Source: Marinobacter salinus (GTDB lineage: Bacteria > Pseudomonadota > Gammaproteobacteria > Pseudomonadales > Oleiphilaceae). Taken from it: a DNA stretch of 64,000 bases. The notes beneath the pieces are model-generated. The model worked only from the letters and a program-made list of their open reading frames with translations, was not told the origin of the DNA and made no database searches. The DNA is taken from assembly GCF_001854125.1 (NCBI RefSeq), contig NZ_CP017715.1, positions 1,240,001 through 1,304,000 of the forward strand, read 5' to 3'. The position numbers were made by a program, and so were the translations under genes. Of the stretch, positions 1 to 64,000 are shown piece after piece; position 1 is the first letter of the stretch; the number at the start of each line of letters is the position of its first letter.

Positions 1-749
1 AAATAACGACCGCCAATCGAGGATTGATGCCGGCAAAAATAAGAACCATCACGGGCGTAAGGTACCGTAATCATCCTCACGAATTCAGCATCCGGCGACT
101 CGGTACAAGAATCAACAGCATCGTAGTCCGGTGTTGAGATCTGGGACGAACTTGCGGCAGCAAGCCGATTTATGGCGTCTTCGTCCAGCTTGACCCATAT
201 TACGGACCCACTAGCGTGTTTGTAAGGAACCGGTTGAGCAAGGGGCTCTATCTCTGACAATACCCAGGCATAGCGCCATTTATAATCCGGAGACTCGTAG
301 ATATCAGAAGGGACTTGATGTTTGGATTGGTGCAAAGCTAGCTCACGATTATCGAAAGGTCCCTCAACGCCGTCCAAATGGCAGATACCAACAATCGTTT
401 TACTACCTTTTTTGATCAGGGCAATCGGCCCGCGCATTTTTGTCCTTTGGCCCCTCATCTCCCATACCTTCTCACCATTCAGGATTTTGCCAATCCATGG
501 TTCAGCGATGATGAGCCCACGGTTAATAGCTGATGTGTTGTGTTCTGGCGAGTTGTTTTGTGAGGTTCTGAATAAAGCCGGCTTCTGATCCACGAGCTCC
601 CGGTTGGGCTTCTTCTTACCGGATTCTTCAATCACGATTTTAATCCGGAGTGCATCGCTTTCTGATTTACGTGGCTTCTGAGGCGCTTTGTTGCCGCCGA
701 TAAGAAGGAACAGAAAGATGACTGACCCGATTATGAGAGCAAATTCCAT
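1..749 (-). CDS. ASCH-domain protein with N-terminal membrane anchor (3' end outside window)
   Basis: An uninterrupted reading frame runs from an ATG at 749 on the minus strand past position 1, so the C-terminus is missing. Residues 3-19 are a hydrophobic segment (FALIIGSVIFLFLLIGG), suggesting a membrane anchor. A charged linker follows. Residues about 78-175 resemble an ASCH domain: GLIIAEPWIGKIL, then the family hallmark G-x-K-x-x-E-x-R seen as GEKVWEMR, then a beta-rich stretch ending in VGICHLDGV. ASCH domains have a PUA-like beta-barrel fold and are thought to bind RNA or modified nucleotides. Its position beside restriction genes makes a role in nucleic-acid sensing or defence possible, but that is inference. 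The domain call rests on motif recognition only. Confidence 0.7.
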   Translation of the reverse strand, partial: MEFALIIGSVIFLFLLIGGNKAPQKPRKSESDALRIKIVIEESGKKKPNRELVDQKPALFRTSQNNSPEHNTSAINRGLIIAEPWIGKILNGEKVWEMRGQRTKMRGPIALIKKGSKTIVGICHLDGVEGPFDNRELALHQSKHQVPSDIYESPDYKWRYAWVLSEIEPLAQPVPYKHASGSVIWVKLDEDAINRLAAASSSQISTPDYDAVDSCTESPDAEFVRMITVPYARDGSYFCRHQSSIGGRY

Positions 750-793
750 ATATCTTCCCGTTAGTCCGTGCGCGCACCAGCCACCAGTTTGCG

Positions 794-1132
794 TCACTCT
801 AAGTTTCGTTGTTGCTCTGCCTCATTAGAGGTTAACCACTGAATGCTTGGTGACGACTTCTCAAGATGAACGATGCCATGGAGGGTATTTGTATGCCCCT
901 CACCGGCCCGATGCTGAATGAGGGTATTCAACAACTCCATAAGCATGAATTTGACGTTTCGATCTTTCAAAAGTGCGTGATCTTCATCTTCAAATCGCCA
1001 GGTTGCGCCACTTATTCCACCAGCGTCATCGTTTGCGAAGAATATGATGTCTCCAGTAACGGGTGTCTCCGAAAGCAGTTGTTCAGTGAGCTGATTCAGG
1101 CGATTTTGGGCGAACGATAGCTCAGGATTCAT
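794..1132 (-). CDS. Hypothetical protein, 112 residues
   Basis: Minus-strand frame starting with ATG (MNPELSFAQNRL) with a GGAG element about ten bases upstream. The product is soluble and acidic with no signal peptide or membrane segment and no motif I recognise. The frame fills the gap between the ASCH-type gene and the PD-(D/E)XK nuclease gene and has the same orientation, so it may be part of the same transcript. A competing plus-strand frame over the same bases gives a less protein-like product and is taken as a shadow. No function is proposed. Confidence 0.5.
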   Translation of the reverse strand: MNPELSFAQNRLNQLTEQLLSETPVTGDIIFFANDDAGGISGATWRFEDEDHALLKDRNVKFMLMELLNTLIQHRAGEGHTNTLHGIVHLEKSSPSIQWLTSNEAEQQRNLE

Positions 1133-1252
1133 GAAGCATGGTCTCCGTCGGTCCAGCTAAGCGGTTTTCCACCAGACGCTAATGATTTTTTGGACGCTAA
1201 TGTCAGATCGGCGTACCTATCAGACAGCAACGTCACGACAATTTCTGTCGTT

Positions 1253-2527
1253 TTACGCTGTGCTGGTTTCGATGAGGGCCCGGGCCTCATCTACCAGTCT
1301 CACCTGATGCTCAACCATATTATTGATGACGGCTTGCCGGTTTTCATCTTCCAGCAAATCAAGGACAGCCCCGTCAAACGAGTGAAAGTTGAGGACGGCA
1401 GGCTCATGACTGGGGTATGGGTCGTAGTAGTAGCAAACCAGCCAATCTGCTTCCTTGTTGGCTACCGCGTTACCATCGTTCAGCTTTTCCCTGAGTTTAT
1501 CTTTTATGTCGGGTCGCGAGACTGTTGAACCCGAGGGGCTATCGACGCGCAGACCGTAGTGGATGGCGTGGTAGATGTTCACGTACAGACAGAGCTTTTC
1601 TCCGTTGAGCTCTCCAATGGGGTGTTTGATGCCAACGTGTTTCCCGCCGCGACCGTTGAAGTAATTGTGAGAAAGCTCCCTCAGAGTTTTATCCCCATAG
1701 ACGACGGGCGCCGCACCAAGCGCATTGGCCATAGCGGAAGATAGTTCCTCCCAGAACCGGAGCATGACCGCGGATTTGGCTCTAGGCAGTGCCTTTTCTA
1801 CTGCCAGGGCAGTTTCCAGATCGCCACGGTTGTGGGCCAATTTATCGGCAATAAGAGAGGTCATAGAGGTTCCGGCTCCGGTGAGGCTTTCAAGTAGGCG
1901 CTTGTATTGGATGAGGGCGTAAGATAACTCTGGTTTGTGCTCACAGAGGGCTGCACAGCGGTCGATCCACTGGCGGATGTCTTCTGCAAAGGAGAGGCAA
2001 TGAACATTCTCCTGTTCAAGGCCCCTGAGGCTATACCCTGAAGGTGCCTTGCCATCCAAAGTGAGATAGGCCAGCACAACGGTTTTACGATTTTTGGCCC
2101 GTTGACTGATCTCTGTGAAATAGTCGTGGAGCTGAGCCTTTTGATCTCCGGCGTCGATCTTTACTTCAACGCCGATAATAAGGTCAGTAGACTCAACCAC
2201 GATATCCACACGCCGTCGGTCTTCGGTTGCCAGTTCTCTTGTTACTTTGATCGGCCCACTCACATCGAGTGAAAGTCCCAGAACGTCTTTGACAAATGCA
2301 TTAAGAAATTGGGAACCCTCACCGTGCCGTCCGGAAGGACTCAACAACTCCGCAAGGTACCGGGAATGGGTCCGGTTTTCATCGCGCTGAACGCCAAGTA
2401 TGGAGAAAATATTGAAGCGCTCTCCGTGGCGGTTGGCACTTTCCTTGCTAGTCTCGACCAGATCGGCCAAGCGGCGAAACCTGTCCGTGAATTCTGCTTT
2501 GTTCGAAGCGATATTGAGCTTGCTCAT
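1253..2527 (-). CDS. PD-(D/E)XK nuclease family protein (PDDEXK_4-like)
   Basis: A 424-residue soluble protein. Residues about 45-80 carry the segment typical of the PDDEXK_4 group (ENRTHSRYLAELLSPSGRHG, then a short helix). The nuclease core follows: D108 in RRVDIVVES and the E121-x-K123 pair in GVEVKIDAGDQ. These match the D...ExK metal-binding signature of restriction-like endonucleases. The C-terminal 200 residues are helical and of unknown role. It lies just downstream of hsdS in the same orientation, 57 bases away, so it is probably co-transcribed with the type I restriction operon. It could be an accessory nuclease or an independent defence gene. The active-site assignment is visible in sequence; the role is inferred. 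Confidence 0.8.
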   Translation of the reverse strand: MSKLNIASNKAEFTDRFRRLADLVETSKESANRHGERFNIFSILGVQRDENRTHSRYLAELLSPSGRHGEGSQFLNAFVKDVLGLSLDVSGPIKVTRELATEDRRRVDIVVESTDLIIGVEVKIDAGDQKAQLHDYFTEISQRAKNRKTVVLAYLTLDGKAPSGYSLRGLEQENVHCLSFAEDIRQWIDRCAALCEHKPELSYALIQYKRLLESLTGAGTSMTSLIADKLAHNRGDLETALAVEKALPRAKSAVMLRFWEELSSAMANALGAAPVVYGDKTLRELSHNYFNGRGGKHVGIKHPIGELNGEKLCLYVNIYHAIHYGLRVDSPSGSTVSRPDIKDKLREKLNDGNAVANKEADWLVCYYYDPYPSHEPAVLNFHSFDGAVLDLLEDENRQAVINNMVEHQVRLVDEARALIETSTA

Positions 2528-2584
2528 ACTGCTGCTTCCTTTCTATTGCGGTGTTTCCCGCAACGCACTAACAGCGAAAATACG

Positions 2585-3964
2585 TCACGCTGGTGTCCGC
2601 TTAGGAGTTTTATTTGCAGGTTTCATCGCCGCCCGCTCGGCTTTGATTCTCTTCAGCAACGCCTCGGCACTATTCTCACCGCTGACCAGCTCTGGATTTT
2701 CCTTGCGCCATTGTTGGGTGAGCTCGCCCCGGAAGGCTTTAGCCAGGATGGATTGGGTGAGGTTGTTGGCGCGCGCCAAGGCGTTGTTGACCCGGTGTTC
2801 GATGCGGTCGGCGTGGGCGAAGAGTTGGTCTACTCGGCGGACGATTTCGGTTTGCTCTTCTGGAGTGGGCCAGTTGAGCTCTAATTCGCGAAACTTTTTC
2901 TGGGTCAGGTTCATGCCGCTTTCGGAGATACCTGTTTTCAGCGTTTCAATTTCCTCAAGCACAGAGGGGCTGTTGAGCTGAAGTGCTAGAAACTTGCTGC
3001 TTCCCTTTCCCTCGATCACTCGATATCGATATACCTTGTCGCAAATCATCAGATTCTTAGATAGAGAACTGACATAACAAGTGATACCGCATCGCGATCT
3101 AGGACCCGCCCTTGTAGTGAGGATGTCACTGGGCAGGACGCGCAAATTCGGTTTTGTATCAAGGTTACTTGGAAGCTTCTTATTCTCGTATTCAACGAAA
3201 TCCATTGGAAGAACTGACGATGTCTTGATAACTCCCCAGCTTTCATCAGACGTGGGCTCATTATGACATTTTGGACTCCAACCCTGATCAATGTTTCCAA
3301 TTACATCACCTAGCACTTTTATCTCCCATTCAGGCAAGCCAGCTAGATCTCGCCATTCCTCCGTCAACCGCCCACTCACCGCCGCAGCCAGCACGGACTG
3401 GCGAAAGCGTTTGAGGATTTGCGGAATGTGTTCGAGGCGGGTTTTTGTGTTTTCCACCTGGGCCAGCAGGGTGTCGAGTTTGTCGGCGATGACTTTTTGT
3501 TCGGCGAGGGGGGGTAGCGGAAACTCAAAGTTCTGAACATCCGACGACTTCGCTGCAGGGTAGAGCGCACCCTGAACGACTCCGCTTATCTGATCGACGA
3601 ATTCTTTTGAGCGAACTAGTGCGAAAATATAGCGACTATCCACTAGCACAGGTTTTATGACTTCGAATCCAGTCGACGCGATTTGCTTGTGATATTTCAG
3701 ATCAACCAGAGCTACAGCATTGAGGTTTGGCCTGGTTAGAGAAACCAGAATATCGCCGCTTTCGATAACTTTCCTCGCCCTGCTGGGTGCGTTTTCCCCA
3801 GAAATCACTTGAGGGTCTGAAATCTTTTTTAGGTTCCTGTCGATACTGCCTATGTCCACATAGGCGAAGCTTTCATTGGATGCTGGTTTCCGCTGCAGTC
3901 CTTTGGTCGAGATGTCTGAGATTTTGGATCGTATCCAGCCATTGGGGATGTTGTGCTCTGACAT
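2585..3964 (-). CDS. hsdS: Type I restriction-modification specificity subunit HsdS
   Basis: A 459-residue protein with the classic HsdS layout: a target-recognition domain at about 1-150, a central conserved helical spacer at about 150-208 (LPPLAEQKVIADKLDTLLAQ and the following coiled-coil), a second target-recognition domain at about 210-375, and a distal conserved helix (TEIVRRVDQLFAHADRIEHR ... ILAKAFRGELTQQW). It dictates the bipartite DNA sequence methylated or cut by the HsdRMS complex. Its ATG shares one base with the hsdM stop codon (TAATG), implying translational coupling. Full length with no frameshift. The recognition sequence cannot be read from the protein by eye. Confidence 0.95.
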   Translation of the reverse strand: MSEHNIPNGWIRSKISDISTKGLQRKPASNESFAYVDIGSIDRNLKKISDPQVISGENAPSRARKVIESGDILVSLTRPNLNAVALVDLKYHKQIASTGFEVIKPVLVDSRYIFALVRSKEFVDQISGVVQGALYPAAKSSDVQNFEFPLPPLAEQKVIADKLDTLLAQVENTKTRLEHIPQILKRFRQSVLAAAVSGRLTEEWRDLAGLPEWEIKVLGDVIGNIDQGWSPKCHNEPTSDESWGVIKTSSVLPMDFVEYENKKLPSNLDTKPNLRVLPSDILTTRAGPRSRCGITCYVSSLSKNLMICDKVYRYRVIEGKGSSKFLALQLNSPSVLEEIETLKTGISESGMNLTQKKFRELELNWPTPEEQTEIVRRVDQLFAHADRIEHRVNNALARANNLTQSILAKAFRGELTQQWRKENPELVSGENSAEALLKRIKAERAAMKPANKTPKRTPA

Positions 3965-5583
3965 TACTCTTCCCCGCCCATCATTTCCCGCAAAAGCACC
4001 TTCGCCCCATCAGCCTCCTCCTCAGCCCCCAACTCCCGCATCAACGCATCTAGCTCTCCCAGCGCCTGCACCAGTTCCCCCATCGCCTCATCCGCCAAAA
4101 CACTCGGCTCGGGCAGGTTGGCCGCGTCCACATTGTCGCTGTCCTTCAGCCAGGAAATGTCCAACGAGTCGCCTTTATGTTCGGCAATCCACTGGCGGCT
4201 GAAGCTGCGCCAGCGGCTGTGGGCCAGCCGTGGGTCGATGCCTTCGTTTTCATCGCTGTGCTCGGGCAGTTCGACGGCTTCGGAATGGAAGCTGTATTCA
4301 CCCTCTTTGCGCTCGCTGTCGCCGTTGGCGCTTTCCCCATAAACGGTCTCGAACGGCTTCAGGTGCTGGTCGCCAAAGGGTGTGCGTTTACCGAAGCTGG
4401 GCATGTTGGTGCGTAGGTCGTAGACCCAGACGTTCTCGGTGCAGTTTTCTTCCTGATATTTGTCCGCGACGCTGCCCTTGGTAAAGAACAGGACGTTGGT
4501 TTTCACGCCTTGAGCGTAAAAGATGCCGGTGGGCAGGCGTAGGATGGTGTGCAGGTTGCACTTGTGCATCAGGTCCCGGCGCACGTCGGTGCCAACGCCA
4601 GCTTCGAACAGTACGTTGTCCGGCAGTACTACGGCGGCGCGGCCACCGGGTTTGAGGTTACGGTAGATGTGCTGGAGAAAGGCCAGCTGTTTGTTGCTGG
4701 TCTTGTAGGTCAGGTCGTCCCGGGTGATGCTGGCGTCTCCGCCTTTGCTGGTGCCGAAGGGCGGATTGGCGAGGGTCACATCCGCTTTCGGCAGGCTCGC
4801 ACCGGTCTGCCCCAGGGCATTGCCCAGATGCACCACGCCTTCCTCGTCGCCTTCCATGCCATGTAGCAGGCAGTTCATCAGGGCCAGGCGGCGGGTTCCT
4901 GGTACCAATTCAATACCCACATAGGCCCGGGTGGACTGAAAGGCTTTCTGGTCGGCGGTCAGGTCGTACAGGTCGTCGGTCTGGCTTTTGATGTATTCGT
5001 GGGCGGCAATCAGAAAGCCCGCGGTGCCCGCCGCCGGATCTTGTATGTGTTCGCCGGGTTGCGGTTTCAGGCAGCGCACCATGGTGTTAATCAGGGCGCG
5101 TGGGGTGAAGTACTGGCCAGCACCGGATTTGGTCTCATTGGCGTTCTTCTCCAGCAGGCCTTCGTACAGATCCCCCAGACCATCCTTCTGGGCGCTAAAC
5201 CAGTCGATTTGATCCAGAGTTTTGATCATCTGTTCCAGATGGCGCGGCTCCCGCAGGCGGGTCTGGGCATCTGCGTAGATGGCGCTGATCAGCGGGTCAT
5301 CGTGCACTAGGTTGCCGTCGCCGTCTTTGCCAGTCGATAGGCTGAGCAGGATGCGTTTGTAGTCGTTAAGCAGGTTGATGCCGGATTTGCCATTGATGTC
5401 GGTCCAGCGGCAGCCTTCGGGTAGTGGGTGCTTTCTGAGGGTACCGGCTTCAGTGTTTTCATGGACCATTTTGATGAAAAGCAGCAGTACCAGTTCGGTG
5501 ACGTAGTCCGAGTAGTTAATACCGTCGTCCCGCAGGACGTCACAGAGGTTCCAGAGTTTTTGGACGATGTCGTTGTTGGTCAT
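3964..5583 (-). CDS. hsdM: Type I restriction-modification DNA methyltransferase HsdM
   Basis: An N6-adenine methyltransferase subunit of about 539 residues. An HsdM N-terminal helical domain (residues about 8-130) is followed by the catalytic Rossmann domain, with the SAM-binding motif DPAAGTAGFL near 185-194 and the catalytic NPPF at 276-279 (LANPPFGTSKGG). The C-terminal tail ends in the acidic helical segment that contacts HsdS. An upstream TTG is possible, but the ATG at 5583 is preferred. The gene lies 49 bases after hsdR and overlaps hsdS by one base, so the three genes form one operon. Confidence 0.95.
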   Translation of the reverse strand: MTNNDIVQKLWNLCDVLRDDGINYSDYVTELVLLLFIKMVHENTEAGTLRKHPLPEGCRWTDINGKSGINLLNDYKRILLSLSTGKDGDGNLVHDDPLISAIYADAQTRLREPRHLEQMIKTLDQIDWFSAQKDGLGDLYEGLLEKNANETKSGAGQYFTPRALINTMVRCLKPQPGEHIQDPAAGTAGFLIAAHEYIKSQTDDLYDLTADQKAFQSTRAYVGIELVPGTRRLALMNCLLHGMEGDEEGVVHLGNALGQTGASLPKADVTLANPPFGTSKGGDASITRDDLTYKTSNKQLAFLQHIYRNLKPGGRAAVVLPDNVLFEAGVGTDVRRDLMHKCNLHTILRLPTGIFYAQGVKTNVLFFTKGSVADKYQEENCTENVWVYDLRTNMPSFGKRTPFGDQHLKPFETVYGESANGDSERKEGEYSFHSEAVELPEHSDENEGIDPRLAHSRWRSFSRQWIAEHKGDSLDISWLKDSDNVDAANLPEPSVLADEAMGELVQALGELDALMRELGAEEEADGAKVLLREMMGGEE

Positions 5584-5632
5584 GGGTTCCAATAATTCAG
5601 GTAGAGTTGAAAGTTACAATTCGGTTTGCTGT

Positions 5633-8600
5633 TCAGGCACTTTGGCGAGGCCACATGGCTTCATTCAGTTCATCCAGCACCGTATCCAGCTGCTCTCCCA
5701 GTATTTTGTCCATCTGCCGGGCACCGCCGTCGTCAGCGAAGCGATTGTTGACGAACTCCCGATCGATGATGACTTCATGTACCAGTTGCTTGGCTAGCCG
5801 ATCCAGCCATCTGCGCTGGTTTGGGTTCCAGCTGTGCTGTGTGTAAATCCGGTCCATGGCCTCTGCAACCCGCTGCTCGAAAGGGATCAGCGGCTCTCCG
5901 AGGGCAGCGCGACGGATGTAACCGATGATGCTGGCAGCAATGTCCTTATTGGTTTGGTTGCGAACAGCGGCCTGTAATCTGGCCTCGGAGTAACCGTTGT
6001 TATCCAGGAGTAGCCTTACTTCCCGGAGCTGGTCCCGGGTAAGATCCCGGGGTTTATTGACTACCACGGCCAGGGCGGCAGACTGGTTGAGCTGTTCCTT
6101 AATGAATCGGTTGAATTCGTCCAGGTAGTCTTCCGGCCGCTCGTGAATGCCATAGGCTTGCGTCCGTTTCTCGAACTCATCCTCGTCGTTGGAGATCAAC
6201 GGCATGTATTCGGTGCCCGCGAGCTGTTTCACCTCGGCAAGCTGGCTAAGAAGACCGCTGTGCTGACGGATGAATTCAGACGCTTGGCGTGGACCCAGCT
6301 TGTGGAGGTGCTGATGAAGGGATTTCGGCTCAACACCCCAGACCTGCTGTAGTTCATCCAGTTTCTGTTTTAGGGCAGGGCGGCTATCGGCCTTGTTGTC
6401 AGCCTTACGCAGAACCCGCATCAGTTTCTGGCTGAGCTGACTGAGAACCACGTCGGCCTGGCTCTCATCGTTCTGCTCGCCAGGGCTGTTAAGGGCTTTT
6501 TCCAGCTGGTTCTCGTCCGTAAGTTCGTCGACCAGTTGTTCCAGGGTGATGTTGGGGTCTCTCACCAGGGGCTTCATGGTGCTCACATCCTGAAGGGCGG
6601 CGTAGATATCCACCGGATCGTAGATGCGGAAGACGGTCTTGCCGATCTCATCACAGCGACGGGTGGCACGGCCGATCATCTGCTCGAAAAGGATACGTGA
6701 TCGTACCCGGCGCATAAATACAAGGTTGCAGATGGGAGGCACGTCGATACCCGTGGTGAGCAGATCCACGGTAATAGCGATGCTCGGATAACGCTCGTTC
6801 TTATAACGGCGGATAAGCTGACCCACTTTGTCGCTCTGCCCGGTGATCTTGGCGACGGCGGCTTCGTTGTAGCTGCCGTTGTAGAGATTCTTGAAAGCAT
6901 CATCCAGCAGACGCTTGACCATGTCGGCATGCATGTCGGTGGCGCAAAAGATCATGGTTTTCTCGTCGCCTAGTGGATCGAGCTCTTGCACCAGTTGCTC
7001 GCAGATCACGCGATTGAAATTCTCGTTGATCACACGGCGGTTAAAGGCGTCTACTTCGAAATTAAGCTCGTCTTCCAGTTCGGTGGTATCCACCTCACCA
7101 GTCTGGGTATTGATCACTTCCACCGGCTTGCCCTTCTCGAACTGGATACCGTTCCGGGTGAGCAGGGTTTCGTAGCGGATGGGTGGCTCATGGTCGATCA
7201 GCCAGTCATCTGCCACCGCCTCCCTGTAGGAGTAGGTGTAAATCGGTTTGCCGAAAATTTCACTGGTGTGCTTGGCTGGAGTGGCGGTAAGACCGATTTT
7301 GACCGCATCGAAGTAGTCGAGGACCCGGCGATAGCTGGAGATGTATTGACTGGTGTCCCGGGTGGCCAGCTCGCCCTCAGTCATTTCCTGATCCAGGGTG
7401 TAGCCCCGGTGAGCCTCATCGATGATGATACAGTCGAACTGATCGATGGGCGGCGGCTCATCACTCATAAAGATGCGTTTCACCATCGCCTGTACCGTGG
7501 CCACCTGCACCCGGGTTTCCGCTTCCGCGCCCATGTCGCCCAGTTCTGCGACGTTGTAGATCTTGCTGAGGGTGTGGCTCTGTTCCAGCGGCGCCTCGTT
7601 AAAGGCATCAATGGCTTGCTGGCCAAGGGCAGTGCGGTCTACCAGAAAGAGTATTCGCCGGAAGCGTTCCGTTTTCAGAAACCGGTACATCAGGCCAATA
7701 ACAGTGCGGGTTTTGCCGGTCCCTGTTGCCATGGCGAGTAGGGCGGACCGAACACCCTGTGCCAGTGCATTTTCAGTGGCGAGAATGGCTTTTTGCTGAT
7801 AGTCCCGCAGCTTCAGGTATCCAAAGGGCTCATTCTTCAGCAGCTTTTCAGCGTTGTCCCTATCTCGTTCCAATAGGTCCAGCAGGCCTCCGGGAGTATG
7901 AAAACCCGGTAACGCCCGACGGGTATTGCTTGCCTCCCGCACATCCCGGAACCAGGTGCCAGACTGCTCTGCGAGCTGCGGTATATAGGGCCGTCCGTTG
8001 CACGAGTAGACAAAGGGTGCCAGGAAGTGACCATCGTCATCCGTCGGCCAGGCGATAGTGCGCCCAGTGAGTTCCCAGGCTCCGACCAAGGGCGATTCCA
8101 CCTTTAGCCCTTTGCTGTAGCGCTCGGCCTGGCGAATTTTGCCGGCCACATTGGTGTTTTCTTTCTTGGCTTCTACCACGGCAATCGGTGTGAGGCCCGC
8201 AAACAGAACGTAATCCGCCCGTCCTTTCTCACCTTTGGCGTTAGTGGGCCACTCGGCAATGGCCCGGGTGGTGCCTTTTTCGGGCCTTGCACCTTTCTGG
8301 TAGGTGATTTCCTGGCTATCTGCTTCCCAGCCGGCCTCAACCAGTTGCTGATCGATGAGAATGCGGGTGAGTTCTTCGTTCAGGACCAGGGTATCGCTGG
8401 CGGCCCTGGTCTGCTTGGCTACCTGCTGGCGCTGAGCATTGACGGTTTGCTCGCCCTTATTGGATAGCTGTTGTTGCAGGGATTTGATCTTATCTTCGTA
8501 CGCCTGCTGTTGCTCCGTCAGTGCTTGTTCATGCTTTCGGGCCTGTTCGGACAGGGCACGGGATTCTTCATCCATGGCATGGGCGAGCGCTTCGTACTCG

Positions 8601-9157
8601 GTCTTCTCTTTTTCAATCAGCTGCCTCAGCTGCTGGCTACTGTCCAGCTCCATATTGGTTTGCTGGAGCTCATGACGGAGCTTTTCGATGTCGGTCTGCA
8701 GCTGACGTAACTGGGCGCTTGGGTCTGCCGGAGGCACGAATGGGCCGGGTTTGAAGTTGGTACCCGCTTTGCCGAAGGAACGGTGAAACCAGATCGCCAG
8801 TTCCCGGGCCAGCTTCAGGCCGTCCATGGCTTCTTTATGGCGTGTACGGAACTGGTGTGTGGCTTTGTTACCTTCGATTCGCAGGGTATGGAACAACTCT
8901 TTTACCTGCGGCTCAAGGCGCAGTTCCCGGTTCAGGCGATAGATCAGGTCAGCCTGGCTGGTTTGTTCGTCGAACTCGATGCCTGAGAGCGCAGCTAGAT
9001 GCTGTGCCAATCCCTCTCCAAGTTGGCGAAGCTTGATCAGTGTGGTGTTGGGGTCGCTGGAGAAAGCGCGCTCGGCGGTGCCGGCAAGCTCTGCGAAAAG
9101 TTGGTCGTGCTCGGCCAGAAAGCCAAAATTTGCTGATGGATTAATGCGTTCCTGCAC
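5633..9157 (-). CDS. hsdR: Type I restriction endonuclease motor subunit HsdR
   Basis: A 1174-residue translocating endonuclease. Layout: an N-terminal DUF4145-like domain (about 1-130), a Gln-rich coiled coil (about 145-245), the nuclease core with D315 and E329-x-K331 (VVEAKK), a superfamily 2 helicase with Walker A ATGTGKT at about 477-483, DEAH at 580-583, motif III in GLTATPAK and motif VI in EQMIGRATRR, and an EcoEI-type C-terminal domain. The start is GTG at 9157, with a GGGAG ribosome-binding site nine bases upstream. First gene of hsdR-hsdM-hsdS. All catalytic motifs are present, so the system looks functional. Confidence 0.95.
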   Translation of the reverse strand: MQERINPSANFGFLAEHDQLFAELAGTAERAFSSDPNTTLIKLRQLGEGLAQHLAALSGIEFDEQTSQADLIYRLNRELRLEPQVKELFHTLRIEGNKATHQFRTRHKEAMDGLKLARELAIWFHRSFGKAGTNFKPGPFVPPADPSAQLRQLQTDIEKLRHELQQTNMELDSSQQLRQLIEKEKTEYEALAHAMDEESRALSEQARKHEQALTEQQQAYEDKIKSLQQQLSNKGEQTVNAQRQQVAKQTRAASDTLVLNEELTRILIDQQLVEAGWEADSQEITYQKGARPEKGTTRAIAEWPTNAKGEKGRADYVLFAGLTPIAVVEAKKENTNVAGKIRQAERYSKGLKVESPLVGAWELTGRTIAWPTDDDGHFLAPFVYSCNGRPYIPQLAEQSGTWFRDVREASNTRRALPGFHTPGGLLDLLERDRDNAEKLLKNEPFGYLKLRDYQQKAILATENALAQGVRSALLAMATGTGKTRTVIGLMYRFLKTERFRRILFLVDRTALGQQAIDAFNEAPLEQSHTLSKIYNVAELGDMGAEAETRVQVATVQAMVKRIFMSDEPPPIDQFDCIIIDEAHRGYTLDQEMTEGELATRDTSQYISSYRRVLDYFDAVKIGLTATPAKHTSEIFGKPIYTYSYREAVADDWLIDHEPPIRYETLLTRNGIQFEKGKPVEVINTQTGEVDTTELEDELNFEVDAFNRRVINENFNRVICEQLVQELDPLGDEKTMIFCATDMHADMVKRLLDDAFKNLYNGSYNEAAVAKITGQSDKVGQLIRRYKNERYPSIAITVDLLTTGIDVPPICNLVFMRRVRSRILFEQMIGRATRRCDEIGKTVFRIYDPVDIYAALQDVSTMKPLVRDPNITLEQLVDELTDENQLEKALNSPGEQNDESQADVVLSQLSQKLMRVLRKADNKADSRPALKQKLDELQQVWGVEPKSLHQHLHKLGPRQASEFIRQHSGLLSQLAEVKQLAGTEYMPLISNDEDEFEKRTQAYGIHERPEDYLDEFNRFIKEQLNQSAALAVVVNKPRDLTRDQLREVRLLLDNNGYSEARLQAAVRNQTNKDIAASIIGYIRRAALGEPLIPFEQRVAEAMDRIYTQHSWNPNQRRWLDRLAKQLVHEVIIDREFVNNRFADDGGARQMDKILGEQLDTVLDELNEAMWPRQSA

Positions 9158-9879
9158 AACTTGCTCCCAATGCCCAGCTTTATTATTTGATCTGAAGAGA
9201 GTCGGTTTACCAAATGGTGATTAAGGATAAGGGCTACATCAACCTAGTTTGTTACCTTACTAACTTAGTCATGACTGTATCAGCGTTTTTTGAGATGGCC
9301 AATCTCTGGTCTGCCTGAGATGAAAGGATTCGAGGGCACAGTGTACGGGAGGCATCCCTGAAATCGCCATGCAGGTATATACTGAAAGCGATTTGTCACG
9401 ATGCTTTTTTTCCTTTGGGAGAATTTCTCCTAGTGTCAAAAACCAGTAATGGATGCAAAAGGTTCAAGACGTGCGCACATGAGCCGGCGACCGGAATTTA
9501 TCAAGGCATGCTTAATTTTTATGTGGGCAAGGGCTGACCAGACGCCAGTAATAGGATGACCAAGTTCGCCCTACCGAAATACCGAATCCTGCATGGTTTG
9601 CACAGCGTTGCCATCGACTAGCCCTGACCACGACTGTTCTCGCTCAAGAAACCGACTCTCAAGCGTTTAATATTGAGTGGGCGCCCATCTCCAACTCGCA
9701 GACGGGCGGCGCGCTGTGCAGAATATGGGGTGCGTTTGCAACCACTGCAAGTGAAATAGGTCGAGATATAACGGCGATTGTGTTGGTGGTTCGATCTTAG
9801 ATTCGACGCTGATTACCGGGCCGGTAATCAGCTATCCTTAGTCTCAATACGTAATTCACAAACCAGACGGCATTGCTCC
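9158..9879. other. 722-base intergenic region between hsdR and the GIY-YIG-like/antitoxin fusion gene
   Basis: No convincing coding frame is seen. The stretch holds the divergent upstream regions of hsdR and of the fusion gene at 9880. A short perfect inverted repeat (GGAGAA/TTCTCC around one base) lies near 9418-9430, and the long palindrome at 9808-9832 is listed separately. An AT-rich stretch near 9240-9290 could carry the hsdR promoter. No Tn7-like end was recognised here. Confidence 0.5.
9808..9832. promoter_or_regulatory. Perfect 12-bp inverted repeat (candidate operator)
   Basis: GCTGATTACCGG, one central base, then its exact reverse complement CCGGTAATCAGC. It ends 47 bases before the ATG of the gene at 9880. 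A palindrome this long directly upstream of a gene encoding an Xre/ParS-like HTH protein fits an autoregulatory operator, as is usual for antitoxin genes. Function is inferred. If translation began further upstream it would fall in coding sequence, which is one reason to prefer the start at 9880. Confidence 0.6.
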
Positions 9880-10656
9880 ATGAGACAGATCGTCTTGATC
9901 ACTTTTCCTACTGGAAAGATTTTTATTGCGGAGGGCGACAGTGAGACCCCTTGTTGCTATAGCCGTAGTGGTTTAGATCTGGAGTCTTTGAACGACGAAT
10001 TTGCGCATCTGCCGGAAGACGACAGAAAAGAATACATCATCAGGCAACAAATCCTTTGGCAGTCAGAACACTGTTCTTATACCGAGTTCTTGACGAAAAA
10101 AAGGGAGTTTGTTCGACACTACGAAGCAGACAACCCGAGCGTAGGGTACAACTATCCCTCTGAGGTCGAACATTCTCAAGTGCAGAGGACCCTGCAGTCC
10201 ATTCTTCAACAAGCCCAATCAACCCAAGAGCAGTCGACTCAAGGTACCAACGACATAACCAATGAAGTGCCCGGAGTCGTTCTTACATCTTCGCCAGTAT
10301 TGATTGATGTCATCAGAGGCGGTCTAACCGGGACGTGGCTCAGTAAGCTGTTAAGAGTCGCAAACCTCAAGCCGGTTTTAGCGGCGGCCCTGGGTATCGA
10401 GTCATCTGGGGACCTAGCAGCCTTATCCGAGGTTAAAGCGCTATCACAAGCGCAGTCAGAAGCGATACTCGATGCAGTAGTGGTGTATATGCGCGCTGTT
10501 GAGGTGTGGGAGTCCGCTGAAGCCGCTTCCAACTGGTTCAACGCTGAAGTATCGGCTCTGGCAGGGCAAAGCCCCATGGCGATCATGGATACCTTTGAGG
10601 GGCGCAAATGGGTACGAGAGGTATTGGAAAAGATCGAAACCGGTACTTTTTCATGA
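9880..10656 (+). CDS. GIY-YIG-like N-terminus fused to Xre/MbcA/ParS-type antitoxin domain
   Basis: About 258 residues. The N-terminal 85 residues (IVLITFPTGKIFIAEGD ... YIIRQQILWQSE ... NPSVGYNYP) resemble a small GIY-YIG nuclease family with a conserved IRxxILWxSE and a terminal GYN, but the YIG half is eroded (CCYSRSG). A Gln/Ser-rich linker follows. The last 120 residues look like the Xre-like HTH plus the toxin-binding domain of MbcA/ParS antitoxins: LSQAQSEAILDA, then a Trp-rich helix, AGQSPMAIMDT and the terminal VLEKIETGTFS. Such antitoxins normally pair with a RES-domain toxin, and none is adjacent. The gene converges on tniQ, overlapping its stop by six bases. The C-terminal call is fairly secure; the N-terminal call is tentative. 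Confidence 0.6.
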   Translation: MRQIVLITFPTGKIFIAEGDSETPCCYSRSGLDLESLNDEFAHLPEDDRKEYIIRQQILWQSEHCSYTEFLTKKREFVRHYEADNPSVGYNYPSEVEHSQVQRTLQSILQQAQSTQEQSTQGTNDITNEVPGVVLTSSPVLIDVIRGGLTGTWLSKLLRVANLKPVLAAALGIESSGDLAALSEVKALSQAQSEAILDAVVVYMRAVEVWESAEAASNWFNAEVSALAGQSPMAIMDTFEGRKWVREVLEKIETGTFS

Positions 10657-12237
10657 GAGCCCATAGCGGTTTAAGTATAAAAACGCAGCATCCGCCCCTA
10701 AAGGCTCGTCCCAAACAGGGCGACGATAGCCTCCAGCGACATTCTGGGCGTGGAATGCATTGCCAATTCTTAAAACCAGTGATCTGAAGGCCTCGTAGTT
10801 CCAGAGCTGATCGTCTCCGGGATCCCATTCGATGTCACACAGGTTGTCGACCTCGGTTCGGTCAACGAAATGTGTTTTGGTGGGCAGACACCCAGAATGT
10901 TCCAACAAACTACAGTCTATTTCGGACAACGGATCAATATCTGGCCAGCAGTAACCGAAGGATGAAGGGGAGGTCGGGCCATAGGCGTATAGATGCGAAG
11001 CATAATCTCTGGGTCTGTATCGGGCCTTGTCAGACCATTGGTCGACATGCCCCGCATGGAGGCATCGCAGCCGTTCACACACATGCCCTGAATACGTTAA
11101 GAAATCCAAAAAAAGGCACAGCAAACTTCTCTCAAAAATAATACGTTCTATATGATGGCTGGGCCTATCGCCAGCGCCACTCGTATCAAAAGAAACCAGT
11201 CGGTCGGGTGTTTGAGGCCATTCCTGAAACCCAAAAATTTCAGTGAAATAATAATAGAAAGGTGTCGTCGAATTTAAAGGATCATAATACCTCTGCGTAA
11301 CGGCAGCCCACCAGAGCGTGAACGCTAAACAGACTCGACACGGTTGCATGTCCGATTCCCAAAAAGCCACGTAACGCGCAAATCGATACTCCCTAATTCG
11401 CAAAACGTGCTTATTCAGTTCGCCACCGCCCAAAAATTCAACAATCTGTTGAGCACATTTCATGATTGAGCAGATTGCATGTCGGCTGGGGGAGCGAGTG
11501 GCTGGCCGTCTGCGGCCATTTTGGGCTTTTACAATTTTGGGGTTGAACGTCCTAGTCTGCACTTTCGAATAGGCCAGGCTAATGCCGGTTGTCCTGACCC
11601 CCAGTTCTTGAAGCGAATCCTTGGTAAACGATTGTGAAAAGAACAGTTGGAAGTCGGGAAAGAACTTCGAGTCTACGGAAATTGGACCAAACGAATCGTA
11701 ACGACACCGGGAACGATAGTAGAAGTACTCGGTATAGTCGATGAAGGGGAGCCGACGGCTGCTTAAACAATTAATTGGCGTAGACTCTTCCAGAAACTGA
11801 TGGAGGCTGCTGAGTGGCGTAATTGCACGGGAAGACAAGCCTCGGCCCAGGAGATTCTCCCACTTGGGTATCCCGCAGAGTTCGCAATTACGGGAACTCA
11901 TATTGGCTACAGAGGGCCAGCTTTGTTCGCATCGTGGGCATCGCGCAACCAACTCACAACCGTGTATTGGGCATCGTGCCAACCAGCAATAATCATAAAG
12001 ACGGCAATGAAAAAGATGTTGCGCACAAAGAGGGCAATGCTTGCTGGGAGCGTAGCGGCTGAATTCGGCAGGACTCAAAGTGTCACCTTGGGATTCGGCA
12101 TACGTGAGATACGACATTTGAACAGTACTTGTAGCCCAACCCGGATTAGCAATGACCCATTGCCGAGCCGTCGCATAATGGCTTTGGTGCTGCATCGCCA
12201 TCCATTGGCCTGTATTGAAACCATTGAAAAGAGCCAC
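10651..12237 (-). CDS. tniQ: TniQ/TnsD-family target-site selection protein
   Basis: A 528-residue protein from a GTG start. An N-terminal zinc-binding TniQ segment is visible: HCPLCAQHLFHCRLYDYCWL, then CPIHGCELVARCPRCEQSW, then NCELCG, matching the family pattern of paired CxxC units around a CPxH. In Tn7 the TnsD/TniQ subunit binds the attachment site and recruits the TnsC ATPase. The C-terminal 350 residues are poorly conserved by eye and may include the DNA-target-binding part. The gene follows tnsC by 12 bases. Its length is closer to TnsD (about 500) than to the short TniQ of CRISPR-associated elements, which suggests a fixed att site rather than guide-RNA targeting. Confidence 0.8.
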   Translation of the reverse strand: MALFNGFNTGQWMAMQHQSHYATARQWVIANPGWATSTVQMSYLTYAESQGDTLSPAEFSRYAPSKHCPLCAQHLFHCRLYDYCWLARCPIHGCELVARCPRCEQSWPSVANMSSRNCELCGIPKWENLLGRGLSSRAITPLSSLHQFLEESTPINCLSSRRLPFIDYTEYFYYRSRCRYDSFGPISVDSKFFPDFQLFFSQSFTKDSLQELGVRTTGISLAYSKVQTRTFNPKIVKAQNGRRRPATRSPSRHAICSIMKCAQQIVEFLGGGELNKHVLRIREYRFARYVAFWESDMQPCRVCLAFTLWWAAVTQRYYDPLNSTTPFYYYFTEIFGFQEWPQTPDRLVSFDTSGAGDRPSHHIERIIFERSLLCLFLDFLTYSGHVCERLRCLHAGHVDQWSDKARYRPRDYASHLYAYGPTSPSSFGYCWPDIDPLSEIDCSLLEHSGCLPTKTHFVDRTEVDNLCDIEWDPGDDQLWNYEAFRSLVLRIGNAFHAQNVAGGYRRPVWDEPLGADAAFLYLNRYGLS

Positions 12238-12249
12238 GGTACCGATCCG

Positions 12250-13233
12250 TTACCGACTTTTATCAATTGTCGGCCGCGTGACTAATGAGGGCACGAGACC
12301 GGAAAGACGAATGGCTTCGTCAATCATCGCTTCACCCAGTTCGTCCACGCCGTAACGGGGCAAGAAGTCGGATAGTAAAGTGTTGGTGGTGATTGAAAAG
12401 GATTGCATGCCCCAGGAGCCGATTTTGAAACGTTGTTGATAGCCCCGAAAAACCCGCCAGAATAGGTCGCTCGCAGAGGCCAGTCGAAATCCCGCGGCCG
12501 CAGCCTGCGGTACGAAGGCCTCCACGTAGGTTCGGCCCGACTTTTCGGGATAACGCAGCGCGTCATACTGTGCCAGGCAATACCTGACCTCTTTTGCTGA
12601 CTGGATGCCTGAGAAGGCCCGGCGGTGGAGAAAAAACCGACCATGAATATGGGCGTATTGATCCGAATCCATTCCATCAATCAGACGCCAGGTTTCAGGA
12701 TCATTACCCACAAAGACCGTCATCAGAGTCTTTTGGATGGAGCGGAGACGGTCATACAGTTCAGCGAAGACATTGAACTGGAGGGGCGAGAGTCGCTGGC
12801 ATTCATCGACGACCAAGAGGGCTTGCTCGAGCTCGTGTTCGGCCATGACATCAGAGATCAGATGCAGGTAGCGCACCGCTAATTCATCCGCGGTATGACG
12901 TCCGTTAATATTGAGGCCTGCGGCCCAGCATAGCTGCCGATATACGGATAGCACCGTTTTTTGGTCGCGCAGTGGCATTGTCATGCGTAGAACGGGAATG
13001 GATCGACCATTGCGCGCCCTGAGCCTTGAACAAATCACGTCGAACGAGGTGGTTTTGCCACTTCGCGATGCGCCCGCGATGACCGCGCCTGTTGCGCCCG
13101 TCCAGAGCCACTGAGTCAATTGGTTCTCTAAATCCAGCATGGCAGGTGTGGAGATAACCGGATTTAAAGGGCACAACACTGGGTGATCTCCAGTGGCAAT
13201 TCCTGTTGTCTGAGAGTTCGATTGCTGAGGCAT
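12250..13233 (-). CDS. tnsC: TnsC/TniB-like AAA+ transposition regulator
   Basis: A 327-residue AAA+ ATPase. Walker A is GASRSGKT at residues 54-61; Walker B is LLVVDECQRLS near 138-148. TnsC proteins link target-bound TniQ to the TnsAB transposase and confer target immunity. The start codon overlaps the tnsB stop by one base, and the gene is followed after 12 bases by tniQ. It is shorter than Tn7 TnsC (555 residues) and similar to the TnsC/TniB of Tn5053-like and other Tn7-like elements. Motifs are intact. Confidence 0.85.
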   Translation of the reverse strand: MPQQSNSQTTGIATGDHPVLCPLNPVISTPAMLDLENQLTQWLWTGATGAVIAGASRSGKTTSFDVICSRLRARNGRSIPVLRMTMPLRDQKTVLSVYRQLCWAAGLNINGRHTADELAVRYLHLISDVMAEHELEQALLVVDECQRLSPLQFNVFAELYDRLRSIQKTLMTVFVGNDPETWRLIDGMDSDQYAHIHGRFFLHRRAFSGIQSAKEVRYCLAQYDALRYPEKSGRTYVEAFVPQAAAAGFRLASASDLFWRVFRGYQQRFKIGSWGMQSFSITTNTLLSDFLPRYGVDELGEAMIDEAIRLSGLVPSLVTRPTIDKSR

Positions 13234-15125
13234 CAGGACCGCCCTTTGTCACCAGAGTACCCGATGGGTGACCAGGTAAACTCTTTCCGATTGTCTAAAT
13301 CCCAAGGTGTCTCGACCTCAGATAGGTCCGTCTTGGACTGCTCTCCGAACTGGAGGACTTCTCGCCCACTCCGGGTCATCTCGAGATACAGCCGCAATAA
13401 CTGAGATGCATTGCTGGGAGAGCGGGGTTGGCTCAGCAACTCGGTAAAATACCCAGTTAATGGATCGTTGTGGCTAAAACGGTGGCGCTTTTTCCGTTTA
13501 AAGAGAAGGTTACGAGTGGCCATTGAGTGCGGGAATCTCAGCCAGGAATGGGGGGCAGATAGCGTACCCAGCGAACTGCCTAAACAGGTGTGAGCTGCGA
13601 CGGTACGAATATCACGATGATCGTAGGTGATAACAATCCACTTTTCCTCGGGAGGCAGAGATAAAAGCCCTTTACCCGTATAGCGGCAATAACAGAACTG
13701 AACGTATGGTTCGCGTTGTTCCTTTTGAAGGCGATGGACAGGGACCTTTTTGGTCAGACTGAAAAGAGATCCTGTTTCACCATCATGTTCGATATTGAGG
13801 GGAACCCAAAGGCGAGCGAGATGTTCGCGGAATAAGGCCATGGGGGTCGCACCACCCAAATGCGGTCTTGGGGTGTGATTGCTCGCCGCAAACACCAAAT
13901 GGAGCGCTTCTACCAGACTTTGGAACTTCAGAGCAGGTGGTTGCCGGGCATTTTGATTCGACTCACGGTTTGGATCCGTTGGATACGAACCGGAGGTCGA
14001 GTCCACGCGATGGCCCAAGTGTCGCTCAATGTAGTCAAACGTTCGCTCAACGAGAGCGCGGGTCTTAGGTTGCGCCGGCAAACCGTAACTGATGGTCGCT
14101 CCCAACTGCCGGCACAGTACGTCCATAACGGCTGTGCTGTGATGCATCCATGCGTTATCCAACTGAACGGTACCCACCCCTAGAGCCGGTGTTGGCGTCA
14201 ATTGCGCTGGGAAGGCCGGCATCGACAAAGGTTCGAAACCAGGAGTTGCGATAGTGGGAAGACGTTGTTTTGTTAGGCTCAGCTCCATCAAGTTTAAAAG
14301 GTCTTGCTGATTCGGATGTTGTGTCGGCACGACAAGAAAACCCAGCACACACTCCGTCGCTACGTCCACAGACAGCAGTAAACTGCATCGGCTTAAACGG
14401 AGATCGATCAATTGGTCATTAAAATCAATGACCAACCCTGTGTGTAAATCAAGGATGTGCTCGTCGATTTGAATGGCGGACAATGCGCGCTTACTGCAGT
14501 CGGTCTTGGTATGTGCCGTAAAACGTTTGCGCCCTCTCGAGTGTGCCTGAAGCACCTCTCGTTGTTGATTCAGGTATCTGCGCGCCGACTCGTAACCTTG
14601 CGACTCAGACGTATACGGATAAAGATCGGCGGGCCAGTGGGTCTCTGCAAGCAAGTGCAGAAACTGTTGATGAAATCGCTGTGGCGTCAGGCGCTGGGAT
14701 CTTGGCTTGCGGCGCACAGCCGCCAAAATAGCCTCATCAAGTTGCCTCTTTACTTCTGGCAACTGCTCCAACAATGCTTGAAAAGCAAACGGGGCGCCTT
14801 TGGGGTGTGCAAGGGTAGGCAATTCAGCAGCCCTGGAAGCCTTGATCAATCGCCGGTGTGGAATCAGGCCAACTGACATCGAAGCTGGATCTTCAAGTTC
14901 TCCACCCAGGCAGCGTTCCATTAGCTGACTGATACGTCCTGAACTTAGACCGAGCTCTGCGCTAACATCCTTCACCGTATTGCCTTCTAAAATTCGCGCC
15001 ACAACACGCCTGTTTCGGAGATAGAGTGCGCGGTGTTCCTTCGGTAATGCGCCAAGCTCAATCACGGGCCACTGTTGAATGTCCGCGAGTCCGGGTTCTT
15101 TGATAAGTCGTTCGCGCCAGCTCAT
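13233..15125 (-). CDS. tnsB: TnsB/TniA-like DDE transposase
   Basis: A 630-residue transposase of the retroviral-integrase/Mu fold. An N-terminal helix-turn-helix is seen at about 40-72 (TVKDVSAELGLSSGRISQLM). The catalytic triad reads D221 (AIQIDEH), D323 (TVQLDNAW) and E360 (TRALVERTFDY). The C-terminal beta-barrel/Mu-C region follows. TnsB binds the transposon ends and joins the 3' ends to target DNA. Its ATG overlaps the tnsA stop by four bases. Full length, with all catalytic residues present. Confidence 0.9.
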   Translation of the reverse strand: MSWRERLIKEPGLADIQQWPVIELGALPKEHRALYLRNRRVVARILEGNTVKDVSAELGLSSGRISQLMERCLGGELEDPASMSVGLIPHRRLIKASRAAELPTLAHPKGAPFAFQALLEQLPEVKRQLDEAILAAVRRKPRSQRLTPQRFHQQFLHLLAETHWPADLYPYTSESQGYESARRYLNQQREVLQAHSRGRKRFTAHTKTDCSKRALSAIQIDEHILDLHTGLVIDFNDQLIDLRLSRCSLLLSVDVATECVLGFLVVPTQHPNQQDLLNLMELSLTKQRLPTIATPGFEPLSMPAFPAQLTPTPALGVGTVQLDNAWMHHSTAVMDVLCRQLGATISYGLPAQPKTRALVERTFDYIERHLGHRVDSTSGSYPTDPNRESNQNARQPPALKFQSLVEALHLVFAASNHTPRPHLGGATPMALFREHLARLWVPLNIEHDGETGSLFSLTKKVPVHRLQKEQREPYVQFCYCRYTGKGLLSLPPEEKWIVITYDHRDIRTVAAHTCLGSSLGTLSAPHSWLRFPHSMATRNLLFKRKKRHRFSHNDPLTGYFTELLSQPRSPSNASQLLRLYLEMTRSGREVLQFGEQSKTDLSEVETPWDLDNRKEFTWSPIGYSGDKGRS

Positions 15126-15799
15126 GTCCGAGTCAACTCGGTATCGTAATTCAGAGGCTTTTTCGTAAAGTCGCCCTTTAAAAGACCTCGTTGGAGGAGT
15201 CTCAAAGCAGCCACCTCCCGTAAACGTGAAGACGGTCGATCTCCTGGATCAACCAGGTCATCGAATCGCCTTGCCTGCCCGGGCGTAATAAGATCTAAGA
15301 CGTCGTACTCCGCGACTACAGTGTTCATTTCACGGTTTAGATGCAGGACGCGAACAATGTCTAGCCAGGTCTCAGCTTCTATCGCTCGCTCGTAAACCGA
15401 TTCGTTACTGACCACGTCAAATGTCATCCCTTGGATGGCAAAGAATGCCTCCAGTGGGCCACGCAAGACTTCATCAAATTCGCCCCGGGGTTTCAGCTCG
15501 ACAACCCGGCGTTCGGCACCCTCCAGAACGTAACAATCCGGGGTGTAACGCCGTTTACCCACTTGTAAAGTAAACGGCTGAGGAACATAGGAGATTACCT
15601 TTGCGTTGCCCTCGAGCAGACCCGCATACAGCCATTCGGCACGGGAGTGAAATTCAGTCAGGTGAGGGTGCTTGACCATCCACTGGATATAGCTATCTGT
15701 ACCGGTGCGAAGAGCGCGGGTGCTCTGCCGCTGCCGGGGAATTAGCTCACCACTGTGACAACGAATGGTGGGATTTCGTGAGGTGGGCGCTGCAGCCAT
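15122..15799 (-). CDS. tnsA: TnsA-like endonuclease (5'-end cleavage for cut-and-paste transposition)
   Basis: About 225 residues from the ATG at 15799 (a TTG at 15847 would add 16). The TnsA nuclease core is visible as FHSRAEWLYAGLLEG (catalytic Glu), RRYTPDCYV (Asp) and VVELKPRG (ExK), the restriction-like fold that cuts the 5' strands and converts replicative into cut-and-paste transposition. A helical TnsB-interacting C-terminus follows. First gene of the tns operon; its stop overlaps tnsB. Presence of TnsA separates this element from Tn5053-type transposons, which lack it. Confidence 0.85.
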   Translation of the reverse strand: MAAAPTSRNPTIRCHSGELIPRQRQSTRALRTGTDSYIQWMVKHPHLTEFHSRAEWLYAGLLEGNAKVISYVPQPFTLQVGKRRYTPDCYVLEGAERRVVELKPRGEFDEVLRGPLEAFFAIQGMTFDVVSNESVYERAIEAETWLDIVRVLHLNREMNTVVAEYDVLDLITPGQARRFDDLVDPGDRPSSRLREVAALRLLQRGLLKGDFTKKPLNYDTELTRT

Positions 15800-15865
15800 G
15801 GGACACCCCCTGAATGGATCTTTTAAAGATAGATTGGTGGGGTCCAAAAATATAGGTCTTTCAAT

Positions 15866-15890
15866 TTGACGTTTACAGGTAGTTCGTCAA
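15866..15890. repeat. Inverted repeat TTGACG-N13-CGTCAA upstream of tnsA
   Basis: A perfect 6-bp inverted pair lies 67 bases upstream of the tnsA ATG, and a related TTGACA occurs at 15983-15988. The location is where a Tn7-like right end with TnsB-binding sites would be expected, so these may be transposase-binding or regulatory sites. The repeat is short, so this is weak evidence. Confidence 0.3.
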
Positions 15891-16004
15891 CCGACCCCCG
15901 TTTCTTGCGGTTTTCCCGCTGGTTGCCATACTTAGGGGACCGGAAGAGGGCGCTTGGCCATGCCTTTAATTCCACCCGATAATTGACAGAACCCCGGAGG
16001 GGAA

Positions 16005-16745
16005 ATGTCAAAATCCATCACCAGCGCGCGGTCATTTCCGCGCCCGTCTCGAAACAAGCGTTCGCTCGGGTTTCAGGAACGCCCCCTGGTGTCGTTCCCG
16101 ATCACCGAAGTGACCATCGATTGGGACCGGCTCATCGACAAGCGGCCGTTGCTGCTGGAGACCCTCGACACCATGCCGAAGTACCTGCTCAAGCCCGAGG
16201 TACTGACGCTGCTGGAGGCCGAGACCCACCCCATGCACCGGCTGATCCTGGATCTGATGTGGTGCACCGGCGCCCGGGTCTCCGAGGTCCTGGCGATCAC
16301 GCCGGCGAGTTTCCATGACGACGGCTACGACTTCGGGGTGGTCCTCAAGACGCTCAAGCAAGGGGCAGGGCGGCCGAGCAAACGCAGCCTGCAACGCTCG
16401 CCCAAGCGCTTCATCCCGATCCTCGACCGGGACTTCCAGACCCGGATCCAGAGCTACCTGTGGATGGGGAAGTTTCGGAAGGACGAGCGGATCTTTCCGA
16501 TCACGCGCCAGGCGGTCAGTGCCAACATCGACCGGTTAATCGAACAGGTCGGGGGAGAGCCGCCGTTCAAGATCGGATGTCACACCTTTCGGCACAGCTT
16601 TGCGGTGCACCTACTCCTGCATGGGCGACCGCTGAAGTTTGTGAGTCAACTACTCGGGCATCGGAGCGTCGAATCCACAGAGGTGTACACGAATGTGCTA
16701 ACGTTCGACGGAGCGCATTTTTTGGAAGGAGTAGAGTTCCACTGA
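16005..16745 (+). CDS. Tyrosine recombinase/integrase, GC-rich
   Basis: A 246-residue site-specific recombinase with a good GGAGGGG ribosome-binding site six bases before the ATG. Catalytic residues are visible in order: Arg in GARVSEVL, His-x-x-Arg in HTFRHSF, His in LLGHRSVES and the Tyr nucleophile in EVYTNV. The N-terminal 60 residues are short, leaving only a reduced core-binding domain. Base composition differs sharply from the next gene: 65% G+C in 16141-16200 against 43% in 17581-17640 (hand counts), suggesting different origins. It is unrelated in detail to the recombinase family at 20973, 23044 and 32454. Confidence 0.9.
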   Translation: MSKSITSARSFPRPSRNKRSLGFQERPLVSFPITEVTIDWDRLIDKRPLLLETLDTMPKYLLKPEVLTLLEAETHPMHRLILDLMWCTGARVSEVLAITPASFHDDGYDFGVVLKTLKQGAGRPSKRSLQRSPKRFIPILDRDFQTRIQSYLWMGKFRKDERIFPITRQAVSANIDRLIEQVGGEPPFKIGCHTFRHSFAVHLLLHGRPLKFVSQLLGHRSVESTEVYTNVLTFDGAHFLEGVEFH

Positions 16746-16780
16746 CGGAACCGATTTATTTAATTGAGCCGGGAGTTTGA

Positions 16781-19700
16781 ATGCCATTTCCGCAACAGCC
16801 TCCGTTGGGAGACGAAACAAGAGAGGCTATCGACTCTCTGAGAGGCTATGCATATCAAATCTATCAATCTGCCCTTGCATGGACGGATATTGATTTTGAC
16901 GAGTTTCTATACCTCGAGGTAGCGGAAGATTATGCCGTAGCTGCTGCTGACGCACTTAAAGCCGTTCAAGTAAAAGACACTACAGGTACCGTCACCATAA
17001 ACACGGATGGCATTATTGCTTCGATTGATAGTTTTGTTGACTTAGTGGAACGGAACCCCGGAATAAATGTTTCTCTCCGTCATCTGACGACCTCAAGGAT
17101 CGGCAAGGAGAAGAAAGCTGAACATCGAGTCGATAATAGGGCAACTCTGGAGTCATGGCGCAGCCTCGCAAAGGTTGGGGATCTATCCGAACTGCGTAAA
17201 GTTCTGAGGAACTCAAAGCTAGCCGACAAAACCAAACGCTATATCGCCGCACTGGACGATACAGGATTACGTGAAAATTTTTTGCAGCGGATCCACTTTG
17301 ACTGCGGCGCTCCTGATTCGCCATTCCTTAAACGGCAAATTGAGTCAAGAATTTTAAAACTTGTACTCGAAAAGGGCGGTCTTGCTTCGGATGTTCCCGA
17401 TTGTATAGCTGGAATTCTCCTCTCGATATTAGAACTATCAGCGGCTAGAAATCCTAGTGAGCGCTTTGTAACCAGAGCTGATTTGGAAGAGCATTTAGAA
17501 AGAGCAACCCAAATCACCTTAAATAGGGCTCAATTTGAATCCCAGAATCTCCGAGTAGCAAAAGCGCTATCAAGGTCATTGTCTAGTGAAAATGGACTTT
17601 CTGGAGAAGCGAATCTAAAACCGAGTCCGGTTTCTGAAGTTCCACTCCCTATTGCTCTAGCAAAGCGTGATAGATATCTAACAAAAATGTTGTCATGCCT
17701 GGAGAGGTCCGGCTCATGCTGGATTACAGGCGCCGCTGGTATGGGGAAAACCGTCGCCGCTCGAATCCTAGCGCATGAAGTAGGCGGAGAGTGGGGTAGT
17801 GTAAATCTTAGAGGGCTTGCTAAAGAACAAACTGCTATTGCTTTGTTGGATTTGGCCAACGCCTTGTCAGAATACGGCCTAAGAGGCTTGATAATCGATG
17901 ACCTTGAACACACCTTAAATCCGTCTGTATTGGATAATCTCAACTATCTGTTTTTTTCTGCCGGACGTTCAGACGTTCTGTTAATAATAACGGCGCCCAA
18001 CGGACCAAGCAGCGATTTCCTATTTGCTTCCGGTCTTCAAGCAGAGATCGCAGTGGTTCTTGCTGAGTTTTCCAGAAAAGATCTAACAGAGATTCTCGAA
18101 AAGTTAGAGGTACCCTCCGCCTCAGAATGGGCAAATTACACTCATCTCATTTCTGGCGGCGGGCATCCGCAGTTGGCCATGGCCTTTATTCAGAGCATGT
18201 GTGCAAGAGGATGGGACTCATCGGAGTTACAGACCTTAAATAGCTTGATTGAAGAGTCCCCAGCAATAGCCGAGGTGAGAAGGCGAACTCGAGAACGACT
18301 TTTGCAAGATCTTCCCGAATCGTCTAGGCGACTAATTGAACGTCTCTCATTAAAGGTTGGCGGATTTCGCAGAGGATTGGTCCTTGATCTCGGCAAAATT
18401 ACTCCGCCCATTCACGACACGGGAATCATCTTTGATAGATTAATCGGCTCTTGGATTGACCAGCATGAAGCTGACAGATTTAGCCTTTCTCCGTTGCTCA
18501 CAAATTATGCAGCAAGTTCACTGACCGACGGTGACAAGAAAGTTATACACAGTGCAATTGCTGAGTCACTCACGAGTGGCAAAACCCTTGATGTCATTGA
18601 CCTAAATGCAGCGTTCTTTTCTGCTCGCAGCAGCAACAACAAATCGGTAGTGGTCAAACTTTGTCTGTTTTTACTAAATTCAGAGGATGAAAAGCTTCAA
18701 AGACTCGCTCCACACCTCTCAGTGTTTACGTTATTGAGAACTGACGTCGAACCATATCCTGGCGATCCGCTCACTAGCCAAATGCTTCGCGGCGTCCAAT
18801 TACTTCTTTTAAGTCAAGAAAATGAACCTCAGAAGCTGGAAAAGGCCCTAAACCGATTTTTCGTTGAAGAAAAGAACGTGCAAAACGTAATGATGCGAAA
18901 GTTTTTAAACCTGGTTATCTATTCAAAGCTTTTGCTACAGCATTCGAACTCAGTACTCGGCTCTAACTTCTTAGACCTCATCCAAGAGCTTCGGCAGATT
19001 TTGCAAAACGAAGACGGTGGTTTACCTGAAGAAGTGATGGAGAGTTTGCAAGAAATTAGCATCAAGGAGGGATGCGACATCACAAGTTTCATGTTTGTAA
19101 ATCAAACACGACAACTATCCCGGATTTTTGATCTCGTTACAGTCTTTGATTTCTTGGATAATAGCTCCATCAAAACTCGATCAAATCTCTTGAAACCCTT
19201 TGATCGGGACGATTTCTCGATAGATACATTGGTTGCAGGCGCTTGGTTGAGTGAACACGAAAACGGCACCATCGAACCGCAAGTTCACAGCGACACCTTT
19301 GCCAGTCTGGAAGCGAAAGCCGCTGGATGGGGCCGCAACGATCTGTCAGTTTGCTGTCGCAAGTATCGTGCAATAATCTTGGATGAATATGGAAATGATA
19401 AAGACAGCGCACTAGCCATATTAAATGAGGGGCTTGCCATTTATGGGCAAACTAACTCGGAGCTGGTCCGTGCCAAGGCCAAAGTTTTGTATCGTTCAGA
19501 GGATCATGAAGGTAGTTTAGCACTGTCGAAAAGGCTTATAGAAAACGACACACAGCTCTCAGAGGTGGAGAAAGCTTTTTTAGGGCGAGACGCCGCGATC
19601 AGTGCAGAAAAGCAAGGCGATTACCAAACCGCGCAGAAATATTATCTATTCGGTAGCGAAGCAGCTGGCAAATCTGGATTGCCGGACATGGAAGCTATGC

Positions 19701-20839
19701 GCATTGGGCTCCTCGCAGACGCAGGTTTAGCGAATTGGCATGATGGCGAAAAGTCGATCTGTTTAAAATACTTCATTGAGGTTTTAAAAGAACTTCCTCA
19801 ACTCGATACAAACATCACAACTCGCACGGCTCACTGTCACGCTGTTAGTCGGCACGTGTTGATGTGGCTGGCCCAGGATGCAGCTGGCGAACCTCATCAG
19901 TTTGGAGAGGGTGAGGAAACAAAAATCTACCCGGGGATCGTTAGCAATCCAGAACCCAATAAAGAGATCTCCGAGCGACGGCTTTTACCAATAGAGTACG
20001 CGTGGTACATGTTGGCGAAGATCGAGAATTATGCGTCGATAAATGTGGGTGTAACGAAAAACCTTGAAGCTTACCTGCCCAATGGGCCTTTGATTCAGGG
20101 CCAGCTTCTTTTAGTTCCTGGCCTTAGACACAACGCCTTGAATCAACTTGATGCGAAGCTGTTTGTTTATGCTTTGCGTTCGACAATCTCATCATTTGCA
20201 CACGCAAATACGCTTCTGCGACAAGCTCGCGAAATCAGTCTGGTCAACTTTGACTATGGCACACTTCCTTTGGCCACTGAACCCGAGCAAAAAGAGCATA
20301 GAAATATTTCCGAGCAGCTACTATTGCTTTACTTTTCTTTTTCACTCATGAATGAAAACGTATCTGCTGTCGAGGAATTGCTCCGAGCGCTCCCTAACTC
20401 AAGTGGTTTCGAGATCCGTTCAGATTTGCTGAATGCGATTCAAGGAAAGGGAGTGGCTTTTGACTATGAGACAAGTTTTGGAAACCTTATCTTTGAACAA
20501 GCTCGGGCCATTCGAGGCTTCCAATCCATTTCTCCTACACAGACTTTTGAAATCTCCTTGAAAACTTTACAGATTGCCAAGCCATATGGGCACTTCCAGC
20601 TCGCCTGCGAGGTTTTGCTGCCTTGGTTAAATCGAAGATGGGCGTTCATTACCCAAAATCAACGTTCTATGCTCACTAAACTAACTCTTCACGAAGGTCT
20701 GATAAGCCAAGAATTAACCAATTCTGAAGCTTCGACGTCCGCAAGGGTAATAAATTTCTTGTCGGCGTTGCTGCCTACACTCGGATTAAATAGCAGCCGT
20801 GAACTCCTGGAAATTCTGACGAGTCTGAGGGCGCAATAA
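16781..20839 (+). CDS. Large nuclease-STAND NTPase protein, Avs-like defence candidate
   Basis: A 1352-residue protein starting 36 bases after the recombinase gene, with GGGAG seven bases before ATG. Residues 18-110 look like a DUF4297/Cap4-type dsDNA nuclease (SLRGYAYQIYQSALAW, then YLEVAEDY and VQVKD, giving E46 and Q63-x-K65). Residues about 290-560 form a P-loop module with Walker A GAAGMGKT (317-324) and Walker B GLIIDDLEH (369-377). The remaining ~750 residues are helical and TPR-like (for example LAILNEGLAIYGQ, AQKYYLFGSEAAGKSG). Nuclease + STAND ATPase + repeat sensor is the architecture of Avs anti-phage proteins, in which the C-terminus recognises phage proteins and triggers the nuclease. 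The family assignment is inference from layout and motifs; it may be a new subgroup. Confidence 0.7.
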   Translation: MPFPQQPPLGDETREAIDSLRGYAYQIYQSALAWTDIDFDEFLYLEVAEDYAVAAADALKAVQVKDTTGTVTINTDGIIASIDSFVDLVERNPGINVSLRHLTTSRIGKEKKAEHRVDNRATLESWRSLAKVGDLSELRKVLRNSKLADKTKRYIAALDDTGLRENFLQRIHFDCGAPDSPFLKRQIESRILKLVLEKGGLASDVPDCIAGILLSILELSAARNPSERFVTRADLEEHLERATQITLNRAQFESQNLRVAKALSRSLSSENGLSGEANLKPSPVSEVPLPIALAKRDRYLTKMLSCLERSGSCWITGAAGMGKTVAARILAHEVGGEWGSVNLRGLAKEQTAIALLDLANALSEYGLRGLIIDDLEHTLNPSVLDNLNYLFFSAGRSDVLLIITAPNGPSSDFLFASGLQAEIAVVLAEFSRKDLTEILEKLEVPSASEWANYTHLISGGGHPQLAMAFIQSMCARGWDSSELQTLNSLIEESPAIAEVRRRTRERLLQDLPESSRRLIERLSLKVGGFRRGLVLDLGKITPPIHDTGIIFDRLIGSWIDQHEADRFSLSPLLTNYAASSLTDGDKKVIHSAIAESLTSGKTLDVIDLNAAFFSARSSNNKSVVVKLCLFLLNSEDEKLQRLAPHLSVFTLLRTDVEPYPGDPLTSQMLRGVQLLLLSQENEPQKLEKALNRFFVEEKNVQNVMMRKFLNLVIYSKLLLQHSNSVLGSNFLDLIQELRQILQNEDGGLPEEVMESLQEISIKEGCDITSFMFVNQTRQLSRIFDLVTVFDFLDNSSIKTRSNLLKPFDRDDFSIDTLVAGAWLSEHENGTIEPQVHSDTFASLEAKAAGWGRNDLSVCCRKYRAIILDEYGNDKDSALAILNEGLAIYGQTNSELVRAKAKVLYRSEDHEGSLALSKRLIENDTQLSEVEKAFLGRDAAISAEKQGDYQTAQKYYLFGSEAAGKSGLPDMEAMRIGLLADAGLANWHDGEKSICLKYFIEVLKELPQLDTNITTRTAHCHAVSRHVLMWLAQDAAGEPHQFGEGEETKIYPGIVSNPEPNKEISERRLLPIEYAWYMLAKIENYASINVGVTKNLEAYLPNGPLIQGQLLLVPGLRHNALNQLDAKLFVYALRSTISSFAHANTLLRQAREISLVNFDYGTLPLATEPEQKEHRNISEQLLLLYFSFSLMNENVSAVEELLRALPNSSGFEIRSDLLNAIQGKGVAFDYETSFGNLIFEQARAIRGFQSISPTQTFEISLKTLQIAKPYGHFQLACEVLLPWLNRRWAFITQNQRSMLTKLTLHEGLISQELTNSEASTSARVINFLSALLPTLGLNSSRELLEILTSLRAQ

Positions 20840-20972
20840 TAAAAGCGCTGGATTACGCGTGATGACATGTCAATCGCTAGTTAAAGGTTGGTCCAAAATT
20901 GGCATTATTGCCGATGCATTGAATACGGAGCACAAGGTCAGGTTCAACAAACTTTCCAAGGACGCCGAAGCA

Positions 20973-21770
20973 TTAGCCGATAAAATCGTATCCGGCATTT
21001 TGCAACGCTTCCTTCAGCGAATCCTCAGGAGGCTCCTCATATATGAGTGTCGTAGATGGCGAAACATGGCCGGCGATTTTCTGAGCGATTTTTACTGACT
21101 TCTTTTGCCCATGAATGATGTTCGTCATCAGGGTCCGACGACCGCTATGGGAGCTGGCTCTTTCGATTCCAGCCCATTGCCGCTGCATGAGGGATAAGTG
21201 TTCCTGTAAGGTGTTAGGGGAGTAGGGGCCTCCTTTTTGAGTAAGGAAGAGAGGATCGCTCTTTTTAACCGCAGGGTTTTTGGCTAGGCGGATTGAGAGG
21301 TATTCCTCTAAGGCAATTCTCAATGCAACATCGTTCATTGGAAGATCTCGCGATCTACCTCGATGTTTTCTAACTTCCGGGTAGAAATCCTCAGGCTTAA
21401 TGTCAGCACCAGCCTTCGCCATAGTCTCAATACGCCGTACAAGTTGGTCGAAATCATGCACGCTGAAGCTTATTCGGCGCCGATGGTACGATGATCTAGA
21501 CCGCTTCAGTGCATCGGCACCCTTTGTGTAAGCTGCAGGCAACGCAAGGATTTCTTTCTGCTTGAACGAACGCTGACCTGAGGTTTCGGGGCCTAATTCT
21601 GCAACGTCCTTGATCTGAAGCAGCGCGATCTCCTGAACTCTCAGTCCGAGCTTGAAGCTGATCTGGACCAGCGCCGTGTTCTTTTCCGGGTATCGATGCT
21701 CTTTGATCTCACGCAAGAGGTGGGCGAACTGTTCAGGCGTGAGCACGCGTGCCTGGCCGGTTTTGCTCAT
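20973..21770 (-). CDS. Tyrosine recombinase, intact copy 1 of a three-copy family
   Basis: A 265-residue recombinase (MSKTGQARVLTPEQF...). Catalytic residues are Arg in LGLRVQEIALL, His/Arg in SHSGRRTLM, His in GHVSPST and Tyr in LIYEEP. The same family occurs at 23044-23763 (5'-truncated) and 32454-33011 (scrambled), all with a leader resembling ATTTTATNTTTRCCC then CTCCTYGCATCC. The 3' flank is not shared with the other copies. This is the only full-length member in the window and so the likeliest source of activity on the 17-bp boundary motifs. It lies downstream of, and convergent with, the STAND gene. Confidence 0.9.
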   Translation of the reverse strand: MSKTGQARVLTPEQFAHLLREIKEHRYPEKNTALVQISFKLGLRVQEIALLQIKDVAELGPETSGQRSFKQKEILALPAAYTKGADALKRSRSSYHRRRISFSVHDFDQLVRRIETMAKAGADIKPEDFYPEVRKHRGRSRDLPMNDVALRIALEEYLSIRLAKNPAVKKSDPLFLTQKGGPYSPNTLQEHLSLMQRQWAGIERASSHSGRRTLMTNIIHGQKKSVKIAQKIAGHVSPSTTLIYEEPPEDSLKEALQNAGYDFIG

Positions 21771-21818
21771 CGGATAAGCTCCTGGTAAGCCGCTAGGATG
21801 CGAGGAGAGGGCAAATAT

Positions 21819-21852
21819 AAAATCCGTAATAATGTTATTTTAACGGATTTTT
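21819..21852. terminator. Hairpin with T-tracts on both strands in the recombinase leader
   Basis: AAAATCCGT and its complement ACGGATTTT enclose an AT-rich loop, followed by a T run on either strand. It sits about 50 bases upstream of the recombinase start. On the minus strand it lies in the gene's leader and could attenuate recombinase expression; on the plus strand it could end transcription arriving from the STAND gene side. Confidence 0.5.
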
Positions 21853-22034
21853 GGGTTTCTTTCAGAACAGTCAGGCAAGCCCAGATCTCTGGAAGGTAAA
21901 TTTGTGATTTGATTGCAAGGGCTAAAGTCGAGAGCAATCAGGGGCTGCACTGGAATTGGCCGACAATTACTTGGTACTTCTGCGGTAGGAGCTCTAGGGA
22001 GCTATGCGGAAGATTTTTGACTAGCACACCTCGG

Positions 22035-22265
22035 TCAGAATCGCATACGACCACGCTTCGGCGCCTTTACGGCACCACCGAAAAGAGCATCCATTCCTTT
22101 GGCGTAGTTTGGGTCGCGATATTCACGCATACGCACAACCTCTTTTTTCGCTGCTCGGCGATCGAAGAAGTCGTCCGAGGCCTGTTTAGAAATGTGAACT
22201 TTCATACCCATGAACACCGTGTGAAATCTATTCCTCATTAATGACCTGATGGAAAAATTTGTCAA
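22035..22265 (-). CDS. Small basic hypothetical protein
   Basis: Up to 76 residues; the true start may be the internal ATG giving MKVHISKQASDDFF. The product is basic and Arg-rich at the C-terminus (APKRGRMRF) with a heptad-like middle (RRAAKKEVVRMREY). No known domain was recognised. It sits alone between the intact recombinase and the repeat cluster at 22508-22942. The plus-strand frame over the same bases looks like a shadow. Confidence 0.4.
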   Translation of the reverse strand: MTNFSIRSLMRNRFHTVFMGMKVHISKQASDDFFDRRAAKKEVVRMREYRDPNYAKGMDALFGGAVKAPKRGRMRF

Positions 22266-22507
22266 TGACGTTTAAAACTGCCCGGGCTGCACAGGCATGG
22301 CGCTTTACCGCATTGACTCACGGCATTCTCCGTTAATGGTGGAGGCTAAGATCTCATCGCTCTTCAAAGATTGGGGCATAGCTACGTCTCCCCAGTTGCC
22401 CCTTACTAAAAAGGACTCACGATAGGCCACAACCTCGGTAGTTCCTCCTTTTCCCTAAGTAATCGTAGTAGCATTTTAAAACAATAGGTTAGGAGCTGGA
22501 CGACGGT

Positions 22508-22567
22508 TTTAGTAGTTGTTGTGGAGGTTCAGTACTTGTTGTGGAATTCGTTCAGTACTAGTTGTGG
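22508..22567 (+). repeat. Three direct copies of the 17-bp boundary motif (TTGTTGTGG type)
   Basis: Copies start at 22508 (TTTAGTAGTTGTTGTGG), 22528 (TTCAGTACTTGTTGTGG) and 22551 (TTCAGTACTAGTTGTGG). The last runs directly into GTGGTCGTCCAC. Related motifs occur at 22695-22763 (minus), 32263-32394, 35685 and 45090. Arrays of short direct repeats next to a recombination core are typical of integrase arm sites or transposase-binding sites. Confidence 0.8.
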
Positions 22568-22576
22568 TCGTCCACA

Positions 22577-22605
22577 ATACAGCTTATCCTTTGGATCAGC
22601 TGTAT
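22577..22605. other. Strong hairpin inside the 143-bp segment
   Basis: ATACAGCT and ATCC pair with GGAT and AGCTGTAT around a TTT loop, with one mismatch, forming a 29-base stem-loop. No T run follows, so it is not an obvious terminator. It could be a recombination or replication signal. Confidence 0.5.
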
Positions 22606-22649
22606 TTGCTTTAACATAATATACATTATGCGCAGTACGGTATGCTTGG

Positions 22650-22694
22650 AAATAACATTATTACGGATTTTATCTTTACCCTCTCCTCGCATCC
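22650..22694 (+). repeat. Recombinase leader without its gene
   Basis: This stretch matches, in inverted orientation, the leader of the intact recombinase (21797-21842): AACATTATTACGGATTTTAT, then a pyrimidine-rich CCCTCTCCTCGCATCC. Here the sequence then runs straight into GTGGACGACCAC instead of a recombinase start codon, marking a recombination junction. Confidence 0.7.
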
Positions 22695-22763
22695 GTGGAC
22701 GACCACAGAAAGTGCTAAAGAATAGCCACAGAAAGTACGAAATTTTCACAGGAAGTACTAAAT
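22695..22763 (-). repeat. Three inverted copies of the 17-bp boundary motif (TTTCTGTGG type)
   Basis: Read on the minus strand, the copies are TTTAGTACTTCCTGTGA, TTTCGTACTTTCTGTGG and TTTAGCACTTTCTGTGG, the last continuing into TCGTCCAC. They mirror the three plus-strand copies at 22508-22567 across the 143-bp segment. Confidence 0.8.
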
Positions 22764-22904
22764 TCGTCGCCCACCTTTCTATATTCCTGATTCTGAACAC
22801 TTTTCGGTTTTTTTCTCGAATAGCGCCTTTCGGGCAATCAGTGCCTTGGATTTTGGCGGTTAATTTCGATTATGGAATGGCGTCAGCTCTGACTGGCCGA
22901 CAAA

Positions 22905-22942
22905 AACTAGTGCTAAATTTCCACAACAAGTGCTGCACCCCT
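22905..22942 (-). repeat. Two further degenerate boundary motifs on the minus strand
   Basis: On the minus strand this reads GCAGCACTTGTTGTGG followed by TTTAGCACTAG, resembling the TTGTTGTGG-type repeats at 22508-22567. With those, it brackets about 440 bp of repeat-rich, gene-free DNA (22266-23043). Confidence 0.5.
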
Positions 22943-23043
22943 TAGGTTATTGATTTAAAGCACATTAGACATTCACCACAGTTTGGCTATAAACGGAGTC
23001 TGGTACTTACCGTCTTCTAAGCTGTGACAGAGCCACCGGGAGC

Positions 23044-23763
23044 TACCCGGAAAAGAACACAGCGCTGGTTCAGATCAGCTTCAAGCTCGGACTGCGAGTC
23101 CAGGAAATCGCGCTGCTCCAGATCAAAGACGTCGCCGAACTCGGCCCTGAAAGCTCTGGTCAGCGCTCTTTCAAACTCAAAGAAATCCTCCCGCTGCCTG
23201 CGGCTTACACTAAAGGTGCCGATGCGTTGAAGCGATCCAAGTCCACGTACCAGCGGCGTCGGATCAGTTTTAGTGTTCACGATTTCCACCAGCTTGTTCA
23301 GCGAATTGAAACCATGGCTAAGGCCGGCGCCGAGATCAAACCAGAGGATTTTTATCCTGAGGTCAAAAAACATCGTGGTAAATCGCGGGATCTTCCAATG
23401 AATGACGTTGCGCTGAGAACGGCCATAGAAAAACACCTTGCGATCCGCCTGGCAGCGCACCCCTCGGTGAAAAGGACGGATCCTCTATTCCTGACTCAGA
23501 AAGGAGGCCCCTATTCTCCCAACACTCTCCAGGAACACTTTGCTCTCATGCAGAGGCATTGGGCAGGCATTGAGCGAGCCAGCTCCCACAGTGGCCGGCG
23601 GACTTTAATGACAAATATTATTCATGAACAAAAGAAGTCAGTTAAAGTCGCGCAAAAAATCGCTGGTCATGTGTCACCGTCAACAACGCTCATTTACGAA
23701 GAACCTCCCGAGGAGTCACTGAAGGAAGCGTTGCGGGATGCAGGGTACAAATATGTTGGTTAG
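23044..23763 (+). pseudogene. Tyrosine recombinase copy 2, 5'-truncated
   Basis: Homology to the intact recombinase begins abruptly at YPEKNTALVQISFK, so about the first 26 residues (MSKTGQAR onward) are absent and unrelated sequence lies upstream. From there the frame is open and similar to the C-terminus (DAGYKYVG). All catalytic residues persist (LRVQEIALL, HSGRRT, GHVSPST, LIYEEP). A TTG within the frame at 23227 could give a shorter product. A DNA-binding lobe shortened this way is probably inactive, but the intact catalytic core means activity cannot be excluded. Its 3' flank is shared with copy 3. Confidence 0.8.
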
Positions 23764-24016
23764 TCCAGCAAACGAATAAACTTTGGAGCGCATTCATTAT
23801 TACTGTTCAAACGCCCCCGGAATGCTTACCTGCCAAGTTAAAATTTTCAGCCCACTTGTGATGAGTCTTGTTGATAGCGCGGGACCCATAGCTGCCCTGC
23901 CCCCTCTAGATCGGCTCATATGACAACTCTGGCCCACCAAACGTTGGTTTCTTGGCAATTGGAGATGGTTTGGTGACTGAAGCGTGGAGTTCAGTGTGGT
24001 CGCAAAGCGGACATTC
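23764..24016 (+). repeat. Recombinase 3' flank repeat, copy A
   Basis: About 250 bases after recombinase copy 2 are similar to 33012-33276 after copy 3, sharing TTAAAATTTTCAGCCCACTT, then ATGAGTCTTGTTGATAGCG, and ending in GGTCGCAAAGCGGACATTC at 23998-24016. Recombinase and flank were therefore duplicated as one block. No coding frame is seen in it. Confidence 0.8.
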
Positions 24017-24129
24017 GGGCAAGGAGGTCAATGCAAATAAAATAGCCTCCGTTTGAGGCTATGGGAGTGTAAACATCCCTATTTCAGTTGCACCGCTGAT
24101 CAGAGTTTTCTGTACGTTGGTGCCGTTTG

Positions 24130-24639
24130 TTAGCTGGATCGTTCATAGACAAAGAGCCTGCCAGAATTGCCAAAATTTTTGTGATTCTGGATGCCTTTTG
24201 GCTCAAACCCAGATTTCTCTGCAACAGCGTGTGCTGCATAGTTTTCTGGATGGCAATAAGCACGGACTTCTACTTCAGTGGAAAGCAACCTTGCCAAAGC
24301 CGAAGTGACCTCAGTAGCAATTCCTTTTCCAACATCATCGTTGTTAATGCTGTAGTAGCATTCAACTATTCCATCATCATAGGGCGCATAGCCGCATGAA
24401 CCAACATATCTATTGGTTCCTTTTTCTGCTACTGCATAAGAGTGAACAGGCTCATTCGAATCATATGCATCGCGAACATAGTCGAAGAGTGCTCGTGCTC
24501 CAATTTCGGTTTTTTGTTCAGCCTCGAACATTAGATATTTCGTAGACCCCTCATTTAACATGAAGCTTAGAAAACCCTTCAGGTCACTTTCTTCGAATCG
24601 GCGTATGACGAAACGCTTTGTTTCAATAGGTATTTTCAC
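24130..24639 (-). CDS. GNAT-family N-acetyltransferase (RimJ/RimL-like)
   Basis: A 169-residue acetyltransferase from a GTG start behind a GGGGG ribosome-binding site. The opening ETKRFVIRRFEESDL and the order of strands fit the RimJ/RimL branch. The acetyl-CoA-binding segment appears as NNDDVGKGIATEVTSAL, and the C-terminal NYAAHAVAEKSGFEPKGI is the usual N-x-x-x-x-x-x-x-E-K-x-G-F signature. The substrate is unknown; such genes are frequent cassette cargo. Copies of GGTCGCAAAGCGGACATTC lie on both sides (23998 and 24847), so it may be a single-gene insertion. Confidence 0.85.
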   Translation of the reverse strand: MKIPIETKRFVIRRFEESDLKGFLSFMLNEGSTKYLMFEAEQKTEIGARALFDYVRDAYDSNEPVHSYAVAEKGTNRYVGSCGYAPYDDGIVECYYSINNDDVGKGIATEVTSALARLLSTEVEVRAYCHPENYAAHAVAEKSGFEPKGIQNHKNFGNSGRLFVYERSS

Positions 24640-24846
24640 ATAAGCCCCCTACGGTGTATTTCTTCAAGCTGTCAGCTATCGGCCAGACGTCTTTATGATT
24701 CCAGAAAACTGACCTCTTCGTTATTGCGCCCCCTGCGCAACCAATCATACCGTATAAAACAGCATGGATTTACCTGGGGGCGTCGAAGAAGAGCGTTCCC
24801 GGCCCACTGACCGCTTTCGTTTACGGACCTGGGGTAGGTCTGCGCG

Positions 24847-24865
24847 GGTCGCAAAGCGGACATTC
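24847..24865 (+). repeat. 19-bp repeat GGTCGCAAAGCGGACATTC, second copy
   Basis: Identical to 23998-24016 and 33258-33276. The first two bracket the GNAT gene and nothing else. The 294-base gap at 24640-24933 around it holds no gene. Confidence 0.7.
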
Positions 24866-24933
24866 AGGCTCGGCCGATCAAGGTCTGTGATAGACCTCAA
24901 ACTGTGATCTTTAGCATCCGACGCCCAGATTCC

Positions 24934-25641
24934 TCAGTAAAGACCAGGAATCAGCCGGTAGCGCACCCGTTGAGCATAGCCCCGATAGCCAGGTAGCTCT
25001 TCCCGCAAAGTCTGGTCTTCAAGCACGGTTCTCGTCACCGAGATGAGCAAGGCGAATGCTGCAGGAATAAGTGCCCATACCGAGCCCATAGCAAGAACAA
25101 ATCCGAACAGTGCAACACTATTTCCAGCATAGCCTGGGTGTCGCACAAACCGGTATGGACCGGTATCACAGAGCACATGACCTCGATCTGCCTGGCTACT
25201 TACAACACTTAAAAAGAAGCGGTTCTCTACCACGGCCCACGCAGCAAAGGTGTAACCGAAGGCGATAACGATCAAGCCTACTACGCTGAGCCAGATTGGA
25301 AATTCGGGGGACCAGCTATAGCGATGATCCAACCCTGCCACTATGACCATAGGGAAGACGATGCTCACCGCCATCAGGGGAGCAAGCACCTTGTCCCAGG
25401 CCTTGGCGTTTTGAAATGTTTCTTTATTTTGCCTTTCAGCAGTTATCCCGGGATGCCGCCCCTCCGCCCATACGCGGCCACCGATACCAGTCACCAAAAC
25501 GAGCATGGAATAGAACCAACCCTGCAGCCAACCAAGGTCGCCACCACATATGAAGAGAACCAATGGTATCAGGCAATACGCCACCACTAACCTGAGCCAC
25601 TGGCGAAATGAAACCGCGTGGGTCGTATTTTTATCACTCAT
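24934..25641 (-). CDS. Isoprenylcysteine carboxyl methyltransferase-like membrane protein
   Basis: About 235 residues from the ATG giving MSDKNTTHAVSF; an upstream start at 25707 is possible but less likely. Several hydrophobic helices precede the C-terminal signature of the ICMT/PEMT fold: CDTGPYRFVRHPGYAG, then LEDQTLREELPGYRGYAQRV. In this family that region binds S-adenosylmethionine at the membrane. The bacterial members' substrates are mostly unknown. It follows the small gene at 25707-26045 in the same orientation. Confidence 0.8.
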   Translation of the reverse strand: MSDKNTTHAVSFRQWLRLVVAYCLIPLVLFICGGDLGWLQGWFYSMLVLVTGIGGRVWAEGRHPGITAERQNKETFQNAKAWDKVLAPLMAVSIVFPMVIVAGLDHRYSWSPEFPIWLSVVGLIVIAFGYTFAAWAVVENRFFLSVVSSQADRGHVLCDTGPYRFVRHPGYAGNSVALFGFVLAMGSVWALIPAAFALLISVTRTVLEDQTLREELPGYRGYAQRVRYRLIPGLY

Positions 25642-25706
25642 CGTCACTGATACCTCTTTTCCAGAGATTAAGCGTTCGAGTGTGGGACTGCCCCGGGTGG
25701 CGTTCA

Positions 25707-26045
25707 CTAGGCCTGGCCATACTCCTCGAAAGACTGCTCAACACCCCAATGAACCCGGTACACCACATACCGAGAAATTTGAAGCTCCTCCTTTTCAAAC
25801 CACTCTCGTTGTTCCAGCGCTTCCATTGACGGCCAACTTTCCACACCGATGTAGTCCCACTTATCATCAGTTTTCGTACAGTCGATCATGGAAATTGCCT
25901 TCATGCCCAAAGCGTCAAGGTTAGCCCGGTCACGAGCCATGAACTGCCCTTGCTCTTCCTCGGATAGTTGAAAAAAATCCGGCTTCATCTTGGCAAAAAA
26001 TACTCTGATTATCGGAGTTGTATTGTCCATGGGGAGATGTGCCAT
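25707..26045 (-). CDS. Hypothetical protein, 112 residues
   Basis: Soluble small protein with the look of a dimeric alpha/beta-barrel (strand-helix-strand pattern; IIRVFFAKMKPDFF, ISMIDCTKTDDKWDYIGVES, YVVYRVHWG). The middle is Trp/Tyr-rich. An internal ATG (MDNTTPIIRV) at 26030 is an alternative start. It may be co-transcribed with the ICMT-like gene downstream. No named family could be assigned with confidence. Confidence 0.55.
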   Translation of the reverse strand: MAHLPMDNTTPIIRVFFAKMKPDFFQLSEEEQGQFMARDRANLDALGMKAISMIDCTKTDDKWDYIGVESWPSMEALEQREWFEKEELQISRYVVYRVHWGVEQSFEEYGQA

Positions 26046-26108
26046 TCAGTGGTTAACCGAGAGATAGCGCTGCAGCAATGCACCGACCCTCGAATGGTTC
26101 AGAAGCTT

Positions 26109-27755
26109 TCAGTCTCTGCGAGGAAATATTGGGACCCATTCTCTGACCGATCCCCGGCCAAAGGCATCCCCCACAAAAAATTCTGGTGGCGTACCGACGG
26201 GCTCCTTAAGAGAGGCGCCATAATGATTCCTCACCCAGAGTTCATTGTAGCCTGCGAGGCTAATCAACGTAGGAAATACCTGAAAATGGCTCGTTTGGTC
26301 GTAGTTCGTCGTTTGCGATGCCTCAAACTGCTCCAGGATTTCCGAGTCGTTCGAGAAAACCATCATGGGCACAATACCTTCGAAACGGTTCGCTCTCGGC
26401 CTGCAGTGTGTGGCCAATGTCCCGTCATCGACGATGTTTTGTCCATGATCACTCGTATAGATGATGACGTACTTCCTGAATACTTCTCTTTCGGACAACA
26501 AGTTCCTGAACCAATCATCGACGCTCCAGCGCACTCCATTCATGTATGAATTCAAGGACCTCTCTCGATCATTCATTGGCTCACCTGGATCGAGAGCTGG
26601 GGTGAAGAGCTTGAAGTCCTTGGGATAGCTCCTGAAGTACGGGAAATGAATCCCAGACTTGTTAAGCATTATGAAGGTCTTACCTGGTTGCTTTAGCAGC
26701 TCAGTTAACCTGTCGCGAGCCACGGTGTCGCTGTCGTAGGCAAGGTCCTGGCGAAGCCTTAGTATTTCGTCTACGTGAGTAGCTTCATGCTCATTCATGA
26801 AGTTTTGGTAGTTCGCCCACTCCTCTGCGCTCTGAGCATCCAGGTAGACGTTGTAAAACCCGGCCCGCCCGGTAAGTTGCCAGATCGACGGTATCCTCAA
26901 ACTCCTCTGAACCCGGTCCGGGATCGCCTCTTTTCTGATCCCTGTCCTGAGGATGAGGTTGGAATAATCACTGCAGTTTGAAGCCGAAGCGGCCAGACCG
27001 AAATTCACCAGTCCCTCGTCCACCGAGCGTAGATAGGGGGTCGTATCTTTCACGTACCCATTGATGCCAAGAATGTCAGCTCGGATACTTTCATCGACAA
27101 TCAGAACTATTTTCTCAACCTGCGATTCGAAAGAACCGGAGTAGCTGACATCTGATCGCTCTGCACTGTAAAGATCGCTTTGGCCCGCAAATGCAAGCAA
27201 TGCCGGCACCCTGAAAAAAGAGGGGTATCGATCAAAAACACCATCGCTAAGTAGCAGAGCGATGAAGACAAGCGGCACTGTGAGGACTGGAACGGCGTAG
27301 AGCCTCCCGCGAATATTCAGCGTGAAAAGGCGAGGCAAACGTTCGACGACAAGAATAAGCGGTACAAGGACTATGAGAAGCGGCAGTACAGCCAGACCAA
27401 TATTCTCAACCACTGCCCCGGCCCACCACTGGAAGTAACTTACGATCAGGTCTGCCTGCTGGAAATCGATAGGTCCGTTTGAAACGAAGAAGGAGCCAAT
27501 ATTGGAAAGATAAAAAAATATAAAAAACGGCAGGGTGATTGTTCGGAACAGACTGCGGCCACCGAAAAAGACCAGAAACACGCCAGCCAAACTCCACAGG
27601 AAAACTACTACCGAAAGGAGAAGCTCGGTTATAAGGCCTTGGCTCCACAGAAACCGAAACGGGTAAAAAAAATCGTAGAACATACTGAACTCTACGAGTA
27701 AAACAATTGAAACCGCCGCGAGGCCGATTGCCTTTTTCAAACCCTGATTTGCCAT
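26109..27755 (-). CDS. Sulfatase-fold membrane enzyme (phosphoethanolamine-transferase-like)
   Basis: A 548-residue inner-membrane protein. About five hydrophobic helices fill residues 10-180, then a periplasmic alkaline-phosphatase-fold domain begins at IVLIVDESIRADILGINGY, the metal-binding start of the EptA/OpgE group. A nucleophile candidate lies in SNCSDYSNLIL (Ser in place of the usual Thr). Metal ligands appear in TSDHGQNIVDDG and near LNKSGIHFPYF. Such enzymes transfer head groups onto lipid A, glycans or teichoic-acid-like polymers. It follows the M23 gene by 124 bases, so both may modify the envelope. The substrate is unknown. Confidence 0.8.
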   Translation of the reverse strand: MANQGLKKAIGLAAVSIVLLVEFSMFYDFFYPFRFLWSQGLITELLLSVVVFLWSLAGVFLVFFGGRSLFRTITLPFFIFFYLSNIGSFFVSNGPIDFQQADLIVSYFQWWAGAVVENIGLAVLPLLIVLVPLILVVERLPRLFTLNIRGRLYAVPVLTVPLVFIALLLSDGVFDRYPSFFRVPALLAFAGQSDLYSAERSDVSYSGSFESQVEKIVLIVDESIRADILGINGYVKDTTPYLRSVDEGLVNFGLAASASNCSDYSNLILRTGIRKEAIPDRVQRSLRIPSIWQLTGRAGFYNVYLDAQSAEEWANYQNFMNEHEATHVDEILRLRQDLAYDSDTVARDRLTELLKQPGKTFIMLNKSGIHFPYFRSYPKDFKLFTPALDPGEPMNDRERSLNSYMNGVRWSVDDWFRNLLSEREVFRKYVIIYTSDHGQNIVDDGTLATHCRPRANRFEGIVPMMVFSNDSEILEQFEASQTTNYDQTSHFQVFPTLISLAGYNELWVRNHYGASLKEPVGTPPEFFVGDAFGRGSVREWVPIFPRRD

Positions 27756-27879
27756 ATAATCCTCGCCACGCTGGTCATGAAAGACAGGCAGAATGCAGTC
27801 ACCTCACTGGCAGACCTTGGCTTTCTCCCTTTTCGAGGTCGCCTGTTTTGGCCGCGTCGTTCGCATTGTTATGTATTAT

Positions 27880-28809
27880 TCACTTTCTCGTTATCAGGCT
27901 ATTTACCGACAACGAGAGTCCGTTAAACCTAAGCCACGTCGGTTTGCCGTCTTTCGTTGCCTCAATATGCAGGTGTGGCTCAAGCGTATTTCCTGAATTG
28001 CCGATTTCAGCCAACTGCTGGCCCTCGGTTACGATCTGACCGGGCCCTGCCATAATGCTTTCTCGCTTCAGATGAGCCATCAAAATATTCCCCATGGGAC
28101 ACTGCAGCACTATGTAGTTACCTTCCGGGTGCTTTGTATCGGGGTGTCCCGGAGGATTATCCGGCAAGCTGTCACGAACCTCTAAGATTCGCCCGTGGCA
28201 TGGGCTGTAGAGTTTCTCGCCAAAGATTTGATAGGCACTCAGCACTCGCGGCGGTATATTTTCTGCCTGATTGCCGAGCGGGTTTAGCTTAACGATATCT
28301 ATGGCCTTCTTGTTGCCGGCCAGCACGTGGAAAGGGTTCGTCACTATACTGCCGCCCCCTTGTAGCACGTAATAGGTGCCTGATCTGAGCGGAAAAGTTA
28401 TGTCAATCGTCCGCCCAGATGGATAATAGGACTTTAGGGCCAGAGCATTCAGAACCGCAAAAAGAAGAAAAACAAATATCGAGGCAATCGGGATTCGATC
28501 AGCGCAGATTCCAAAGTGAGGGTTACTGCGTTCTATTCGGAAATAGGACAAAACAACGGTTAAGGCGAATAGCACGAGAAAAACGTAACGTAAGTAATAA
28601 CTCGTGAAGGCCCAAGGCCCCGCCATAAAAATGAAAGCAATGATGCTTCCGCACGCCAATACCCGCGCGCCCCAAATCGTCCAGCTGCACCGTTGCAGAC
28701 AGAGCAGCCAAGCCAGAGTGATTCCTGACAAAAACACCGGGTAAATCCCGAATAAAATGGGGAGGTTCTCACTCATGGTGCGGAGTCGGAATTGGATTGC
28801 GTTTAACAC
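27880..28809 (-). CDS. Membrane-anchored M23-family metallopeptidase
   Basis: Up to 309 residues from GTG (an ATG 11 codons later is an alternative start). Three or four hydrophobic helices occupy about 15-130. The C-terminal LytM/M23 domain shows NPFHVLAGNKKAIDIV (His and Asp ligands), SPCHGRILEVRD, LMAHLKRESI and the HxH in EPHLHIEAT. These zinc peptidases usually cleave peptidoglycan cross-bridges or act as septal activators. A multi-helix anchor rather than a signal peptide is less common. Same orientation as the sulfatase-like gene downstream. Confidence 0.85.
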   Translation of the reverse strand: MLNAIQFRLRTMSENLPILFGIYPVFLSGITLAWLLCLQRCSWTIWGARVLACGSIIAFIFMAGPWAFTSYYLRYVFLVLFALTVVLSYFRIERSNPHFGICADRIPIASIFVFLLFAVLNALALKSYYPSGRTIDITFPLRSGTYYVLQGGGSIVTNPFHVLAGNKKAIDIVKLNPLGNQAENIPPRVLSAYQIFGEKLYSPCHGRILEVRDSLPDNPPGHPDTKHPEGNYIVLQCPMGNILMAHLKRESIMAGPGQIVTEGQQLAEIGNSGNTLEPHLHIEATKDGKPTWLRFNGLSLSVNSLITRK

Positions 28810-29005
28810 CGAGGCAATGGTTGTTCATTGTCACCCTGACCCCGTTTTATATCCACTCAGAGTTGTAATAATTCGGCTCTAATTGTGCTCCGGGATAGAC
28901 GCGCTAAACACTGGGAATCTAAAGCGCCTTCAAAGATCTACTTGTTGAGACTGCCATTACGCCCAGCCTTAAACGGGCGCAAAATTGAGGCCGCGAATAT
29001 CCGCT

Positions 29006-29257
29006 TGGACTTACCCCGGTCCACTAGACACTCCTAGCCTATGATTGGACTTACCCCGGTCCACTAGACACTCCTAGCCTATGATTAGAGCATAGGAGGA
29101 ACTGTCATGAGCAGCCAACGTTATCCCCCGGAATTCAAAGACGAAGCGGTCCGACAAGTGCTGGAGCGGGGCTATACCGTCGCCGAAGTGTCGCAACGAC
29201 TGGGAGTCTCCCCTCACAGCCCCTACAAATGGGTTAAAACGGTGAAGCCCATTGTTA
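29006..29257 (+). mobile_element. IS3-family remnant: duplicated left end plus truncated orfA
   Basis: The terminal sequence TGGACTTACCCCGGTCCACT begins a 40-bp unit that is tandemly duplicated exactly (29006-29045 and 29046-29085). An orfA start follows at 29107 (MSSQRYPPEFKDEAVRQVLE ... VSQRLGVSPHSPYKWVK), the helix-turn-helix of IS3 transposases. Homology stops after about 50 residues, where it runs into the end of the gene at 29255-29689, so the remainder of orfA and all of orfB are lost. Confidence 0.85.
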
Positions 29258-29689
29258 GGAATGTTGATCTCGAAAGCCTGCTAATAGCATTATGGTGGCA
29301 ATGATAAACGTTACTGAACCAATACTTACCATCAGTAATGGGGGATCTCCGGGTGTATTTATATACACGGAATAGACAACATAATTCGTCACGGACTGAA
29401 AAATTAAGCTCGAAGCTATTAATAGCCAAACCATCCTAGATTCGACGCGATAATAGAGATAGCTTACAAGGGTCAAGTTAACGAGGCCTGCCACTAACCC
29501 TCCGGCCCCTGCCAACCTGATAAAGGCGAGGAACAGGATTTTGTAGTTTTCACCAAGTCTATTCCAATCAACATTTAAGGCTTGCGCATGGTATGGCATC
29601 AGTTCGCTAGCAGTGACATAGACGATGCCAAAAATGATATGGCTTATGCCTCCTACGGCGAATAAAACTAGAGCAAATTTCCAAATCAT
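29255..29689 (-). CDS. Four-helix membrane protein, unknown function
   Basis: A 144-residue protein with four predicted membrane segments (WKFALVLFAVGGISHIIFGI; FIRLAGAGGLVAGLVNLTLV; MVWLLIASSLIFQSVTNYVV; MVSIGSVTFIIATIMLLAGF). The C-terminus abuts the IS3 remnant, so the tail may have been altered by the insertion. No family name assigned. Confidence 0.65.
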   Translation of the reverse strand: MIWKFALVLFAVGGISHIIFGIVYVTASELMPYHAQALNVDWNRLGENYKILFLAFIRLAGAGGLVAGLVNLTLVSYLYYRVESRMVWLLIASSLIFQSVTNYVVYSVYINTPGDPPLLMVSIGSVTFIIATIMLLAGFRDQHS

Positions 29690-29749
29690 CTTTCGATTAG
29701 AAATGAATTGTTAAGGAAGTGTCTAATGTTCATGGATATCTCAAATGCC

Positions 29750-31303
29750 TTATTTGAGTTTCTGGAATACACGTGGATCAACCGCCGCAGCGCTAAACAT
29801 ACCACCGGCAAGAGCCCCTGCGATTCCTGGGCTCATGACGTCCTGGCCTGTCAGGAATAGTCCGGGGACAGGTGTGCGAGCATTGAGTGCATCCGATAAC
29901 ATTCGACGCGGAGTCGTTTCGACACCATAGAATCCGCCTTTCTCGTGGCCAGTGAAAAATGCCGTTGCGAGTGGCGTGCCGAGTTCATGGTAGACGATAA
30001 GTGGTGCGAGATCCGGGAACTTCTCCTTGAAGAAGTTCAGCATCCTGGATTCGATACTCTGCTTGAATGCGGCCCACTCGTCGGGATGTTCAGCCGCACC
30101 GCCATCCGCAAATTTGGCCACTGACGACCAGTCAGCCCAGAGCATCACATCGCCAGTGTGCTTGCTCGTCGGACCTGGATCATGAGCGGGGTTTTTAAGA
30201 GACGAAAACGACACAAACGCCATCGAAAATGGCTCACTGTCTCCCCCTGTCCAGATAGCATCATTGGTGTCCCAGCTATTGTAAAACCAGTGGTTCGAGC
30301 GTGTTGCCCCGTGTTTGGCGATGTCTCCCTCAAAGCCCAAATAAAGATCGAAGTGACAGATCGATGGTTTGAAAGTGGCTATCTCCTGTGCCCAGGACTG
30401 TTTGCAAATTTCCCTGGGCAACAGGTGCTTCACGGTTTCACCGGCGCCGATCGCCGAGACGATGATGGGCGCATGAAATTGTTCACCGGATTGGGTGCGC
30501 ACGCCCACGGCTTTACCGATTTCCAGCAATATTTCACTAACCGGTGTTCCAGCGCGCGCACAACCACCGGCTGCTTCGATCACAGGAACCAGTCCTTTTG
30601 CGATGGCGCCGGCGCCGCCGACGGGATAGCCGGCACCTTCAAGGTAATGCCCCATGACCATGCCATGAAAGGCAAAGCTGGCTTCTCTCGGTTTGCCACC
30701 ATAGGTACCCCACTGGGCCGACAACACGGCGGCGAGTTTTGGATTGCTGATGAGCTCATCTATCACCTCACCCGTCGTGCGATTAGCCCAGCGCTGGATC
30801 TTCTTTTTATTCCACCAGCGATGGGCCGAACGAAATGGCTCAGGTATCGATCGCTCCGCACCCACCATATATGCCGCTTCCTCCGCCGACAGCAATGCCT
30901 CAAAGTAGGCATCGATTTCAGCCGCATTGTCGGGAAACTGGTCTTTAAGCTCCATCTTATAGGCTTCCGCCGGGCGCCCGACGGCAATCTCGAAACCATC
31001 CGGGAAGTGCAGCGTGTCATAGATGGTGCCGAGTGAGCGAAATTCGATGGTTCCGCCACTGAGCCAGTCCAGAATCCGGCCGGCGAATTGGGCGTGGCCG
31101 AATATGCCGCAATAGTGGAGACCAACGTCCCAGCTGAAACCAGCGCGAGTGAAAGAGTGAGTCAGCCCGCCAAGTACCTGCGCCTGCTCAAGCATGAGAA
31201 CTTGGTGCCCCATGCGGGAGAGTGCCGTAGCCGTCGTCATACCGCCCATTCCAGAACCAATGACAATAACGTCGAATTGGTTTTCATTTGATGCAGCTGT
31301 CAT
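29750..31303 (-). CDS. FAD-dependent oxidoreductase, phytoene desaturase/carotenoid isomerase-like
   Basis: About 517 residues from the ATG at 31303, with GGGAGGT upstream. The N-terminal dinucleotide-binding fold is VIVIGSGMGGMTTATALSRM, followed by an acidic strand end (LEQAQVLGG). The C-terminal FAD motif is PGLFLTGQDVMSPGIAGALA. This is the CrtI/RetSat-type amine-oxidase-fold family, acting on polyene or retinoid-like lipids. No carotenoid biosynthetic gene lies nearby, so its substrate is unknown. It is isolated within the mosaic region. Confidence 0.8.
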   Translation of the reverse strand: MTAASNENQFDVIVIGSGMGGMTTATALSRMGHQVLMLEQAQVLGGLTHSFTRAGFSWDVGLHYCGIFGHAQFAGRILDWLSGGTIEFRSLGTIYDTLHFPDGFEIAVGRPAEAYKMELKDQFPDNAAEIDAYFEALLSAEEAAYMVGAERSIPEPFRSAHRWWNKKKIQRWANRTTGEVIDELISNPKLAAVLSAQWGTYGGKPREASFAFHGMVMGHYLEGAGYPVGGAGAIAKGLVPVIEAAGGCARAGTPVSEILLEIGKAVGVRTQSGEQFHAPIIVSAIGAGETVKHLLPREICKQSWAQEIATFKPSICHFDLYLGFEGDIAKHGATRSNHWFYNSWDTNDAIWTGGDSEPFSMAFVSFSSLKNPAHDPGPTSKHTGDVMLWADWSSVAKFADGGAAEHPDEWAAFKQSIESRMLNFFKEKFPDLAPLIVYHELGTPLATAFFTGHEKGGFYGVETTPRRMLSDALNARTPVPGLFLTGQDVMSPGIAGALAGGMFSAAAVDPRVFQKLK

Positions 31304-31472
31304 ACGGCGAGACCTCCCTATCCATCTCCCTATGTTTAAAAACAATCCCCGATACTGATTATTTTAGTTCAAGCAACAACTGCTGACCGAGAACGTATAT
31401 TCAAAATAAAGCCCATCGACCACACCCCGAACTTCCCCCTTGTGAACGCCCCTGTCAGGACAAGCTTATGGT

Positions 31473-31492
31473 TTTAGTAGTTGTTCCTTTGG
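31473..31492 (+). repeat. Degenerate boundary motif
   Basis: TTTAGTAGTTGTTCCTTTGG resembles the first copy of the 22508 array (TTTAGTAGTTGTTGTGG) and shares a preceding G-G. It lies between the oxidoreductase gene and the 2TM gene, a plausible old module boundary. Confidence 0.35.
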
Positions 31493-31494
31493 AA

Positions 31495-31773
31495 TCACTG
31501 CTTCTTACGCGCTTCTTTCTTCATCTCTTTTTGAATCATCTGTTCATTAATAGCCGATCCTCGAGAAAAGACGAAGACTCCCAAGGCATGAAAGAATACG
31601 CCAATACCCCATCCAATAAGTGGCCACTTGAACCAGAGGTATTGGCTTGATGTGAGAAGGTTGATGACAACAAGCAGGGTATTGATTCCCAAATAGACCG
31701 CCAGATGTATATAAAATCCAATTTTAGCCTGTAGTCTTTTCTTCGCTTTGTGGTAAGTCTCTTGGTTTTCCAC
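31495..31773 (-). CDS. 2TM-domain small membrane protein
   Basis: A 92-residue protein from GTG with a GGGAGG ribosome-binding site. The pattern is the 2TM domain: a basic amphipathic N-terminus (YHKAKKRLQAKIGFYIHLAV), two membrane helices around LGINTLLVVINLL and WPLIGWGIGVFFHALGVFV, and a charged tail (MIQKEMKKEARKK). In other proteins this domain fuses to LytTR or kinase domains; alone its role is unknown. Confidence 0.75.
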   Translation of the reverse strand: MENQETYHKAKKRLQAKIGFYIHLAVYLGINTLLVVINLLTSSQYLWFKWPLIGWGIGVFFHALGVFVFSRGSAINEQMIQKEMKKEARKKQ

Positions 31774-32159
31774 TTGTGCCTCCCTTCCTCTCTAACGGAT
31801 ATGATGCAAAGAAGTCCTAATAGCTTATTAGTTTGCATTTGTATAAACCGCAACTGCACCATTCCATCCAAAACTGCTTCACAACCCGAATAACGATAAT
31901 TTTTCATGGGCTTACTAGATGGCTCTTGGCCTTTTTGGGTCTTTGCATCTGAGGAAAGAGTGCAGAGCTGTGCAAGTTAAACCGCATAAAAAGCACCGAT
32001 TCTAGCGACTGTTCATTAAACGCCTACTTTAGCGCCAGGCAGGTTTGTGTCCCGAAAAAGCGAAAGTCCCGAGCAAAAAGGAGTTTCTTCGCTCCTGAAG
32101 GTAGAAGATTTACTCGGCGGCCGAGGGTGGGAAAAGAGAAAAGTAGGCGCGGCGTGAAT

Positions 32160-32279
32160 GTTCGCTTTTGTTTAATTGCGTCCCCTGCTTACAAGGCTTG
32201 TTGTTTGCCTCCAATCTTTCCGTTCCAGCGAGACTATTCCGAACTCCGAGTCGGACGCCGAATTTAGCACTTTGTGTGG
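32160..32279 (+). repeat. 120-bp direct repeat, copy A (ends in a boundary motif)
   Basis: Similar base for base to 35582-35701: both begin GTTCGCTTTTGTTTAAT, share GTTCCAGCGAGACTATTCCG and end in GAATTTAGCACTTTGTGTGG. The repeated block thus carries its own copy of the 17-bp motif at its right edge. It lies immediately before recombinase copy 3, and copy B lies after the LysR/EamA pair. Confidence 0.85.
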
Positions 32280-32394
32280 AAGCTGGAATGAGCGCCCTAT
32301 TCTCGAATCTGCTTTAAGTCTGTTTAGCACTTTGTGTGGATTTTGGAGGTTAAGTCGCTGATATTTGATAGCGGAAGTTTAGTACTTTGTGTGG
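32263..32394 (+). repeat. Three spaced boundary motifs (TTTGTGTGG type)
   Basis: TTTAGCACTTTGTGTGG at 32263 and 32323, and TTTAGTACTTTGTGTGG at 32378. The third continues into TCGTCC and then directly into the recombinase leader (AATTTTATGTTTGCCCCC). Spacing is 55-60 bp, longer than the 20-23 bp at 22508. An opposing GCGACCAC follows the leader near 32431. Confidence 0.8.
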
Positions 32395-32453
32395 TCGTCC
32401 AATTTTATGTTTGCCCCCTCCTTGCATCCGAGCGACCACCTGGAGCCTCCCTG

Positions 32454-33011
32454 ATGAGCAAAACCGGCCAGGCACGCGATCTCCTGAACTCGCAGTCCGA
32501 GCTTGAAGCTGATCTGAACGAGTGCCGTATTCTTTTCCGGGTAGCGATGCTCTTTGATCACGAGCAAGAGGTGGGCGAACTCTGCCCTGAAAGTTCTGGT
32601 TCTGGTCAGCGCTCTTTCAAACTTAAGGAAATCTTAGCGTTGCCTGCGGCTTACACTAAGGGTGCCGATGCGTTGAAGCGATCCAAATCCACGTACCAGC
32701 GGCGTCGAATCAGTTTTAGTGTTCACGATTTCCACCAGCTTGTTCAGCGAATTGACACCATGGCCAAGGCCGGCGCCCAGGAACACTTCGCTCTCATGCA
32801 GAGGCATTGGGCAGGTATTGAGCGAGCCAGCTCCCACAGTGGCCGGCGGACTTTAATGACGAATATCATTCATGAACAAAAGAAGTCAGTTAAAGTCGCG
32901 CAAAAAATCGCTGGCCATGTGTCACCGTCAACAACGCTTATTTACGAAGAACCTCCCGAGGAGTCACTGAAGGAAGCGTTGCAGGATGCCGGATACAAAT
33001 ATGTTGGTTAG
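32454..33011 (+). pseudogene. Tyrosine recombinase copy 3, with internal inversion and deletion
   Basis: Starts like the intact gene (MSKTGQAR), but bases about 32480-32582 match the reverse complement of the intact gene's residues for VLTPEQF to EIALLQ, so this segment is inverted. Normal order resumes at CPESSGSGQRSFK. A second change removes about 68 residues between AKAGA and QEHFALMQ in frame. The C-terminal HSGRRT, GHVSPST and LIYEEP remain, but the catalytic Arg region is lost. The frame is open for 185 codons yet cannot encode a working recombinase. Confidence 0.85.
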
Positions 33012-33276
33012 TCCAGCAACCGAATAAACTTTAGAGCACAGTCGTTATTATTGTCCAAACGCCTCGAATGCCCCCTGGTATTCGTACCTAACAGGTTAAA
33101 ATTTTCAGCCCACTTGTCATGAGTCTTGTTGATAGCGCCGGACATCGATAGCCGCCCTGCCCCTTCCAGTTCGACTCATATTACGATTCCGGCCCATCAA
33201 ACGTAGATTGCATGGCTATTGGGGATGCCCCGGTGACTGAAGAGCGAAGTTGGGTTTGGTCGCAAAGCGGACATTC
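33012..33276 (+). repeat. Recombinase 3' flank repeat, copy B
   Basis: Homologous to 23764-24016, ending in the third identical GGTCGCAAAGCGGACATTC (33258-33276). Small indels and substitutions show the duplication is old. No gene is seen between 33012 and 33387. Confidence 0.8.
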
Positions 33277-33387
33277 AGATTGCGACATCTTCGCCTGGCT
33301 TTGCGGCGCGGCGGACCGCCGTGTAGATACGTCCGGCAACAGCCACGTATTGACTACCTGTCTCGTTTAATTCCGTCAGTTCCGAAT

Positions 33388-34278
33388 TCATAAGGAGGTA
33401 AGGAGCCATTCCCGGAATATATGTGCCGATGGCTTCAAGGAAGACAGAGTACTGTGGACAAGGTAGTCTCTTTTACCAGATTCGAAAACAAATGATCCCA
33501 CACGCTTCAGAGTGTTAGATCGAAGATCTTCTTTGACCATAAAGTGCCAGCCTAGGGCAATTCCAAGACCTTGACGAGCTGCCTCGTAAGCAAGAGTGAC
33601 CTGGTTGAAGGTCAGCGAATTCTCGGCCGACTGGTATTCCACACCAAAGCTACGAAACCAGTCATACCAACCGATACAATCCCACTCGGCAGAATCCAGC
33701 TCTATCAGAGGCATGTGCGCCAGATCCCCAGGTTGCTTGGGATCTTCCACCTTCAGCTCCGGATGGCATACCGGATACACAGACTCCGCAAACAACGACA
33801 CCTTATCGAGGAAAGTCCAGCGCCCTTCACCGTACAGGATGCCGAAATCATATTCTGTCACCTTTGACGCATCAATGGCGTTATCCGAGCGGATGCTAAC
33901 AGTAATCTCCGGGTGGATCCGATTGAACTCTATTACGCGAGGGAACAACCAATAATGGGCTACAGCATGGGTCGCGATGACGGTGACGGTATTCGCATCA
34001 TGGCGCTGTCGAACTTGCTCGATACCAGACGACAGCTGGTGTAGCGCCGGCTGAACAGAATTAAGCAATTCTTTTCCAGCATGAGTTAGCTCTACACCAC
34101 GTGCATGTCGCATGAAAAGCGGCGTCCTCGTTTGCTCTTCCAGAGTTTTAATCTGCTTGCTGATCGCGCTTTGGCCTAAATTAAGTTCATCAGCGGCGGC
34201 AGTAAAACTCCCCAGCCGCGCCACTGACTCGAAAGCAGAAATCGTATGGATAGGTGGGAGCCGCTTCAGTTTATTCAT
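33388..34278 (-). CDS. LysR-family transcriptional regulator (GcvA-like)
   Basis: A 296-residue regulator. The winged helix-turn-helix at about 8-65 reads LPPIHTISAFESVARLGSFT then LNLGQSAISKQIKTLEEQTR; the effector-binding domain follows. The opening resembles the GcvA/AmpR branch. It is divergently placed next to the EamA transporter gene at 34450, the usual arrangement for a LysR regulator and its target, so it probably controls export by that transporter. Confidence 0.9.
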   Translation of the reverse strand: MNKLKRLPPIHTISAFESVARLGSFTAAADELNLGQSAISKQIKTLEEQTRTPLFMRHARGVELTHAGKELLNSVQPALHQLSSGIEQVRQRHDANTVTVIATHAVAHYWLFPRVIEFNRIHPEITVSIRSDNAIDASKVTEYDFGILYGEGRWTFLDKVSLFAESVYPVCHPELKVEDPKQPGDLAHMPLIELDSAEWDCIGWYDWFRSFGVEYQSAENSLTFNQVTLAYEAARQGLGIALGWHFMVKEDLRSNTLKRVGSFVFESGKRDYLVHSTLSSLKPSAHIFREWLLTSL

Positions 34279-34449
34279 AGGTCTAAGTTCCTAACTCAGG
34301 GGCAGTTTTGCAGGCCATTTTGCGTAAACCCGACGACAAATAACAGCAATGCCGTATTGGCATGGCTCAAGTCGAATATGTCTCTACTGGAGCAAGCATC
34401 ACTGCCCTAGAGTGCTCAAATCTACGTTTGCGTGCCAAAGGGAAACTTT

Positions 34450-35397
34450 ATGATTCGTACTGGGGTGTTGCTCGGCGCTGTAGCAGGCGCTTTTTGGGGA
34501 TTGGTTTTCCTCAGCCCGCTGGTGTTGGAGTCGTTCTCGGCGTTAGAGATCGCCACTGGCCGGTTTCTGATGTACGGCGGGATATCACTGATCCTTCTCG
34601 CGCCATCGTTTTTAAGGATCTGGCAACGACTGTCGCTCTCAGATATCGGTATTCTCATGATGCTCGGCGCTTTAGGAAATGTCCTATTCTTCGCCTTGCT
34701 GGCCGGATCAATCCAAGATGTGGGCATTGGCCCAGCATCATTGGTAGTGGGAATGGCCCCGGTTGTGGTCACGCTCCTTGGACGGTCCGATAAGGACACT
34801 CTGCCACTCTCTGTCCTTGCTGGGCCACTGTCATGCATTGTTCTCGGGATTTTCTTTATCAACGCTGATGCTTTCCAAATGGCGGGTGAGCAGTCTCAGT
34901 CTATTGGCCAGTCCGTGAGGGGCCTGCTGATGGCATTTGGCGCACTCGCTAGCTGGAGCCTGTTTACAGTTTTGAATGCGAGGGCGTTGAAACGCCGAGC
35001 TGAGATGTCGAGTAGATTGTGGTCCTCGATGATAGGTGTGAGTGCAGGTTTATGGGCGCTTGGACTTGCAGCAATATTATGGATAGCCAGATCGCCCTCT
35101 ATCTCAGCAAACGCAGTACCGGATGGAAAAGACTGGCTTTTGTTTTGGGTTGTCAGTTTTGGAATCGGAGTGGGTGGTTCGCTAATTGCCAACATGTTCT
35201 GGAATGGCGCATCGAGGCGTTTACCTATTTCATTGACGGGGCAAGTCTTCGTGTTCGAACCGGTGTTCGCACTGCTGTACGGTTTTGTCTACAGCAGTCG
35301 CTTACCACGTCCAATGGAGGCTATTGCGATTACCATGCTGGTTGCAGGCGTATTGTGGGCAATGAACCAATATGCTCGCAAAGCTCGATGTTCTTGA
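34450..35397 (+). CDS. EamA/DMT-family transporter
   Basis: About 315 residues from the ATG at 34450, preceded by AAAGGGAAA; an in-frame GTG six codons upstream is less likely. Ten hydrophobic helices in two homologous halves are seen, with the first EamA unit starting VLLGAVAGAFWGLVF and the second near LLMAFGALASWSLFTVLNAR. Family members export amino acids or other small metabolites. The divergent LysR neighbour suggests inducible expression. The substrate is unknown. Confidence 0.85.
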   Translation: MIRTGVLLGAVAGAFWGLVFLSPLVLESFSALEIATGRFLMYGGISLILLAPSFLRIWQRLSLSDIGILMMLGALGNVLFFALLAGSIQDVGIGPASLVVGMAPVVVTLLGRSDKDTLPLSVLAGPLSCIVLGIFFINADAFQMAGEQSQSIGQSVRGLLMAFGALASWSLFTVLNARALKRRAEMSSRLWSSMIGVSAGLWALGLAAILWIARSPSISANAVPDGKDWLLFWVVSFGIGVGGSLIANMFWNGASRRLPISLTGQVFVFEPVFALLYGFVYSSRLPRPMEAIAITMLVAGVLWAMNQYARKARCS

Positions 35398-35581
35398 GTT
35401 GACGGCAAATGTTGGTAAGTGTCCGGCCTTGCCGCCGGGTCTACGCTGTTACTGCGGACATTCCTAAATAGCGGCTCAGTGTGTCAAAGGAGTGTGAGTC
35501 CGGCTCGTCAGCCACGCAATATTGGGCTTTTTTTTCCTGCTTAGGCGACGAAAATCCGGGTCGTATAGGCGCAAAGCAAAA

Positions 35582-35708
35582 GTTCGCTTTTGTTTAATGG
35601 CGTCCCCTGCTAACAAGGCCCGTTGCTCGCCTCCAATTTCGCGGTTCCAGCGAGACTATTCCGAACTGGGAGTCGGACGACGAATTTAGCACTTTGTGTG
35701 GTCGTCCA
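35582..35708 (+). repeat. 120-bp direct repeat copy B with boundary motif and TCGTCCA core
   Basis: Copy B of the 32160-32279 block, ending in TTTAGCACTTTGTGTGG (35685-35701) and then TCGTCCATTG. The 27 bases from 35685 match those at 45090 with two differences. This motif marks the left edge of the catabolic island. The 415-base gap 35398-35812 contains no gene. Confidence 0.85.
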
Positions 35709-35736
35709 TTGATAGCGCAGAAATCTCGGGAACGAC

Positions 35737-35773
35737 TGACGAAGTCAGCGCCCTGCAGTCGCTGACTTCGTCA
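35737..35773. terminator. Perfect 14-bp stem-loop after the pxp operon
   Basis: TGACGAAGTCAGCG and its exact complement CGCTGACTTCGTCA enclose a nine-base loop. It lies 40 bases beyond the pxpC stop on the minus strand, where the operon's transcript should end. No T run follows, so termination or 3'-end protection is only a suggestion. Confidence 0.45.
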
Positions 35774-35812
35774 CAAATCGTCAAGCCATTCTAAGACATG
35801 GTCCTGTCATCT

Positions 35813-36787
35813 TTAGCTCAATACTTCCCGAATCTCATCCATGATGGTCGCCTGCTCCTTGCGCGCGGCAAGGGCTGCCGCCATATCCACTTTCACAAAC
35901 CGAACGGGCGTATTGGGCTGTAACTGGCCGATCAGGTCCATGTCAGCCGAAATCACGGTACCTAACATGAAATATCCCCCACCCGACACTGCATCGCGAT
36001 GCAGTACAATCGGCTCGGATCCGCTCGGTACCTGTATTGAGCCATACGGATAACAGGCGTCCGTGATGTTGGACGGGTCGGCGCCGGCACTGAACGGCTG
36101 TTCGCGTTCCACGAACTCAAGTTTGCGCCCGCCTTGAAAGCGATAACCCATGCGGTCAGCTTCGTTGGCGACTTTCCAGGTATCCTCAAAGAAATTTTTC
36201 TGGGCCTGTTCAGTGAGTCGGTGCCAGTAAAGTCCAGGCAGCACACGTAACTCGGCCGGATTGGACGGGCCGCGGCGTAGCGCTTTGGGTACTGATAATC
36301 CGCCTTTAACCATTTTGCTGCTTTTGCCGAGAGGCAGGGAATCGCCGGGCTGGACAGGGCGGCCATCAACACCACCAAGCGCCCCGATTGCATAGGTCGA
36401 GCGGCTGCCAAGGTACATGGGGGTGGTGATACCACCGGAAATGGCAATGTAGATGCGCGCGCCGGATTTCAGAAAATCGAAAGACAGTACCTGGCCGGCT
36501 TTCACCGTGAAGGCGGTCCAGGTATCGCGCGGCTCGCCATCCACTTTTGGTGGCAGTTCTGCACCGCAGACGGCGACGGTTGCATCCTGGGTGAACTCAA
36601 GTTCCGGCCCGACGAATACGGATTCGAGGCCGGCGGCTCCCTCATCGTTGCCAACAAGCAGGTTGGCTGTTTTGAGAGCCAGGCGGTCCATGGCCCCACC
36701 CATGGGAATACCAAGATGATAATAGCCCGGCCGTCCCAGGTCCTGAATCGTGGTGGCAATACCGGCTGAGATTACATTAACGGTCAT
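35813..36787 (-). CDS. pxpC: PxpC/KipA-like biotin-dependent carboxyltransferase-family subunit
   Basis: A 324-residue protein of the allophanate hydrolase subunit 2/KipA family. Typical motifs are GIATTIQDLGRPGYYHLGIP near the start, then GGAMDRLALKTANLLVGN, and RVLPGLYWHRLTEQA. In PxpABC it works with PxpB in ATP-dependent opening of 5-oxoproline; the same fold forms the carboxyltransferase part of urea carboxylase. Its start overlaps the pxpB stop by 11 bases. Last gene of an eight-gene minus-strand operon. Confidence 0.85.
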   Translation of the reverse strand: MTVNVISAGIATTIQDLGRPGYYHLGIPMGGAMDRLALKTANLLVGNDEGAAGLESVFVGPELEFTQDATVAVCGAELPPKVDGEPRDTWTAFTVKAGQVLSFDFLKSGARIYIAISGGITTPMYLGSRSTYAIGALGGVDGRPVQPGDSLPLGKSSKMVKGGLSVPKALRRGPSNPAELRVLPGLYWHRLTEQAQKNFFEDTWKVANEADRMGYRFQGGRKLEFVEREQPFSAGADPSNITDACYPYGSIQVPSGSEPIVLHRDAVSGGGYFMLGTVISADMDLIGQLQPNTPVRFVKVDMAAALAARKEQATIMDEIREVLS

Positions 36788-37652
36788 AAAGGGCCTCCAT
36801 CAGCTTGGCGTTGGTACCGTCCATATCGGCATTGAACTCGCTTAGCGAAAAGCGAACGTTTCTGATACGGGGCATGTATTCGCCGGCCTGCACCTGGGCA
36901 ATCACGGCATCATACTCTTCGCGATTGATTGGTTTGAATCTGACGATATCCCCCGGCTTGAAGAAAACCATGAAGTCTTTCAGGTAGGGAACTCTTTGCT
37001 CCGGGTCATAGATCGGCATGGGGGTGATACCGAACATCTGGTACCCGCCCGCGCCACGAACGGAATAGATGCAGGAGAAACTGCCCCCATAGCCAACTGT
37101 CTGCCGTGGTGTGTCGGTACGCGGGCTAAGGTATTTTGGTACCTGGATCTGACGCGACCGGTCGACCATCTGATAGAGAAACGGCAGACCGGATACAAAA
37201 CCGACCATTGACACGAACCAGGGTGCTCCGGAATGCGCCTCAATGAATTTCTCTACGCTGTCATAACCATTGATCGATGCTGCGTATTCGATGTCGGTCG
37301 CGCTGGGGTCCTGGTGGCGTTCGCGAAACCGCATCAGCGTATCGTGCGTCCAGGGATCCTGATAATAGACGGGAACTTCGATAATGCGAGTTTCCAGGAC
37401 ATTGTCGCCCTGCTCCGCCTCGGCTTCCAGTCGCTTCAATTCCTTCATCATGTCGTCGGGGTGAATTACATCCGGATCAAACTTGATCTGGAACGAGGCA
37501 TTGGCCGGGCAGATTTCGGTGACGCCCTTGATATTGGCCTTGCGCACGGCGTTGGTCATGGACAGTGAGACAAAGAATGCCTCAAGCGACATTTCTTCGT
37601 CGACTTCTACGAAAATGTGCTCATCGCCGCCAAATGTGTATCGACTACTCAT
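36777..37652 (-). CDS. pxpB: PxpB/KipI-like 5-oxoprolinase subunit
   Basis: About 291 residues from the ATG giving MSSRYTFGGDEHIFVEV; a longer frame to 37748 would overlap the biotin carboxylase gene extensively. The KipI core is visible in PWFVSMVGFVSGLPFLYQMV, TPRQTVGYGGSFSCIYSVRG and YQMFGITPMPIYDPEQ. It carries about 60 more residues than Bacillus KipI (about 240) and looks closer to the N-terminal half of urea carboxylase's carboxyltransferase. The start overlaps the biotin carboxylase stop by eight bases, indicating coupling. Confidence 0.8.
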   Translation of the reverse strand: MSSRYTFGGDEHIFVEVDEEMSLEAFFVSLSMTNAVRKANIKGVTEICPANASFQIKFDPDVIHPDDMMKELKRLEAEAEQGDNVLETRIIEVPVYYQDPWTHDTLMRFRERHQDPSATDIEYAASINGYDSVEKFIEAHSGAPWFVSMVGFVSGLPFLYQMVDRSRQIQVPKYLSPRTDTPRQTVGYGGSFSCIYSVRGAGGYQMFGITPMPIYDPEQRVPYLKDFMVFFKPGDIVRFKPINREEYDAVIAQVQAGEYMPRIRNVRFSLSEFNADMDGTNAKLMEALYDR

Positions 37653-39042
37653 GAGTTTGAGCCCCTTTTTGTTTGATGAGATCAAGGTTGTTTTCCAGCC
37701 ACGGCTCCAACCAACGGGTATGGACAGCACTTTGCTGCAGCTCTTCACTCTCGAGCAAAGCCTGGAACAGGGGCGCGGTGGTAGGCAGCCCCTCGATTTG
37801 TAGCTCGTCCAGCGCGCGTTTTAGCCGTAACAATGCCCGGTCGCGATCTTCGGCCCAGACAATCAGTTTGCCCAGCAGTGAATCGTAGAAAGGCGGAACG
37901 GCGTAGCCCGGATAGAGCATGTGGTCGAAACGTACACCCGGCCCGTCCGGGGTCAGCAAGTTTCCGACAATACCGGGGAACGGCATGAAATTATTGGCCG
38001 GATCCTCTGCGTTTAACCGCACTTCAATGGAGTGCCCGGTTCTGCGTATTGTCTGCTGTGTAACGCCCATCTTTGTGCCGCCGGCGATCAAGATCATTTC
38101 GGCGACCAAGTCGAAACCGCAGATCATTTCTGTCACAGGGTGTTCGACCTGAATGCGGGTGTTCATCTCAATGAAATAGAAGCTTTCTGTCTCGTCGTCG
38201 TAGAGGTACTCAATGGTGCCAGCGCCTTTATAGTGGACAGCCTTTGCCAGCGCAACAGCCGAGCGATACAGTTCATCGCGAACCCGATCATTCAAAGCGA
38301 CCGACGGAGCTTCTTCCCACACCTTCTGGCGGCGGCGCTGTAAAGAGCACTCGCGCTCAAAGAAATGTACAACATTTTCGCCATCGCCCAGTATCTGGAC
38401 CTCGATGTGCCGGGCACGCTCAATAACTTTCTCTATATAGATGCCTCCGTCACCGAACGTTGCAGCAGCCTCCGAGGAAGCCTGGGGAGCAAGCTCCCGG
38501 AACTCGGCAGCGTCATGAGCAACACGGATGCCGCGACCGCCGCCTCCGGCCGCCGCCTTGATCATTACCGGGAAACCAATTTCCTCTGCTATTTCGGCGG
38601 CGGCATCCATGTCCTTTATAACGCCGTCACTGCCGGGCACCGTTGGTACATTTGCCTTCTCCGCTTCGGCTCGCGCGGCCGCCTTATCTCCCATCAAGCG
38701 TATGGTGTTGCCATCCGGACCTACGAAGACAAGTCCTGCTGCAGCTACAGCGTCTGCAAAGCCCGCATTTTCGGCAAGAAAGCCATAGCCAGGGTGAATG
38801 GCGTCGGCACCGGTTTCCTTTGCCGCCGTCAGGATCGCATCGATAGAGAGATAGGATTTTGCCGCCATTGGCGGCCCGATGTTAACCGTTTCATCCGCCA
38901 TTTGAACGGCTCGGCTTTCGGTGTCAGCGTCGCTGTGAACGACCACTGTAGCGATCCCGAGATCACGTGCAGCGCGGATGATTCGGACTGCTATTTCACC
39001 CCGGTTTGCGATCAGCAGCTTTTGAATACCTGTTTTTTTCAT
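37645..39042 (-). CDS. Biotin carboxylase (AccC-like)
   Basis: A 465-residue ATP-grasp enzyme. Diagnostic segments: KLLIANRGEIAVRIIRAARD, AIHPGYGFLAENAGFADA, VMIKAAAGGGGRGIRVA (ATP-binding loop), ECSLQRRRQKVWEEAPS and FIEMNTRIQVEHPVTE. It carboxylates biotin on a carrier protein using bicarbonate and ATP. Its place between pxpB and a mini biotin carrier, rather than beside fatty-acid genes, implies a dedicated catabolic carboxylase instead of housekeeping acetyl-CoA carboxylase. Confidence 0.9.
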   Translation of the reverse strand: MKKTGIQKLLIANRGEIAVRIIRAARDLGIATVVVHSDADTESRAVQMADETVNIGPPMAAKSYLSIDAILTAAKETGADAIHPGYGFLAENAGFADAVAAAGLVFVGPDGNTIRLMGDKAAARAEAEKANVPTVPGSDGVIKDMDAAAEIAEEIGFPVMIKAAAGGGGRGIRVAHDAAEFRELAPQASSEAAATFGDGGIYIEKVIERARHIEVQILGDGENVVHFFERECSLQRRRQKVWEEAPSVALNDRVRDELYRSAVALAKAVHYKGAGTIEYLYDDETESFYFIEMNTRIQVEHPVTEMICGFDLVAEMILIAGGTKMGVTQQTIRRTGHSIEVRLNAEDPANNFMPFPGIVGNLLTPDGPGVRFDHMLYPGYAVPPFYDSLLGKLIVWAEDRDRALLRLKRALDELQIEGLPTTAPLFQALLESEELQQSAVHTRWLEPWLENNLDLIKQKGAQTHE

Positions 39043-39049
39043 GATGACC

Positions 39050-39289
39050 TCAGTTCAGCTCGGCAATAACCTGCCCTGCCATAACGGGCTCACCGTCACT
39101 GACCGGAAAGTCTGCAATCGTTCCGTCAGCATCCGCTTTCACTTCATGGAAGGTTTTCATGACCTCGACAAGACCGATGGTTTCGCCTTTGGTGACGGTA
39201 TCGCCAACTTCGCGGTAGGCGGCCTGGTCCGGTGCCGGTTTACGGTAGAACGTTCCCGGGATGGGTGATTTTACTTCGTGCTTAGACAT
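39050..39289 (-). CDS. Minimal biotin carboxyl carrier protein
   Basis: Only 79 residues, essentially a single biotinyl domain: VKSPIPGTFYRKPAPDQAAY, then GLVEVMKTFHEV with the biotinylated Lys in EVMK, and a closing DGEPVMAGQVIAEL. Housekeeping AccB proteins are about 150 residues with an N-terminal linker, which is absent here. It lies seven bases before the biotin carboxylase gene. It presumably shuttles carboxybiotin to the PxpB/PxpC pair. Confidence 0.9.
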   Translation of the reverse strand: MSKHEVKSPIPGTFYRKPAPDQAAYREVGDTVTKGETIGLVEVMKTFHEVKADADGTIADFPVSDGEPVMAGQVIAELN

Positions 39290-39333
39290 CGGTAATGACT
39301 CCTGGTTGTTGTTTTGATGCTGTCTCAGGCTGT

Positions 39334-40053
39334 TTAAAGCTGATTAATTGCTTCACTGACCGCCTTCGCGATATCAACGGCATTGGGTGTATCAGAGTGG
39401 ACACAAACGGTTCCGGCGCGCACAGGCAGTGACTTGCCGTTGACGCTATCCACTTTGCCGTTGCGCATAGCCTCGAGAACGCGCGATGCCGCATATCCGG
39501 GGTCGACCTCGCTGTGCGACCGCGTAATGATCAGATTTCCGTTATCATCATATTCCAGATCGGCATAAAACTCTGCCAGGAAGGGGATTCCTCTTTCCTT
39601 GTAAACCTTTTCGTGCTGGGTGCCAGCCAGTCCAAGCACGGGCACACCATAGACTTCGGCGGCATCGGCGACCGCATCGGCAATGTGCTCCATCCGCGCT
39701 GCCATGCCATAGAGTGCGCCGTGTGGTTTCAGGTGGGACAGGGCGACACCGCTGGCATCGAGAAAGCCCTTCAGTGCACCGATCTGGTAGAGGATGATAT
39801 TGGCCATTTCCTCACGGCCAATCTTCATTTCGCGCCGGCCGAATCCGGCCAGATCGGGGAGTGAGAAATGTGCGCCAATTTTTACATTATTCTTACGCGC
39901 CAGCTCTACGGTGTTACGCATGTGGTTAGGGTCGGAGCCATGGAAACCGCAGGCTATGTTTGCCTGGGTGATGTACGGCATCATACCTTCGTCGTCACCC
40001 ATCTTGTACAGGCCGAAGCTTTCGCCCATATCACAATTCATATCTACACGCAT
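39334..40053 (-). CDS. pxpA: PxpA (LamB/YcsF-family) amidohydrolase-like subunit
   Basis: A 239-residue LamB/YcsF protein with AGGAGAAC before its ATG. Signature segments: MRVDMNCDMGESFGLYKMGD, ITQANIACGFHGSDPNHM, VKIGAHFSLPDLAGFGRREM and LKPHGALYGMA. Known PxpA hydrolyses the phosphorylated lactam formed by PxpBC. Normal length for the family. It lies between the transporter genes and the biotin enzymes in one operon. Confidence 0.9.
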   Translation of the reverse strand: MRVDMNCDMGESFGLYKMGDDEGMMPYITQANIACGFHGSDPNHMRNTVELARKNNVKIGAHFSLPDLAGFGRREMKIGREEMANIILYQIGALKGFLDASGVALSHLKPHGALYGMAARMEHIADAVADAAEVYGVPVLGLAGTQHEKVYKERGIPFLAEFYADLEYDDNGNLIITRSHSEVDPGYAASRVLEAMRNGKVDSVNGKSLPVRAGTVCVHSDTPNAVDIAKAVSEAINQL

Positions 40054-40065
40054 CGTTTGTTCTCC

Positions 40066-41100
40066 TTAATTCTTGAGAGAGGCAACGTAGCGAAGCCTGA
40101 TCTGGTCCGCGATAACCGCGAGTATCAACAGAGTGCCAAGCACTACGGTTTGTAAGTAGGATTCGATTTGCGCCAGGTTCATCCCGTTCTGAATCAGGCC
40201 GATGAACAGTGCACCGAGTACGACGCTCTCAAGGCGCCCTACTCCACCTCGCAGACTGACTCCAGCGATGACGCAGGCGGCAATTGATTCCAACGGCATC
40301 GAAGCACCAATGTTGGCCTCACCGGTATCAATCCGCGCCGTCAAAAGCATACCGGCGACGGCTGCGAAGAAGGCACTCAGCACATAGGTGAAGAACAGCG
40401 TGCCTTTGGTGTTGATACCTGACAGTGATGCCGCTTTCAGATTGCCGCCGACCGCATAGAAATACCGGCCCTGCGGCGTACGGTAGAGGAACACATACAG
40501 TGCGACTGCCAGCAATACAGCGACGAAGACCGGTGCGGGAATACCGAGCAGGGATCCATAGCCAAAGGTGTCACTGAAGGCCCGTGGCATGCCGTAAACA
40601 GGCACACCACCGGTCAGGTAAAGTGCAATACCGAAACCAACCGATGCCATGCCGAGCGACACCATGAAAGGAGACACATTGAAGAAGGCGACGCCCGCAC
40701 CGTTGACGACACCAATCATGACGCCTGCCAGAATGCCGGCCAAACAGCCAACGGCGATGGCCAACCAGACCATGTCGGGAGCCATCGAGAAGATGGTGGC
40801 CATCACCAACGCCCCGACCACTGAGCTCAGTGCCAGGGCCGTGCCAACCGACAGGTCAAAGCCCCCGGTGAGCAGGGCCATCATCTGGCCAAGTGCAACA
40901 ATCATGAGGTAGACCGATTGGCGAAGCACGTTCATCAGGTTTTGCAACGTGAGGAAGTTCTCCGACAACAGCGTAAACACAACCATCGCGATGAACAGGA
41001 GAAACGGCAGAATGCCGAGCTTGACGAACACACGCTTGGTTAAGTTCGTAATGCCGCCAATAGCCGGCGCGCTCGGCGCAGTATTAGATTGCTCAGCCAT
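40066..41100 (-). CDS. Sugar-type ABC transporter permease (RbsC-like)
   Basis: A 344-residue permease with eight to ten hydrophobic segments. The family signature is seen in LMIVALGQMMALLTGGFDLS (preceding the conserved VGTALALSSVVGALV) and later in ESIAACVIAGVSLRGGVGRL. Its ATG overlaps the ATPase stop by one base. Works with the double ATPase and the TorT-like binding protein upstream. Confidence 0.9.
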   Translation of the reverse strand: MAEQSNTAPSAPAIGGITNLTKRVFVKLGILPFLLFIAMVVFTLLSENFLTLQNLMNVLRQSVYLMIVALGQMMALLTGGFDLSVGTALALSSVVGALVMATIFSMAPDMVWLAIAVGCLAGILAGVMIGVVNGAGVAFFNVSPFMVSLGMASVGFGIALYLTGGVPVYGMPRAFSDTFGYGSLLGIPAPVFVAVLLAVALYVFLYRTPQGRYFYAVGGNLKAASLSGINTKGTLFFTYVLSAFFAAVAGMLLTARIDTGEANIGASMPLESIAACVIAGVSLRGGVGRLESVVLGALFIGLIQNGMNLAQIESYLQTVVLGTLLILAVIADQIRLRYVASLKN

Positions 41101-42653
41101 TAGCAGGCCTCCTTTTCGAAGAAATGGGCAAGCACCTTCTCCTCTGTGAGTTGGTCGGCCTGCAGTTCGGCCTGAGTCCGTCCGTGGTAAAAAACGTAGG
41201 CGCGGGTAGTAAGATGAAGTATTTCAGGTAAGTCGGACGAGATAAGAACGATGGCCACGCCGTTGCGTGCGAGCTCAACAATAAACTCATAAATTGAAGC
41301 GCGTGTGCCAACATCCACGCCGACTGTTGGTTCGTCGAAAACGATCAAGTCATACTTGCGGGTCAGGGCACGGGCGAGCATCACCTTTTGTTGGTTACCA
41401 CCGGAAAAGTGTTCGACCGTGCGTTCAATTTGCGGCGGCGACAGATTGAGCCGTGTTGTGAGTGCTTCGACCGCCTTTTTTTCGCCACCACGATTGATAA
41501 AAATACCTTTTGAGAATGGCTCGATATCGAGTGACGCGAGCGCAACATTCTCGCGCACCGATCGTGTCATCATCAGGCCCTCATGGTGCCTATCTGCAGG
41601 TAAATAGAGGAAACCGTCGCGTATATTGCGTTTTGGCGTGTGGCCAGTGATACCATGTCCGTTCAGTGTGACGCTCCCGCTGCGGATCGTCGTTGCACCG
41701 AAGCAGGCCTGCATCAGTTCCGATTTTCCCGATCCAACCAGGCCGGCCATCCCGACAATTTCGCCAGCCCGTACGGTCATGGATGCGTCGACCACTGCGC
41801 CGTCGTGCGTCGTGACATTCCTGGCCTCGAGAACCACATCGCCTGGTGCATCCAGATTCAGCTCCGGAAAAATGGCACCAACTACACGACCCGTCATAAG
41901 CTGCACGAGATCATCCTCCGTCGCTTCCGCCGCATTGACAGTGTCAATGTAGCGGCCGTCGCGAAGGACAGTGATCCGGTCGCCAATACGACGAATTTCA
42001 GCCATCCGGTGAGTAATGTAGATGACACCAACACCCCGTTCCTTTAAGCCACCAATCAATTCGAATAACTGGTCAGTCTCATGCGTGGTGAGTGAGGCCG
42101 TAGGTTCATCGAGAATCAAAACCTGAAGTTCGGAACGAAATGCCTTGGCAATCTCGACCATCTGTTGCTCTGCACGGGTCAGATCATCGACAAGTTGGTC
42201 GGGTCTCAGTGCGAAACCAAGCTCATCAAGTGTCTCCTTTGCCTCGCGGCTGGCGCGAGCGCGGTCGAGCAATCCGGCGCGCCTGGGCTCGGCACCAAGA
42301 AACAGGTTCTCCTCCACAGTCATCTGAGGGATCAATGAAAATTCCTGGAAAACCGCCGAAATTCCCAGGGAGCGAGCGTCGTGAACCGAAGTCAATGTCA
42401 CCGGCTTTCCTTTATAGGTGATTTGACCTGTGCTCGGCTGGTTCGCACCAGCCAGTATGGAAATCAGGGTTGACTTTCCTGCACCATTCTCACCGAACAG
42501 CACGTGAACTTCACCGGCAAGCAGCTCGAAATCCACCCCATCAAGCGCCCGGACGCCAGGATAGTCCTTGGTAATAGCCTGCGTCTGGAGGAGAGGGGGC
42601 CGGGTTGCCCCCGCCTCCTCACAACCCTGCTGTTTGTTGTTTGAATTCAACAT
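41100..42653 (-). CDS. Sugar-type ABC transporter ATPase with two nucleotide-binding domains (RbsA-like)
   Basis: A 517-residue tandem ATPase. First domain: Walker A GENGAGKST, signature-like LTRAEQQMVEIAKAF, Walker B LILDEPTASL. Second domain: degenerate Walker A GLVGSGKSE, intact signature FSGGNQQKVMLARAL, Walker B LIVFDEPTVGVD. One canonical and one modified site is normal for RbsA/MglA-type proteins. Starts four bases after the binding-protein gene. Confidence 0.92.
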   Translation of the reverse strand: MLNSNNKQQGCEEAGATRPPLLQTQAITKDYPGVRALDGVDFELLAGEVHVLFGENGAGKSTLISILAGANQPSTGQITYKGKPVTLTSVHDARSLGISAVFQEFSLIPQMTVEENLFLGAEPRRAGLLDRARASREAKETLDELGFALRPDQLVDDLTRAEQQMVEIAKAFRSELQVLILDEPTASLTTHETDQLFELIGGLKERGVGVIYITHRMAEIRRIGDRITVLRDGRYIDTVNAAEATEDDLVQLMTGRVVGAIFPELNLDAPGDVVLEARNVTTHDGAVVDASMTVRAGEIVGMAGLVGSGKSELMQACFGATTIRSGSVTLNGHGITGHTPKRNIRDGFLYLPADRHHEGLMMTRSVRENVALASLDIEPFSKGIFINRGGEKKAVEALTTRLNLSPPQIERTVEHFSGGNQQKVMLARALTRKYDLIVFDEPTVGVDVGTRASIYEFIVELARNGVAIVLISSDLPEILHLTTRAYVFYHGRTQAELQADQLTEEKVLAHFFEKEAC

Positions 42654-42656
42654 GAC

Positions 42657-43730
42657 TTATTTAACCGAGAAGACTGGGCGGAAGCCGTCCGGTGCCAGGG
42701 TTGAAGCCGGGTCGAACTTGTCGTAGTTTTCCTGCGTTACCACATATAGCTTAGGGCCAACGTGTTTCAGATAATCCTTGCCTTCGAGAATACGCACGGC
42801 CTGGTCGACAGCGATACGACCCTGGATAACGGTAGAGTCAGTTGGTGCAGCGAGGATCTGGCCACGCGAAATACCTCGATCAACACCCGGAGCATAATAA
42901 TAGGAGACGACCTTAACTTTATCCGTCAGACCGCGTGAACGCAGGATTGGAATGGCCGCTTCTGCTGTGACCGCAGTGCCGACAATGTAGTCAAGATCCG
43001 GGTAGGTCTGGAGGGTATCCTCGACGAGCCTCGCCTGGGCTTCCTTACCGGTGTCGCCGTATTTCGTTTCTACCATCTCGATCGCCGAATCCTCTACTGC
43101 GCCCAGAAATCCGGCATTACCTGCTTCGACCCAGCCGGCACCGGCGGGACCCGGGAACCAGGCTACTTTTGCGGACTCACCACCGGCAGGATGCAGGTCG
43201 GCCAGGAATTCACCGGCCTTGGCACCCATTTCGCCAAAGGATACTAGCGACTTGGCTGAGAGCTTATCGGACGACATTCCGTTGATGACGTCGATGACCG
43301 GGATACCTTTATCACTGATCTCCGCGACCAAGTTGTTAAGCCCATCATAGGCGATGGCACCGATGATAACGGCATCAGCACCTGCTGAAACGCAATCCTC
43401 AATCTGCGAAATCTGAGTGTTGAGGTTGGTGTAGCCACCTGCGTCAGTCACAGTGGCTGCCACACCTACTCGTTTGGCTTCTTCGGTGATGCCGTAGTCT
43501 ACGCCAAGCCAATAGGCATCCTTCATATGCGGGAAAGAAACGCAGAGATTCCATTTCTGGGCGGCTTTCTCGACTGGCACGTAATCCGCCTTGCTGCGCG
43601 GGCTATCCATGTTGAACGCCGGAGTCCAGACTTCGACGGGATAGGGATACCAATCTTCGGCCATTGCGCTGCTGGATAGTGCAAATACCATCGCCACGGT
43701 CGCAGTCGACGCGCTGAGAGTTCTTTTCAT
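42657..43730 (-). CDS. Periplasmic binding protein, TorT-like
   Basis: About 357 residues from the ATG at 43730, preceded by AGGAGAAAC. The signal peptide is MKRTLSASTATVAMVFALSS ending SAMAEDW. The mature part opens WYPYPVEVWTPAFNMDSPRS, the start typical of TorT-like binding proteins, then has two periplasmic-binding-protein I lobes (AGADAVIIGAIAYDGLNNLV; DLDYIVGTAVTAEAAIPIL). TorT itself senses TMAO with TorS, but here it sits with a permease and ATPase, so it serves uptake. First gene of the operon, divergent from the LysR gene. Confidence 0.85.
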   Translation of the reverse strand: MKRTLSASTATVAMVFALSSSAMAEDWYPYPVEVWTPAFNMDSPRSKADYVPVEKAAQKWNLCVSFPHMKDAYWLGVDYGITEEAKRVGVAATVTDAGGYTNLNTQISQIEDCVSAGADAVIIGAIAYDGLNNLVAEISDKGIPVIDVINGMSSDKLSAKSLVSFGEMGAKAGEFLADLHPAGGESAKVAWFPGPAGAGWVEAGNAGFLGAVEDSAIEMVETKYGDTGKEAQARLVEDTLQTYPDLDYIVGTAVTAEAAIPILRSRGLTDKVKVVSYYYAPGVDRGISRGQILAAPTDSTVIQGRIAVDQAVRILEGKDYLKHVGPKLYVVTQENYDKFDPASTLAPDGFRPVFSVK

Positions 43731-44059
43731 TATTGTTTCTCCTGATGTGAAGGGATCTGTGCTGCCCAACGCCAGTCCCTTTGGACCGGCGTTAAAATAA
43801 GCATAAAATGCGACCGTAAATTTGTATAATACGATTTCCGGCAGCCTATTATCTGATAAACTGATATCCCGATTACTATTGGGTCGAGGCAAACTTCGAC
43901 ATGCCAAAGTCGCCACAATGGCACTAGGATGTGTTTAAGGGCGTGGAATTAAGGGGAAACTGAAAGGGTAAAGCGACTGCACCGGCGAGGTCGAAATCGT
44001 CCTCAGTGCAATCCGGTATTATTTTTCACTCTGTTTAATCAATAGTTCTTATAAAAAAT
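43731..44059. promoter_or_regulatory. Divergent control region of the pxp/ABC operon and its LysR gene
   Basis: Gene-free 329 bases between divergent starts. Short dyads that could bind the LysR regulator are GTCGA/TCGAC (43883-43887 and 43896-43900) and TTATC/GATAA near 43850-43860. The region is AT-rich near 43800-43870. Assignments are positional guesses. Confidence 0.4.
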
Positions 44060-44971
44060 ATGAATATACCTACAATTCGTCAGATCCGTTACTTCATTGC
44101 CGTTGCGAATTTGGGGCAGATTTCACGGGCAGCCCTGGAACTTAATGTCTCCCAATCTGCAGTGACGACGGCTGTAAAACAACTCGAGGAAATTGTCGGA
44201 ACCCCTCTGCTCGCACGACATGCTGGTGGTGTGGCACTGACCTACGAGGGCAATATCTTTTTCGATCATTCCCGACGAATAATGGCTGTAATGGAAGAGG
44301 CAGTCAGGTCGCCGCGCCGCTTACGTCATGACGTAAAGGGCACTCTTCGTTTGGCAATGACCTACACTGTTGCTGGCTACTATATCCCAACTTATATCGA
44401 GCGGTTCCTTCGCGTCTTCCCCGGTGTGGACCTGCAGTTAACCGAATCTTCGCGAGCTGCAATCGAAGACGGGCTTGCTTCGGGAATGTTTGATCTCGCA
44501 GTGATGCTGACATCTAATATCGTCGATCAGGAAGGAATATCCTATGAAACACTGCTGCAATCACGTCGCAGACTGTGGCTGTCGGCGAACCACCCCCTTC
44601 TCGAATTACCATCGATCTCCCTGGCCGATGTTGCTGCCCAGCCCTACATCATGCTGACAGTCGACGAAGCCAGTAACACAGCGCAGCGCTACTGGAATCG
44701 AACGAACTATCGCCCACATACAACTTTCCGCACGAGTTCAGTTGAAGCCGTGCGCTCAATGGTTGCCAGCGGCATGGGAGTCACGATCCTGTCTGACATG
44801 ATCTATCGGCCATGGTCGCTCGACGGGCGCCGCGTCGAAGTCACCTCCCTGGCCGACCGGATACCAACAATGGATGTGGGTCTCGCCTGGGCCACCAATG
44901 TTGAGCAAAATACGGCCGTTTCCGCTTTCCGTGAATTTATGCATGTTGGTGAAGAGCCTGACGTACAGTGA
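44060..44971 (+). CDS. LysR-family regulator of the adjacent catabolic island
   Basis: A 303-residue LysR protein. The DNA-binding domain is IPTIRQIRYFIAVANLGQIS then LNVSQSAVTTAVKQLEEIVG, and the effector domain follows (GTLRLAMTYTVAGYYIPTYI). Divergent from the transporter/carboxylase operon and inside the same pair of boundary repeats, so it is the probable regulator of that operon. Full length with no defects. Confidence 0.9.
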   Translation: MNIPTIRQIRYFIAVANLGQISRAALELNVSQSAVTTAVKQLEEIVGTPLLARHAGGVALTYEGNIFFDHSRRIMAVMEEAVRSPRRLRHDVKGTLRLAMTYTVAGYYIPTYIERFLRVFPGVDLQLTESSRAAIEDGLASGMFDLAVMLTSNIVDQEGISYETLLQSRRRLWLSANHPLLELPSISLADVAAQPYIMLTVDEASNTAQRYWNRTNYRPHTTFRTSSVEAVRSMVASGMGVTILSDMIYRPWSLDGRRVEVTSLADRIPTMDVGLAWATNVEQNTAVSAFREFMHVGEEPDVQ

Positions 44972-45089
44972 ACGGATCATCGAAGATATTTACATGTGCA
45001 TGCTTTGGTGCGAAAACTACCAACTGAGAATCAAGCACGCGTTTGCCTACAAAAACCATTGCCTCCTATTCATTAATCTGGCCGGCGAA

Positions 45090-45113
45090 TTTAGTACTTT
45101 CTGTGGTCGTCCA
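45090..45113 (+). repeat. Boundary motif at the right edge of the catabolic island
   Basis: TTTAGTACTTTCTGTGG followed by TCGTCCA and then TTG. It matches 35685-35711 in 25 of 27 bases and in the same orientation. Backbone genes begin just to its right, at the end of selO. Confidence 0.8.
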
Positions 45114-45153
45114 TTGTGGCGGTTCTGTTGGTGACAGTGACATCGGCTGCCCG

Positions 45154-46869
45154 TCACGACGAGCAGCTATAGTGCGACGATCCACCAACTTCAAACAACT
45201 CCATCGGCTTCGGCCTGTAGTATTTCTTCTCTACGTCCTCCGATTGCTCGGCGTATGGCTGCGTCATCACGTCTTGCAGTTCTCGCAGTAAAGCGTAATT
45301 ACCCGCTGCCGCTTGCTGATAAGCAGGCACAACAAACCACTCCCTCAAACTGAACTTCGGATTGATAAGCTTCATCTGGCTGGAAAGCTCCTCACGCGTG
45401 CCTGGTCGAGTGAGCGAATTCCAATTTGTGAGCCACGCTGACCAGCGCTTGTCTATGCCTTCGGGGTCTGCAGCATAGGCCGGGCCTTTGTAGAAGCTTT
45501 TCTTGAGTGGCTCAATGTCATCTGGCAACGACGAGAGTTCCCGGAAGAAAATGGTGTAATCAACAGGCGTTTGCATCATCAGCGTTGCCAGCTCGCGGAA
45601 CAAGGCCGCGTCAAAAGCGTCAAGTCCAAGCTTTGCAGCCCACATCTTCTCCATTTGCGCTTGCATCACCTTTGGGAAATCACTTTGAATCTCCTCCAGC
45701 TGCCGCAGACAGTCTGGATGCCCTGCCAACAAAGTCCGAACCGCCGAACAAAACGAATGGAAGTTGCGTTCGGCCGCTGCTGGTTGGTTGAGGAACGCGA
45801 AGTGATGCCCGCCACCCGTCCATGGTTGGTACTGCGGATCAAACACATCGCAGAATCCGAATGGTCCATAGTCGAGCGTGAAGCCGCCCGCCGCACAGTT
45901 GTCGCTGTTGAAGTTACCCTGGCAGTAGCCAACGCGGATCCAGTTCGCAACAAGCGACGTCAGTCGACAGCGGAACTCACGCGCAAGCAACACGACTTTT
46001 TCGGCAGTGGCCAGTGACTGGTCGATAACGTCACCGTACTCACGGTCGATCAGGTGCAACACGATCTTCTCAAGCTCCTCCATCGCCTGCGGGCGTTCCT
46101 GCTTGCGGGCACGACGACTAAAGAGCTCGAGCTGCCCTACCCGTATGAACGACGGTGCAACACGCGTCGAGATGGCAACTGGCTCGTATATGAGCACATC
46201 TGGATCTATTGAGCGTGAGCCCTCCGAATACCATGGACGCCTGACTTTCTCGGTTTTCGACACGTACAGACTCAAAGACCTTGACGTGGGCACACCGAGG
46301 GCGTGCATGTGCTCCTGTGCCAGGAACTCCCGAACACTGGACCGCAGAACGGCCCGGCCGTCCGCGCCGCGGCAGTAGGGTGTGCGCCCTGCCCCTTTCA
46401 ACTGCATTTCCCAGCGCTGCCCGTTGATGACTGCCTCGAACACCGAAATCGCGCGGCCGTCGCCGTAGCCATTGCCGGTCTGGAACGGGCACTGCTGGTA
46501 GAATTCGGTGCCGTAGATAGAAAGTGCGTAGCCACACGCCCACCCGACGTTGCGCAGAGGCTCCGGAACACGCGACAAGTCTCCGGAGAACATGCGGACG
46601 AAGTCACTGGATTGCGCCATGCTGTCGGCGAAACCCAGTTCGTGAAAAAGATCTTTCCCATGCGCGACGTATTCGGGGTTTTCGAGTGGCGTGGGACTGA
46701 CCGGAACATAGTGGCCCGAGAATACCTGTCGTGGCGAGTGGTCAGCTCCGTTTGCTTTCCCCTCGGGATCGCAGTTGAGCGTGTCCATGAGTGAATAGTC
46801 TGCCAACGTTGCGAGATCGTCGAGGGTCACGACCGTTGTAGGCGTTTCCCGGTGACGTCGCGGTATCAT
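45154..46869 (-). CDS. selO: Protein adenylyltransferase SelO
   Basis: A 571-residue pseudokinase-fold enzyme with AAGGAG upstream of the ATG. Landmark segments: [60 protein letters not shown], then [20 protein letters not shown]. SelO transfers AMP to Ser/Thr/Tyr of redox and metabolic proteins. The extreme C-terminus is YSCSS; Cys occupies the position held by selenocysteine in animal SelO. Somewhat longer than E. coli YdiU (478) because of an extended N-terminus and middle. Last gene before the mosaic region. Confidence 0.92.
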
Positions 46870-46942
46870 AGGGGCTCCTTCTATAAACTATGCCGTAAGT
46901 TAGATCATTTTACCCTTTATCAGCGCTTGGTAGCTGGCGGTT

Positions 46943-48610
46943 TCAGGAGGTTCGGAATCGGCTTACCAATCCTGACAGCGATTTTGAATTGTCGAGCAGA
47001 GTATCTGCCGAGACAGCCGTTTCTCTGCCCTTCTCGCTGGTTTCTTTCGATTTGTCTGCAATGGTTACCAGCCGTTCTGTGATGTCCTCACAAACACTGG
47101 TCTGTTCTTCCGAAGCGGAAGCAATCTGCTCGTTCATTTGGGTTATTTCACCAATCGAACTGACGATACGGTTGATGGCATCGACTACTTCGGTGTTTTT
47201 CGTTAATGCCTTGCTACTGCGGTCGTTTGATTGCCGGATCGAATCAACCGCAGACTTCGCCTTTTTATCAAGCGTAGCGATCATCTCGGCGATTTCGTCC
47301 GTACTTCTCTGGGTTTTCTGAGCGAGGCCTCTGACTTCATCGGCAACTACTGCAAACCCGCGACCATGCTCCCCTGCTCGGGCGGCTTCGATCGCAGCGT
47401 TCAGAGCTAACAGATTTGTCTGTTCTGCAACACTGTTGATCACTTCTACAACCTTGTTGATGCTTCCGACCCCCTGGCCCAACTCTTCAACCTCATAAGC
47501 CGCAGCGGCAATGTCATTAGCCAGCGCGTTCATTTCAGCGGCAGCGTCAGAAACCGTCTGTTTCGCAGTGGCGGTTTCTTTTTCTGCATCTGTAGCTGCG
47601 GATGCGGCAGTAGAGGCATTTGAGGAAATTTCGTTAGCAGCGGAGGTCATTTCGGTGACGGCCGTAGCCACCTGGTCTGTTTCTGCATCCTGTTCATTCA
47701 CCAGATCGGCCATTTTACCTGCATGGCCAACAATGCTTTCCGAATTCTCATGGGTCCGCTCTGCGTTGGACTTAACGTCCGTGATCAGGCCCCCAAGCAG
47801 TTCAAGGAATCGATTGAAATTATCGGCAAGCTGACCAAGCTCGAATTTATCGTTAACTTTAATCCGAGCGGTCAGATCAGCATCACCTTCAGAGAGGTCC
47901 GCAACGGATTTGGAGATTGTCGCAATCGGTGAGCTGATTGTCCGGCTAATCAAAATGCCCACCAGTACGGAGCCGATCACTGCAATGATGGCTATGGACA
48001 TAAAAATGATTTGTGAGCTTTCGAGCTCGGATTCGCCGGCTTCTGCCAGTACGCCAAGGACAGCGTTAACGTCATCAAAATAAAACCCCGTCCCAAGCAC
48101 TACATCCCACTTATCAAGGTGAATGCTGTATGAGGACTTAGGCGAAGCCTCGGATTCACCAGGCTTGGGAAACCAATAGGTGTAGTACCCGTCGCCGTTT
48201 ACCGCGCTTTTTACGATTCCCCGGACCAGGTAATTTCCCTTTTGGTCCTGTAAGTCCCAGAAGTTCTCGCCGAATCCTTTGTCGGATTGGCCAAGTACAA
48301 CGCGGTCGCCGGTCTCTGTGTAGCCAAAGATGTAGCCGCTTTCACCGTATTTCAGGTTTTTCAGGATTGGCAGGGCCTCTTCCAGGTCGCCACCGTTCTC
48401 ATAAATGTGGGCAATGGAACTGTATGTCATTTCCATCAGCTGTTTCAGCTCGCTGCGCTTCAAGTCAGTGACGTCTGCGCCAACCGATTCCATCTGCTTA
48501 TCAACAAGGTCGCGGGTCTGGTATCCAAAGGTGAAATACAGGATGACCCCCAAAGACAAAACAGGCAGCAAAGCGAGCAACAGCAACCTGCTGCGGATTG
48601 AAATCGGCAT
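46943..48610 (-). CDS. Methyl-accepting chemotaxis protein with single Cache domain
   Basis: A 555-residue chemoreceptor. Membrane helix 1 ([20 protein letters not shown]), a periplasmic sCache_2-type sensor (about 35-190; [20 protein letters not shown] and [12 protein letters not shown]), membrane helix 2 ([20 protein letters not shown]), HAMP, and the signalling domain with hairpin tip [20 protein letters not shown] then [18 protein letters not shown]. sCache_2 sensors often bind short carboxylic acids. No CheR-binding pentapeptide at the C-terminus. A GAGGT ribosome-binding site precedes the ATG. Confidence 0.92.
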
Positions 48611-48758
48611 AATTGTACCTCAGCGTATGCCGAGTCCATGGCATGAGTATGTTTGATGAAATGATGAAATTATTTGCACATCATGACAATTTGATGCGTG
48701 TAGCGCACCTTTTTTTGGAGGCGGTTAGGGAGGTCGCCGAGGCAAAGAGGCCTTACAT

Positions 48759-49757
48759 TCATAGATCAACCAGTTCGCGGCCACGCCTCACGCGAACGAT
48801 ATCGGCCATGATCGCCAGTGCAATTTCTGCAGGGGTCTTGCTGCCCAGTTGAAGTCCGATAGGCATGTGAATGCGGTTAATCTCTTCCTGGCTGAGTCCG
48901 CCAGTGCGGCTCAGTCGCTCCGCACGGGCCTGCGACGTTTTCATCGAACCCATGACGCCGATGTAGCTTGCGGGGGTTTTTACCGCCGCCATCATCGCAA
49001 GATCATCAATTTTCGGATCGTGGGTTGTGGCGACCACGGCAGTGGCATCCGTGCACGCGCCCTGAGCGCTTATATAAAGTGAGGGTAAAACCGGCTCGAA
49101 CTGAACCCCATCCGGTAGCTGCAGGTTGGCAGTGACCTCATCTCGTGGATCGCAGATAACCACTTGATAGCCAAGACTCACCGCGAAACTGGCGCAAGCC
49201 TCTGCGACGGTTGAGTAGCCTGCAAGGATGAGTTTGGATATCGCACCTACACGAATGGAAACAGTTTCTTCAGACTGGTCTATTGCCACTCGTGGCCCTA
49301 TGGACTGAGCGATTTCAAGCCATTTCATACCATCGGTGAGTCTTACCATGCGAGCAAGCGTTCTTTGGCTGGACACCATGGCCTCAACCAACTGCCCGCA
49401 GTGGGCTCTGTTCTCCTCAGTGGCTGCCATTCGCTCAACCAGCACTTCGAGAACGCCACCGCACGGCAGTCGAATCCGGGGGTTTGCCGGTGCCTCTTCC
49501 GGGCCGCCATAGCGCACTGTAACTGCCGGCAACTCATAGTCTCCGGCAGTCAGGCGTTCGAGAAAGTCTTCCTCAACACACCCCCCGGACAGGGACCCGA
49601 CGTGGCCCCCATCTGTCGTGGCGACCATGAGTGACCCTGGTTCGCGGGGCGAGGAACCGAATGTTGACAGGACGGTGCATAACCAAACCGTCCTGCCCTC
49701 CTCCAGCCATTGAGCAGCCTGCGTTAAGACTTGATAGTCCAGGTTTTGCATGATCAT
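48759..49757 (-). CDS. XdhC/CoxI-family protein
   Basis: A 332-residue protein. The N-terminal XdhC domain contains WLCTVLSTFGSSPREPGSLM and GGHVGSLSGGCVEEDFLERL; the C-terminal Rossmann-like XdhC_C domain contains GYQVVICDPRDEV and GVMGSMKTSQARAERL. Such proteins insert or sulfurate molybdenum cofactor for xanthine dehydrogenase or CO-dehydrogenase-type enzymes. No molybdoenzyme subunits lie nearby, so it acts on an enzyme encoded elsewhere. Confidence 0.85.
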   Translation of the reverse strand: MIMQNLDYQVLTQAAQWLEEGRTVWLCTVLSTFGSSPREPGSLMVATTDGGHVGSLSGGCVEEDFLERLTAGDYELPAVTVRYGGPEEAPANPRIRLPCGGVLEVLVERMAATEENRAHCGQLVEAMVSSQRTLARMVRLTDGMKWLEIAQSIGPRVAIDQSEETVSIRVGAISKLILAGYSTVAEACASFAVSLGYQVVICDPRDEVTANLQLPDGVQFEPVLPSLYISAQGACTDATAVVATTHDPKIDDLAMMAAVKTPASYIGVMGSMKTSQARAERLSRTGGLSQEEINRIHMPIGLQLGSKTPAEIALAIMADIVRVRRGRELVDL

Positions 49758-49803
49758 CCACTTAATTGCTCACGACCCCTCGAAGCCTAAGTGTTGGAGA
49801 CCA

Positions 49804-50240
49804 CTACCGCAACGCCATCGAGGAGGTTGATTGGCGGAGTACCAAACATGCTACCTCCCCCCATTCCCAACTCAGCCGGGCATACAAATCCCAATCATCC
49901 TGATCCGGCGTAATATCGGCCAAGGCCTTGGCGTAGGTCATCGTCACCCCAATTCCTTTTACGCCACTCCAGCCGAGGCCAACTCCTGCCACTCTCGGTG
50001 TTTGCGAGGGGTTTTTGGATCGAACGGTGCCTATGTCACAGAAAACAAATGGATCAAGGGCACCACTCAGCGCATTAAGCCCGCTGTAATGGGCCTCGAC
50101 GGTGGCCTGAATGCCATAGTCACCGCTGATCAGCCCGGGCGCATAGTCATGAACGGACGTCGGCCCGCCAGGATGATCATGACGAAGAAAAGGGTTAGAA
50201 AGCGGCTTGGCAATCGTTTCTCTATGGCCAACCCGGCTGA
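49804..50240 (-). pseudogene. Remnant of a TpsB (ShlB/FhaC/HecB) secretion-pore gene, C-terminal part only
   Basis: Between icd and xdhC the minus strand encodes an open run resembling the last ~130 residues of a two-partner-secretion barrel: SNPFLRHDHPGG, GDYGIQATVEAHYSG, LDPFVFCDIGTVRSKNP, VAGVGLGWSG, IGVTMTYAKALA, DDWDLYARLSWEWG. No start codon with a ribosome-binding site is evident, and the POTRA and N-terminal barrel regions are missing. The remnant begins right after the icd stop, suggesting that rearrangement deleted the rest. The family call rests on reading the translated frame by eye. Confidence 0.55.
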
Positions 50241-50246
50241 CACTTT

Positions 50247-51983
50247 TTATAGAAGCGCCTTTTCGACTGCCTCAAGAAAACCAACCATATCAACCACCTG
50301 CTCCGAATCCGGATCGACGGTTTTGCCCTTGAGATCCGCCGTGACAATGCCACGGTCGACTGTCTCGGTCAGCGCTGCCTTCAGATGGACAGCATATTGG
50401 CTCAGGGGCTCGTTGCCCTCACGTTCGCCCAGGGTTTCCAGAGCGTTGGCCAGCGCGAAGATCAGCGCCGAAGGATTGAAATGGGCGACCCGGCCGTCGC
50501 TCTCCAGATACTTCAGATACAGATCATGAGCGGTGCCATGAGGCGCTTCGAACAGCATGGTGCCGTCCTTGCTCTCGATGATCGAACTGGCGGTCGCAAG
50601 GCTGCCGCCGAGCGCTGCTGAAATGTCCGAGAAGATATCGCCGTCCAGATTCTGGGACGGATACAAAGCGTTTCGGGGTGGGTCTGTAATCATCTTCTTG
50701 AGCTGGCTCGAAGGCCGCATGATCATGAACGATGGCGGCGGCGTGTGCTCGCTGGCCAGCTCCCTGCGCACTTCGGTAATGACATCGCTGTAGACTTCGT
50801 CGTACTCCATGTACTCGCGTTTGAGACCAAAATACACCTCTTTGTCCTTGCGCGAGGCATCCCGGAATACCTGCAGCACCCAGTCCTTGATGGCTTCCCG
50901 GTCATTGGACATGAGCAGCATGGGATCGCCTTTCTTGACCCGGCGGGCATGTTTCTCGTCACCGTCGACGATGACCTTGAGAATGCCATCCTCCTGGGCT
51001 GCCATATTGAAGCTGCCGTACTGGTCGCCGCCACCGGCACTCATGCGTGAGATGGACACATGGGCACCCCGGCTCGGAATACCGAACTCACGAAGCTGAT
51101 TCACCAGCTTGAGCAGTTTGCGCCCGGTGGTGTTATCAGGCACACCCCAGAGTGCCCGCTCCGGCGGGTTGGAGACAATGCGCGCCGCCTGGGCGTCAAT
51201 CAGCTCGTAGAAATACTTTAGCCCCAGATCCTCGATCTGCTTTTGATAGTCGCTGTGATAGATGTCCTCGATCACCGAACGCATAGCGCCATCGTATCCG
51301 GGGATCACGGTATCTTTCAGCCCGAGATACACGTCCCGTTTTTCCACGATGGCACGCTGGAAGAAACGGTGGGCCCAGGCTTTAACGTCCTCAATGTCGT
51401 TAGTCGCCAGCAGCCAGGGATCGCCCTTGCGGATCTCACGGCGGTGGAGCTCCACCGGGTCCCCGCTGCTCCCCACGAACATCAGTTTGACCACGCCGGT
51501 TGCCAGGGACAGCTGGTTGAAGCTGTCCTTGATGCCACCGAATTCCATGGTATCCACCTCAATATCGCGCCCTACCCACTCCGGGCGGCGGATATTGAGG
51601 TTGCGGAACTGGATGTCCTCCCGGGTGATGTTGCCGCTGATGCCCTTTCGTATCGCGCCGTTGGGGGACTTGGTGGCCAATGGGTTCAGGTTGTTGCCAT
51701 CCACATCCGGATGCTTCTGGAGAAGCTCCTCCAACTGTTGGCGGTTAACGGTCATGCCGGCGTTTTTCACACCGACACCATGGCGCTGAAGTGCGTCGAT
51801 GGCATCAATGACGACCTGGCCATTGGTCAGCAGCCGGTTTTCTGCAGACAGGTCGATTTCTTCCAGCTGAATATCGAGGCGAGAGCTTACAAACTTCCGG
51901 AGGATGTGTTCAAACGCAACCTGTGCCATCTCGTCTCCGTGAAGAATAACCAGAGGCGACGTTACTTTGATGCTGCTGTCCAT
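50247..51983 (-). CDS. icd: NADP-type isocitrate dehydrogenase with internally duplicated module
   Basis: A 578-residue protein of the isocitrate/isopropylmalate dehydrogenase family, most like the eukaryotic-type IDH (about 415 residues). Near-N-terminal LVILHGDEMAQVAFEHIL and C-terminal NLDGDIFSDISAALGGSLAT then FEAPHGTAHDLY are conserved. Residues about 149-277 and 317-440 are repeats of each other: RKGDPWLLATNDIEDVKAWA...DVYLGLKDTVIPGYD against KKGDPMLLMSNDREAIKDWV...EVYFGLKREYMEYDE. This explains the extra length. It lies 29 bases after mqo, so the two TCA-cycle genes form an operon. Catalysis is inferred; the second repeat carries HVSISRMSAGGGDQYGSF, which aligns with the IDH substrate-loop region. 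Confidence 0.8.
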   Translation of the reverse strand: MDSSIKVTSPLVILHGDEMAQVAFEHILRKFVSSRLDIQLEEIDLSAENRLLTNGQVVIDAIDALQRHGVGVKNAGMTVNRQQLEELLQKHPDVDGNNLNPLATKSPNGAIRKGISGNITREDIQFRNLNIRRPEWVGRDIEVDTMEFGGIKDSFNQLSLATGVVKLMFVGSSGDPVELHRREIRKGDPWLLATNDIEDVKAWAHRFFQRAIVEKRDVYLGLKDTVIPGYDGAMRSVIEDIYHSDYQKQIEDLGLKYFYELIDAQAARIVSNPPERALWGVPDNTTGRKLLKLVNQLREFGIPSRGAHVSISRMSAGGGDQYGSFNMAAQEDGILKVIVDGDEKHARRVKKGDPMLLMSNDREAIKDWVLQVFRDASRKDKEVYFGLKREYMEYDEVYSDVITEVRRELASEHTPPPSFMIMRPSSQLKKMITDPPRNALYPSQNLDGDIFSDISAALGGSLATASSIIESKDGTMLFEAPHGTAHDLYLKYLESDGRVAHFNPSALIFALANALETLGEREGNEPLSQYAVHLKAALTETVDRGIVTADLKGKTVDPDSEQVVDMVGFLEAVEKALL

Positions 51984-52012
51984 GACTCTCTCCCTGCAGT
52001 TCGGTGGCCTGA

Positions 52013-53482
52013 TCAGTCTTGTTGGTCCGCGGACCGGGTTATTCCCAAGCGCTTGTTGACGGAATCGCGGATCTCCCGGTAACGCTCCGGGTTCTTGGCG
52101 AGGGTATCCAGATCGTCCTCGGGGAAGATCTCTTTTTTCTTCTTGCCCGCTTCCTCAGTAGTAAAAATAGACGGCAGAAGCTGTTCCAGGCAACGCAGCA
52201 TGACTTCCGGTGACACCGACGCCCCCGGCGATGCGCCCAGCAACGTGCCATAGGTCTTGTCACTTGACACCAGGATCTCGGTACCCATTTGCAGATCCCC
52301 ATCCCGGATGATCTGTACCCGCTGGCCAGCCTCGACCGGTTTCCAGTTGAACTTTTTACTCATACCCGGGGCGAAGCTGTCCAGTTCCTCGAACATGCTC
52401 GTTTCACCTTTGAAGGTTTCTGACACCAGGTATTTGACCAGGGGGAAATGCTCCAGCGCGACATTCAGCAAACCCGGGATATCATGCAGGCGCATCGCTC
52501 GCAGGTAATCCAGAAATCCCCGGCCTCTTTCAAGGACCGGCTTGAACGAGGCGAACGGACCGAACAGAAGGTAATACTTTCCGTTCGCGACCCGTAAATC
52601 CAGGTGCGGAACGGACATCGGCGGTGCGCCCACCTTTGCTTTACCGTAGGTTTTGGCGCGGTATTGCTCGGCCTGTTCGGCGCTGATCGGTGCTTGCAGG
52701 AAGCGTCCACCCACAGGAAAGCCGGTGAACCGTTTCGCAAAAGGCAAGTGGCTCTTTTTCAGGATCGGGAATGCACCGCCACCGGCACCTACAAACAGCA
52801 CGTCCGCCTTGTACCGTCTCGCAACTCCCCCGTTTTCCGTTTCGACAAGCCAGCTGCCGGAGGGGCTTCGATGCACGCGTTTTACATGCGTGCCGTATTC
52901 GATTTTCACTCCCAGGTCATTCACCGCATACTCGGCCATCTGTTCCGTCAGAGCGCCGAAATTAACGTCTGTACCTGTTTCGATTACCGTCGCCGCCATT
53001 TTTTCCTGGCGGGGACGCTCCTCCATGGTGTAGGGGATCCAGCTCTTGATTTCATCGAAATCTTCCGAGTAACTCATTTGCTCGAAAAAGTGATGAGCGG
53101 ACATTTCCTTAAAGCGTAACCGGAGCTCTTCAATCGCAGGCTCGGACACAATGGTGCAGTGCTTGGTTTGGTTGATGAATGACTTGGGATCTTTGATGGC
53201 GCCCTTCTGGACCAGATAAGACCAGAACTGTTTGGCGACATTGAACTGGGAATGAATCTTGAGGGCTTTCTCGACGGAGATGACCTCTTCATCCACTGGG
53301 GTATAGTTCAGCTCACAGTTCGCCTCATGCCCCGTGCCAGCGTTGTTGAATACCCAGGAGTTCCCTGCCCCGGCACTGTCCAGTCTTTCCAGAATGGTGA
53401 TATTCAACTCGGGCGCCAGTTCTTTCGCCAGGGTGGCAAAAGTGGTTCCCATAATCCCCGCGCCGATGATAACTACGTCCAT
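52013..53482 (-). CDS. mqo: Malate:quinone oxidoreductase
   Basis: About 489 residues from the ATG at 53482, preceded by AGGAAAAG; the frame extends further upstream without good signals. The FAD-binding fold is MDVVIIGAGIMGTTFATLAK; typical segments include GAGNSWVFNNAGTGHEANCE, LFVGAGGGAFPILKKSHLPF and SPGASVSPEVMLRCLEQLLP. The membrane-associated enzyme oxidises malate and reduces quinone, replacing or complementing NAD malate dehydrogenase. Upstream of, and probably co-transcribed with, icd. Confidence 0.95.
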   Translation of the reverse strand: MDVVIIGAGIMGTTFATLAKELAPELNITILERLDSAGAGNSWVFNNAGTGHEANCELNYTPVDEEVISVEKALKIHSQFNVAKQFWSYLVQKGAIKDPKSFINQTKHCTIVSEPAIEELRLRFKEMSAHHFFEQMSYSEDFDEIKSWIPYTMEERPRQEKMAATVIETGTDVNFGALTEQMAEYAVNDLGVKIEYGTHVKRVHRSPSGSWLVETENGGVARRYKADVLFVGAGGGAFPILKKSHLPFAKRFTGFPVGGRFLQAPISAEQAEQYRAKTYGKAKVGAPPMSVPHLDLRVANGKYYLLFGPFASFKPVLERGRGFLDYLRAMRLHDIPGLLNVALEHFPLVKYLVSETFKGETSMFEELDSFAPGMSKKFNWKPVEAGQRVQIIRDGDLQMGTEILVSSDKTYGTLLGASPGASVSPEVMLRCLEQLLPSIFTTEEAGKKKKEIFPEDDLDTLAKNPERYREIRDSVNKRLGITRSADQQD

Positions 53483-53809
53483 AACTTTTCCTATCAGAAT
53501 CAGTTTCCAGAAATTATTTCCAAAAAGTCTTATGCCTTGACGGTACCACGCTTCCCGCAAACACTGAAAACCCATCAGAAAATATGCCACGTCAGGTCCC
53601 GAGCGGTCAGCGGTGATGGCACTAGCTTGCCACTGCAAACTGTCAAAAAAAGTTTCCACTTTTAATTAAAGTAAAGCGCAGGCTCATAAAACTACCCGTT
53701 TTATATGGCGAACATTGAACCCTAATTTGCATGTCAGCCTGTTTCAGGATTTCCATTCGATACCTAGTTTGTCATTTTTAATAGCCGGGCATTGCATTAT
53801 TTTAATGAC

Positions 53810-53830
53810 AAATTCAGGGTAAATTCAGGG
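53810..53830 (+). promoter_or_regulatory. Two tandem AAATTCAGGG boxes, 11-bp period
   Basis: AAATTCAGGG occurs at 53810-53819 and 53821-53830, one helical turn apart, 45 bases upstream of the small secreted protein gene. Paired direct repeats with 11-bp spacing are how OmpR/PhoB-type response regulators bind. The rest of the 392-base gap 53483-53874 holds the divergent mqo promoter region and no gene. Confidence 0.4.
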
Positions 53831-53874
53831 GCGAGTGATTTAATTCAATAGCCAATCAATAACGAGGTGAAAAT

Positions 53875-54162
53875 ATGAAACGTTTATTTATAGTTACAGC
53901 AGCAATTTTTATTTCAACTTCGGTGCTCGCCGGCAACATGTCAGAATCTGAGAACATGAACGTTAGGCGTGCAGAAATGAAGAATAAACAGTCTATTGAA
54001 AAGATCCTTCAAAATGAAGATATGCAACGTTTGCACCGAGATATGACGGTGTACGGGATGTCCGAGGTAGGAATGGAGGCTCGCCTAAAAATGATCAGTA
54101 CCAACGAGGGCCGCGCGTATCACAAGGCTCTGCAAAAGACGCAAAAAAACACCGCAGGATAA
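53875..54162 (+). CDS. Small secreted protein, unknown function
   Basis: A 95-residue protein with a clear signal peptide (MKRLFIVTAAIFISTSVLAG). The mature ~75 residues are Met- and charge-rich and helical (MSESENMNVRRAEMKNKQSI, MSEVGMEARLKM), with no Cys. Good AACGAGGTG ribosome-binding site. Similar in size and export signal to the next gene, without sequence similarity. The Met content could suit metal binding near copper genes 8 kb away, but this is speculation. Confidence 0.7.
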   Translation: MKRLFIVTAAIFISTSVLAGNMSESENMNVRRAEMKNKQSIEKILQNEDMQRLHRDMTVYGMSEVGMEARLKMISTNEGRAYHKALQKTQKNTAG

Positions 54163-54171
54163 TACCTGCGG
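54152..54171 (-). terminator. 7-bp hairpin with T run on the minus strand
   Basis: CCGCAGG and CCTGCGG around six bases overlap the stop of the small secreted protein gene. On the minus strand a run of seven T's follows, which fits a terminator for leftward transcription; no leftward gene lies immediately upstream, so an antisense transcript or read-through would be its target. Confidence 0.4.
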
Positions 54172-54311
54172 CAAAGCTAACTCGTGGAGACGCAGGCACC
54201 GATTGGCTCCAATTTTGAGCAGTCGGCACCGTGATCAGGAGTGATTAAACCATACAAACCTGAAACAGAGCTGAATCAAAGATCCAGCTCATAGTAAGAA
54301 AGGATGACATT

Positions 54312-54554
54312 ATGAAGAAAGTAATTATCGCTGCAGCAATCATAGCTTTATTTCCAGCCATAGCCACTGCCAATTCGGGCTTGGCAGATCGCATTAATGA
54401 AGCAAGCAGTTATCCAAACAAATCTGTCAACACGAATAGCGCGGAAATAACGATAATAAAAGACAAGGAGGTAACAAATACATATGGAAAAACACGGAAA
54501 GAAGCAAAAAGCAAACGAGCCAGCCAAAAAAGACCAGATCATGCTCATTCCTGA
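54312..54554 (+). CDS. Small exported basic protein, unknown function
   Basis: An 80-residue protein with signal peptide MKKVIIAAAIIALFPAIATA; an AAAGGATGAC box precedes the ATG. The mature part turns strongly basic (GKTRKEAKSKRASQKRP) and ends HAHS. No family recognised. Convergent with the membrane-protein gene at 54616 across a bidirectional terminator. Confidence 0.6.
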   Translation: MKKVIIAAAIIALFPAIATANSGLADRINEASSYPNKSVNTNSAEITIIKDKEVTNTYGKTRKEAKSKRASQKRPDHAHS

Positions 54555-54581
54555 TAATATTCCAAAATAATAAATTCAAAC

Positions 54582-54621
54582 AAATAGCCGACCAAATAAT
54601 ATTAAAGATGGCCGGCTATTT
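54582..54621. terminator. Bidirectional terminator between convergent genes
   Basis: AAATAGCCG and its complement CGGCTATTT (with three more pairs after one mismatch) form a stem flanked by A/T runs. It follows the exported-protein gene on the plus strand and overlaps the stop of the minus-strand gene at 54616. Confidence 0.65.
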
Positions 54622-55131
54622 ATTACATTCCGAAAGGTGAGGATTCATTTCCCTCAAGGCGAGCCATCCAAGGATCATCCATTTGACAACCACCACCGCT
54701 ACCAGGGGCAAGAATACCCATTGGGCAAGGGGGAGTATCCCGGTTCCCGTCCAAGAAAAAATGGGCATCAGTTCGCTGTAGCCCCACCGCTGACCTTCCC
54801 CCGTTGCCCAATACTCTAATATGATGGTTACCATCAGCCCGGCCGCAAGGTAGGCCGACAGGTTCATCCGGCTCCAGCCGCTCATTGCCCAAAACCAGTC
54901 CCTACAAATCAGGGCGGCAATCGCGTATGCCCCAATCGCGATGTTGGCATCTCCAAAGGTTGCGCGGGTGCATAGCCAAACCACATCCCAGTGAGGGGCA
55001 CCAGTCATATCGGCGAAAAACGGCACCTGCACCATCTCCCAGAAAAAGTGCAGAAAGAAACTGACACCCCAAATCATTAGCGCAAGCACAATTACGGCTC
55101 GCGGCCGATGGGCAACTTTCAGAAGAACCAC
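54616..55131 (-). CDS. Four-helix inner-membrane protein, unknown function
   Basis: A 171-residue protein with about four membrane segments (IVLALMIWGVSFFLHFFWEM; ANIAIGAYAIAALICRDWFW; MNLSAYLAAGLMVTIILEYW; LAQWVFLPLVAVVVVKWMIL). Acidic and aromatic residues sit at membrane borders. Its start overlaps the stop of the outer-membrane barrel gene by 13 bases, so it is the last member of the six-gene operon. No family name assigned. Confidence 0.65.
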   Translation of the reverse strand: MVLLKVAHRPRAVIVLALMIWGVSFFLHFFWEMVQVPFFADMTGAPHWDVVWLCTRATFGDANIAIGAYAIAALICRDWFWAMSGWSRMNLSAYLAAGLMVTIILEYWATGEGQRWGYSELMPIFSWTGTGILPLAQWVFLPLVAVVVVKWMILGWLALREMNPHLSECNK

Positions 55132-56252
55132 TGCACCTCCATCAGTCCTACAGGCTCAAACCTTCCATATTCACTGTCGTCGTCACCACCAAACCACTGA
55201 GCTCCGGCTGTCAGATAGATTTCCGGCTCAAGCGGAAGTGTCCAGGTTGAACGAGGGTAAAATACCCAGCTCGCATCATCGGAATTGCGGATCGCAACCA
55301 CACGATACTGCCAGAATGCACTGATATCCTGCCACGCCAACAGCCCGGCGTAATGGCGACCTGAATATACCGGTTGTGTCGGAAGCAGTCTTGCGAGATC
55401 AACCCCCGCCTGCGGTTCAGGCTGACCGTTGTAGAAATACTCCACTGCCAGGTTAAACCCGCCGGGAAATGCCCAGTTGAGATCCACGACACCCTGCCAG
55501 TAATGGTTGCCAGCATCCGGATTGCTCCAGACGAATTCCGTACGCCAGCCTGTGTCGGCCACTGATCCGCTACCGCTGAGGCCGGCCTTGGCTACATCAG
55601 CGAACTCCCCCACCATCAGGGCGATATCGATGCCGATAAGATAACGCTTTATTCGCGCCGCCTTGCTGCTATCAGCGTAACGGTGCTGCGGCGCGTAGAC
55701 CGCGCTGATTCGGCCCAGCGCGCCCCACGGCCTGTCCCAGAGCAGCGCGTCGACGCCAATCCGCTCGTCGGGTTCCAGGCTGGTAGGCGTGACAGGGTTG
55801 AGGATGTCCGTCGGGTTCCAGATGAGTGCCGTGGACCAATTCACCTGCTGGCGTCCCAGGCGCAAGTCACCCACCGGTGAACGCCACTGCAATGTGCCCC
55901 GATAAAGCTGATGGCGAGCCACGAGGTCCCGGGAATCGTACACGTTGCCCTGCAGATCCCAGTAACGTGGATCTGCAGAGTTCCTGAGCAGGGCAAATTC
56001 CGGACTGTCCAGAAAACTTCCCGTGATCCATTCAAGGTCATAAGCTGCGTCCAGCCGCCAGGCCCCGTATCGATAGCGGGGTTCCAGCCGAAGCCGGCTG
56101 AGGTTTGAAAAATAGTAATTTTCGTCGATCGGAGAGCGCGAACCGACACTCAGATTTTTGAGTGAGCCGGAATGACTGAAGTCTGCCCAGGCATTGGGAG
56201 TCAGCATGATACCCGCCACCGCGGAGACAAGCAGGCAAGCTTTCCTAACCAC
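55119..56252 (-). CDS. Outer-membrane beta-barrel protein
   Basis: About 377 residues if translation starts at GTG 56252, which overlaps the permease stop codon and gives a signal peptide VRKACLLVSAVAGIMLTPNA with cleavage after AWA. The mature protein is rich in alternating aromatic strands (YYFSNLSRLRLEPRYRYGAW, LRLGRQQVNWSTALIWNPTD, AGLLAWQDISAFWQYRVVAI) and ends in the terminal Phe (EVQWFF) used for BAM recognition. The RLGRQQVNWSTALIWNPTD stretch is typical of DUF1302-like or related barrel families. Likely the outer-membrane partner of the ABC/LolA-like genes around it. Confidence 0.75.
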   Translation of the reverse strand: MVRKACLLVSAVAGIMLTPNAWADFSHSGSLKNLSVGSRSPIDENYYFSNLSRLRLEPRYRYGAWRLDAAYDLEWITGSFLDSPEFALLRNSADPRYWDLQGNVYDSRDLVARHQLYRGTLQWRSPVGDLRLGRQQVNWSTALIWNPTDILNPVTPTSLEPDERIGVDALLWDRPWGALGRISAVYAPQHRYADSSKAARIKRYLIGIDIALMVGEFADVAKAGLSGSGSVADTGWRTEFVWSNPDAGNHYWQGVVDLNWAFPGGFNLAVEYFYNGQPEPQAGVDLARLLPTQPVYSGRHYAGLLAWQDISAFWQYRVVAIRNSDDASWVFYPRSTWTLPLEPEIYLTAGAQWFGGDDDSEYGRFEPVGLMEVQWFF

Positions 56253-58755
56253 GATGAATAGCCTCCACCGGGTCGAGTCGAGAGGCACGCCGAGCGGGAT
56301 ACAATGCCACCAGAACCGAACATGCGAAGAGCAGCAGACAGGGCAGCCATACATGGTCAAGGATCAGCACCGGATAAATCCGGTCAGTAATGCCCGGAAT
56401 GGTTTCCATGGAACGGCGAATGGCGGACAGGTCAATGCCGGTCTTATTGAACCAGTAGACAATCAGGCCGCCCACGATGGCGCCAGCACCCATACCCAGC
56501 AGCGCAAGGAAGAAGGCCTCAAACAGAATGGTCAATAGCAACTGGCGGCCCCTGGTGCCCAGCGCCAACATGACACCCAGCTCCCGGGTGCGCTCCATGA
56601 CCGACATGACCATGGTATTCATCACGCCGATCGCAACGACAACAAACACCACCGAAAGGATCAGGTAGAAATCGACCCGGGTCATTTCCACCATCTGAAC
56701 CACCACCGGGAGCAGGGTTTCCCAGTCCTGGGCCACGAGGCCGCCGGCGGGCAGGGATTGGCTCAGAGACTGCGCCAGAGCAGAACTCCCGGCACGATCT
56801 GAAAGCCGCAACGCAATCCGAGAGGCCTGGTCCTCGCCCAGGCCTCCCAGTGTTCGGGCGCCGTCGATGTCGATAAACCCATACTCGCTATCAAACAGAT
56901 CACTACCGGTATTATAGATACCCAGAATAGGCTCGGCGGCTGAAGAAAGGTCACCGTTCGCCTGTTGTACGGTAATGACCAGCTTGTCGCCCACCCGGGC
57001 ATCCAGCTCCTCGGCCAATTTCCGCCCGATAACAATGCCATTCGCGCCCGGCTCAACGTATTCGCCTTGTTCCATATAACCGGCAAGCCTGGTGACCGCC
57101 CTCTCCTGCTCGGGCTCAATCCCCACCAGTTCCACCGGCAGGCTTTTTCCCGGGCTCGCCACCATGGCGCGCAATGCCACCCGCGGCGCGGCGGCCTCGA
57201 CGTCAGGCCTTGCCTGCAATCGCTGCACTAATTCGGAACTCCCGGAAATACGCAACGCCGGCGACAGGTCGACAGTATGCCCCGTCTCCATTACCTGCAC
57301 ATGCCCGCTGAGTTGCTGCGTTGAGTTCTGGATCATCTGCTCGAAAAAGCCGTCAGCGAAGGCATAAAGAAATAAATAGGCCGCCAGCCCGAACGCTGTT
57401 GCTGATGCTGTGATGACTGATCGTCGCGGGTTTCGGAAGACTGAGCGAAGGGCCATCTGAGCAAAGATAAGAAGACGATGATCGGAGGTCACCTGCCAGT
57501 GAATTCGCCGGATGCGATTGGTTAAAGTCCGGTGTAGACCCATCGCTTCCAATGGACTGTTGCGACCCGCCGCCCAGGCCGGGAGAGCCGCCGCCAGCAG
57601 GGCGACCGACACGACGGTTACGCCGATTACCGCCAGGCGCTCAGGTATGATGGTGGGATACACGATGCCGCTGAGTCCCGGCATGGTATCCATAGCCTTG
57701 ATATAGGCCGTGAAGTCCAGCCCGTGTGTACCGAAATAGCCGGTCAGTGATAAGCCGAGGACCAGCCCCACAAGGTATCCGAAAGAGGCCAGGATAATGG
57801 TTTCGAGCAGTACCAGCCTGATGATGTGACTGCCGGGCGTCCCCAGCGCCATCATGACACCAAACTCCCGGCCGCGCTCCAGTACCGACATCAGGATGGT
57901 GTTAACGATGCCGGCAGCCACCACCACAAACACCACAAATACCACGATGTAGGTGACGGCATCGTGAAACGCGACCATCTGCACCAATGATGGCATCAAC
58001 TGCGGCCAGCCGAGAACCTCCACATCCCGCCCCCCCCGAAGTTCATTCTGCACCGCATCAACCACCTGTTCGAGCTGGCCGGCATCCCCCACCCGTGCCG
58101 CAATCTCGGTAATTCGGCCCTGAAAAGCATACAGGTCCTGGGCCGAGGCCAGCGGTATCTGCGCCACAAAACCATCAATCCGTTTGATGCCGGTTTCGAA
58201 CGTCCCCACCATATCGAACCGGTCTGCACCAATCGAACCATCCGCGGCCTGGACCACCAAAACCAGCTCGTCGCCCGGCGCCGCTCCCAAGGCAGCAGCG
58301 GCGTCCACGCCAACAAGGATCTCATTGCCCCCTTCGAGGTAACGGCCACGGACAATCGACTGATCAAGGCGCGTGACCTTAGGCTCCTGCGTGGGATCAA
58401 CCCCCATAACCTGCACTGTTCGCGACTGGTCGGCGCGACTGGCCAGGGCGTGTCCGGTGATCCGCGGGCTTGTGGCCTCCACTCCGGCTACCGCTGACAT
58501 TTCTGGCGTCAGGTTCCAGCGCTCGACAAGGGCAATGTTCATCTCCCGGTCGTCGTGAAAGCCCCGCTGATGGACTTTCAGATCCCCCGTGACATAACCG
58601 GTCATATTGTTGATCATCTGGGTATTGATGCCATCAATGAATGCCCAGAGAAACACCAGCCCCCCCACTCCAACCGCCACGGATATCAGCGTGATCACCG
58701 TTCGTCGACGATTCGCCCGGAGGTTTCCCAGGGCGAGTCGTACCCACGCATTCAC
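56245..58755 (-). CDS. Double-unit ABC transporter permease (FtsX/LolE-MacB type)
   Basis: An 836-residue fusion of two FtsX-type permeases. Unit 1 (about 1-405): a first helix in RRRTVITLISVAVGVGGLVF, a periplasmic MacB-like domain, then three helices ending AALPAWAAGRNSPLEAMGLH. Unit 2 (about 430-836) repeats it from RNPRRSVITASATAFGLAAY to LYPARRASRLDPVEAIHRG. Each unit also has the cytoplasmic coupling turn (VLERGREFGVMMALGTPGSH; VMERTRELGVMLALGTRGRQ). LolC/LolE or MacB subunits are normally separate chains, so a covalent dimer replaces the pair. Starts four bases inside the ATPase stop. Confidence 0.88.
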   Translation of the reverse strand: MNAWVRLALGNLRANRRRTVITLISVAVGVGGLVFLWAFIDGINTQMINNMTGYVTGDLKVHQRGFHDDREMNIALVERWNLTPEMSAVAGVEATSPRITGHALASRADQSRTVQVMGVDPTQEPKVTRLDQSIVRGRYLEGGNEILVGVDAAAALGAAPGDELVLVVQAADGSIGADRFDMVGTFETGIKRIDGFVAQIPLASAQDLYAFQGRITEIAARVGDAGQLEQVVDAVQNELRGGRDVEVLGWPQLMPSLVQMVAFHDAVTYIVVFVVFVVVAAGIVNTILMSVLERGREFGVMMALGTPGSHIIRLVLLETIILASFGYLVGLVLGLSLTGYFGTHGLDFTAYIKAMDTMPGLSGIVYPTIIPERLAVIGVTVVSVALLAAALPAWAAGRNSPLEAMGLHRTLTNRIRRIHWQVTSDHRLLIFAQMALRSVFRNPRRSVITASATAFGLAAYLFLYAFADGFFEQMIQNSTQQLSGHVQVMETGHTVDLSPALRISGSSELVQRLQARPDVEAAAPRVALRAMVASPGKSLPVELVGIEPEQERAVTRLAGYMEQGEYVEPGANGIVIGRKLAEELDARVGDKLVITVQQANGDLSSAAEPILGIYNTGSDLFDSEYGFIDIDGARTLGGLGEDQASRIALRLSDRAGSSALAQSLSQSLPAGGLVAQDWETLLPVVVQMVEMTRVDFYLILSVVFVVVAIGVMNTMVMSVMERTRELGVMLALGTRGRQLLLTILFEAFFLALLGMGAGAIVGGLIVYWFNKTGIDLSAIRRSMETIPGITDRIYPVLILDHVWLPCLLLFACSVLVALYPARRASRLDPVEAIHRG

Positions 58756-59438
58756 TGCCGCCGCTCCTCACGCTCGATACGACCATCCTTGAGATGAATC
58801 ACCCTCCGGGCCCGCTCCATCACCATCGGGTCGTGCGTGGAGAACACGAAGGTAATGCCGTGCTCGGCATTGAGTTTGCGCATCAGGTCCAACAGGGCCG
58901 CTCCGGTCGTCGAATCGAGGTTGGCGGTGGGTTCATCTGCCAGAACAATCGCGGGTTTGCTGACAATTGCCCGGGCCACGGCAACACGCTGTTGCTGGCC
59001 ACCCGAGAGTTCGTGGGGCAAGCGCTGCTCCATCCCGTGCAGGCCGACCTCCGCGAGAATACTCCGGGTCTCGGCACGTCGCTCCCGAAACGGAACACCC
59101 CGAAGCATCAGCACATACTCAACGTTCTCCTGGGCCGACAGCACACCAATGAGGTTGTACTCCTGAAACACAAATCCGATTTTCCACAACCGTAGGGTGG
59201 TTCGTTTCTTTCGGCTCAGCCCGGTGATCTCCTCACCCGCGACCTGAATACGCCCGGCATCCGGTTCGTCCAGTGCCCCGATCTGATTCAACAACGTTGT
59301 CTTGCCCGAACCCGAGGGACCCACGAGGGTTATGAATTCCCCCGCCTCGATGGAAACCGAAACGTTATCCAGTGCCTTGACGGCAATGGCATCCTGGCGA
59401 TAGATACGGGACGCATTCTCCACATTCACAATGCTCAT
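58752..59438 (-). CDS. ABC transporter ATPase (LolD/MacB type)
   Basis: A 228-residue ATPase: Walker A VGPSGSGKTTLLNQIG, Q-loop in FVFQEYNLIGVLSAQENVEY, signature ELSGGQQQRVAVARAI, Walker B ADEPTANLD and H-loop STHDP. The sequence is typical of the LolD/MacB branch that powers FtsX-type permeases without transporting across the membrane itself. Overlaps the permease start by four bases and follows the LolA-like gene by nine. Confidence 0.92.
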   Translation of the reverse strand: MSIVNVENASRIYRQDAIAVKALDNVSVSIEAGEFITLVGPSGSGKTTLLNQIGALDEPDAGRIQVAGEEITGLSRKKRTTLRLWKIGFVFQEYNLIGVLSAQENVEYVLMLRGVPFRERRAETRSILAEVGLHGMEQRLPHELSGGQQQRVAVARAIVSKPAIVLADEPTANLDSTTGAALLDLMRKLNAEHGITFVFSTHDPMVMERARRVIHLKDGRIEREERRQ

Positions 59439-59447
59439 TCCGGAGCC

Positions 59448-60209
59448 TCACTGAGGGTTTCGCAGGCGACGCAGCGAAAAAATCTCGTCGTCCAGGGGCA
59501 GGTCGTATTCGATGGACTGGACCGTGATGATCGTTCGGGATTCCGCATTATCTGCGTCAACCATCGTCCACCGCGTTGGAATCCGGCGCCCTCCCATGGA
59601 TTGAACCCGGTCATAGGTCATGCGCTTTACCACCTGTTCCCGCGCACCGTAATAGGCAACCGACACCGGGATAGCATCTGCCCGAACCCGGAATTCCAGG
59701 CGGCTCCAGACCACCGCCGCTTCCGGCCGGGGCGTCGAAACGATCCGATAAACAGGCACCTCGCCGGACTCATCGGTCGCTACCAGTTCGTGGGTGTAGT
59801 CATCGACGAAGGAGCTTTCCTTCACCAGATCGTCGTTGCTGAAATTCGAGCCCATCCAGGGCTGCAGCATCATCGATGGCGGGATCTTGATGGTGCGATC
59901 AACCTTGGGAAGGTAGTTCCACATGGCATCGCCGATTCGAAGCGACCCGATGCCGGCTTCCTTTTTGGGCGCATGGATTCTAACCAGGGTGTGTTCCGGC
60001 CGGTCCATCCAGGCTTCCAGCTCCAGGGTACGGGTCCAGTACTCCGATTCGATACGCATGGTGAACCGACCGTGGTTGCTATCCGACCACAGGGTGTCTT
60101 CCATCCCGGCCACCAGCTGTTCGGCATTGAGTGGTTGCGCCAGCACCTGAAATGAATGCGTTGCCAGCATTGCAAGTACTGCAATAATAGAAAGCGGTTT
60201 TGTGTCCAT
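59448..60209 (-). CDS. LolA-like outer-membrane lipoprotein-sorting protein
   Basis: A 253-residue periplasmic protein with a signal peptide ending SFQVLAQP. The fold family is the LolA/LolB-like half-barrel (outer-membrane lipoprotein-sorting protein): RFTMRIESEYWTRTLELEAW, IGSLRIGDAMWNYLPKVDRT, MGSNFSNDDLVKESSFVDDY, MTYDRVQSMGGRRIPTRWTM. Probably accepts a lipid or lipopeptide from the FtsX-type ABC complex encoded just downstream and delivers it to the outer membrane. Confidence 0.85.
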   Translation of the reverse strand: MDTKPLSIIAVLAMLATHSFQVLAQPLNAEQLVAGMEDTLWSDSNHGRFTMRIESEYWTRTLELEAWMDRPEHTLVRIHAPKKEAGIGSLRIGDAMWNYLPKVDRTIKIPPSMMLQPWMGSNFSNDDLVKESSFVDDYTHELVATDESGEVPVYRIVSTPRPEAAVVWSRLEFRVRADAIPVSVAYYGAREQVVKRMTYDRVQSMGGRRIPTRWTMVDADNAESRTIITVQSIEYDLPLDDEIFSLRRLRNPQ

Positions 60210-60282
60210 ACGCCCCCCAACGCCCCTAAGTCGTCCATATCTTATTTTTCTAGCATGTATCAGTTACTCCCAGGTCAAGAAA

Positions 60283-61353
60283 TTATTGCGCCTCAATCGA
60301 TATCTGATGACCTATCCCATCCAGCGAGACCTCATCAACAATGGTGAGAGACGCCGGATCAAGGACCCAGAGCTTTGCCTCGGCACGACTGGTGACCAGT
60401 ATTCGGCCATCGATCGGAGAGACGGTCAGGTGGTAGGGAGCCGGTTTTAACTGAACGCTTTTTCGTGAATTGGAGTCCAGCTCTACGCGAACGATTTCTT
60501 CGTCGCCCTGACTTGTTGCCAGGAGAGCCCCGCCATCGGTGGTCAGGCCTAGGCCATGCGGCGCTTCCCCAATTTCATATCGGGCAATGACAGCTCCGTC
60601 GGAAAGCTTGAGAGCAACCGCTTCACCAGACGCGGCGTCATTGATGTAAAGATGATCGCCATCGGAGGCGAGCGCCATGTGCTCCGGTCCCCCGCCTATG
60701 CGCACGTTGCGCTTCACGAACCAGTTTTTGGTATCCACCTCACTGATCGTGCCATTCCCGGTATTACTGACGAATAACGTCTGGCCATCCGCTGTCGTCG
60801 CCAGGTAGTTGGGAGAAGGACCGGTGGCGATAACTTCAACGATCTTCCCGGATTCCAGATTAACAACACTGATACCGCCACCCATCGGGTGTGTTGAAAC
60901 CGCGTAACGGCCGTCCTGTGTCACCAGAACATGATGCACTGGCCCCGGTACCTCAAGTACCCGGACAATGGTGTTCGTACCGGTATCCACAACATAGAGC
61001 CGCCCCGTCCCGGATGATGCCGACGCTGCGGTGCTGCCGCCCCCGTGATGGGCCGCATGATCCTCCGCTGTAACGCCTTCCGGACGTTTGGGCGCGTCCT
61101 GATTGTCATGGGCAGTCAAGCTTCCTACAACAAGGTACCGGCCACCCGGAGTCAGCGCAGATCCATGGGTATTGACCGTACCGGAGACCGTCGACGTCAA
61201 TCGGTTGGTTTCCAGATCCATTACGCCGACAGCGTCGGCGGTACCCATGGGGATGAAGGCAAGACTCCCGGCCGCCGACACCGATACGGCCAAACTCATC
61301 AAAATCACGGCGGTCAGTCCCGAAAACCAAGCCTTGTGTGAGGGGAACTTCAT
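60283..61353 (-). CDS. Periplasmic YVTN-type beta-propeller protein
   Basis: A 356-residue exported propeller with signal peptide ending AVSVSAAGS. Repeats of the YVTN/surface-layer type recur about every 43 residues (GRLYVVDTGTNTIVRVLEVP; TLFVSNTGNGTISEVDTKNW; RYAVSTHPMGGGISVVNLES). A His-rich insertion (EDHAAHHGGG near residue 100) could bind metal. First gene of the operon continuing with the LolA-like protein. No enzymatic residues evident; binding or scaffolding is the likely role. Confidence 0.8.
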   Translation of the reverse strand: MKFPSHKAWFSGLTAVILMSLAVSVSAAGSLAFIPMGTADAVGVMDLETNRLTSTVSGTVNTHGSALTPGGRYLVVGSLTAHDNQDAPKRPEGVTAEDHAAHHGGGSTAASASSGTGRLYVVDTGTNTIVRVLEVPGPVHHVLVTQDGRYAVSTHPMGGGISVVNLESGKIVEVIATGPSPNYLATTADGQTLFVSNTGNGTISEVDTKNWFVKRNVRIGGGPEHMALASDGDHLYINDAASGEAVALKLSDGAVIARYEIGEAPHGLGLTTDGGALLATSQGDEEIVRVELDSNSRKSVQLKPAPYHLTVSPIDGRILVTSRAEAKLWVLDPASLTIVDEVSLDGIGHQISIEAQ

Positions 61354-61593
61354 AAGATCACCTTTTGATCAGAGGACAGAAAAAAATGAATCAACCTGAG
61401 TTCACCATGCCAAGCTGAAACAGAACTGAAATCCCCGCCCAAAAGATATATCCGTTTGACCTCAATCAAATCGCTGATCATCGGTCAGAAACAATGGCTC
61501 CATTGCTTGACGTATGATCAGCTCAAAGGTTTTAAACTGTTATCACTTGCTCGGCTTTGCCGTTGTGTAGCCATTTACCTCATCGGAACTGAC

Positions 61594-61971
61594 ATGTCTT
61601 ATCACCAACTCATTGCAGCCCTGCTGGGTGTCTTGCTGTTGCTAGTCAGTCCGACACAGGCGTTCGCCACCGTGGCGAGCGAAAAAACCGGGAACCGGGC
61701 AGTCACCTCTTTGGAAGACTGTAATGGAATGGACTACGCGCGGGGGGCCATGGGTCATTCCGATTTGCCCATCAACTGTGACAATGACCAGCAGACGAGC
61801 TGCCACCTCACGTCAGCTCACTGCGCATCTACGCCGGTTTACGGCGTAACAGCCCGGACGCTGACACTGTCCATGCCGACAAAGAACCCTGCCAACGCGG
61901 AACCAGGCTTGATGGTCTATGAGGACCCTGTTGGTGAAGTCCTGACACCCTCACCGGATACCCTCTCCTGA
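61594..61971 (+). CDS. Small exported Cys-containing protein, possibly copper-related
   Basis: About 125 residues from the ATG at 61594; the frame is open upstream to 61456 but the signal peptide MSYHQLIAALLGVLLLLVSP then TQAFA fixes this start. The mature part has four Cys with His and Met (DCNGMDYARG, INCDNDQQTSCHLTSAHCAS), reminiscent of small proteins found beside copper-resistance genes. It is divergent from the propeller operon and lies near a copper ATPase, supporting a metal role by context only. Confidence 0.6.
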   Translation: MSYHQLIAALLGVLLLLVSPTQAFATVASEKTGNRAVTSLEDCNGMDYARGAMGHSDLPINCDNDQQTSCHLTSAHCASTPVYGVTARTLTLSMPTKNPANAEPGLMVYEDPVGEVLTPSPDTLS

Positions 61972-62099
61972 TCCCTCAACTGCTTCGGGCAGCAGAGCGT
62001 GTTCCGCGAACACAGTGATTACTGAGACCGATCCCCGGCCTGCGGCCGGGATCACGACTGTTTCTGGAGCTCTTGAATGCCAGAACTTGCAACCTGGGG

Positions 62100-62128
62100 C
62101 CTCCCGGCCGACAAGGCCGGGAGGCTTT
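62100..62128 (+). terminator. Strong GC-rich hairpin followed by T's
   Basis: CCTCCCGGCC, five-base loop, GGCCGGGAGG, then CTTT. It lies about 130 bases after the Cys-containing protein gene; a second hairpin (GATCCCCGGCC/GGCCGGGATC) sits at about 62030-62053. Probably terminates the plus-strand transcript ahead of the convergent DUF302 gene. Confidence 0.6.
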
Positions 62129-62172
62129 GATGGCTTCAGCTCGTTGACTGATTACTCATCGTTCTGAGTTGA

Positions 62173-62559
62173 TCAGATCGCCTCAACCACCTCGGAGAGC
62201 CTGTCACGGACTTTCCCCGCAACTTGTTTGAGTTCGTCATTATCAATGGCCGTCATGGAGGCGACAGGGTCAATTGCACTGACCTCCACGCCATCCGAAA
62301 CTTCCCTGAGAATCACGTTGCACGGCAGCATGGCACCGACGCGGGGTTCCACGCCGATGGCTTCCCAGGCCATACCGGGATTACAGGCCCCCAGAATCCG
62401 GTAGGCCGACATGTCCTTGTCGAGCTTTTTCTTCATGGTGGCTTTGACGTCGATCTCGGTCAGCACGCCGAAGCCATGGTCCCCCAGGGCCTTCCGCGCT
62501 CTCTGGTCGACATCCTCAAAATCGACATTCTTGATGAGACGGTTGATCGTGTATGACAT
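62173..62559 (-). CDS. DUF302 domain protein
   Basis: A 128-residue protein. The DUF302 pattern is DHGFGVLTEIDVKATMKKKL, then YRILGACNPGMAWEAIGVEP, then AMLPCNVILREVSDGVEVSA, including the conserved Cys of ACNP and LPCN. The domain is a small dimer often found beside metal or sulfur-stress genes. It follows the copper ATPase by 24 bases in the same direction and so is probably part of the copper regulon. Confidence 0.88.
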   Translation of the reverse strand: MSYTINRLIKNVDFEDVDQRARKALGDHGFGVLTEIDVKATMKKKLDKDMSAYRILGACNPGMAWEAIGVEPRVGAMLPCNVILREVSDGVEVSAIDPVASMTAIDNDELKQVAGKVRDRLSEVVEAI

Positions 62560-62583
62560 GGTTATCTCCTGTGAGAGAAAAGT

Positions 62584-64000
62584 TCAGTGGTCCGATCCCA
62601 GCCTGACCACTCGCAAACGCAGTGCGTTGACAATCACGCTGACTGAAGACAGCGACATGGCGGCCGCTGCGAAAATCGGGGACAGCAGGATGCCCGCAAA
62701 CGGATACAACACCCCGGCGGCGATCGGGACGCCAGCAGAGTTGTAGATAAAGGCAAAAAACAGGTTCTGCCGGATGTTGCGCATGGTCGCCAGAGACAGC
62801 TGGCGGGCTTCCACAATGCCCATCAGGTCTCCCCGGAGCAGTGTAATACCGGCACTTTCGATCGCGACATCCGTACCTGTGCCCATGGCCACACCCACAT
62901 CCGCCGTTGCCAATGCGGGTGCGTCGTTTACGCCATCGCCGGCCATGACCACAATACGGCCTTCATCTTTCAGGCGCTGAACGATCTTGCCCTTGTCCTC
63001 CGGCAGGACTTCCGCCTCCACTTCGTCAATGTGCAGTTTGCGGGCAACGGCCTCAGCCGATGTGCGGTTATCGCCGGTCAGCATGACGACACGGATGCCA
63101 TCCTTCTGTAGTGCCGTTATGGCAGCTTCAGTGGTTTCCTTCACCGGATCGGCAATGGCAAGCAACCCGCAAACTTTTCCGTCAACTGCTGCGAAAATCA
63201 CGGTGGCCCCATCCCTGCGGAGCTGGTCGGCTTCAGACTCAAAATCCGAGGTATCGACGCCTTCGGATTCCATCAACAGCCGGTTACCAATCAGTACCTG
63301 CTGCCCATCGATCTTCCCGGTCACGCCTTTGCCGTTAGGGGAATCGAAACCCTCAGCGTCGGGCAGCGTCAGGTCCATGGCCCTGGCTTTGTCGAGAATG
63401 GCATGGGCCAGCGGGTGCTCACTGCCCTTTTCCAGGCCGCCGGCAAACCGCATGAGTTCTTCCTCGCTGAATCCCTCGGCAGGAACCAGCTTTGTGACCT
63501 GAGGTTTGCCTTCTGTCAGAGTGCCGGTCTTGTCCACCACAACCGTATCCACCTTTTCCATGCGCTCCAGAGCTTCCGCGTCCCGTATCAGCACACCACT
63601 CTGGGCGCCCCGGCCGACACCCACCATGATGGACATGGGGGTGGCCAGGCCCAGCGCACAGGGGCAGGCGATAATCAGCACGCTCACAGCAGCGATCAGA
63701 CCGAACGCCATAGGTGGCGTTGGCCCAAGGAAGGACCAGGCGATAAAGGCGATAATGGCGATCAGGATAACGGCCGGCACAAAGTATCCCGCCACTTTGT
63801 CCGCCAGGCCCTGAATCGGTGCCCGGCTGCGCTGGGCGCTGGCCACCATCTGTACGATCTGGGACAACATGGTGTCGCGGCCCACTTTGTCCGCCCGCAT
63901 GATAAAACTGCCTTGCTGGTTGATGCTGCCGCCAATCACCTGATCGCCCGATTTCTTGCTGACCGCCAAAGGCTCACCGGTGACCATGGATTCGTCCACA
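62584..64000 (-). CDS. copA: Copper-translocating P1B-type ATPase, C-terminal part (5' end outside window)
   Basis: The visible 471 residues cover the end of the actuator domain (TGEP), the membrane metal-binding helix [20 protein letters not shown] (CPC motif), the phosphorylation site [11 protein letters not shown], the P1B-specific HPLA ([10 protein letters not shown]), MLTGDN and [16 protein letters not shown], and two final helices ([20 protein letters not shown]). The CPC plus Asn/Tyr in FIYNSAG and Met/Ser in [11 protein letters not shown] mark a Cu(I) exporter. The metal-binding N-terminus and first membrane helices are cut off. Confidence 0.93.

Follow-up and report, generated by a model that had tools for sequence, protein, structure and literature searches.

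The DNA between 22508 and 22945 of the window, by which we mean the whole 64-kb stretch analysed, raises the question of what brought two sets of the same repeats face to face in mirror image. At this locus GTGGTCGTCCAC (22564-22575) and its exact reverse complement (22695-22706) enclose 143 bp, outside which lie, on each side, three inward-facing copies of an 18-bp motif (consensus about TTTAGYACTTTNTGTGGA) starting at +22508, +22528 and +22551 and at -22702, -22725 and -22745, the inner copy of each triplet continuing into CGTCCA. An earlier sequence-only reading had described this layout of triplets and 12-bp inverted repeats around 143 bp, and the motif count confirmed it: AGTACTTGTTGTGGA with ≤3 mismatches had 9 matches in the window, compared with a mean of 1.24 in 100 dinucleotide shuffles, none of which gave 9. 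The hairpin and the orphan recombinase leader that had been placed inside the 143 bp are also present, the leader matching the one (21796-21840) ahead of the gene for IntB, a second tyrosine recombinase. We discarded the hairpin as a conserved part of the structure, since it is local to the window's genome, and no equally good hairpin was found in the other 113 genomes of our survey (114 XerD-side flanks, of which only the window's reached the score used). A further pair of motifs, described at 22905-22942, does exist but lies slightly to the left (22900-22937), and we read it as a relic R end. That description did not include the 28-bp dif which lies between the two ends.

We take ACTGCGCATAATGTATATTATGTTAAAG at this place to be the chromosomal dif from its likeness to E. 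coli dif, and XerC/XerD recombination there is presumed from the same likeness. The dif site is where joined chromosome copies get separated before cell division, and most bacterial chromosomes must keep it working. In a survey of the window's genus (≤2 mismatches), exactly one dif was present in 114 of 124 genomes and zero in 10, and in the window's genome it is single and intact despite both flanking ends. It lies 2.02 Mb from dnaA on a 4.12-Mb chromosome, and thus at the terminus, opposite the origin, which disposes of the replication origin that had been considered for this locus. Our answer to the question is that dif here very probably has a Tn7-like R end on each side, left by a transposon family that steps a fixed distance from dif or from dif-bound XerC/XerD.

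Table 1. Features of the dif locus and of the elements around it, in positions of the window.
Feature	Position	Strand	Remarks
tniQ/tnsD-like protein	10651..12237	-	position and Cys/His cluster; without own Pfam match
tnsC-like AAA ATPase	12250..13233	-	Pfam AAA_22, 2.8e-10
tnsB-like DDE transposase	13233..15125	-	D221/D254, D323 and E360 invariant in 10/10 aligned sequences
tnsA-like nuclease	15122..15847	-	Pfam PF08722, E=0.00094, below cut-off
25-bp inverted repeat TTGACG..CGTCAA	15866..15890		between IntA and tnsA in genus elements
IntA, XerD-like tyrosine recombinase	16005..16745	+	divergent from tnsA; catalytic residues present
IntB, second tyrosine recombinase	20973..21770	-	just inside R end
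R end of element 1	22508..22574	+	XerD side of dif; repeat spacing 20 and 23 bp; terminus at 22574 (48 bp to dif centre)
Hairpin	22576-22606		arms of 14, 13 paired; between element 1 end and dif
Chromosomal dif (XerC/XerD site)	22609..22636	-	sole genome match with ≤3 mismatches
Orphan IntB leader	22650-22694	+	between dif and second R end; 96% identical to 21796-21840
Second R end	22696..22762	-	XerC side of dif; mirrored triplet; terminus at 22696 (73 bp to dif centre)
Further pair, two degenerate repeats	22894..22937	-	22900-22917 (weak, 14.5 bits), 22920-22937 (22.6 bits)
IntB fragment	23041..23763	+	without first 25 residues; inside second R end
L-type end	32263..32401	+	repeat spacing 60 and 55 bp; terminus at 32401
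Part of IntB leader, with broken copy of IntB	32438..33011	+	outside L-type end
Relic single-repeat end, L orientation	35685..35708	+	
Outermost relic single-repeat end, L orientation	45090..45113	+	
Resident gene	45154..46869	-	homologue directly beside dif in relatives

Each triplet plus GTGGTCGTCCA is, by its sequence, an R end of a Tn7-like transposon. The ends of this family are asymmetric, the repeats being spaced by 20/23 bp in R ends and by 55/60 bp in L ends, and the terminus starts TGGACGACCAC. Two intact relatives of about 33 kb (in G066 and G037) carry one triplet at each end, as the sequence-only reading had proposed to check, spaced 55/60 bp at the L end and 20/23 bp at the R end and bordered by 5-bp duplications; by this spacing, 22508-22574 and 22696-22762 are both R ends. 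The suggestion of two element ends fused head to head was therefore right in that the ends face each other and a recombination site is involved, but both are R ends, which are unfused and flank dif. The far end of element 1 (contig 1235325-1262574) lies to the left of the window, where a triplet with 55- and 60-bp spacing starts at contig position 1235325.

Target duplications of 5 bp were found in G066 (ATTAG), G037 (ATCCT) and G115 (TCGAG), and thus in only three of the 11 genomes where an L-orientation end was within reach. Old R ends adjoin new L ends in G037 and G066 and, in degenerate form, in G027, and such R-against-L junctions are expected from repeated insertion at one spot. In the window, the flank of the L-type end at 32401, read towards dif, is AAAAT, identical to the five bases at -49 to -45 beside the window's dif, where insertion usually falls. 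A 1.6-kb stretch with R and L-orientation ends and the TCGAG duplication, apparently a non-autonomous derivative, occupies -1656 to -49 on the XerC side in G115 (L159).

The flanks of dif were oriented in 114 genomes of the genus, and the matrix used to score repeats was derived solely from the genome of the window. On the XerC side, 33/114 genomes had repeats of ≥16 bits inside 130 bp of dif (the stretch on this side was <2 kb in 33 of the 114 genomes and only 74 bp in G034), and in 29 of these 33 R-end genomes the outermost repeat ended 53-58 bp from the dif centre, with the terminus at about 47-52 bp; the remaining outermost repeats were at 61 bp in two genomes, at 73 in G028 and at 79 in the window, whose second R end is thus about 24 bp beyond the usual position. 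On the XerD side, where three of the 114 genomes had R ends, the outermost repeat was at 54 bp in the window, 55 bp in G049 and 56 bp in G124 (degenerate, 13.3 bits), a step that mirrors that of the XerC side. Only the window's genome among the 114 had R ends on both sides, and one weak repeat at the right place was seen in three more genomes (G059, G065 and G129). No repeat within 130 bp of dif faced away from it in any of the 114 genomes, and one shuffle of the same 1.86 Mb, both strands taken together, gave 5 hits. Conservation of the spacer was 0.24 bit per column in the 29 canonical genomes, compared with 1.93 for dif, and 0.17 compared with 1.92 in the 76 genomes without R ends. A constant step without spacer conservation, mirrored on the other side, suggests that dif, or what binds dif, is measured. 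In G132, a partial tnsB and an L-type end lie on the XerC side of dif and no R end at dif was found, and the genome of G078, in which tns genes and an L end are present, contains no match to dif (≤2 mismatches). A scan of viral contigs for the exact R end beside dif gave 0 hits.

These distances bear on how else the locus might have arisen. The mirror might reflect inversion or fusion of the ends of one element by recombination at dif, rather than two insertions, and the ends are indeed alike (71% complementary over 82 nt), with flanks that match for neither of the two dif-adjacent elements of the window (element 1 TCCGG vs CAATA; XerC side CGGAT vs AAAAT). However, the repeats of the two R ends are of different types (TTGTTGTGG vs TTTCTGTGG), which also led us to drop a simple inverted duplication, L-type ends are present on both outer sides, and single XerD-side ends occur in G049 and G124, all of which makes this origin improbable. 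It is very improbable that the attachment site is the core-like site of IntB, or another dif-adjacent sequence, and not dif itself: although core-like CCGTAATAATGTTA was found beside dif in 10/114 genomes, it was present in only 6 of the 33 R-end genomes, and the spacer has little of the conservation seen in dif.

A shade harder to credit is that elements insert widely and that the dif-proximal ones survive since the terminus is a tolerant hotspot. Other mobile debris does lie near dif or the element ends (IntB copies and an apparent IS transposase fragment), but a hotspot gives no fixed step, and the distance distribution largely contradicts it, as 29/33 outermost repeats fall in a 6-bp range, the XerD-side ends stand at the same step, and the repeats near dif do not face away from it. 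The presence of IntB inside the R end, within about 2.1 kb, in at least 17 of the 33 R-end genomes (some stretches being short) would suit the end of a tyrosine-recombinase element, or a replication or transfer origin, with recombinase on the triplets, which is the binder that the earlier reading had expected. Yet like repeats bound the far (L) end, tns genes lie inside, three relatives have 5-bp duplications, and dnaA is at the other side of the chromosome, and we give this account next to no credence, the least of the four. The triplets instead form the ends of a Tn7-like element whose transposase is of TnsB type, so that a tyrosine recombinase is not the protein expected to bind them.

The genes of element 1 agree with that assignment. 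A divergent tnsABC-tniQ set of adjacent same-strand genes occupies 10651-15847, and the E, D and E of a PD-(D/E)xK-like motif were kept in 18/18 TnsA sequences. A fold search with TnsB, for which the model was moderate (pLDDT 62) and the TM-scores of the matches only 0.2-0.3, returned a V-K CAST transpososome chain (4.5e-14), Tn7 TnsB (1.3e-12) and the Mu transpososome (MuA; 1.3e-11). TniQ was assigned mainly by position and cysteines (its AlphaFold model has a pLDDT of 32); one of seven relatives scanned matched PF06527 TniQ at 0.0068, below the cut-off, and the C/H columns were invariant in 9. Among 163 genomes of the family, 11 had a TnsB match, of which 8 (including the window's) were full-length, one partial (G132) and two weak (G033 and G068), and because full-length TnsB is present in just 8/163, the majority of the R ends beside dif may belong to elements that are non-autonomous or have lost tns. 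Plasmids yielded 61 records of TnsB relatives, 45 of them covering ≥80% of the query, all with <60% identity (23-26% for the 20 listed), and viral contigs yielded 1 remote relative.

In a wider search, a TnsB profile matched 17/390 genomes in the order, of which 13 (two with weak matches) belong to other genera, and 6/369 in the class, 5 of them in addition to the window's own. We examined the dif neighbourhood in 10 of these genomes (11 loci; dif with ≤6 mismatches; some stretches short), and dif was within the stretch in four of them (G529, G688, G305 and G292). By eye, the R ends of G529 and G688 lie about 51 bp from dif on the XerC side and a degenerate end of G305 about 50 bp from dif on the XerD side, so that three genomes, each of a different other genus, show the same layout. 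The stretches of G223 (a 20-kb contig), G226, G284, G349, G346 and G447, some of them short, did not contain dif, and with six of ten other-genus relatives lacking dif in the stretch, the TnsB clade as a whole need not target dif. G292 (L227-L228) has a remote set resembling tnsABC, whose tnsC-like gene comes to within about 360 bp of a perfect dif, with no recognisable end there; this is perhaps an independent dif-associated lineage.

The mechanism that we propose for a fixed step from dif would begin with TnsB binding the end repeats and with TnsA and TnsB excising the element. TniQ, alone or via XerC/XerD or the Xer-like IntA, would mark dif, and TnsC would be directed to insert the element one fixed step from dif, R end first. 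Since dif is nearly two-fold symmetric, it could be read from either face; the XerC side is the one used far more often, and in the window both sides have been used. Sequence adjacent to dif was altered further, probably by IntB, the leader of which now stands between the second R end and dif. We put forward only tentatively, as a guess that we think is more likely wrong than right, the more specific proposal that the family senses the XerC/XerD-dif complex with IntA and TniQ as target selector, docking on either face of dif. If true, a cell could come to have its dif enclosed between two R ends, an arrangement that may couple transposition, or the expression of cargo, to the segregation of the chromosome.

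IntA kept R and K in 15/15 sequences, and H-x-x-R, H and Y in all 13 that reach that far. It was divergent from tnsA, with 35 to 942 bp between the open frames, in 13/13 genomes or loci with both, namely eight of the window's genus and G688, G305, G223, G529 and L044 (L043, whose stretch ends 166 bp beyond tnsA, was left out of this tally). Full-length IntA was not found in G226, G284, G349, G346, G447 or G292, and in G223 and L044 (12.4 kb) IntA was present and dif absent from the stretch. In this small set, the co-occurrence of IntA tracks the location at dif, which phylogeny alone could also explain. The inverted repeat at 15866-15890 is a candidate IntA or resolution site. The idea of IntA as a dif mimic was rejected, as the intergenic palindrome is unlike dif by eye.

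IntB, whose leader holds a core-like palindrome at about 21820-21848, may have its own relation to dif. In G136 (L175), an IntB open frame with a similar leader adjoins dif with no R end between, which suggests that IntB acts independently to integrate or exchange DNA next to dif, and the orphan leader of the window is probably a remnant of such an IntB gene. This remnant would explain why the second R end stands too far out, and the AAAAT flank at 32401 fits such a history. An IntB frame or IntB-like leader adjoining dif, together with core-like CCGTAATAATGTTA and with no R end found between, was also observed in G051 (L104) and G058 (L111), as in G136.

Tn7 targets include names such as glmS. 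The elements at dif resemble Tn7 and Tn7-like transposons with TnsD/TniQ homing (Benler 2021, PMC8649781; Faure 2023, PMC10293859) in their tnsABC and putative tniQ/tnsD-like genes, end-repeat arrays and asymmetric L and R ends, and further in 5-bp duplications (in three relatives), a fixed target distance, one end facing the target, an intact target and defence cargo. They are unlike the known Tn7-like elements in that the target is the XerCD dif site, on either side, that protein divergence is great enough to leave TnsA and TniQ below the Pfam cut-offs, and that a conserved Xer-like recombinase adjoins tnsA though tnsA is present. The Tn5053/Tn402 transposons, reportedly named 'res site hunters' by Minakhina in 1999, insert near a plasmid or transposon res bound by serine resolvase. 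They require the cognate recombinase on the target, lack TnsA and are replicative. They share with the elements described here the transposon superfamily and insertion close to a site-specific recombination site, whereas the elements here go to dif on the chromosome and encode a TnsA-like nuclease whose catalytic-type residues are conserved. Integrative mobile elements exploiting Xer (IMEX), CTX phage among them, integrate within dif through strand exchange by XerCD. They too use dif as an integration address, but our family inserts about 49 bp from dif, which stays intact, and three relatives show 5-bp duplications. A Tn7-like element coupled to a tyrosine-recombinase-like protein is also described in PMC10293859, where TnsF of Tn6022, tyrosine-recombinase-like, without a catalytic site and with zinc fingers, targets comM. 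Unlike TnsF, IntA is short and keeps its catalytic residues, and its role in targeting is putative.

The kind of element is known, and we found no report, in the PMC full text searched, of dif as a Tn7-like target or address used from both faces; the whole word 'dif' occurs 0 times in PMC10293859. By using dif as an address without breaking it, a transposon gains a widespread, single-copy and safe site, which carries 'res hunting' beyond the resolution sites of plasmids to that of the chromosome itself and raises the question of whether a Tn7-type selector reads dif DNA, or host XerC/XerD on dif. For targeted insertion, dif would be a natural landing pad.

The surroundings of dif in relatives indicate how far the window has grown. 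In at least 6/113 genomes, the XerC side of dif has a homologue of the resident gene at a distance of 33-92 bp from the centre of dif; DNA 3.7 kb to the left of element 1 has a match 183-184 bp from dif, on the XerD side, in at least three genomes (G025, G043 and G131), and other parts of the left flank were 72-85 bp from dif in G042, G112, G069 and G070, among the matches listed. Judged by these neighbours, one side of dif has probably gained about 22 kb and the opposite side as much as about 31 kb. The relic ends at 22894, 35708 and 45113 probably mark older arrivals, as repeated insertion at one spot would push older elements outwards and leave such ends behind. The single repeats at 35675-35708 and 45080-45113 have TCGTC-type motifs on both sides and look like L ends in which an outer repeat has recombined with an inner one and the array has collapsed.

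The cargo of element 1 is of defence type (1253-9157 and 16781-20839) and comprises a type I restriction set (hsdR, hsdM and hsdS), a nuclease that falls in PDC-S26, a candidate defence class, and a protein of 1352 aa whose N-terminus is LmuA-like and whose matches to STAND/AAA are weak and below the cut-off. Elsewhere in the window, a perfect tandem duplication of 40 bp was observed at 29005-29084.
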